DNA of 22,106 nt, taken from positions 1 to 22,106 of the IMG/VR virus record IMGVR_UViG_3300045738_000831, one strand, 5' to 3'. This DNA comes from a virus. Below, in pieces: positions 1 to 22,106 of this stretch. Both the position numbers and the translations under genes were made by a program. Under the pieces are notes generated by a model that did not search any database, was not told where the DNA came from, and saw nothing but the letters and a program-made list of their open reading frames with translations. Within the stretch, counting starts at the first letter, position 1; every line of letters begins with the position of its first letter.

Positions 1-939
1 AAAATTAGGTGCTCCCGAGTGGCTTTTATGACCATTTATAAATATACCTAAAAATTGAGTCGGTGGATATTGTTGCCCGGTTGGTTTAGTCCACCCAAAT
101 GCTACATACCCAGCTAATACTCCTTTAAGTTCTTGAGATGTTGTATTATCTATGAAAAAATTGGTTCGAATTTTAACATAATCTGTGGTGACCAGCGGTT
201 GGTTATTTTGGATCCATTTAATTTTATGTTTTTTAAAATTAAGTTTTGGAGTCCATTTCGTCATCTGGTTCACTTGACTCATGGCAGGATCGCGACGATT
301 TTGTGGCTCGTGCCAAATGTCATCATCCGGGTATATATAAAAATTATCACTCTGTCCCGTATCGTGTAAATCTCTTATGGGGACATTTTTTCGTTTTGGT
401 TTAGTATCACATTTAGGTGCCTTAACGTCTTTTTTATCCTTAGGAACTAAAATGTTAGATACTTGACCGGTTCCTGGTGCCTCAATAATAAGAGATAAAT
501 TATCTTGTTCCTCTTTACCAGTATTAAACGAATAGGTGTCAAGTAATTTGACATCACCACTATCGGAATGGGTCCGGCCTTTCTTTAAACTGACAATAAT
601 TGTATAATAGTCAAAATTCAGGTCATCGCGGACGCCGGTGATTTTTAATTTATATTTTGTTCTCTTATGGCGTTTTGGATGATATGTATTCCCGAAGATG
701 CCTACATCTTCTACTTTTAGGCCATCTGATTTCTGTATATGTTCATGAGATGAACCATCGCCATAATCGATAGTAAATTTAATATAATTACTGAAGCCTT
801 GCCGAAAGAGGATCAGATTACTGATATCAACAGTTAAAGTTATAGAACCGATAAACTCCTTGAGAGTTACAACCTCATCAATCGTGCTGATTGTAGCTGA
901 CGCTGTTATCTCCGGTACTGTATATTTAAATGCGGCCAT
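1..939 (-). CDS. PKD-domain virion protein, 3' end cut by window edge
   Basis: An open frame of 313 codons runs from an ATG at 939 to base 1 without a stop, so the C-terminus lies outside the window. Residues about 50-105 look like a PKD/Ig-like fold: IDYGDGS at 57-63 matches the family's GDGS turn, and the later FGNTYHP and TKYKLKITGV segments match its closing strands. Residues about 155-200 are Lys/Pro-rich. The following part (WIQNNQ, FGWTKP) looks like a separate beta-rich domain. PKD domains are common in phage tail and adhesin proteins, and this gene closes a run of structural genes, so a virion role is inferred. The start sits 21 bases after the previous stop in an AT-rich leader with no Shine-Dalgarno motif. 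No enzymatic motif was seen. Confidence 0.75.
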   Translation of the reverse strand, partial: MAAFKYTVPEITASATISTIDEVVTLKEFIGSITLTVDISNLILFRQGFSNYIKFTIDYGDGSSHEHIQKSDGLKVEDVGIFGNTYHPKRHKRTKYKLKITGVRDDLNFDYYTIIVSLKKGRTHSDSGDVKLLDTYSFNTGKEEQDNLSLIIEAPGTGQVSNILVPKDKKDVKAPKCDTKPKRKNVPIRDLHDTGQSDNFYIYPDDDIWHEPQNRRDPAMSQVNQMTKWTPKLNFKKHKIKWIQNNQPLVTTDYVKIRTNFFIDNTTSQELKGVLAGYVAFGWTKPTGQQYPPTQFLGIFINGHKSHSGAPNF

Positions 940-960
940 ACTTCGCGATATTATAATTAT

Positions 961-2250
961 TTACTGTAATTTTATCTGTTTGGTAGTTCTTGAAACCCAC
1001 CCCTTACTGGCGCTGTAGGGGCAAATTGTCCACGTATGTGGTTCAGTAAATGAAGTGATATTAATAGCAAGCCGAATAGGGCTTTGGGTTAATAATTTAA
1101 TAGCAGTAGAACCGTCTATTTTTTGGCGATGTACTTCATTTTTATTGATATCATGTGCTCCCACATACCAGTATGAACAGTCATCTGGCTTATCTATTTC
1201 TTCTGGATCAAACTCAAGTATTGCTGTATAACTACTCTTAAATGCTTTTGACCAGTCAAGCTCACCACCGATAATCATTGGATTGGGTGGTGGACTTCCA
1301 TGGCGCGTATGTGATTGAACCGCTTGTAACTTAAAATTAATTCCAGCATATTTTTCATAATCAATCAACTCTCTCTTTGTGCCCAATCCAAACTTACCAA
1401 GATCAGGCACCTCTTTATTAAATTCTTTCGGTTCAGTAGGTGAAGGCGGAATTCCTAACAGGGCTCGCACACGCTTGACATTTTGGACTTCTAAATTAGA
1501 CCACCATGGTTCCGTACACTCGGAATTCCATGGATCATGATCAACAACATGTTGGTTGATGTGAGGTCGGTGATACAAATGATATAGAATAAGTTTATTG
1601 GGGTGAAACAAATCGTATCCATGAGTATATGCTCTTACAGCTAGCGATATTTCTTCTCCATTAAAATATAGCCCCGGGTCGGATGGTACATTCTCAATAA
1701 AATCTCCAGTTGTAAATAAAAAATGCCCAGACACAAAACGTGCAGGTTCCGGTGCTTTTATTTTTCTATAATCATCCATGTATTGCGGTTTATGATGTAA
1801 AATTCCTTGAGGGGTAAATCTATTAAACACTGCTCTAGTAGGAGTGAGATCCACCTCATGCATCTTATCAGTAAAATATGGTGTGCCGCAAGTAGATAAA
1901 ATTGGCTTATCACTACCAGTTTCTTTGATCATTCTCAATAAGATTCTATCCCAATTTTTTACAAACCGATGATGAGAATCTAACTGTAAGATGTAATCTT
2001 CCCCGTCGTAAAATTTTTGTAGTTGGTGACGGGCCCAACATACCCCGCTACTGTACTTCCAGTCAAACGATAATATATTAAAATTGTCTCTATCTTGATA
2101 TTGTGTAAGATACGTATCAGAATTATCTTTCTGCCACGCTATAGCGAATTTTAACCTTCTGGGATTATCTGCCTTTTCAATACAATCCTCTATTGTAGGT
2201 ATAATTTCTGCGTCTCTATAACACGGTATCTGTATGAAGATGTATTTCAT
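961..2250 (-). CDS. GlcNAc-transferase-family glycosyltransferase (Skp1 GnT1-like)
   Basis: This 429-residue protein resembles the PF11397 GlcNAc-transferase family, whose eukaryotic members add GlcNAc to hydroxyproline of Skp1. Visible signatures are PCYRD at residues 9-13, a DXH-type metal/nucleotide-sugar motif in DSHHRF (91-96), a glycine/acidic segment FNGEEISLAVRAYTHGYD (196-213) and HLYHR (224-228). The GT-A-like catalytic part ends near residue 260. Residues about 320-429 form a second, probably beta-rich domain that may bind the acceptor. It starts with ATG at 2250 and overlaps the preceding glycosyltransferase gene by 35 bases, implying coupled expression. Its place among tail genes suggests that it glycosylates a virion protein, but host-surface modification is also possible. 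The family call is fairly secure; the donor sugar and acceptor are inferred. Confidence 0.75.
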   Translation of the reverse strand: MKYIFIQIPCYRDAEIIPTIEDCIEKADNPRRLKFAIAWQKDNSDTYLTQYQDRDNFNILSFDWKYSSGVCWARHQLQKFYDGEDYILQLDSHHRFVKNWDRILLRMIKETGSDKPILSTCGTPYFTDKMHEVDLTPTRAVFNRFTPQGILHHKPQYMDDYRKIKAPEPARFVSGHFLFTTGDFIENVPSDPGLYFNGEEISLAVRAYTHGYDLFHPNKLILYHLYHRPHINQHVVDHDPWNSECTEPWWSNLEVQNVKRVRALLGIPPSPTEPKEFNKEVPDLGKFGLGTKRELIDYEKYAGINFKLQAVQSHTRHGSPPPNPMIIGGELDWSKAFKSSYTAILEFDPEEIDKPDDCSYWYVGAHDINKNEVHRQKIDGSTAIKLLTQSPIRLAINITSFTEPHTWTICPYSASKGWVSRTTKQIKLQ

Positions 2251-3004
2251 CTATTATTCGTTGATATTTATCGGACATACCATACATAGTCAAATGGTTA
2301 ATCCACACGTATGATTTAGAATTATATTGCTCATCGTAATACGTATTGGGCAATTGCTTAATTATTATATCATTTTGATTTATAATATTATTCACTGCTA
2401 TATGATCAATTCCCCACTCTTTAACATTTCCTCGAATATGTAACCATATTGAGAAAAATATATCTTGCATTTTCTTTATATTTTTGATACAAAATAATGT
2501 TGTAGAAATTCTAGGGTCTTCATCAAGACATGGCACAACTAATAAATCGGCTTGGCTTATTTTTTCATATAAGGATGTTATATCTCTATTAATAACATTA
2601 TCTACATCAATGTAAATCAAATCCGAACTATATTTTTTTAAAATTTTTGGTATAATTTTAAACCTAATATTAGCACAATAAGCTTCTTTTTCGCTATATA
2701 ATTTACCGGTGCCGGATTTTGATGAATTTACGAACATTTTATTACTATGTCGTAGAGCGGGGAACGGAGGAAGTGCCGTTTTAGTATTTTTAGTGTTTAG
2801 GTGAGTTTCTTCTGAACTATAGTCCCCCACAAATGAAAATTGATTAATAACTTGATTAATACTTGATTGATCTACGTTAATAAAATGAATATATACTTGT
2901 TTAAAGGATACATTCTTATCTAAAAAATATAAAAAGCAATTTAGATATTTTAGATATTTTAAATCACAAACTAGAAAGATTATAGGCTTAGATGTATCAT
3001 ACAT
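2216..3004 (-). CDS. GT-A-type glycosyltransferase, DXD motif
   Basis: The gene encodes 262 residues when started at the ATG at 3004, which overlaps the upstream stop by eight bases. ATGs at 3007 and 3043 are possible, but 3043 would lengthen the overlap. The N-terminal strand (KPIIFLVCDLKYL), the segment YSEKEAYCANIRF (103-115) and YIDVDNVI (131-138), with a DVD metal-binding motif at 133-135, are typical of GT-A nucleotide-sugar transferases. GIDHIAVNNII (198-208) fits the acidic catalytic region. No signal peptide or membrane helix is evident. The gene is clearly more AT-rich, with more Lys/Asn/Ile codons, than its neighbours, which suggests separate acquisition. Its 3' end overlaps the next glycosyltransferase by 35 bases, so the two probably act in one pathway. 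The substrate is unknown. Confidence 0.65.
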   Translation of the reverse strand: MYDTSKPIIFLVCDLKYLKYLNCFLYFLDKNVSFKQVYIHFINVDQSSINQVINQFSFVGDYSSEETHLNTKNTKTALPPFPALRHSNKMFVNSSKSGTGKLYSEKEAYCANIRFKIIPKILKKYSSDLIYIDVDNVINRDITSLYEKISQADLLVVPCLDEDPRISTTLFCIKNIKKMQDIFFSIWLHIRGNVKEWGIDHIAVNNIINQNDIIIKQLPNTYYDEQYNSKSYVWINHLTMYGMSDKYQRIIDEIHLHTDTVL

Positions 3005-3647
3005 CATCCAAATCCGGAACTTCAGGTGGGCGAGGGGCGACAAAATCCGGGGCTGGTAGTAATAAGGTTGGCCAGAACGAAATTAGTTTTGGGACCGTAT
3101 CATATTGTTTAATATTTATATCTTGAGGAAGATCCCTAAGCATTTTTTTAATATGGCCTATCTCTTCTACGCCGTCAGTATCACTCTGCTCTAATGACAT
3201 ATTAAATTCAATATCGAGCTGTTTTAAGGCGCGATTGCGGTACCATTTTATTACCCCTACCCAAGTCTCCTGACACAGGCCGATATCATACGTAATAAAA
3301 TTAACATGCCATGGATCGACATCTAAATCCCATGGGCTTATATCATAATTATACCTCCAACCTTTTCTAAAACTTTGATGTAAATTCTCAGAATATGCAT
3401 TCCAAGGGATTAATGTAAAGGGAATATCACCGCGACCGTCAAAGGAGCTATTTCCCATTAACTCAATAAAATCTACACATGTCATGCTATCCGGTGCTTC
3501 AGGTAGCCGTGAATTGATAATTAAATTACCACTAGGCAAAACAAACACTAAGGCACAGTCCTGTAACCTCAATTGATTATTCTGGATTAAACCGCAATGA
3601 TACTGTTTTACCTGATCTAAGAGATTTAATTTTGTTTGTTTATCCAT
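2997..3647 (-). CDS. Unknown 216-residue protein of the tail operon
   Basis: I do not recognise this protein. The ATG at 3647 is preferred over an in-frame codon at 3665 because it begins just after the upstream stop (TAA, one base, ATG). The sequence is soluble-looking, Trp-rich and acidic, with no membrane segment. The middle (about 85-140) has several aromatic clusters (IPWNAY, KGWRYNYDISPWD, DVDPWHVNF). Residues about 165-180 are Asp/Glu-rich, and the last 20 residues are proline-rich and acidic (PAPDF, APRPPEVPD). Lying between a giant adhesin-like gene and two glycosyltransferases, it could be an assembly chaperone or a small baseplate/fibre component, but nothing in the sequence decides between these. 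Confidence 0.7.
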   Translation of the reverse strand: MDKQTKLNLLDQVKQYHCGLIQNNQLRLQDCALVFVLPSGNLIINSRLPEAPDSMTCVDFIELMGNSSFDGRGDIPFTLIPWNAYSENLHQSFRKGWRYNYDISPWDLDVDPWHVNFITYDIGLCQETWVGVIKWYRNRALKQLDIEFNMSLEQSDTDGVEEIGHIKKMLRDLPQDINIKQYDTVPKLISFWPTLLLPAPDFVAPRPPEVPDLDDV

Positions 3648-3648
3648 T

Positions 3649-6561
3649 TTACTGTAATACTGCAAAGAATATTGTGTTTACTGTTCTAGGATCTGCATAT
3701 AAACTATATGGTAATGAGTCTAAAGCAGTAATTTTATCTGGGTAGCATATCCGGAATTGTCTCTTATTTTTTGCTTGATACATACTCGGATCATCTACTA
3801 AAAACGTGTTAGTTCCTCCTCCAGGTAGCGACATAGATGTGTTCGCTTGATGTGTCACTCGGTAAGCTGCCGGCATATCTTGATGGTGTAAGGTAGGAAC
3901 AGTAATAAGATCACCATTAGATGCTTGAGCTATAACAGCATAATCACTAGTTTCCATTTCATTTTGGAACGTTATTAACAATCCATTAAATGTTCCAAAC
4001 CCATAGTCATGAATAGCAAAAACATTTTTCCCGGATGCCAATACATTATGTCTGGTAAACACTTGACTCAGTCCATTAACTTCGCGGCCTCGGGCCGCTA
4101 GCAATTCCGTATATGTATCATCAGTTAATGAAGTTGGCGTCAATAGTTGTGTTTCACCATTTGTATACACTAATCTAAACTCATTCCATGGACCAACATT
4201 ATAACCACCAATTCCGCAAGGTCTGTTATATCCGATATGACTAAACCTATTGAATAAATGCTGACCGTTTTTATATCTACAATAATAGAATGCATCAGCC
4301 CGATATATAGTACCGTAATATGAATCATCTGGTTGTGTAATCCTATAACTTACACCAGCACCAGCGGGTACTATTGGTATGAGCGGGTCACCGGCCTCGA
4401 ACGGTATCGTGGGATCTCCGACGGTGCCGGCAATCGGTGATTGGCCTGGATTACCACCGGTTGGAAGTGTTGCTGGAATAGCGGCGCGGCCAGGAGAATA
4501 TGGATTATAAGGGCCGGCGGCTATTGCTGCGACAGCCGGTACATATGCATGACCGGGTATAACCGCGTTTGGCGGATTTCCGGCGATGGGCTGGTTGGGC
4601 GGATCGGCAGGTATAAACGGTTGATCCGGATCTGCCGCGATAGACGGTTGCAGGGCACCACCTTGCTGTTGAAATGTTGTATTCAGCAGATAATATGACG
4701 AGGTCCAAAAATCAGTAAAGAATAATTCATTTGTGCAAGGGTTAATTGTAATGTCTCTCAATCCAAAATGACCACCGCTACGCATACCTGTTTCATTTAC
4801 ATCTGCTAATGTAGATGCAATAACTGGGATAACCATCACCTTTCCAACCTCACCAGGGCCATCTGCAGTACCATCAGTCCCCGCTAGTGAATAATTACCG
4901 TTAAGAGCACCAACAATTTTACGTACACCTCTACCGGATTTTCCATCCAATGAGCCGCTACTTTGGTTATAATAAGATGATTGAGTTGGAGACGTGGATA
5001 CATACAAATGATCTCCGGTTGCCCAAGCCGTATTTCTAGCGGCGCCGGGACCGCTCCCGGGATCTCCGACTGGTTTTCCTGGGTCGTCATTACCCATATT
5101 AATAACCTTCATGTCACCTGATATAAACAAATCACCTTCGCGCCACGTTTTATAATCCCGATCTGCGTCATGTTGTGCAGACATAGCTAGATCCGGTCCA
5201 TATGGTTCACCGACTAACAATTCAAAGATACTGTTACCACCGAAACCATGGCCTATGTGAGTCGGTTCGATAGTATGAATGTTGGGAATATCAGGGATGT
5301 CCGGAGCTGTTGGGGGTGTTGCTCCAGATCCAGTGGTGGTAATTTCAGTAGGATCTCTCTTTGCATTACGAGCACCGCTATGAACTACATAAATCCTGCT
5401 TGCTGAGCGAGATACTGCTTCTTTTGACATTGTCGGTAGCCATTGCTTATTAATATTACCGGGCTTTCCAAAATAACCAAAACCTAGGTTCATTTCACGT
5501 TCGCTCGACCACCAATTTGGATCTAAGTCATTTTGTGAATTATTGGAAATAAAAACCTTAATCCCTTTTATGCCTGTTGTATCCATGTTAGGATTAGCCG
5601 AGGTACCTTCAACGTCATCTTTATAACTTGAATGCCAAAATCTATGAATGCAATATTTGCTTGTATAATCGTCTGTTAATACCCCCGGGGCTGTACCAAT
5701 GACCGGAAGCCGTAAAATGGCGGCGTGCGCTGCTGCTTTTGTGTTGGTTACTTTATTATAGTCTGGAGATATCCCAAAATAAAGATATGTTGTAGTGCAA
5801 GCCGGGTAATTAGCAGCAAAAAAATCTTGTGGTACATGAGCAATATCTAAACAGTCAATATTAACATTATCGGTTGCCATTCTTGCCCATGTTACCAAGT
5901 TCGAACCATCACGATCCATTCGGTATATAGCTGATTGACCGTGATCACATCTACATGCAAAAAACACATAATCATGCACATCATCAAAAGCGACTGCGCA
6001 TGGATCGTAATAACCGGGGCCGCCGTTGCTTAAGTCTTTAACAACCTCGATCCCAGTACCGTCTAAGTTACAGCGGAGGATGGCCTCACCTTGACCTCCA
6101 AGCTCACGCCACGTCCACCCATCTTTATCGTTAGAATCTAAGCCTTGAACTCGTGGATAAGTTCCGCGGCAGAAATATATTTTGTTATATTTAGTGTCAA
6201 CATATATATTACCAGAATGTAGATATTTGTTATAACTTACACCAGTAGCATCAACTTCTAAAGACCCTCTTACTATATCCGCCTGATCTGTGGGTAGTGA
6301 CCATATTCTCTCGCGAGTATCACCGTTAAGATAAAAAGTACCGTACGCGGCGACCTGGCCGGCTTGGGCTTTGTCCGCCTTATACTCTGTTTGAGGTACA
6401 TAATAACTGCTTAATGTTGAAACTTCAGCACCAAGAGTTCTCCACTCTGTATAATTAGCACCAGAGGCAACTGAAGTGAGTAGGAGTTCATTACCACCTG
6501 AGTATAAATAGCCGGTTGGTAGGCGGTCAAGTTGTGTAAGTGTAAAGCTTTGTGTTGCCAT
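3649..6561 (-). CDS. Large virion adhesin with propeller-like repeats and Pro/Ala linker
   Basis: This is a 970-residue protein starting at ATG 6561 after a 47-base gap. Residues about 115-240 contain blocks resembling YWTD/LDL-receptor-type propeller blades: GNIYVDTKYNKIYF, then AILRCNLDGTGIEVV, then YDPCAVAFDD and AIYRMDRDGSNLV. Another blade-like segment is at about 603-627 (DITINPCTNELFFTDFW). Residues 638-735 are a Pro/Ala/Gly-rich, locally GC-rich insert. The C-terminal 230 residues are beta-rich, with no motif I can name. There is no signal peptide, transmembrane helix or catalytic motif. Propellers in phage tails are usually interaction modules, so a receptor- or glycan-binding fibre/baseplate protein is inferred. 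The propeller assignment is by pattern only and the number of blades cannot be counted reliably. Confidence 0.7.
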   Translation of the reverse strand: MATQSFTLTQLDRLPTGYLYSGGNELLLTSVASGANYTEWRTLGAEVSTLSSYYVPQTEYKADKAQAGQVAAYGTFYLNGDTRERIWSLPTDQADIVRGSLEVDATGVSYNKYLHSGNIYVDTKYNKIYFCRGTYPRVQGLDSNDKDGWTWRELGGQGEAILRCNLDGTGIEVVKDLSNGGPGYYDPCAVAFDDVHDYVFFACRCDHGQSAIYRMDRDGSNLVTWARMATDNVNIDCLDIAHVPQDFFAANYPACTTTYLYFGISPDYNKVTNTKAAAHAAILRLPVIGTAPGVLTDDYTSKYCIHRFWHSSYKDDVEGTSANPNMDTTGIKGIKVFISNNSQNDLDPNWWSSEREMNLGFGYFGKPGNINKQWLPTMSKEAVSRSASRIYVVHSGARNAKRDPTEITTTGSGATPPTAPDIPDIPNIHTIEPTHIGHGFGGNSIFELLVGEPYGPDLAMSAQHDADRDYKTWREGDLFISGDMKVINMGNDDPGKPVGDPGSGPGAARNTAWATGDHLYVSTSPTQSSYYNQSSGSLDGKSGRGVRKIVGALNGNYSLAGTDGTADGPGEVGKVMVIPVIASTLADVNETGMRSGGHFGLRDITINPCTNELFFTDFWTSSYYLLNTTFQQQGGALQPSIAADPDQPFIPADPPNQPIAGNPPNAVIPGHAYVPAVAAIAAGPYNPYSPGRAAIPATLPTGGNPGQSPIAGTVGDPTIPFEAGDPLIPIVPAGAGVSYRITQPDDSYYGTIYRADAFYYCRYKNGQHLFNRFSHIGYNRPCGIGGYNVGPWNEFRLVYTNGETQLLTPTSLTDDTYTELLAARGREVNGLSQVFTRHNVLASGKNVFAIHDYGFGTFNGLLITFQNEMETSDYAVIAQASNGDLITVPTLHHQDMPAAYRVTHQANTSMSLPGGGTNTFLVDDPSMYQAKNKRQFRICYPDKITALDSLPYSLYADPRTVNTIFFAVLQ
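4357..4650 (-). repeat. Pro/Ala/Gly-rich low-complexity insert in the 970-residue protein
   Basis: Residues 638-735 of the encoded protein consist of irregular repeats of the type IPA-PP, PIAG, IPG, VPAVAAIAAG and GDP-IPI. The DNA is visibly richer in G+C than the flanks. It sits between a propeller-like strand segment and another beta-rich segment, and so reads as an extended linker or insertion within a folded region. Confidence 0.6.
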
Positions 6562-6608
6562 CGCGTATTAATTATTTAAGATCAAATACATAATATCAAG
6601 AACTTTCA

Positions 6609-9413
6609 TCAATACCCAGTACCGCCACCAGTGCCCCCGGAACCTCCGGTGCCTCCGGTGCCTCCTGTACCTCCTGTGCCTCCTGTCTGGCCGCCTGTGC
6701 CAGTGCCAGAATCAGTTGATGGGTTATACCCTGCAGCTGGGGGTTGAGAAGATGCAGAACCAGTTAAATCTATGTCATAATAAAGTGTATTATCCAGCGC
6801 TTCTACGATATAATTCATTCCAAACGTCTCCCAAGGCTTACCTTCAGTTACAATTGGTACGAACTCACCTTCTGTCCTCAAATAATCTGTACTAAATTCT
6901 GTTGGACAATGTAAATCTGATTCTGCAGCCGGTACATCCATAGGTAAACACGAAGTGTAACAAGCAGTGTCAAATAATGGGTTGTTTGTATGTCTACCGT
7001 AACAATTAAGAGATCTAATCTCACAATTCATAACCTTATCGGAGGTAGAAAATGCGAAACCAACTCTTAAGGCAGATGTTGGTGGTAATAACATCTGTGT
7101 TTCTTCTGGTAATGTATAATCAAGATATTCATGGAACTCTTCGGAACCTTGAGGGCGCATTGCAACGCGAACTCTAGTACCGCATTCCTCTAACGCTACC
7201 TTCCATGTGCTAAATTTAACATCTCCTTCATTAGTAGAAATTTGTTGGTATAGGCTTGAAGATAAAGCAAAACTTGTAACGCTTGGAGTTGTAGTCAAGT
7301 CATCCCACTGATTCCATGGACCTGATGCTAGTACTATTTGCTCCGGTACCCGCAATGATAATGCGTCAGCATCCTGACTATTTGTGTATGTGCCGGCGAA
7401 CCCGCCAGCTACATCAAAACCGACTGCTAGATAACCGTTTGACATGCCATCAGCACTCAATATTGCACAGTCAGAGTGTAAGGTAGTATCACACCCGCCG
7501 GTCACTCCGGTATGTTTAGTCATGCCCATACCGCCACTGTAAACAGTTAAAGCTGAACAGCTAGCGAAGGTGGTAAGAGGTGTATTTCCAGTACCGGTAT
7601 ATGTTGGTAACACTGCTGTTAGTTGTGCTGCTCCAGTGTACGGTTTATATCCTAACGATTCACCCACACCACCCGGTTGAAAATATGAAACTTGATATTT
7701 AAATAAATCTGTATGTATATTATTATACGGGAAATAATTAGAATATGATGTATATGGAGATATTGAATTACCGCCAGTAAAATCAAGCGGTTCAGTCATC
7801 AAATTACCGTAATAATCAAAAACTCGGGCACCTTGTTCACCAGTTACTCGTACTGGATCTGATGCATCATAAAAGAATATACAAAACCCATTTCCAGGCT
7901 TGTAGTTTGGATCTAACTCATATGAATTATTACCAGAAAAGGATGTTAGTCGAGTTGTCCATGGGCCATGGGCGGATAATCCAAACCCATCTGCAGATAA
8001 GAATCCACTTAAAGGTTCAGTATATATAGCTCTATTATTCGCGCCTAAAGGAGCGCCATAATGCCATAAGGCAATGTCTGCGTACACTTCAATATCACTA
8101 TATTTGTTATAGATATTCTCTGGTAAGAGATATGTAGTATTGTACATAGCCGGAAAAGGATACTCTACTCCGGGTTCATACTCAAAAGTAGAGCACCCTA
8201 ACCACAGTGTATTTCTTCCATCATCCTTATCGCCTACAAAATCAACATGCAGCTGACCGGTGCTAAAAAGATCGGTTGGGTCAGTTAATAAAGCTTTTTG
8301 ACAGTCCCATAATGTGAAACTCATATCCTCAATATGTATTGGATTACCAGAGATCGAGCCCATCGCCGCGAGGGTCGGTTCATAAAAATACATTTCATCT
8401 GGCCAAGTATCATCAGGCTTTACTACTAATGTAGCATAGGGTTGCCCGGGATTTCCATATCTAACTACACTATCACCCGGATCAAACAGCGTACCACCGC
8501 TATGTGTACCATCCCAGGATGTAGAAAGTGAGAATGAAGTTCCATAATTAGTTGAATTACTGATATCAAAATGATATTCAATTCCGCGGAACATTGTATG
8601 TTGAGGAAGGCAGGCGCTGTAACCACAACACCCGTTAGCCGGAGCGCGGTCGGCACCCCAGCAGGCGTGGTGTGATCCGTTTTGTGGATTTGCTGAAAGA
8701 GCGTTGGGATTCTGTAGCCAATCTTGATCAGCATCATAAGACTCCCCGTTCTGAACTTGTGTAGTGGTCATTGACTCCCGGAACTGGCCGGCGCAGACTG
8801 AAACCATAACTGTATTCATCGGTTCTGTCAAAGATGGATTAACGTACATAGCCGATAATGCATTTTCAAACTTTATTATATCTCCAGTAAGTCCAGGTTG
8901 TAGGGAGCCGGTGGGCACAAATTCTCCAGATAAATAAGGCCACATTGCAAAATTAATATCCATTATATCAAAATCTGGTTTAATACAATCAATATTATCT
9001 GGTACTAACTCCTCATCCTTTCTCTTAAGATAGTATGTAAACAGATATTTATAACCAACAAAATCTATACCAAAAAACGTATAGACAAATGTTTTGGATT
9101 GCTTATTATATGAAACCTGGGGTTTTTCTACTTTAACAATATTAATCTGTTGGCGAGGACCTAGAAATGAATAATTACTCAATGTTTGAAATAAACTATC
9201 ATCTCTTGGGTATATTCTCTGAATAGCAGGATCATCTACCGGGAATTTTGATACTTCCGGGTATATAATCTTATAGTTGGTGGCACTAATTGTAGCGTGA
9301 AGCATTGTCCTGAACGTAAACACCTCTTCTGTCATTTCATCATACCAATACTCCCCAATTTCCATTGGTTTGTTCTGTAGCGTTAACCAACTTGGTATAA
9401 TAAGATCAGGCAT
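6609..9413 (-). CDS. Large multidomain virion protein with Gly/Thr-repeat C-terminus
   Basis: A 934-residue protein starts at ATG 9413, two bases after the previous stop. Residues 1-165 form a mixed alpha/beta head (EYWYDEMTEEVFTF, YTFFGIDFVGYKYLFTYYL) that may be a baseplate- or fibre-attachment domain. Residues about 276-357 (YHFDISNST, STSWDGTHSGGT, LVVKPDDTWPDEMYFYEP, AAMGSISG) resemble the small cupredoxin-like beta domain frequent in structural proteins of marine phages, though the usual copper-type ligands are not all present. A long beta-rich region follows, with DxDG-like and aromatic turns and many cysteines (C251, C262, C263). The last 40 residues are a Thr-Gly-Gly repeat tail. No enzymatic motif is visible. 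A tail/fibre role is inferred from size, composition and position. Confidence 0.7.
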   Translation of the reverse strand: MPDLIIPSWLTLQNKPMEIGEYWYDEMTEEVFTFRTMLHATISATNYKIIYPEVSKFPVDDPAIQRIYPRDDSLFQTLSNYSFLGPRQQINIVKVEKPQVSYNKQSKTFVYTFFGIDFVGYKYLFTYYLKRKDEELVPDNIDCIKPDFDIMDINFAMWPYLSGEFVPTGSLQPGLTGDIIKFENALSAMYVNPSLTEPMNTVMVSVCAGQFRESMTTTQVQNGESYDADQDWLQNPNALSANPQNGSHHACWGADRAPANGCCGYSACLPQHTMFRGIEYHFDISNSTNYGTSFSLSTSWDGTHSGGTLFDPGDSVVRYGNPGQPYATLVVKPDDTWPDEMYFYEPTLAAMGSISGNPIHIEDMSFTLWDCQKALLTDPTDLFSTGQLHVDFVGDKDDGRNTLWLGCSTFEYEPGVEYPFPAMYNTTYLLPENIYNKYSDIEVYADIALWHYGAPLGANNRAIYTEPLSGFLSADGFGLSAHGPWTTRLTSFSGNNSYELDPNYKPGNGFCIFFYDASDPVRVTGEQGARVFDYYGNLMTEPLDFTGGNSISPYTSYSNYFPYNNIHTDLFKYQVSYFQPGGVGESLGYKPYTGAAQLTAVLPTYTGTGNTPLTTFASCSALTVYSGGMGMTKHTGVTGGCDTTLHSDCAILSADGMSNGYLAVGFDVAGGFAGTYTNSQDADALSLRVPEQIVLASGPWNQWDDLTTTPSVTSFALSSSLYQQISTNEGDVKFSTWKVALEECGTRVRVAMRPQGSEEFHEYLDYTLPEETQMLLPPTSALRVGFAFSTSDKVMNCEIRSLNCYGRHTNNPLFDTACYTSCLPMDVPAAESDLHCPTEFSTDYLRTEGEFVPIVTEGKPWETFGMNYIVEALDNTLYYDIDLTGSASSQPPAAGYNPSTDSGTGTGGQTGGTGGTGGTGGTGGSGGTGGGTGY
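6643..6687 (-). repeat. Five tandem 9-base units coding Gly-Gly-Thr
   Basis: Five consecutive 9-base units (on the plus strand cctccggtg twice, then cctcctgta, cctcctgtg, cctcctgtc) encode the Gly-Gly-Thr run near the C-terminus of the 934-residue protein. Units differ at only one or two positions. Degenerate copies extend on both sides. Confidence 0.85.
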
Positions 9414-9414
9414 A

Positions 9415-12400
9415 TTAATAACTTACAGGATAGCTGAGAGGTTCAATGTTTTGAATTGTAGTTCTATGCATTGATAGATTTACCTTTCTGCTTAATACTG
9501 ATATAAATTTTTCTGTTGTAAAATCAAAATCATATTTTTCAATGATAAGATAATTAGGGGTTTCTAGGAATAAAATATCCTTAATTATATCAAAATTGAG
9601 GATATTATTATTAATCTCATTTAATACATCCACGTCATCGTGATACTTCAAAAACACAGCACTTAAAGCTGAAGATAATGGTTCAATCTGAGTCGAATAT
9701 ATATTTCTCATATGGATTGTACCGGTTGTATCGCGTCTTTCAGATATTGGTAATTGTGAAGTTAAAGAAGTGGAGGAAGTATACCTAGTTTGATACTTGG
9801 GATCTAATGTTACTATATCAATATCATGAAATGTAGCTTTATGAGAATTTACAGCTATACCATATCGGGTATGATCCGAGAACATTCCGGCGGATAAGCC
9901 GGGTAGACCGTCCCATGATGATCCATTCCAATATGTGCCGGTTTTAACATTTATCTTAATTTGAGAATTAATATCAAGTTCATGATTATCCCGAAGTTTA
10001 GCAGAATTGGGTCCCCATGGACTGACATAGCCGGATACAACGTCACCAGTCTTTTCAACACGAATTCTAACAGTAGACCCGGCCCATCCACCGCCGACAA
10101 AATTTGACCAAGCTCCTGATAATCCTGTTATTGGAGTATCATCTAGTCCACCATTATGAATTGCGACGAACCATTGTAAGCTTGAATAATCGCCTCTTGA
10201 AACGTTAAAAGTAAGAAATTGTGTTCTAGGGAGGGATAGTGTAACGCCATGAGAATCAGGCGTATTTGCGGGGATATAATTAAAATGACTAATAATACCA
10301 GCAACACCGGACCCACCGGTAGACGTTACTACAGTATCCAGAAAATATACCGACTCTTTGTTTTGGCTCGCTTTACCAAACCAAAGGCCGCCGGCCATCG
10401 TCCCGGAATGGTCTGTGGTAATGTTACCTTCAGAATCTACTCCCCAAGGCGCGTCACGATGCGTGACAGGGTAATATTGATCACCCAACCCAATTGGCGG
10501 GGCTGGGTTGGTGTGCGAAGGCCACGTGGCTATAAACGGATTAAATTGTGTATTAATAAAATGACCGTCTAGTGATTGATTGTTACTTACAAATGTTCCT
10601 CCGGGCATTGTGAACCAGTTATCAGAAGTCATAGATGCAAATGAAGTGAAAGAATCTGGTAAGCCGTAAGGTATCAAATCTCCAGATTTTTGACCAGCTG
10701 TTTGCCGTGTAGGGTGAGTGTGTTTATATAGGGCAAATTCATTACCGTATATATCAGTTCGCCATTCGCTTATAACTTCATTTGAGATTAGCAAATCGCC
10801 CAACCGGTCTTGAATAGGTAGGTCATGTAATGGTTTTGTGGGATATAAGTCATCATTCGCCCATATATTTTTAAAATTACCGCGCCAGAAATCTATCTTA
10901 TCATATCTCTTACTAAGACCGGATGGTTGCATACCAGTAGACTCTTCGCGGGATTGGTAGGCATTGAACTTTGGGAGAATCTCAGTGTCAACTACATCGC
11001 CAGATTTAATATAATTAGACCGATCATGTTTTACCCAATTTACATGTTCGTGATGTGTAATTGGGAATTCTTGATCAAATCTCGTTAACCCTACCCCGGC
11101 GCCATATACATTAGGGTCGGGGTAGGCATATATCTTATTAGGTTTTAATTTACCAACATCAACTTTATACGTTGGATTGTAGCTCGCAAACGTTAAGGTT
11201 CCCATCTTAGATGGTATAAAGAAACCACCCATCTCTCTTAAAGTTTTATATTCTACATTAACCGGGACAGTTAAATGACCGGGATAATGACGATTTAATA
11301 TATTTGCGTGCGGGGAGTCTGGTTCGAACAAAATACCTACAGTATAGTCACTTGCAGCAGCACCGGTTGAAAGATAATAAAATCTAGTACCCATGTATTT
11401 GGTAATCAAATTCTTTTGTTGATGAAATACTAAATTATCATATGTTTTTTCATGACCAATAAAACTACTAAGAGGTAAACTTTCCCAATCTGATATATCA
11501 ATGTTAATTCCGATCCTAGAATTAGACTGTGATACCTTTGTTTTGAGAGGTAGTATACAATCAGATGTAGCTAATGCTGTGTCACACTCTTTAAGATGGT
11601 TTATTACCACCTTTGTCATATCTAAAAAGAGGAGTGGGTCTATATCTTCAATATTTGCAGCTAGCTGAGTTGCTTCTGAGGGCATTAATGTGTGGACGTG
11701 GGGTGGAGCACCGGCATGGCCGAACTGATCTTCACAATTAGGGTGGCAAGGGCTTTGAGCTGGTATAACTTTCCAGTTTTTTACTTCATGCTTATGGTTA
11801 ATATCTTTTTCTTCTGGATGATAGGCAGTTTTTGCCCACCCGTTACCATTCTCATCTACCTCATAAACGTGTAAGTGCTTTTCATCAACAGATGTCTCGC
11901 CTTGTGTCTTGTTTAAGTTTTTAGGATCTAAATCATATTGTACAGGTTGTGTTTCAAACAGCTCTTCTGTTTCAACAACCATTTTTGAACTTATTTTCTG
12001 TATATCCGGTTTCGCAACATTAAACTGAGAAACAAAGCTCTCATCAGAGAGAAGACTCAAGATAAACTTCTTAATGCTCATCTCTACACCCCTATCACTA
12101 CCTTTCATCGTGTTTCTAAACGATGACTGTACAACCTCTTCTCTCTTTTTTACATGATATTGAGTAATCTGTTTAATTTTTCTAGCGAAAAACGGTATAA
12201 TAATATCTAAATCGCGCGGGTTATCAAAATCAATATTAATTAAAAACCTCTTTTCCTCAGCCGTGGTATAATTTAATGTAATATCCTTTAAAAAAGAAAT
12301 GTACATGTCCTTTACATCGGTGCTGTGAGTGTTTATTGATTTATTTTTCTTAGAATACCACTGAGTTACATACTGGTTGTAGTCTTTATGGGCTTGCTTT

Positions 12401-12495
12401 TCAGATACATAAACATTAGTTACGCGATGAAACCATTCTTTATAAGCCAATGGTTGCGTTAACGATTCTGTGTCTATGTCAACTGTATTAGCCAT
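9415..12495 (-). CDS. Giant structural protein: helical head, His-rich middle, lectin-like domain
   Basis: The product has 1026 residues with the ATG at 12495, which overlaps the upstream stop as TAATG. A longer in-frame start at 12558 was rejected. Residues 1-170 are helical and charged, with EEKRFLINIDF-type segments. Residues about 205-270 are His-rich and contain HLH (207-209), HKH (234-236), CHPNC (250-254) and HVH (266-268); further HEH (482-484) and HTH (592-594) motifs follow. Residues about 690-900 resemble a concanavalin/laminin-G-like jelly roll (LWFGKASQNKESVYFLD, VRIRVEKTGDVVSGYV, RYGIAVNSHKATFHDIDI). The C-terminal 130 residues return to mixed alpha/beta. No catalytic site is visible. 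The protein is probably a baseplate or tail-fibre component that binds glycan and perhaps metal; this role is inferred. Confidence 0.72.
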   Translation of the reverse strand: MANTVDIDTESLTQPLAYKEWFHRVTNVYVSEKQAHKDYNQYVTQWYSKKNKSINTHSTDVKDMYISFLKDITLNYTTAEEKRFLINIDFDNPRDLDIIIPFFARKIKQITQYHVKKREEVVQSSFRNTMKGSDRGVEMSIKKFILSLLSDESFVSQFNVAKPDIQKISSKMVVETEELFETQPVQYDLDPKNLNKTQGETSVDEKHLHVYEVDENGNGWAKTAYHPEEKDINHKHEVKNWKVIPAQSPCHPNCEDQFGHAGAPPHVHTLMPSEATQLAANIEDIDPLLFLDMTKVVINHLKECDTALATSDCILPLKTKVSQSNSRIGINIDISDWESLPLSSFIGHEKTYDNLVFHQQKNLITKYMGTRFYYLSTGAAASDYTVGILFEPDSPHANILNRHYPGHLTVPVNVEYKTLREMGGFFIPSKMGTLTFASYNPTYKVDVGKLKPNKIYAYPDPNVYGAGVGLTRFDQEFPITHHEHVNWVKHDRSNYIKSGDVVDTEILPKFNAYQSREESTGMQPSGLSKRYDKIDFWRGNFKNIWANDDLYPTKPLHDLPIQDRLGDLLISNEVISEWRTDIYGNEFALYKHTHPTRQTAGQKSGDLIPYGLPDSFTSFASMTSDNWFTMPGGTFVSNNQSLDGHFINTQFNPFIATWPSHTNPAPPIGLGDQYYPVTHRDAPWGVDSEGNITTDHSGTMAGGLWFGKASQNKESVYFLDTVVTSTGGSGVAGIISHFNYIPANTPDSHGVTLSLPRTQFLTFNVSRGDYSSLQWFVAIHNGGLDDTPITGLSGAWSNFVGGGWAGSTVRIRVEKTGDVVSGYVSPWGPNSAKLRDNHELDINSQIKINVKTGTYWNGSSWDGLPGLSAGMFSDHTRYGIAVNSHKATFHDIDIVTLDPKYQTRYTSSTSLTSQLPISERRDTTGTIHMRNIYSTQIEPLSSALSAVFLKYHDDVDVLNEINNNILNFDIIKDILFLETPNYLIIEKYDFDFTTEKFISVLSRKVNLSMHRTTIQNIEPLSYPVSY

Positions 12496-13445
12496 TAAGG
12501 TGCTTCGGTAGTAGTGGTGGTGGTGGTAGTTGCTAGATATGATTGACAATCGATACAATCCACGTATGTGTCGACGGAATCATCGACGACAATACCGCCG
12601 GCGCAGGATAATGACGATACGGTTGAATTTAGTGTGCCGCATTTTACGATATTACTGTTACCGTAGTCAATATATTGTAACAGGGATCCGGCGCTGCCGT
12701 ATGCGGCGATATCGCCATTATCATTATCAATAATTGCGATTTCACCAGCATCTTCGCCGTTCGGGCAAGGTGTGATGGTGTACACCGGAAGGTTACCGGA
12801 ATTTCCTGGACATACCGTAGATGTGCTACTCGTGGATGAGCTCGAAGACGAGGTCGACGTGCTTGATGAGCTGGTACTAGAGCTTGTGCTCGAACTCGAT
12901 GAGGTTGAGCTCGTGGTAGACGTGGAATATGGAAGCGTTGTAGTTGTTGTTACGGTAGGTGAAGACGAAGACTCAGATACACAATAATCTGTTATAACAA
13001 TATTTGCGGTGCCGGATGTTGTAATACCTTGTACTGCACCGGTCCAGACTGGGGCGGGAGCAGTATATGATGCTCCACTCGCAATATCACCGGTTCTATT
13101 ATTTGTTGTAGCTGCTGAATCTGGACCTTCATGTATATATAACTTAGCGTCGCCTGTGTTATATATCTTAAATCCTTTTCTCGTTGAGCATGCTGCTAAA
13201 ATTTCCTTACTAGTGGTTGACACAGCGGATGCAGTAACTGTTGATGTGCTAGCATATTTTCTCGTGTCACCTAGTATTAATTTTGCAAAGTGATCGGTGA
13301 TATAATCTGTTACAACTGATGAGCCGGCGAACTCACGTATATCCGTATGTTGGGCGGTTACAGGCGGGTGATGCGTATCTGTTCTAGGTATGCGCTCGAA
13401 GCTGCCCCACTTTGCGTCTCTTATACTGTGATTTTCAAAGGCCAT
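12495..13445 (-). CDS. Mucin-like Ser/Thr-rich virion protein
   Basis: A 316-residue protein starts at ATG 13445. Residues 1-155 look like a small globular beta domain (FKIYNTGDAKLYIHEGP, ITTSGTANIVITDY). Residues 157-210 are almost only Ser and Thr. Residues about 211-300 form a Cys-containing domain (VCPGN, TPCPNG, KCGT, SCAGG, DCIDC). The C-terminus is a run of eight Thr followed by Glu-Ala-Pro. Ser/Thr blocks of this kind act as extended stalks and are classic O-glycosylation targets in cellular proteins. Whether this one is glycosylated is an inference prompted by the glycosyltransferase genes downstream in the same operon. The leader is AT-rich with no Shine-Dalgarno motif. The stop overlaps the next start, so translation of the giant protein downstream is probably coupled to it. 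Confidence 0.75.
   Translation of the reverse strand: MAFENHSIRDAKWGSFERIPRTDTHHPPVTAQHTDIREFAGSSVVTDYITDHFAKLILGDTRKYASTSTVTASAVSTTSKEILAACSTRKGFKIYNTGDAKLYIHEGPDSAATTNNRTGDIASGASYTAPAPVWTGAVQGITTSGTANIVITDYCVSESSSSPTVTTTTTLPYSTSTTSSTSSSSSTSSSTSSSSTSTSSSSSSTSSTSTVCPGNSGNLPVYTITPCPNGEDAGEIAIIDNDNGDIAAYGSAGSLLQYIDYGNSNIVKCGTLNSTVSSLSCAGGIVVDDSVDTYVDCIDCQSYLATTTTTTTTEAP
12816..12977 (-). repeat. Ser/Thr block, codon-scrambled
   Basis: This segment encodes residues 157-210 of the 316-residue protein. The amino-acid sequence is nearly homopolymeric Ser/Thr, but all six serine codons and several threonine codons are mixed, so the DNA has no long exact repeat. Small palindromes such as GAGCTC and GTCGAC recur because of this mixing. 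Confidence 0.85.
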
Positions 13446-13460
13446 TATTAATATTTATCG

Positions 13461-13976
13461 TTAAGACGTACTTGTACTAGGATGCCGCCCAATTTGCTCT
13501 GTAAACGGAACACTATGCCCTAATGTGTTAACTATAATCACATATAAATCTAAATCGAATTGATTTAGTATGGGTAGGTCTAGCATAATGTGGTTTTTAT
13601 CAACTACTGTGAACGCTGTTACTTCATATGCAGAGAATGGCGTAAAAGTGCTGGATATGCCTGGGTATGATGAGAAAAGATCCACTGATGTTAGAGGATT
13701 TGTTATATTATGACCGCTAGAGAGGGCGCTTTGGTCAGAAGCACTCAAAAACACCTTTTTAGTGTTAAAAAAATTATACCCTTGGACTGTAATATTAGCT
13801 GTGAATGTAGGATTTAAGGTAATTTTCTCATCACCTTTATTAAGACCGGTTTTAAATATCCTAGTAATAACAGGGTAAGTAGAAACGAATCGACCGGTTA
13901 ACCCAGCACAGCCAGTGGTTGGACAATCCGCTGGATTAAGCGCATCAAAATAATCTGTGGAGTCATTTTTGTTCAT
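13461..13976 (-). CDS. Small Ig/IPT-like structural protein
   Basis: The product has 171 residues. Its ATG at 13976 overlaps the upstream stop as ATGA. Residues about 48-140 (KGDEKITLNP, ANITVQGYNFFNTKKVFLSA, HIMLDLPILNQFDLDLYVIIVNTLG) have the alternating strand pattern and the GYNF turn seen in IPT/TIG-type Ig folds. The N-terminal 40 residues include two Cys (C18, C23) and a TGRFV segment, and the extreme C-terminus is a short Ser/Thr tail. No catalytic residues are visible. Lying directly after the gp15-like gene and before the mucin-like gene, it is probably a minor tail or neck component, but the Ig-like call is by pattern only. Confidence 0.6.
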   Translation of the reverse strand: MNKNDSTDYFDALNPADCPTTGCAGLTGRFVSTYPVITRIFKTGLNKGDEKITLNPTFTANITVQGYNFFNTKKVFLSASDQSALSSGHNITNPLTSVDLFSSYPGISSTFTPFSAYEVTAFTVVDKNHIMLDLPILNQFDLDLYVIIVNTLGHSVPFTEQIGRHPSTSTS

Positions 13977-14671
13977 AAGCTTTTATCGTATCCGGCTGTT
14001 AGATCTATTACATTAACAGGTGTAAATGTTGATAGAATTTCATATATTGGCGGGCATTGTGAATGTACAGCGGGGAACAGCCACCCCTTAATAGTAAACG
14101 ATGTATCAGCTATAACTCGTGCTGGTTGATTGGATTGTATATCGAAGGGGTACTGTAAGGATATATCACCAGACCATAACACCTCTGTTCTTATTTCATG
14201 TACGTCAGATAGTATTTTTGTTGGTAATTTCCATGATATAACTATATAGGGGTTAGTATACACTACAAAATTTTGGAGTATTTGCTCCATATCAGCCTGA
14301 TATTTTGTCATAATTGACATATTGACCCCTATATTAACTGGCACCGGTGGTGGCATATAGTCAGACTTTTCGATCGAAATATCATCTAGTTTTTTAGAAA
14401 CGTGGTGAGACCCGGAGATTTTATTAAACACCCTTTCTGTATCACGTGAAAAGGATGATTGGGTTATTGATACTACAGGTAAGGTGATGTGTTGAGATTT
14501 ATTAATTAAATCGGATAGTATACGAGATTTTGGAGCGTATACATATTTGACTTTAATTGTGTCTTTAACTTCGCGGTCGCGATTATAACGATTAATAACA
14601 ATATCATCAAACGCAGATATAAACTGCAGCATTAGGTCTTTAACTTCAAAATAGTGTGATTGGTTCTTCAC
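13973..14671 (-). CDS. gp15: T4 gp15-like tail terminator / sheath stabiliser
   Basis: This 232-residue protein (T4 gp15 has about 270) matches the order of gp15 features: an N-terminal helix with FISAFDDIVINRYNRD, the strand KVKYVYAPKSRILSDL (T4: ITYASKEHFMMKL), the segment HITLPVVSITQSSF (T4: TILPRINLHLVDF), the block PVPVNIGVNMSIMTKYQADMEQIL (T4: PSPIKMIYELSIFTRYEDDMFQIV), and FTIKGWLFPAV near the end (T4: FEVNGWMYPPV). In T4, gp15 caps the tail tube and sheath and joins the tail to the neck. The start is GTG at 14671, 11 bases after the helicase stop, with no Shine-Dalgarno motif. The match is from memory of the family, not a computed alignment, but the block order makes it the best-supported structural call here. 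Confidence 0.72.
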   Translation of the reverse strand: MKNQSHYFEVKDLMLQFISAFDDIVINRYNRDREVKDTIKVKYVYAPKSRILSDLINKSQHITLPVVSITQSSFSRDTERVFNKISGSHHVSKKLDDISIEKSDYMPPPVPVNIGVNMSIMTKYQADMEQILQNFVVYTNPYIVISWKLPTKILSDVHEIRTEVLWSGDISLQYPFDIQSNQPARVIADTSFTIKGWLFPAVHSQCPPIYEILSTFTPVNVIDLTAGYDKSL

Positions 14672-14682
14672 ACAATTATTTA

Positions 14683-16308
14683 TTACATAAATCTGTCGAG
14701 AAAATGTTTAGGAAACTTATGTCCGGAGGTACTCATGATATTCTTGATGCTGCCATCCAGAATATACGTAACTGAGTAGTCATCTTCACCGCGAGTTGAT
14801 CGTCCTGATGCTTGAACTAAGCTGTTCATCATCTTAGACACATACCACTTCTTATTCATATCAAATAATTTCTTTATTCTCTTTGAACCTAATGGGGAAT
14901 AGGGTAGCTTCACGATAACTTGAAATCTAGATAAATCATCCTTTAAATCCACGCCATGAGATAGTGACGGGCTAACTAAGACTGTGGGATCCGGAGAGCT
15001 AATATGCCTCTGCACTATAGTTTCATTGTTTACACCAGTCTCTCTAACTAACAGCCGGGAATCTTTTAAATGTTGTCTTATGTACTCCGTAATCTTAAAT
15101 GAGTGGGTATGTATAATGCCCTTTTCGTCTTTATGCTCATCTAAAATTGTTCTGATTTGCTTAACTATACCCGGTAACGATTTTGTTAATGTTTTATAAT
15201 TTAGCTTATACTTAGTCGATATATAAATCGGTGAATTTGTTGGATCAAATGTTGGTTCAACTTCAATATATTCATATTTTCGAATTCCCAATGATTCAGC
15301 GAATGTGGCATGGTCTACTATGGTAGCAGACTGTAAGATGATTTTATCAGCAGGGTTAAATAGATAATCAGATAATTTATTAACCTTTAAAGGTGTAAAC
15401 ATGACCCCTTGGTGATCTTTTTCGACAACATACTCACAATCGTACCAATGATTGCAAACAGTGCTGATAGTATTTTTTAAATTTTGGGTGCCTTTAAGTT
15501 TAAATTGTCTAGATGGTGACATTTTCTTTGTAGCCCTAAATCGAGTTAATCGATTTTCTATGCTCATTAATAGCGCATTTAACCACCCAAGAGATGCGTT
15601 TGACGCGGACGATCTTAAAACATTATAATCTATACCAAGCTTATCTAGGGTATTATAAGTGATGTTACATGAAAATGCTTGTACAAGCTCTTCTTCCAGT
15701 TCACCAGCTTCATCACATACTAATATACTTCGCCTCTTAGCAAATTCTGGTAATGATAAAAACATCTTATAATTTAATACGCCTGTTTTTCCCTCAACCA
15801 CCGCATCGCGGGCGTTACAGTATGGGCATTTGCCAGAAGCTTGATGGTCTCGGACTAGTCTCCGGGGCATGATCAATTGCTCAGTTTCGACGTCATACTG
15901 AGGGTCGATCCCAGACACGTAATTAACTTTACCCTTTAATATAGGTGCCTCCGGAAAAAACTTTAAGTATTGATCTTGTAATGCTTTTGTAATAGTTAAG
16001 ATATAGGCACCATGACGAGGTTGAGAGTTAAATAGCGCTTCATGCTCGTAGTCATTGCCGGCGCTTGTTCCTATATTGAAAGCTGAGTGGCTCCGAAGCA
16101 GCGTTTGTATTGGCTCCGGGCACGGTGGTGCCGTGTCGCCAATAGTTTTTGACAAAAAACTCTTACCAGTACCAGTCGGGGCACATAAGATGATAAACTT
16201 ATGTTCAGAATTAAGAGCTGCACTCAACCTACCCATAACCCGTTCCTGTAATTTGGTAGGTGTGTACCCGGTCGGAAAATATAATGACAAATTGAGCTTC
16301 CTATCCAC
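14683..16308 (-). CDS. DinG/Rad3-type superfamily 2 DNA helicase
   Basis: A 541-residue ATP-dependent helicase. Walker A is APTGTGKS (43-50), motif Ia lies around LTITKALQDQYL (104-115), motif II is VCDEAGELEEE (197-207, a DEAG variant of DEAH), motif III is QSATIVD (326-332), and motifs V/VI are SPSLSHGVDL (446-455) and QASGRSTRGEDDY (499-511). This order is that of DinG/XPD-family 5'-3' helicases. Family members usually carry four Fe-S cysteines between motifs Ia and II; only C161 and C164 (CPYC) are visible here. It starts with GTG at 16308, 14 bases after the previous stop. It is likely a phage replication or repair helicase acting on forked or R-loop DNA, as inferred from the family. Confidence 0.85.
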   Translation of the reverse strand: MDRKLNLSLYFPTGYTPTKLQERVMGRLSAALNSEHKFIILCAPTGTGKSFLSKTIGDTAPPCPEPIQTLLRSHSAFNIGTSAGNDYEHEALFNSQPRHGAYILTITKALQDQYLKFFPEAPILKGKVNYVSGIDPQYDVETEQLIMPRRLVRDHQASGKCPYCNARDAVVEGKTGVLNYKMFLSLPEFAKRRSILVCDEAGELEEELVQAFSCNITYNTLDKLGIDYNVLRSSASNASLGWLNALLMSIENRLTRFRATKKMSPSRQFKLKGTQNLKNTISTVCNHWYDCEYVVEKDHQGVMFTPLKVNKLSDYLFNPADKIILQSATIVDHATFAESLGIRKYEYIEVEPTFDPTNSPIYISTKYKLNYKTLTKSLPGIVKQIRTILDEHKDEKGIIHTHSFKITEYIRQHLKDSRLLVRETGVNNETIVQRHISSPDPTVLVSPSLSHGVDLKDDLSRFQVIVKLPYSPLGSKRIKKLFDMNKKWYVSKMMNSLVQASGRSTRGEDDYSVTYILDGSIKNIMSTSGHKFPKHFLDRFM

Positions 16309-16322
16309 GGATGTATTATAAC

Positions 16323-16685
16323 CTACTTTTTTATATTTTCAAATGCAGTGGATGATACGATTTGAACTGTGGTGTTATAAAATTTAGATTTTTTGGTTGT
16401 GTTTAGGCACTTGATTTTCATTAGAATAGGTGCGTTCGGAACTGCTAGACGTTTAAATCGGTAATCAAAGACGGTTGTTTCGTCTCCGTATCTAACCTTA
16501 AAGGGGATAGGTATCTCGTACTTCTTTATTTCATTTTTAATGTTCCTGAATGTAAAAATAATATAGAAATCCTTGACATTGAAAAGTATAAATTTACCTT
16601 CTTTCAATACCTTATCGTTGGCTTGTAATTTTATATTTCTTTGGAGTAGCTTTTTAAGGCACTCCTCTACTTCTTCTCGTATCAT
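16323..16685 (-). CDS. Unknown 120-residue basic protein
   Basis: I do not recognise this protein. It has 120 residues and is Lys-rich, with an N-terminal helix (EEVEECLKKLLQRNIKLQ) followed by beta strands (GKFILFNVKDFYIIFTFRN, KKYEIPIPFKVRYGD, DYRFKRLAV, PILMKIKCL). This could be a small nucleic-acid-binding or regulatory fold, but there is no diagnostic motif. Its ATG at 16685 overlaps the upstream stop as ATGA and its stop is 14 bases before the helicase start, so it is probably co-expressed with the helicase and the WYL_2-like protein. Confidence 0.65.
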   Translation of the reverse strand: MIREEVEECLKKLLQRNIKLQANDKVLKEGKFILFNVKDFYIIFTFRNIKNEIKKYEIPIPFKVRYGDETTVFDYRFKRLAVPNAPILMKIKCLNTTKKSKFYNTTVQIVSSTAFENIKK

Positions 16686-17059
16686 ATGTCCATGTAGTTA
16701 GTTTTATCGTTCTGAGTCATAGGAGCTAAACGCTCCTTAAAATATTTCCAAAACATTTCATTAGCTGGGATGACTTGCATTAAATTACATGCATTCATAT
16801 TAATTGTGCGAAAATTTTGCATTAAGATATCCCACGTAATTATTAGATTTTTTTTTCTTGGGTCATATCTTGGATATCGCCTTGGTGGGGAAAAGTTTAA
16901 TGTCATACGACCATCGATTGAATTGAGAAGATGCTGGCTGTTAGTACATATCATTCTCCTGGTACCTTCCTTGCCCGGTTTGGGAGTTCTCCTGGCAAAT
17001 TTGATCTCAGCTACATTGTCTTGCAAAATGCGCCATAGTTGGTCTGTACCGACATTCAC
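16682..17059 (-). CDS. WYL_2-like (DUF2693, Sm/SH3-fold) small protein
   Basis: A 125-residue protein resembling the WYL_2/DUF2693 family of T4-like phages. It has an opening strand with VAEIKFARR, the family-like RRMICTNSQHLL (34-45), and a closing strand pair NLIITWDILMQNFRTINMNACNLMQVI (about 71-97) that fits the family's conserved 'V-D-GWR-N' ending. Such folds often bind ligand or nucleic acid, but no function is established. The start is GTG at 17059, overlapping the GroES-like stop as GTGA. It is preceded by a clear GGAGG at 17067-17071, which settles the start. The family call is from pattern only. Confidence 0.6.
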   Translation of the reverse strand: MNVGTDQLWRILQDNVAEIKFARRTPKPGKEGTRRMICTNSQHLLNSIDGRMTLNFSPPRRYPRYDPRKKNLIITWDILMQNFRTINMNACNLMQVIPANEMFWKYFKERLAPMTQNDKTNYMDI

Positions 17060-17475
17060 TCACCGTCCTCCAGCAACTCACATATACCGAAAATGCGTTG
17101 TTCATCTAAAAACATTCCATGCTTTATAATTCCAACGTCGGTGACGCTTATATTGCTGACAGGGATTCCCTTATCATTTGGGAAGCAGACGACGTCGCCT
17201 ACCTTTGTCATTTTACAGTTAGGTCCAGCTAATACGACACGACCTAATCGCCATGCCTTAGTACTAGCGTTTAGTGGTACGATGACACCGCCCCTAGACA
17301 CTGTTTCATTATCTACGGTATCTACATACTGAGCCAAAAGTACATCATCATATAATTTGGATAGTTTATAACCTAATAAGGTAAAATTATCTTCAATGTG
17401 TGTCTCTAGATCAATTAAGCTTCTCTTTACGGCTAGTTTGTCAACATCGACGCGATCATGTTCAGTTCTTTTCAT
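17056..17475 (-). CDS. GroES-like co-chaperonin (gp31-type role)
   Basis: The 139-residue product has a helical N-terminal extension (1-40) followed by a GroES-type beta barrel: LYDDVLLAQYVD (41-52), RGGVIVP (61-67), WRLGRVVLAGPN (75-86), KVGDVVCFPNDKGIPV (91-106) and a final strand FGICELLED (129-137). GroES proteins cap GroEL. In T4, the phage-encoded gp31 replaces GroES so the large capsid protein can fold, and a similar role is inferred here. The mobile loop that contacts GroEL would be around residues 53-62 (TVDNETVSRG), which is short. It overlaps the upstream gene by 14 bases and starts at ATG 17475. The barrel resemblance is good; the working role is inferred. Confidence 0.68.
   Translation of the reverse strand: MKRTEHDRVDVDKLAVKRSLIDLETHIEDNFTLLGYKLSKLYDDVLLAQYVDTVDNETVSRGGVIVPLNASTKAWRLGRVVLAGPNCKMTKVGDVVCFPNDKGIPVSNISVTDVGIIKHGMFLDEQRIFGICELLEDGE
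17067..17071 (-). promoter_or_regulatory. Strong ribosome binding site GGAGG for the WYL_2-like gene
   Basis: A perfect GGAGG lies seven bases before the GTG at 17059, inside the end of the GroES-like gene. It supports this non-ATG start. Confidence 0.7.
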
Positions 17476-17869
17476 ATATCTTTTCCAACTTACCTAGGTC
17501 TATTAGACCGGATTCTACATAAAGACTTATCTCTCTCTCAGATAATTCAAGATTGCGAGCTAAAATACTGACTATTAATTGGGATTTTTGGGGTGAGTCT
17601 GTTTTTTTCTTCTTTATATAATTGATTCGCTTTCTCGATACTCTAGGTAATATATCCGTCAAGAACGCGTACTGTTCCTGTTTTGTATCGAAAATAGGAT
17701 ATAACCAGTTGGTTGTATTGTTTACAATAGTGCAGCACTGAGTGGAATACATGCTAACCCATCTATTTATTAAATAAAAATTAAATGTAGATTCACTATC
17801 GATATTATTGAGAGTATCTTTTCTCTTATACACTAAGATGTCGTTGATGTAATCAAAGATTGTTGTCAT
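17462..17869 (-). CDS. gp62: gp62-like clamp-loader small subunit
   Basis: This 135-residue protein is close in size to the short gp62 proteins of T4-like marine phages; T4 gp62 itself is 187. The layout fits: an opening FDYINDILVYKRKD helix, FNFYLINRWVSMYSTQCCTIVN (T4-like pattern 'F-V-N-LS-P--V--A-MN'), then a YAFLTDILPRVSRKRINYIKKKK segment matching the family's FL---PR-KRF-KW-KK, and a C-terminal helix pair (LSEREISLYVESGLIDLGKLEKI). With gp44, gp62 loads the sliding clamp onto DNA for replication and late transcription. The gp44 and clamp genes are not in the window. Its ATG at 17869 overlaps the epimerase stop by 17 bases and has GGAGG nine bases upstream. Confidence 0.58.
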   Translation of the reverse strand: MTTIFDYINDILVYKRKDTLNNIDSESTFNFYLINRWVSMYSTQCCTIVNNTTNWLYPIFDTKQEQYAFLTDILPRVSRKRINYIKKKKTDSPQKSQLIVSILARNLELSEREISLYVESGLIDLGKLEKIYEKN

Positions 17870-18758
17870 TTATCCAATCCTCCAAATTCATTTTAGGTTC
17901 CCACTGTAATAGCTTTTTAATTTTAGTTATGTCTGCCTGAGCGTGTGACAGCTCGGCATCACGAGGTGGTAAAAATTCCATCTCACCGTCAACCATCTCA
18001 GCTAAATTTAAAATAGAAAGTGCCTTACCAGTACCTACATTGAAGACCTCACCATATATTTCTTTATTTTGACTAGTTGCTCCGAGCATATTAGCAGCAA
18101 CTACATCATTAACGTGTGTAAAATCTCTTGTTTGCGTACCATCACCAATAACTGTTAGCAACTTATTGCTTTTCTTTTGTGTGAGGAATAAACCTATAAC
18201 TGGCGCGTATTGTCCTCGTACTGGTTGGCGCGGACCATACACATTAAAGTATCTAAATATAATTGTTTTAAGGCCATAAACTTTATAATAGAACTTACAT
18301 AAATCTTCACCACACGCCTTACTTATTGAATAGGGGTTAAGACATTGCCGGGGCATTTCCTCGTTAAATGGTACTTCATTCTTTAGCCCATAGACAGCTG
18401 ATGTAGATGATAGCAGGAATCGTTCCACACCATGTTTATTCGACAGCTTTAACAAATTAGCTGTGCCTTCTATATTTGTCCGTAGAGATTTTGGTGGGTC
18501 TGTAATAGTAGGCTGGATCCGGGCTTCAGCTGCTAAATGAAAAACGTGGGACGGTTCCTCACGTTCAAATATATCAGACATTGCACCGTAATTGGTAATA
18601 TCAGATGAATAATTCTTTGCGTGGGTGGTCCAATAAAAGCATTCATTGGAATTTGCTGATTTATTATCAGTAACTACTACGTCATGGCCTCTTTTTAGTA
18701 GTTCATCTACTAAATTGCTACCAATAAACCCGGCTCCACCTGTGACAAGGCACTTCAT
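17853..18758 (-). CDS. NAD-dependent sugar-nucleotide epimerase (UDP-glucose 4-epimerase-like SDR)
   Basis: A full-length 301-residue extended short-chain dehydrogenase. The NAD-binding motif GGAGFIG is at 7-13, the catalytic Ser region is SSTSAVYG (117-124) and the YxxxK pair is Y143/K147 in NPYSISKAC. RYFNVYGPRQ (169-178) and GDGTQTRDFTHVNDV (205-219) are signatures of the GalE/WbpP-type epimerase group that acts on UDP-hexoses or UDP-HexNAc. A few members decarboxylate or dehydrate instead, so the exact reaction is not fixed. Its ATG at 18758 overlaps the DUF366-like stop as ATGA, placing it at the end of the sugar cluster. Confidence 0.85.
   Translation of the reverse strand: MKCLVTGGAGFIGSNLVDELLKRGHDVVVTDNKSANSNECFYWTTHAKNYSSDITNYGAMSDIFEREEPSHVFHLAAEARIQPTITDPPKSLRTNIEGTANLLKLSNKHGVERFLLSSTSAVYGLKNEVPFNEEMPRQCLNPYSISKACGEDLCKFYYKVYGLKTIIFRYFNVYGPRQPVRGQYAPVIGLFLTQKKSNKLLTVIGDGTQTRDFTHVNDVVAANMLGATSQNKEIYGEVFNVGTGKALSILNLAEMVDGEMEFLPPRDAELSHAQADITKIKKLLQWEPKMNLEDWINDNNL
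17879..17883 (-). promoter_or_regulatory. Ribosome binding site GGAGG for the gp62-like gene
   Basis: GGAGG ends nine bases before the ATG at 17869, inside the last codons of the epimerase gene. Confidence 0.65.
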
Positions 18759-19345
18759 TTAATAATAGTCTTAGTTGTGGCAATGAAACAAGTATCATTA
18801 ATTGCATAAAACAGATTAATAATATCTTTCATAAACTCTTCACATTGTTCATCTGTGAGGTTGGTAGAGTACGCAAATCCTGGTGCCCTTCGACCGGCGG
18901 TAACGTTGATTCCAGTATGCCCAAGTGCCGCGCCGTTTTTAACATATGCGATGCTGACGCTACACTTACCCTTTGGTTGTATCACGCCATGTTGCTCGAA
19001 TTCTTTATGTACCATCAAGTCGTCACCGTCCACCTCGATAGGAGCCTTAAGATATTTGGTAGATAGAATATTAGCTATTTGTGTATTGAATAATCGTTGA
19101 AAATACACGGAACCTATAGCATCGACATTGGGGATTTCCCATAAAAAATTTATAGCATCTTCGCTGTAGATATAATCATTATTTAAAACGTCCTCCTTAT
19201 CGATCATCCCGTCAGCCTCAACTGTCATTGGTGCCCGGAATGCAATAAGGTTCCCAATCGGTAATACCTTGTTCCTAAAATATTTGTATGCAAACCGGTC
19301 GTGTAGTAGCACACCATCATACACTGGAATATCCCTGATAATCAT
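18755..19345 (-). CDS. DUF366-like protein
   Basis: A 196-residue protein resembling the DUF366 family (uncharacterised, known mostly from archaea and some bacteria). Matching pieces are the opening YDGVLLHDRFAYKYF, IGNLIAFRAPMTV followed by MIDKEDVLNNDYIYSEDAINFLWE, a middle QRLFNTQIANIL, DGDDLMV (125-131), and the late KCSVSIAYV with GHTGINVTAG. The family has a compact alpha/beta fold and no established activity. Here it sits between an RmlD-like reductase and an epimerase in a tight operon, which hints at a role in sugar or cofactor metabolism, but that is guilt by association. The start is ATG at 19345 after a 20-base AT-rich gap with no Shine-Dalgarno motif. Confidence 0.55.
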   Translation of the reverse strand: MIIRDIPVYDGVLLHDRFAYKYFRNKVLPIGNLIAFRAPMTVEADGMIDKEDVLNNDYIYSEDAINFLWEIPNVDAIGSVYFQRLFNTQIANILSTKYLKAPIEVDGDDLMVHKEFEQHGVIQPKGKCSVSIAYVKNGAALGHTGINVTAGRRAPGFAYSTNLTDEQCEEFMKDIINLFYAINDTCFIATTKTIIK

Positions 19346-19365
19346 ACGTTAATAATAATATAAAC

Positions 19366-20190
19366 CTACAAAAGATCAACCTGTGATTTTAACTCTGGAA
19401 TATTGAGCTTACTATTTAAATCCTTTACTGTCGATAAGGTTCGATCAATATTGTCGCCGGTTTCAGTAGGAGTTATAGTAATGTTTAGATCGTAGTGATT
19501 ATTAATCATAGTTACTAGCTCATGCTTACTGACTGCAGTGGGGGAGAACACATGATACAGTTCCTTTTTATATAAATCGTCTAGAATAATTTGTTTGCAT
19601 ATATCACTGTATTGTCGAGTTGTTACTCCGTTCCAAAAATGGTCAGTATACCCCTGTATTGTGTCATTGCTTCTGTGGCCCCTCACCCAGTCCACTAAAC
19701 TGATATGACTGTGCTCCTCTGGGCCAATAATACTTGTTCGGAGAACCATACAATTATCGGGTTCACCTAACGATTTAGTTTTACCATAATAATCATTCAT
19801 GTCTGATTGGTCTTCTTCTGTATATTGTCCTTTGGCGCCGGTATAAACACAATCTGATGTAATATGTATTAATTTTGACCTGTGAGTTTCAGCCCACTCG
19901 CTTAAAAGATGGGGAAAGGCGGCGTTGACATATATAGTTTCGTATATGTTTTTTGTTACATTAGGTTTAAGGACGCCGACGCAATTGATAACATAATCTG
20001 CCGGTGGAAGATCCCGCACATTACTCTTTATACAATCAAAATAGATCTGACTTCGGTGCTGCCGGCCATATACCTCATCCATGGGGGCACGCGTGGTGCC
20101 CGATACTGTAAATCTTCTATCATTAAGAAATTCCCAGAATACTCTATTACCTAAAAGGCCATTTGTCCCTATTATAAGAACTTTAGGCAT
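19366..20190 (-). CDS. RmlD-like sugar-nucleotide reductase (SDR)
   Basis: The product has 274 residues from the ATG at 20190, chosen because it gives the usual N-terminus just before the nucleotide-binding strand and has GGGAAG six bases upstream; an in-frame ATG at 20211 exists. The NAD(P) motif GTNGLLG is at 8-14, ITSDCVYTG (110-118) carries the catalytic Ser/Thr, and Y135-G-K-T-K139 is the YxxxK pair. The arrangement is that of dTDP-4-dehydrorhamnose reductase and related 4-keto-6-deoxysugar reductases. Following gmd, a likely substrate is GDP-4-keto-6-deoxymannose, giving for example a GDP-6-deoxyhexose. This assignment is inferred from context; the sequence alone does not separate dTDP from GDP substrates. 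Confidence 0.75.
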   Translation of the reverse strand: MPKVLIIGTNGLLGNRVFWEFLNDRRFTVSGTTRAPMDEVYGRQHRSQIYFDCIKSNVRDLPPADYVINCVGVLKPNVTKNIYETIYVNAAFPHLLSEWAETHRSKLIHITSDCVYTGAKGQYTEEDQSDMNDYYGKTKSLGEPDNCMVLRTSIIGPEEHSHISLVDWVRGHRSNDTIQGYTDHFWNGVTTRQYSDICKQIILDDLYKKELYHVFSPTAVSKHELVTMINNHYDLNITITPTETGDNIDRTLSTVKDLNSKLNIPELKSQVDLL

Positions 20191-21151
20191 ATATAGCTTC
20201 CCAATGTTCAATCATTTCATCTAATAATGTTTCAAAAGTGTATTCTGGTGCCCAACCAAGAATTTCACGTGCCCTTTTTGAATCGCCTTTTAGATATTTT
20301 AAATCTTCCGGTCGTAGAAATTTTTCATTCTGTACAACGTACTGTTTGTAGTCTAGATCTAACTTACTGAAGCAATAATCACATAAATCTCTGATAGAGT
20401 GAGTCACGCCGGTGGCGAGTACAAAGTCATCTGGTTCATGGTGGTTCAAGATCAAATGCATTCCCTTTACATAGTCTTTAGAGTGGCCCCAGTCCCGGTA
20501 TGAATCCATATTACCTAATTCTAACCTATCTTGCAACCCTCTCTTGATTTTAACAGCAGCTTTTACTACCTTATTTGTAACAAAATTTGAGCCGCGGCGT
20601 GGTGATTCATGATTAAACAAGATACCATTACTAGCAAATAATTTATATGCTTTTCTATAATTTCGAACAATATTATAGCCATACACCTTAGCGCAGCCAT
20701 AGGGACTCACTGGATTCATGCGTGTTGTTTCACGCTGAAAACCATCACCGTCAACTGAACTACCAAAACACTCCGAAGATGAAGCTTGATAAAATCTTGC
20801 CTTGGGACATACGCGGCGATATGCATCTAGTACGTTTAGCACTCCAATTGCATTTGTGTGTCCGGTGTATTGAGGTATATCGTAGCTTATTCTTACATGC
20901 GATTGTGCTGCTAGGTTATAGATTTCATCGGGCTGTATATCGTATAGGTATTTCTCTAATGATCCTGTGTCAGTTACATCCCCGTAAAGCGTTGTTACTT
21001 TATCTTCAATGTGATGCACTCGAGACTCTTGGTGCTCAGGAGTAGAATTTCTTCGAATGATACCAAAAACTTCATACCCGGTTTCAAGTAAGTGTTCTGC
21101 AAGATAGCTCCCATCTTGCCCGGCTATTCCTGTAATAAATGCCTTTTTCAT
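20183..21151 (-). CDS. gmd: GDP-mannose 4,6-dehydratase
   Basis: A 322-residue extended SDR that converts GDP-mannose to GDP-4-keto-6-deoxymannose. The NADP motif GIAGQDG is at 8-14, and the QDG and RRNST that follows (34-38) are hallmarks of GMD. The catalytic region ASSSECFG is at 123-130, with E127 the family glutamate, and Y151/K155 lie in SPYGCAKVYGYN. NHESPRRGSNFVT (180-192) and the substrate-binding ELGNMDSYRDWGHSKDYV (211-228) are also near-diagnostic. Length is slightly short of the usual 345-370 but all domains are present. ATG at 21151 lies two bases after the aminotransferase stop, with AAAGGA eight bases upstream. Its product would feed the neighbouring aminotransferase or reductase. 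Confidence 0.93.
   Translation of the reverse strand: MKKAFITGIAGQDGSYLAEHLLETGYEVFGIIRRNSTPEHQESRVHHIEDKVTTLYGDVTDTGSLEKYLYDIQPDEIYNLAAQSHVRISYDIPQYTGHTNAIGVLNVLDAYRRVCPKARFYQASSSECFGSSVDGDGFQRETTRMNPVSPYGCAKVYGYNIVRNYRKAYKLFASNGILFNHESPRRGSNFVTNKVVKAAVKIKRGLQDRLELGNMDSYRDWGHSKDYVKGMHLILNHHEPDDFVLATGVTHSIRDLCDYCFSKLDLDYKQYVVQNEKFLRPEDLKYLKGDSKRAREILGWAPEYTFETLLDEMIEHWEAIYA
20197..20202 (-). promoter_or_regulatory. Ribosome binding site GGGAAG for the RmlD-like gene
   Basis: GGGAAG ends six bases before the ATG at 20190 and supports this start over the in-frame ATG at 20211. Confidence 0.5.
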
Positions 21152-21153
21152 AA

Positions 21154-21747
21154 TTATTTTCCTTTAAATACATTCATATTTCTTAAATCTGGCCAATCGG
21201 ATAGTTTCCACTGACGTGGCTTGTCGGTGATCGCAGCTGGAAGCCGATCTAAGCCCATTGACGCTGTCTCAGGTGTCATATAGTAATGATACCCAACCAT
21301 GTCGATGTTTTGATCTCTCCATGGTATGTTAGGAATGCGCCCGTCGTATGACATCTTCTTTAAATTGCGGTGAGCGGCAAAGCCGTCAGTTAAAATTACG
21401 CCACCTCTACCCAAACTCAAGTGTTTCTGAAATTGAAAGCTAACGCACATATATGTACCCTTAATATAACTGTTTTGTTTCCATAGCACGGCCGCATCGA
21501 TAACTTTATCGGTTAAATAGTAATAATCAACCCAATTATCTTCCGTCCAGGTTCGATCAATGTTTAACTTTTCGGCTAAAAAGGGTATAGAGACATATGT
21601 GTGTGCTGGTACTGTTATGGATGGTGCTTTATTATATCTTAAACATAGCTCTATCCCATGTGTGCAGCAATCTACTGCGACAGCATACGGTGCTCCAAAC
21701 CATTTTGCGATGGATTCTTCAAATTTAGTTACTGCTTCAAAACTCAT
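21154..21747 (-). CDS. Short DegT/DnrJ-family PLP aminotransferase
   Basis: The product has 197 residues from ATG 21747, four bases after the methyltransferase stop; an in-frame ATG at 21771 would add eight residues and overlap upstream. The fold is the large-domain half of DegT/DnrJ/EryC1/StrS sugar aminotransferases: FEESIAKWFGAPYAVAVD (9-26), VPAHTYVSIPF, the PLP-ring Asp in VIDAAVLWK (D84), and the Schiff-base Lys K108 in CVSFQFQKHLSLGRGG. Normal members have about 370 residues; the C-terminal small domain is largely missing, but the reading frame ends cleanly and the PLP residues are kept. It precedes gmd, so a 4-amino sugar (perosamine-like) product is conceivable. Activity of such a short form is uncertain. 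Confidence 0.75.
   Translation of the reverse strand: MSFEAVTKFEESIAKWFGAPYAVAVDCCTHGIELCLRYNKAPSITVPAHTYVSIPFLAEKLNIDRTWTEDNWVDYYYLTDKVIDAAVLWKQNSYIKGTYMCVSFQFQKHLSLGRGGVILTDGFAAHRNLKKMSYDGRIPNIPWRDQNIDMVGYHYYMTPETASMGLDRLPAAITDKPRQWKLSDWPDLRNMNVFKGK
21160..21165 (-). promoter_or_regulatory. Ribosome binding site AAAGGA for gmd
   Basis: AAAGGA lies eight bases before the ATG at 21151, embedded in the last codons of the aminotransferase gene. Confidence 0.6.
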
Positions 21748-21751
21748 GGTT

Positions 21752-22106
21752 TCATTTTTCACATTCCACATTTAAGCTAATAAGCGTTCCATTGTCCTTA
21801 TCCATGTGCGGTAAATAGGCTTGAGAGTGGTCATCATGATCACTATGTTCAGTACATCTCCAATTATACCTGCCAGGTCTTTTAAATCCACATCTTAATA
21901 ATACTTCATTTAAAGAAGGTAAATCATATACAGTCTTGTGATATATATGACCACCGTTAAATTTAATTTTACCGTATAATGGTCCTAATAAGGAGGATAA
22001 TTCTACATCTTTCCAAAGATAAACATTAGCCATAGCCTCAAAATCTGGTACAGCAATTCGAAGAGTGCCGCCGGGAACCAAGACGCGGTGCCACTCTTTG
22101 AGAATA
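21752..22106 (-). CDS. SAM-dependent methyltransferase, C-terminal part, 5' end outside window
   Basis: The frame is open to base 22106 with no convincing start (a TTG at 22081 is in frame but internal), so the N-terminus with the SAM-binding glycine motif lies beyond the window. The visible part begins ILKEWHRVLVPGGTLRIAVP, matching motif III/post-III of class I methyltransferases of the Methyltransf_11 type. It continues through a loop (GGHIYHKTVYD) to a helix and strand (LNEVLLRCGFKRPGRYNW) usual for small-molecule or sugar methyltransferases. The C-terminus is His/Asp-rich (TEHSDHDDHSQ). Being first in the visible sugar cluster, it may methylate a sugar or a nearby product; DNA or protein methylation is not supported by any motif seen. 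Confidence 0.75.
   Translation of the reverse strand, partial: ILKEWHRVLVPGGTLRIAVPDFEAMANVYLWKDVELSSLLGPLYGKIKFNGGHIYHKTVYDLPSLNEVLLRCGFKRPGRYNWRCTEHSDHDDHSQAYLPHMDKDNGTLISLNVECEK

Follow-up and report, generated by a model that had tools for sequence, protein, structure and literature searches.

The window analyzed here (the whole stretch of 22,106 nucleotides from the viral record IMGVR_UViG_3300045738_000831) encodes, in a tail operon, a glycosyltransferase of family GT60 (PF11397) that, on balance, probably acts as a soluble polypeptide HexNAc-transferase priming O-glycans on the phage's own Ser/Thr-rich tail or fiber proteins. Since GT60 genes lie among tail genes, often right behind the gene of a mucin-like tail protein, such phages probably sugar-coat their own tail fibers. 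GT60 occurs in hundreds of related phages, known from aquatic phage contigs, and sequence comparisons support a recurrent pairing of a mucin-type transferase with a mucin-like tail fiber in unrelated phages.

The GT60 enzyme is a protein of 429 residues (961–2250, minus strand), and its assignment to a GlcNAc-transferase family in the initial annotation holds. PF11397 (GlcNAc) matches at 3.3e-63, with 214.7 bits against a curated cutoff of 21, and the alignment of the profile (96–350, with an N-terminal piece, 2–45) covers most of the catalytic domain; the match to phrog_24687 spans the entire protein. A GT-A catalytic domain (about residues 1–310) is followed by a β-rich C-terminal domain (about 339–425). 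The DSH motif corresponds to D91-S92-H93, with D91 and H93 invariant across 41 relatives, so that the D-x-H metal-binding motif is intact. For the predicted structure (pLDDT 89.6), the 29 best-ranked solved folds are all ppGalNAc-Ts (Z of 19.7–23.3 over 269–291 residues), the next group being at Z of 17.6 or lower, and Foldseek likewise leads to ppGalNAc-Ts (3.5e-13). Sequence and fold model together support the view that this tail operon encodes an enzyme like the polypeptide HexNAc-transferases. On the GT60 tree, it occupies a long branch (3.42); it is a divergent member of the family, possibly with an altered specificity.

All 21 genes of the window are on the minus strand with gaps of at most 47 bp, a spacing from which we infer a single operon. 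The GT60 frame shares 35 bp with that of a second protein (2216–3004, minus strand, 262 residues), an overlap noted in the initial annotation, where this protein was called a DXD-type glycosyltransferase. It may be GT8-like: a distant phmmer match (1.1e-5, in a local set) aligns its IDVD motif with the LDAD of a protein of a related phage (L131:19425–20240), itself GT8/Nucleotid_trans-like. No Pfam or PHROG family was found for it, direct homolog searches were empty, and its structure model is unusable (pLDDT 35).

A protein of 222 residues (2997–3665, minus strand; phrog_20196, 7.6e-9) lies between the transferases and the tail genes. There follow, all on the minus strand, a tail-operon protein of 970 residues without family (3649–6561), a large tail protein of 934 residues with a Thr/Gly-repeat C terminus (6609–9413), and one of 1047 residues (9415–12558). 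The N-terminal region of the 934-residue protein matches the C terminus of a 1042-residue tail protein of the relatives; the 1047-residue protein has relatives across at least 79 viral loci, in some of which a GT60 cassette follows immediately, and some relatives stand next to baseplate-type genes. A tail sheath stabilizer of the T4 gp15 type (13973–14671, minus strand; PF16724, 1.8e-19; phrog_227), with matches in T4-like cyanophages, marks a neck/tail module. The tail context proposed for the transferases is thereby confirmed, and the window is best explained as belonging to the tail module of a large phage resembling T4.

The best candidate acceptor within the window is a protein of 316 residues (12495–13445, minus strand) made of an N-terminal domain, a Ser/Thr block, a Cys-containing domain, and a C-terminal Thr8 tail; Pfam, PHROG, and direct homolog searches gave neither family nor homolog. 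The 54-residue block of the initial annotation is present (12816–12977, minus strand; residues 157–210), with 48 of 54 residues Ser or Thr and an unbroken run of 37 (residues 174–210). Since it uses all six Ser codons and all four Thr codons and contains no DNA tandem repeat, preservation seems to be at the level of the amino acids. The densest 40 residues of the protein hold 37 S/T and 38 S/T/P (the dense part being without Pro), whereas the remaining ORFs of the window reach at most 16 S/T per 40 residues. The Thr8 (12507–12530, minus strand, with the end TTTTTTTTEAP) forms a second, short acceptor-like stretch, resembling KPPTTTTTTTTKPP, the synthetic acceptor in the assay of the T. cruzi GT60 enzyme, which starts mucin glycans on Thr (PMC3769586). 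A mucin-like dense S/T/P stretch is, in short, encoded on the same strand and in the same operon as GT60. The two genes stand 10 kb apart.

In related genomes, the pairing of GT60 with a pure Ser/Thr block, as literally proposed in the initial annotation, is not found. None of the 30 other GT60-bearing records has a true Ser/Thr run of 20 (pattern matches in G004, G014, G020, and G054 most likely fall in other reading frames, and those in G045 and G046, TCT/TCG-rich, are ambiguous); conversely, GT60 is present in one of 46 poly-Thr records and absent from 45. A coupling of GT60 to pure Ser/Thr or poly-Thr blocks is, thus, rejected. Only with Pro included, as in true mucins, is there an association (p of 0.27 for S+T, 0.08 for T, and 0.027 for S+T+P, the last measure having been picked after the first two failed to separate the groups). 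The threshold of 24 S/T/P residues in 40 (Fisher 1e-5) is post hoc. Immediately upstream of GT60, an S/T/P-rich gene occurs in 16 of 56 loci, a higher share than among other ORFs (43 of 950; p 1.8e-8) and than at places −2 to −4 (12 of 163; p 1.3e-4). About 70% of the GT60 loci are without such a gene directly upstream. Among 60 nonredundant GT60 loci, the upstream neighbors are often tail-fiber proteins. The 16 S/T/P-rich genes fall into 10 unrelated families once the S/T/P stretches are masked, and the trait requires 5–9 changes on the GT60 tree. Among relatives of the tail protein, an S/T/P-rich gene separates the tail protein from GT60 in all four that carry GT60; of 50 lacking GT60, two have such a gene. 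These later tests used other comparisons, only the Pro-Thr pattern records being a new sample: chosen solely by a coding (Pro-Thr)6 pattern, 11 of 46 carry GT60 vs. one of 46 chosen by poly-Thr (p 0.004). Pro-Thr repeats lie within 5 kb of GT60 in 14 of 47 clusters (4.4 expected).

Stretches rich in S/T/P can also be plain flexible linkers, which counts against a mucin reading. The Ser/Thr block and the S/T/P stretches would then be mere spacers between fiber domains, unrelated to transferases acting elsewhere. Many viral contigs do carry Thr or Pro-Thr runs (at least 120 entries for each pattern), most of those records being without GT60 (45 of 46 and 35 of 46, respectively). Yet spacers alone would account neither for the excess directly before GT60 relative to the remaining genes of these loci, those at −2 to −4 among them, nor for the Pro-Thr repeats clustered near GT60, and we consider this explanation quite improbable.

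Downstream from GT60, the cassettes encode largely soluble partners, namely YibB, GT25, GT34, GT2, PLOD-type GT, and GT10 proteins, methyltransferases, and carbamoyltransferases. YibB partners, together with a sugar-nucleotide module of O-antigen type in the window and GT60 relatives in bacterial genomes, would suit transferases that modify host surface glycans (LPS O-chain or capsule), excluding other phages or freeing progeny, with the position among tail genes reflecting a hypervariable host-recognition cluster. Such a role has been published for pelagimyophages, where transferases lie in a host recognition cluster with tail fibers (PMC7029224). The membrane components expected for it are, however, missing: a membrane-like segment is present in six of 252 cassette partners and in none of the window, and the GtrA flippase occurs in 0/30 GT60 records, while the control was positive in seven of 14 genomes, so that the GtrABC-type combination (GtrA with a membrane transferase) is not found in the GT60 records. 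Further, polypeptide transferases give the best fold match, and a host-glycan role does not predict that GT60 should repeatedly adjoin tail proteins that are rich in S/T/P and come from unrelated families. We regard it as unlikely.

Carbamoyltransferases and weak matches to TET-associated glycosyltransferases among the partners could also evoke phage DNA hypermodification (glycosylated or carbamoylated bases), and phages do use glycosyltransferases on DNA (work cited in PMC12619734). But the cassettes lie within tail modules, and by fold the enzyme comes closest to polypeptide transferases; a TET/JBP dioxygenase occurs in 0/30 GT60 records, a weak result since no control was positive either. 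This explanation is very improbable. A prolyl 4-hydroxylase-type 2OG-Fe(II) gene (PF13640) was found in one of 30 GT60 records (control positive in two), and its absence from the other 29, many of them fragments, makes a hydroxyproline (Skp1-type) route unlikely.

The GT60 donor is UDP-GlcNAc, available in any host, and this is most likely also the donor of the phage enzyme. The sugar-nucleotide module announced upstream is confirmed by four Pfam matches, all on the minus strand: an NAD-dependent sugar epimerase/dehydratase (17853–18758; PF01370, 3.7e-60), an RmlD-type sugar reductase (19366–20211; PF04321, 9.3e-17), a GDP-mannose 4,6-dehydratase (20183–21151; PF16363, 1.7e-113), and a short DegT-type sugar aminotransferase of 205 residues (21154–21771; PF01041, 6.3e-14), with relatives of similar length in L038 (11619–12263) and in part of L131. 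This module, 14 kb away, belongs to the GDP-deoxyhexose type, whereas UDP-GlcNAc comes from any host; the proposal that the phage uses a sugar it makes is, therefore, unsupported. The module could supply other, unseen transferases.

In the favored explanation, GT60 would add, in the cytoplasm of the infected cell, the first sugar to Ser/Thr of tail or fiber stretches, namely the Ser/Thr block of 12495–13445 in the window and, in relatives, the mucin-like Pro/Thr/Ser stalk whose gene immediately precedes GT60. The glycan would then be lengthened and decorated by further transferases and modifying enzymes from the cassette, giving a mucin-like fiber that would be stiff, resistant to proteases, masked, or adhesive. 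The idea that the phage glycosylates its own fiber is retained in part: the recurrent pairing with S/T/P-rich tail proteins and the virion glycoproteins of phage XacN1 (see below) favor it, whereas the pure Ser/Thr pairing fails and the second transferase is weak. More tentatively, large aquatic phages may build true mucins, with Pro/Thr/Ser-stalked fibers densely O-glycosylated by a co-encoded GT60 and exchangeable cassettes through which the glycan is swapped like a serotype; the window, with its Ser/Thr block, would count as a divergent case. A literature search on phage mucins and on PF11397 in phages returned nothing on point, though such a negative is no proof of absence. Glycosylation of virions has been documented for few phage isolates. 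If the mucin reading is true, glycan-coated fibers would be a common phage trait overlooked by protein-based models of fibers and receptor binding, and the vague "LPS-modifying" annotation of tail regions would become a specific prediction checkable in existing mass-spectrometry data.

Among known systems, the host recognition cluster of pelagimyophages likewise has transferases among tail-fiber genes next to T4-like neck genes; there, GT8 dominates, the authors read it as host O-chain/LPS modification, and a GT60/mucin-like pairing is not described in the part of the paper on that cluster (PMC7029224). In mycobacteriophages Che8 and Rita, phage-encoded transferases glycosylate virion proteins (Freeman et al. 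2023, as cited in PMC12619734, PMC11256854, and PMC10877033); there, the modifications reportedly lie at the C termini of capsid and tail-tube subunits, whereas the candidates here are mucin-like tail proteins. The search of phage records found GT60 in only three, none a mycobacteriophage. For the isolated Xanthomonas jumbo phage XacN1, at least two virion glycoproteins are reported, tied to neither enzyme nor site (PMC5852040). Its ORF334 is a GT60, as is 961–2250, and is followed by a carbamoyltransferase and YibB-cluster genes; the giant structural gene ORF325 is on the opposite strand, and the S/T/P-rich ORF350 and ORF325 are 9–12 kb from GT60, not adjacent. The animal and apicomplexan ppGalNAc-Ts (GT27) offer the closest solved fold to the phage catalytic domain and carry a like D-x-H motif, but they form a different CAZy family; a PDB sequence search with the GT60 alignment profile gave chance matches only, none to ppGalNAc-T chains at the sequence level, and the whole-protein Pfam search gave no ricin-type lectin domain in 961–2250. 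The phage enzyme shares its Pfam and CAZy family with Gnt1 of Dictyostelium and Toxoplasma and the polypeptide α-GlcNAc transferase of T. cruzi; it differs from these eukaryotic enzymes in being soluble, in its extra β-rich C-terminal domain, and in its place in a tail operon; its donor and acceptor are putative. The characterized GT60 enzymes glycosylate protein side chains, on hydroxyproline of Skp1 (PMC6939170) or, in T. cruzi, on Thr-rich stretches where mucin O-glycans are started (PMC6939170, PMC3769586).

The window, a 22.1-kb viral fragment, carries 21 genes, every one on the minus strand and with intergenic gaps of at most 47 bp. In downstream reading order, they begin with a methyltransferase-like fragment (recognized by eye only), a DegT aminotransferase (21154–21771), a GDP-mannose dehydratase and an RmlD-type reductase. 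A DUF366 gene (18755–19345; 1.1e-21) follows, within this row of sugar-nucleotide genes, and then a sugar epimerase, small genes including a Cpn10/GroES-like one in the tail-proximal operon (17056–17475; PF00166, 1.1e-4) and a helicase. Next come a T4 gp15-type tail sheath stabiliser, a 171-aa protein, the Ser/Thr-block protein (12495–13445), three large tail proteins, a 222-aa protein, a possible second transferase (2216–3004), the GT60 enzyme (961–2250) and a partial gene. Phage XacN1 also has a chaperonin (PMC5852040). At just 205 aa, the DegT-type protein has roughly half the length usual for its kind and is a compact phage form; relatives of similar length occur in other phages (L038:11619–12263 and, partial, L131:20880–21253).

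By its sequence, the product of 961–2250 is beyond doubt a GT60 enzyme, with the D-S-H motif intact. Its structure model (pLDDT 89.6, built with 41 aligned relatives) finds ppGalNAc-transferases throughout the best-ranked 29 solved entries (Z 19.7–23.3; next Z 17.6). The ppGalNAc-transferases start mucin O-glycans; such a likeness between a predicted fold and solved ones does not prove the acceptor. In the literature, GT60 acceptors are protein side chains, with Thr of mucins for one enzyme (PMC6939170, PMC3769586). The phage enzyme bears a β-rich C-terminal domain (residues ~339–425), and several bacterial relatives align with it only to about residue 320.

GT60 relatives are encoded in at least 553 viral loci. 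Across a non-redundant set of 60, tail-fibre proteins are frequent upstream neighbors; in loci L072 and L077, the protein encoded just before GT60 is related to the window's tail protein (9415–12558, 1047 aa). Downstream lie sugar enzymes (YibB, GT25, GT34, GT2, PLOD-type, GT10, methyltransferases, carbamoyltransferases), with a membrane-like segment in only 6 of 252 ORFs. Such cassettes are exchangeable; that of L077 (11260–17191), flanked by tail genes, contains PLOD-type and GT10 transferases, methyltransferases and a YibB-domain protein. In L010 (10001–12462), a tandem pair of GT60 genes follows a 1411-aa tail protein alternating Cys domains with Ser/Thr/Pro (S/T/P) linkers.

The literal pairing of GT60 with a pure Ser/Thr block, as proposed in the initial annotation, does not hold. 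No true Ser/Thr run of 20 was found in 30 GT60 records, GT60 is absent from 45/46 poly-Thr records, and tail-protein relatives with a Thr block lack it. Two poly-Thr tail-protein phages without GT60 have a GT2-family gene in the tail operon (L094:17614–18729; L131:7924–8760), which may encode an enzyme standing in for GT60.

With Pro counted, an S/T/P-rich ORF occurs in 32/54 GT60 loci versus 5/38 tail-protein relatives without GT60, at a threshold chosen after inspecting the data; stricter tests were therefore run. Directly upstream of GT60, 16/56 ORFs are S/T/P-rich, against 12/163 at places −2 to −4 and 43/950 other ORFs. These upstream proteins fall in 10 unrelated families (in L090, a globular N-terminal domain precedes ~340 S/T/P-rich residues), and the character requires 5–9 changes along the GT60 tree. 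Within genomes, Pro-Thr repeats cluster close to GT60, and a fresh sample chosen solely by such repeats has GT60 in 11 of 46 records. An S/T/P-rich gene lies between tail protein and GT60 in 4/4 relatives of the window's tail protein with GT60 (3/4 under the strict distance limit, which the gene start in L098 exceeds by 2 bp) versus 2/50 without. The initial annotation picked out a real association in an atypical member, whose Ser/Thr block (12816–12977) lies 10 kb from GT60.

That block has 48 Ser/Thr among residues 157–210 (longest unbroken run, 37). Because it is written with all six Ser codons and its DNA gave no sign of a tandem repeat, it looks selected as protein rather than produced by slippage. 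The protein ends in eight consecutive Thr, and a homologue search with it found none. The 934-aa tail protein has, at its C terminus, a Thr/Gly-Gly repeat encoded by a short 9-bp repeat array (6624–6686, minus strand); this repeat is possibly an additional acceptor stretch.

XacN1 ORF334 belongs to the GT60 family (33% identity) and is followed by carbamoyltransferase and YibB-cluster genes; its S/T/P-rich ORF350 and ORF325 lie at 9–12 kb. At least two glycoproteins were detected in XacN1 virions, and phage transferases were suggested (PMC5852040). Bacterial genomes also encode GT60. In three Burkholderiales loci (L324, L331 and L338, from Trinickia, Paraburkholderia and Burkholderia), the gene immediately before GT60 codes for a secreted adhesin-type protein, MrkD-like and fimbrial; a pooled scan gave matches to both an MrkD-like domain and fimbrial families. 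These loci repeat the adhesin-neighbor pattern, yet all three may share one origin. The bacterial GT60 there adjoins a T6SS ImpA_N gene.

The best account is that GT60 would prime Ser/Thr-rich tail proteins in the cytoplasm, the glycan then being extended; for the window itself, we infer this over a long branch and 36–41% identity. GT60 would not be expected to draw its donor from the GDP-sugar module, which may act for different transferases of the phage or have no part in any of this. Self-glycosylation is the best-supported reading, without support for its pure Ser/Thr and own-sugar parts, and is testable with existing data. The system would be a variant of the already known phage virion glycosylation and not a new kind of system.
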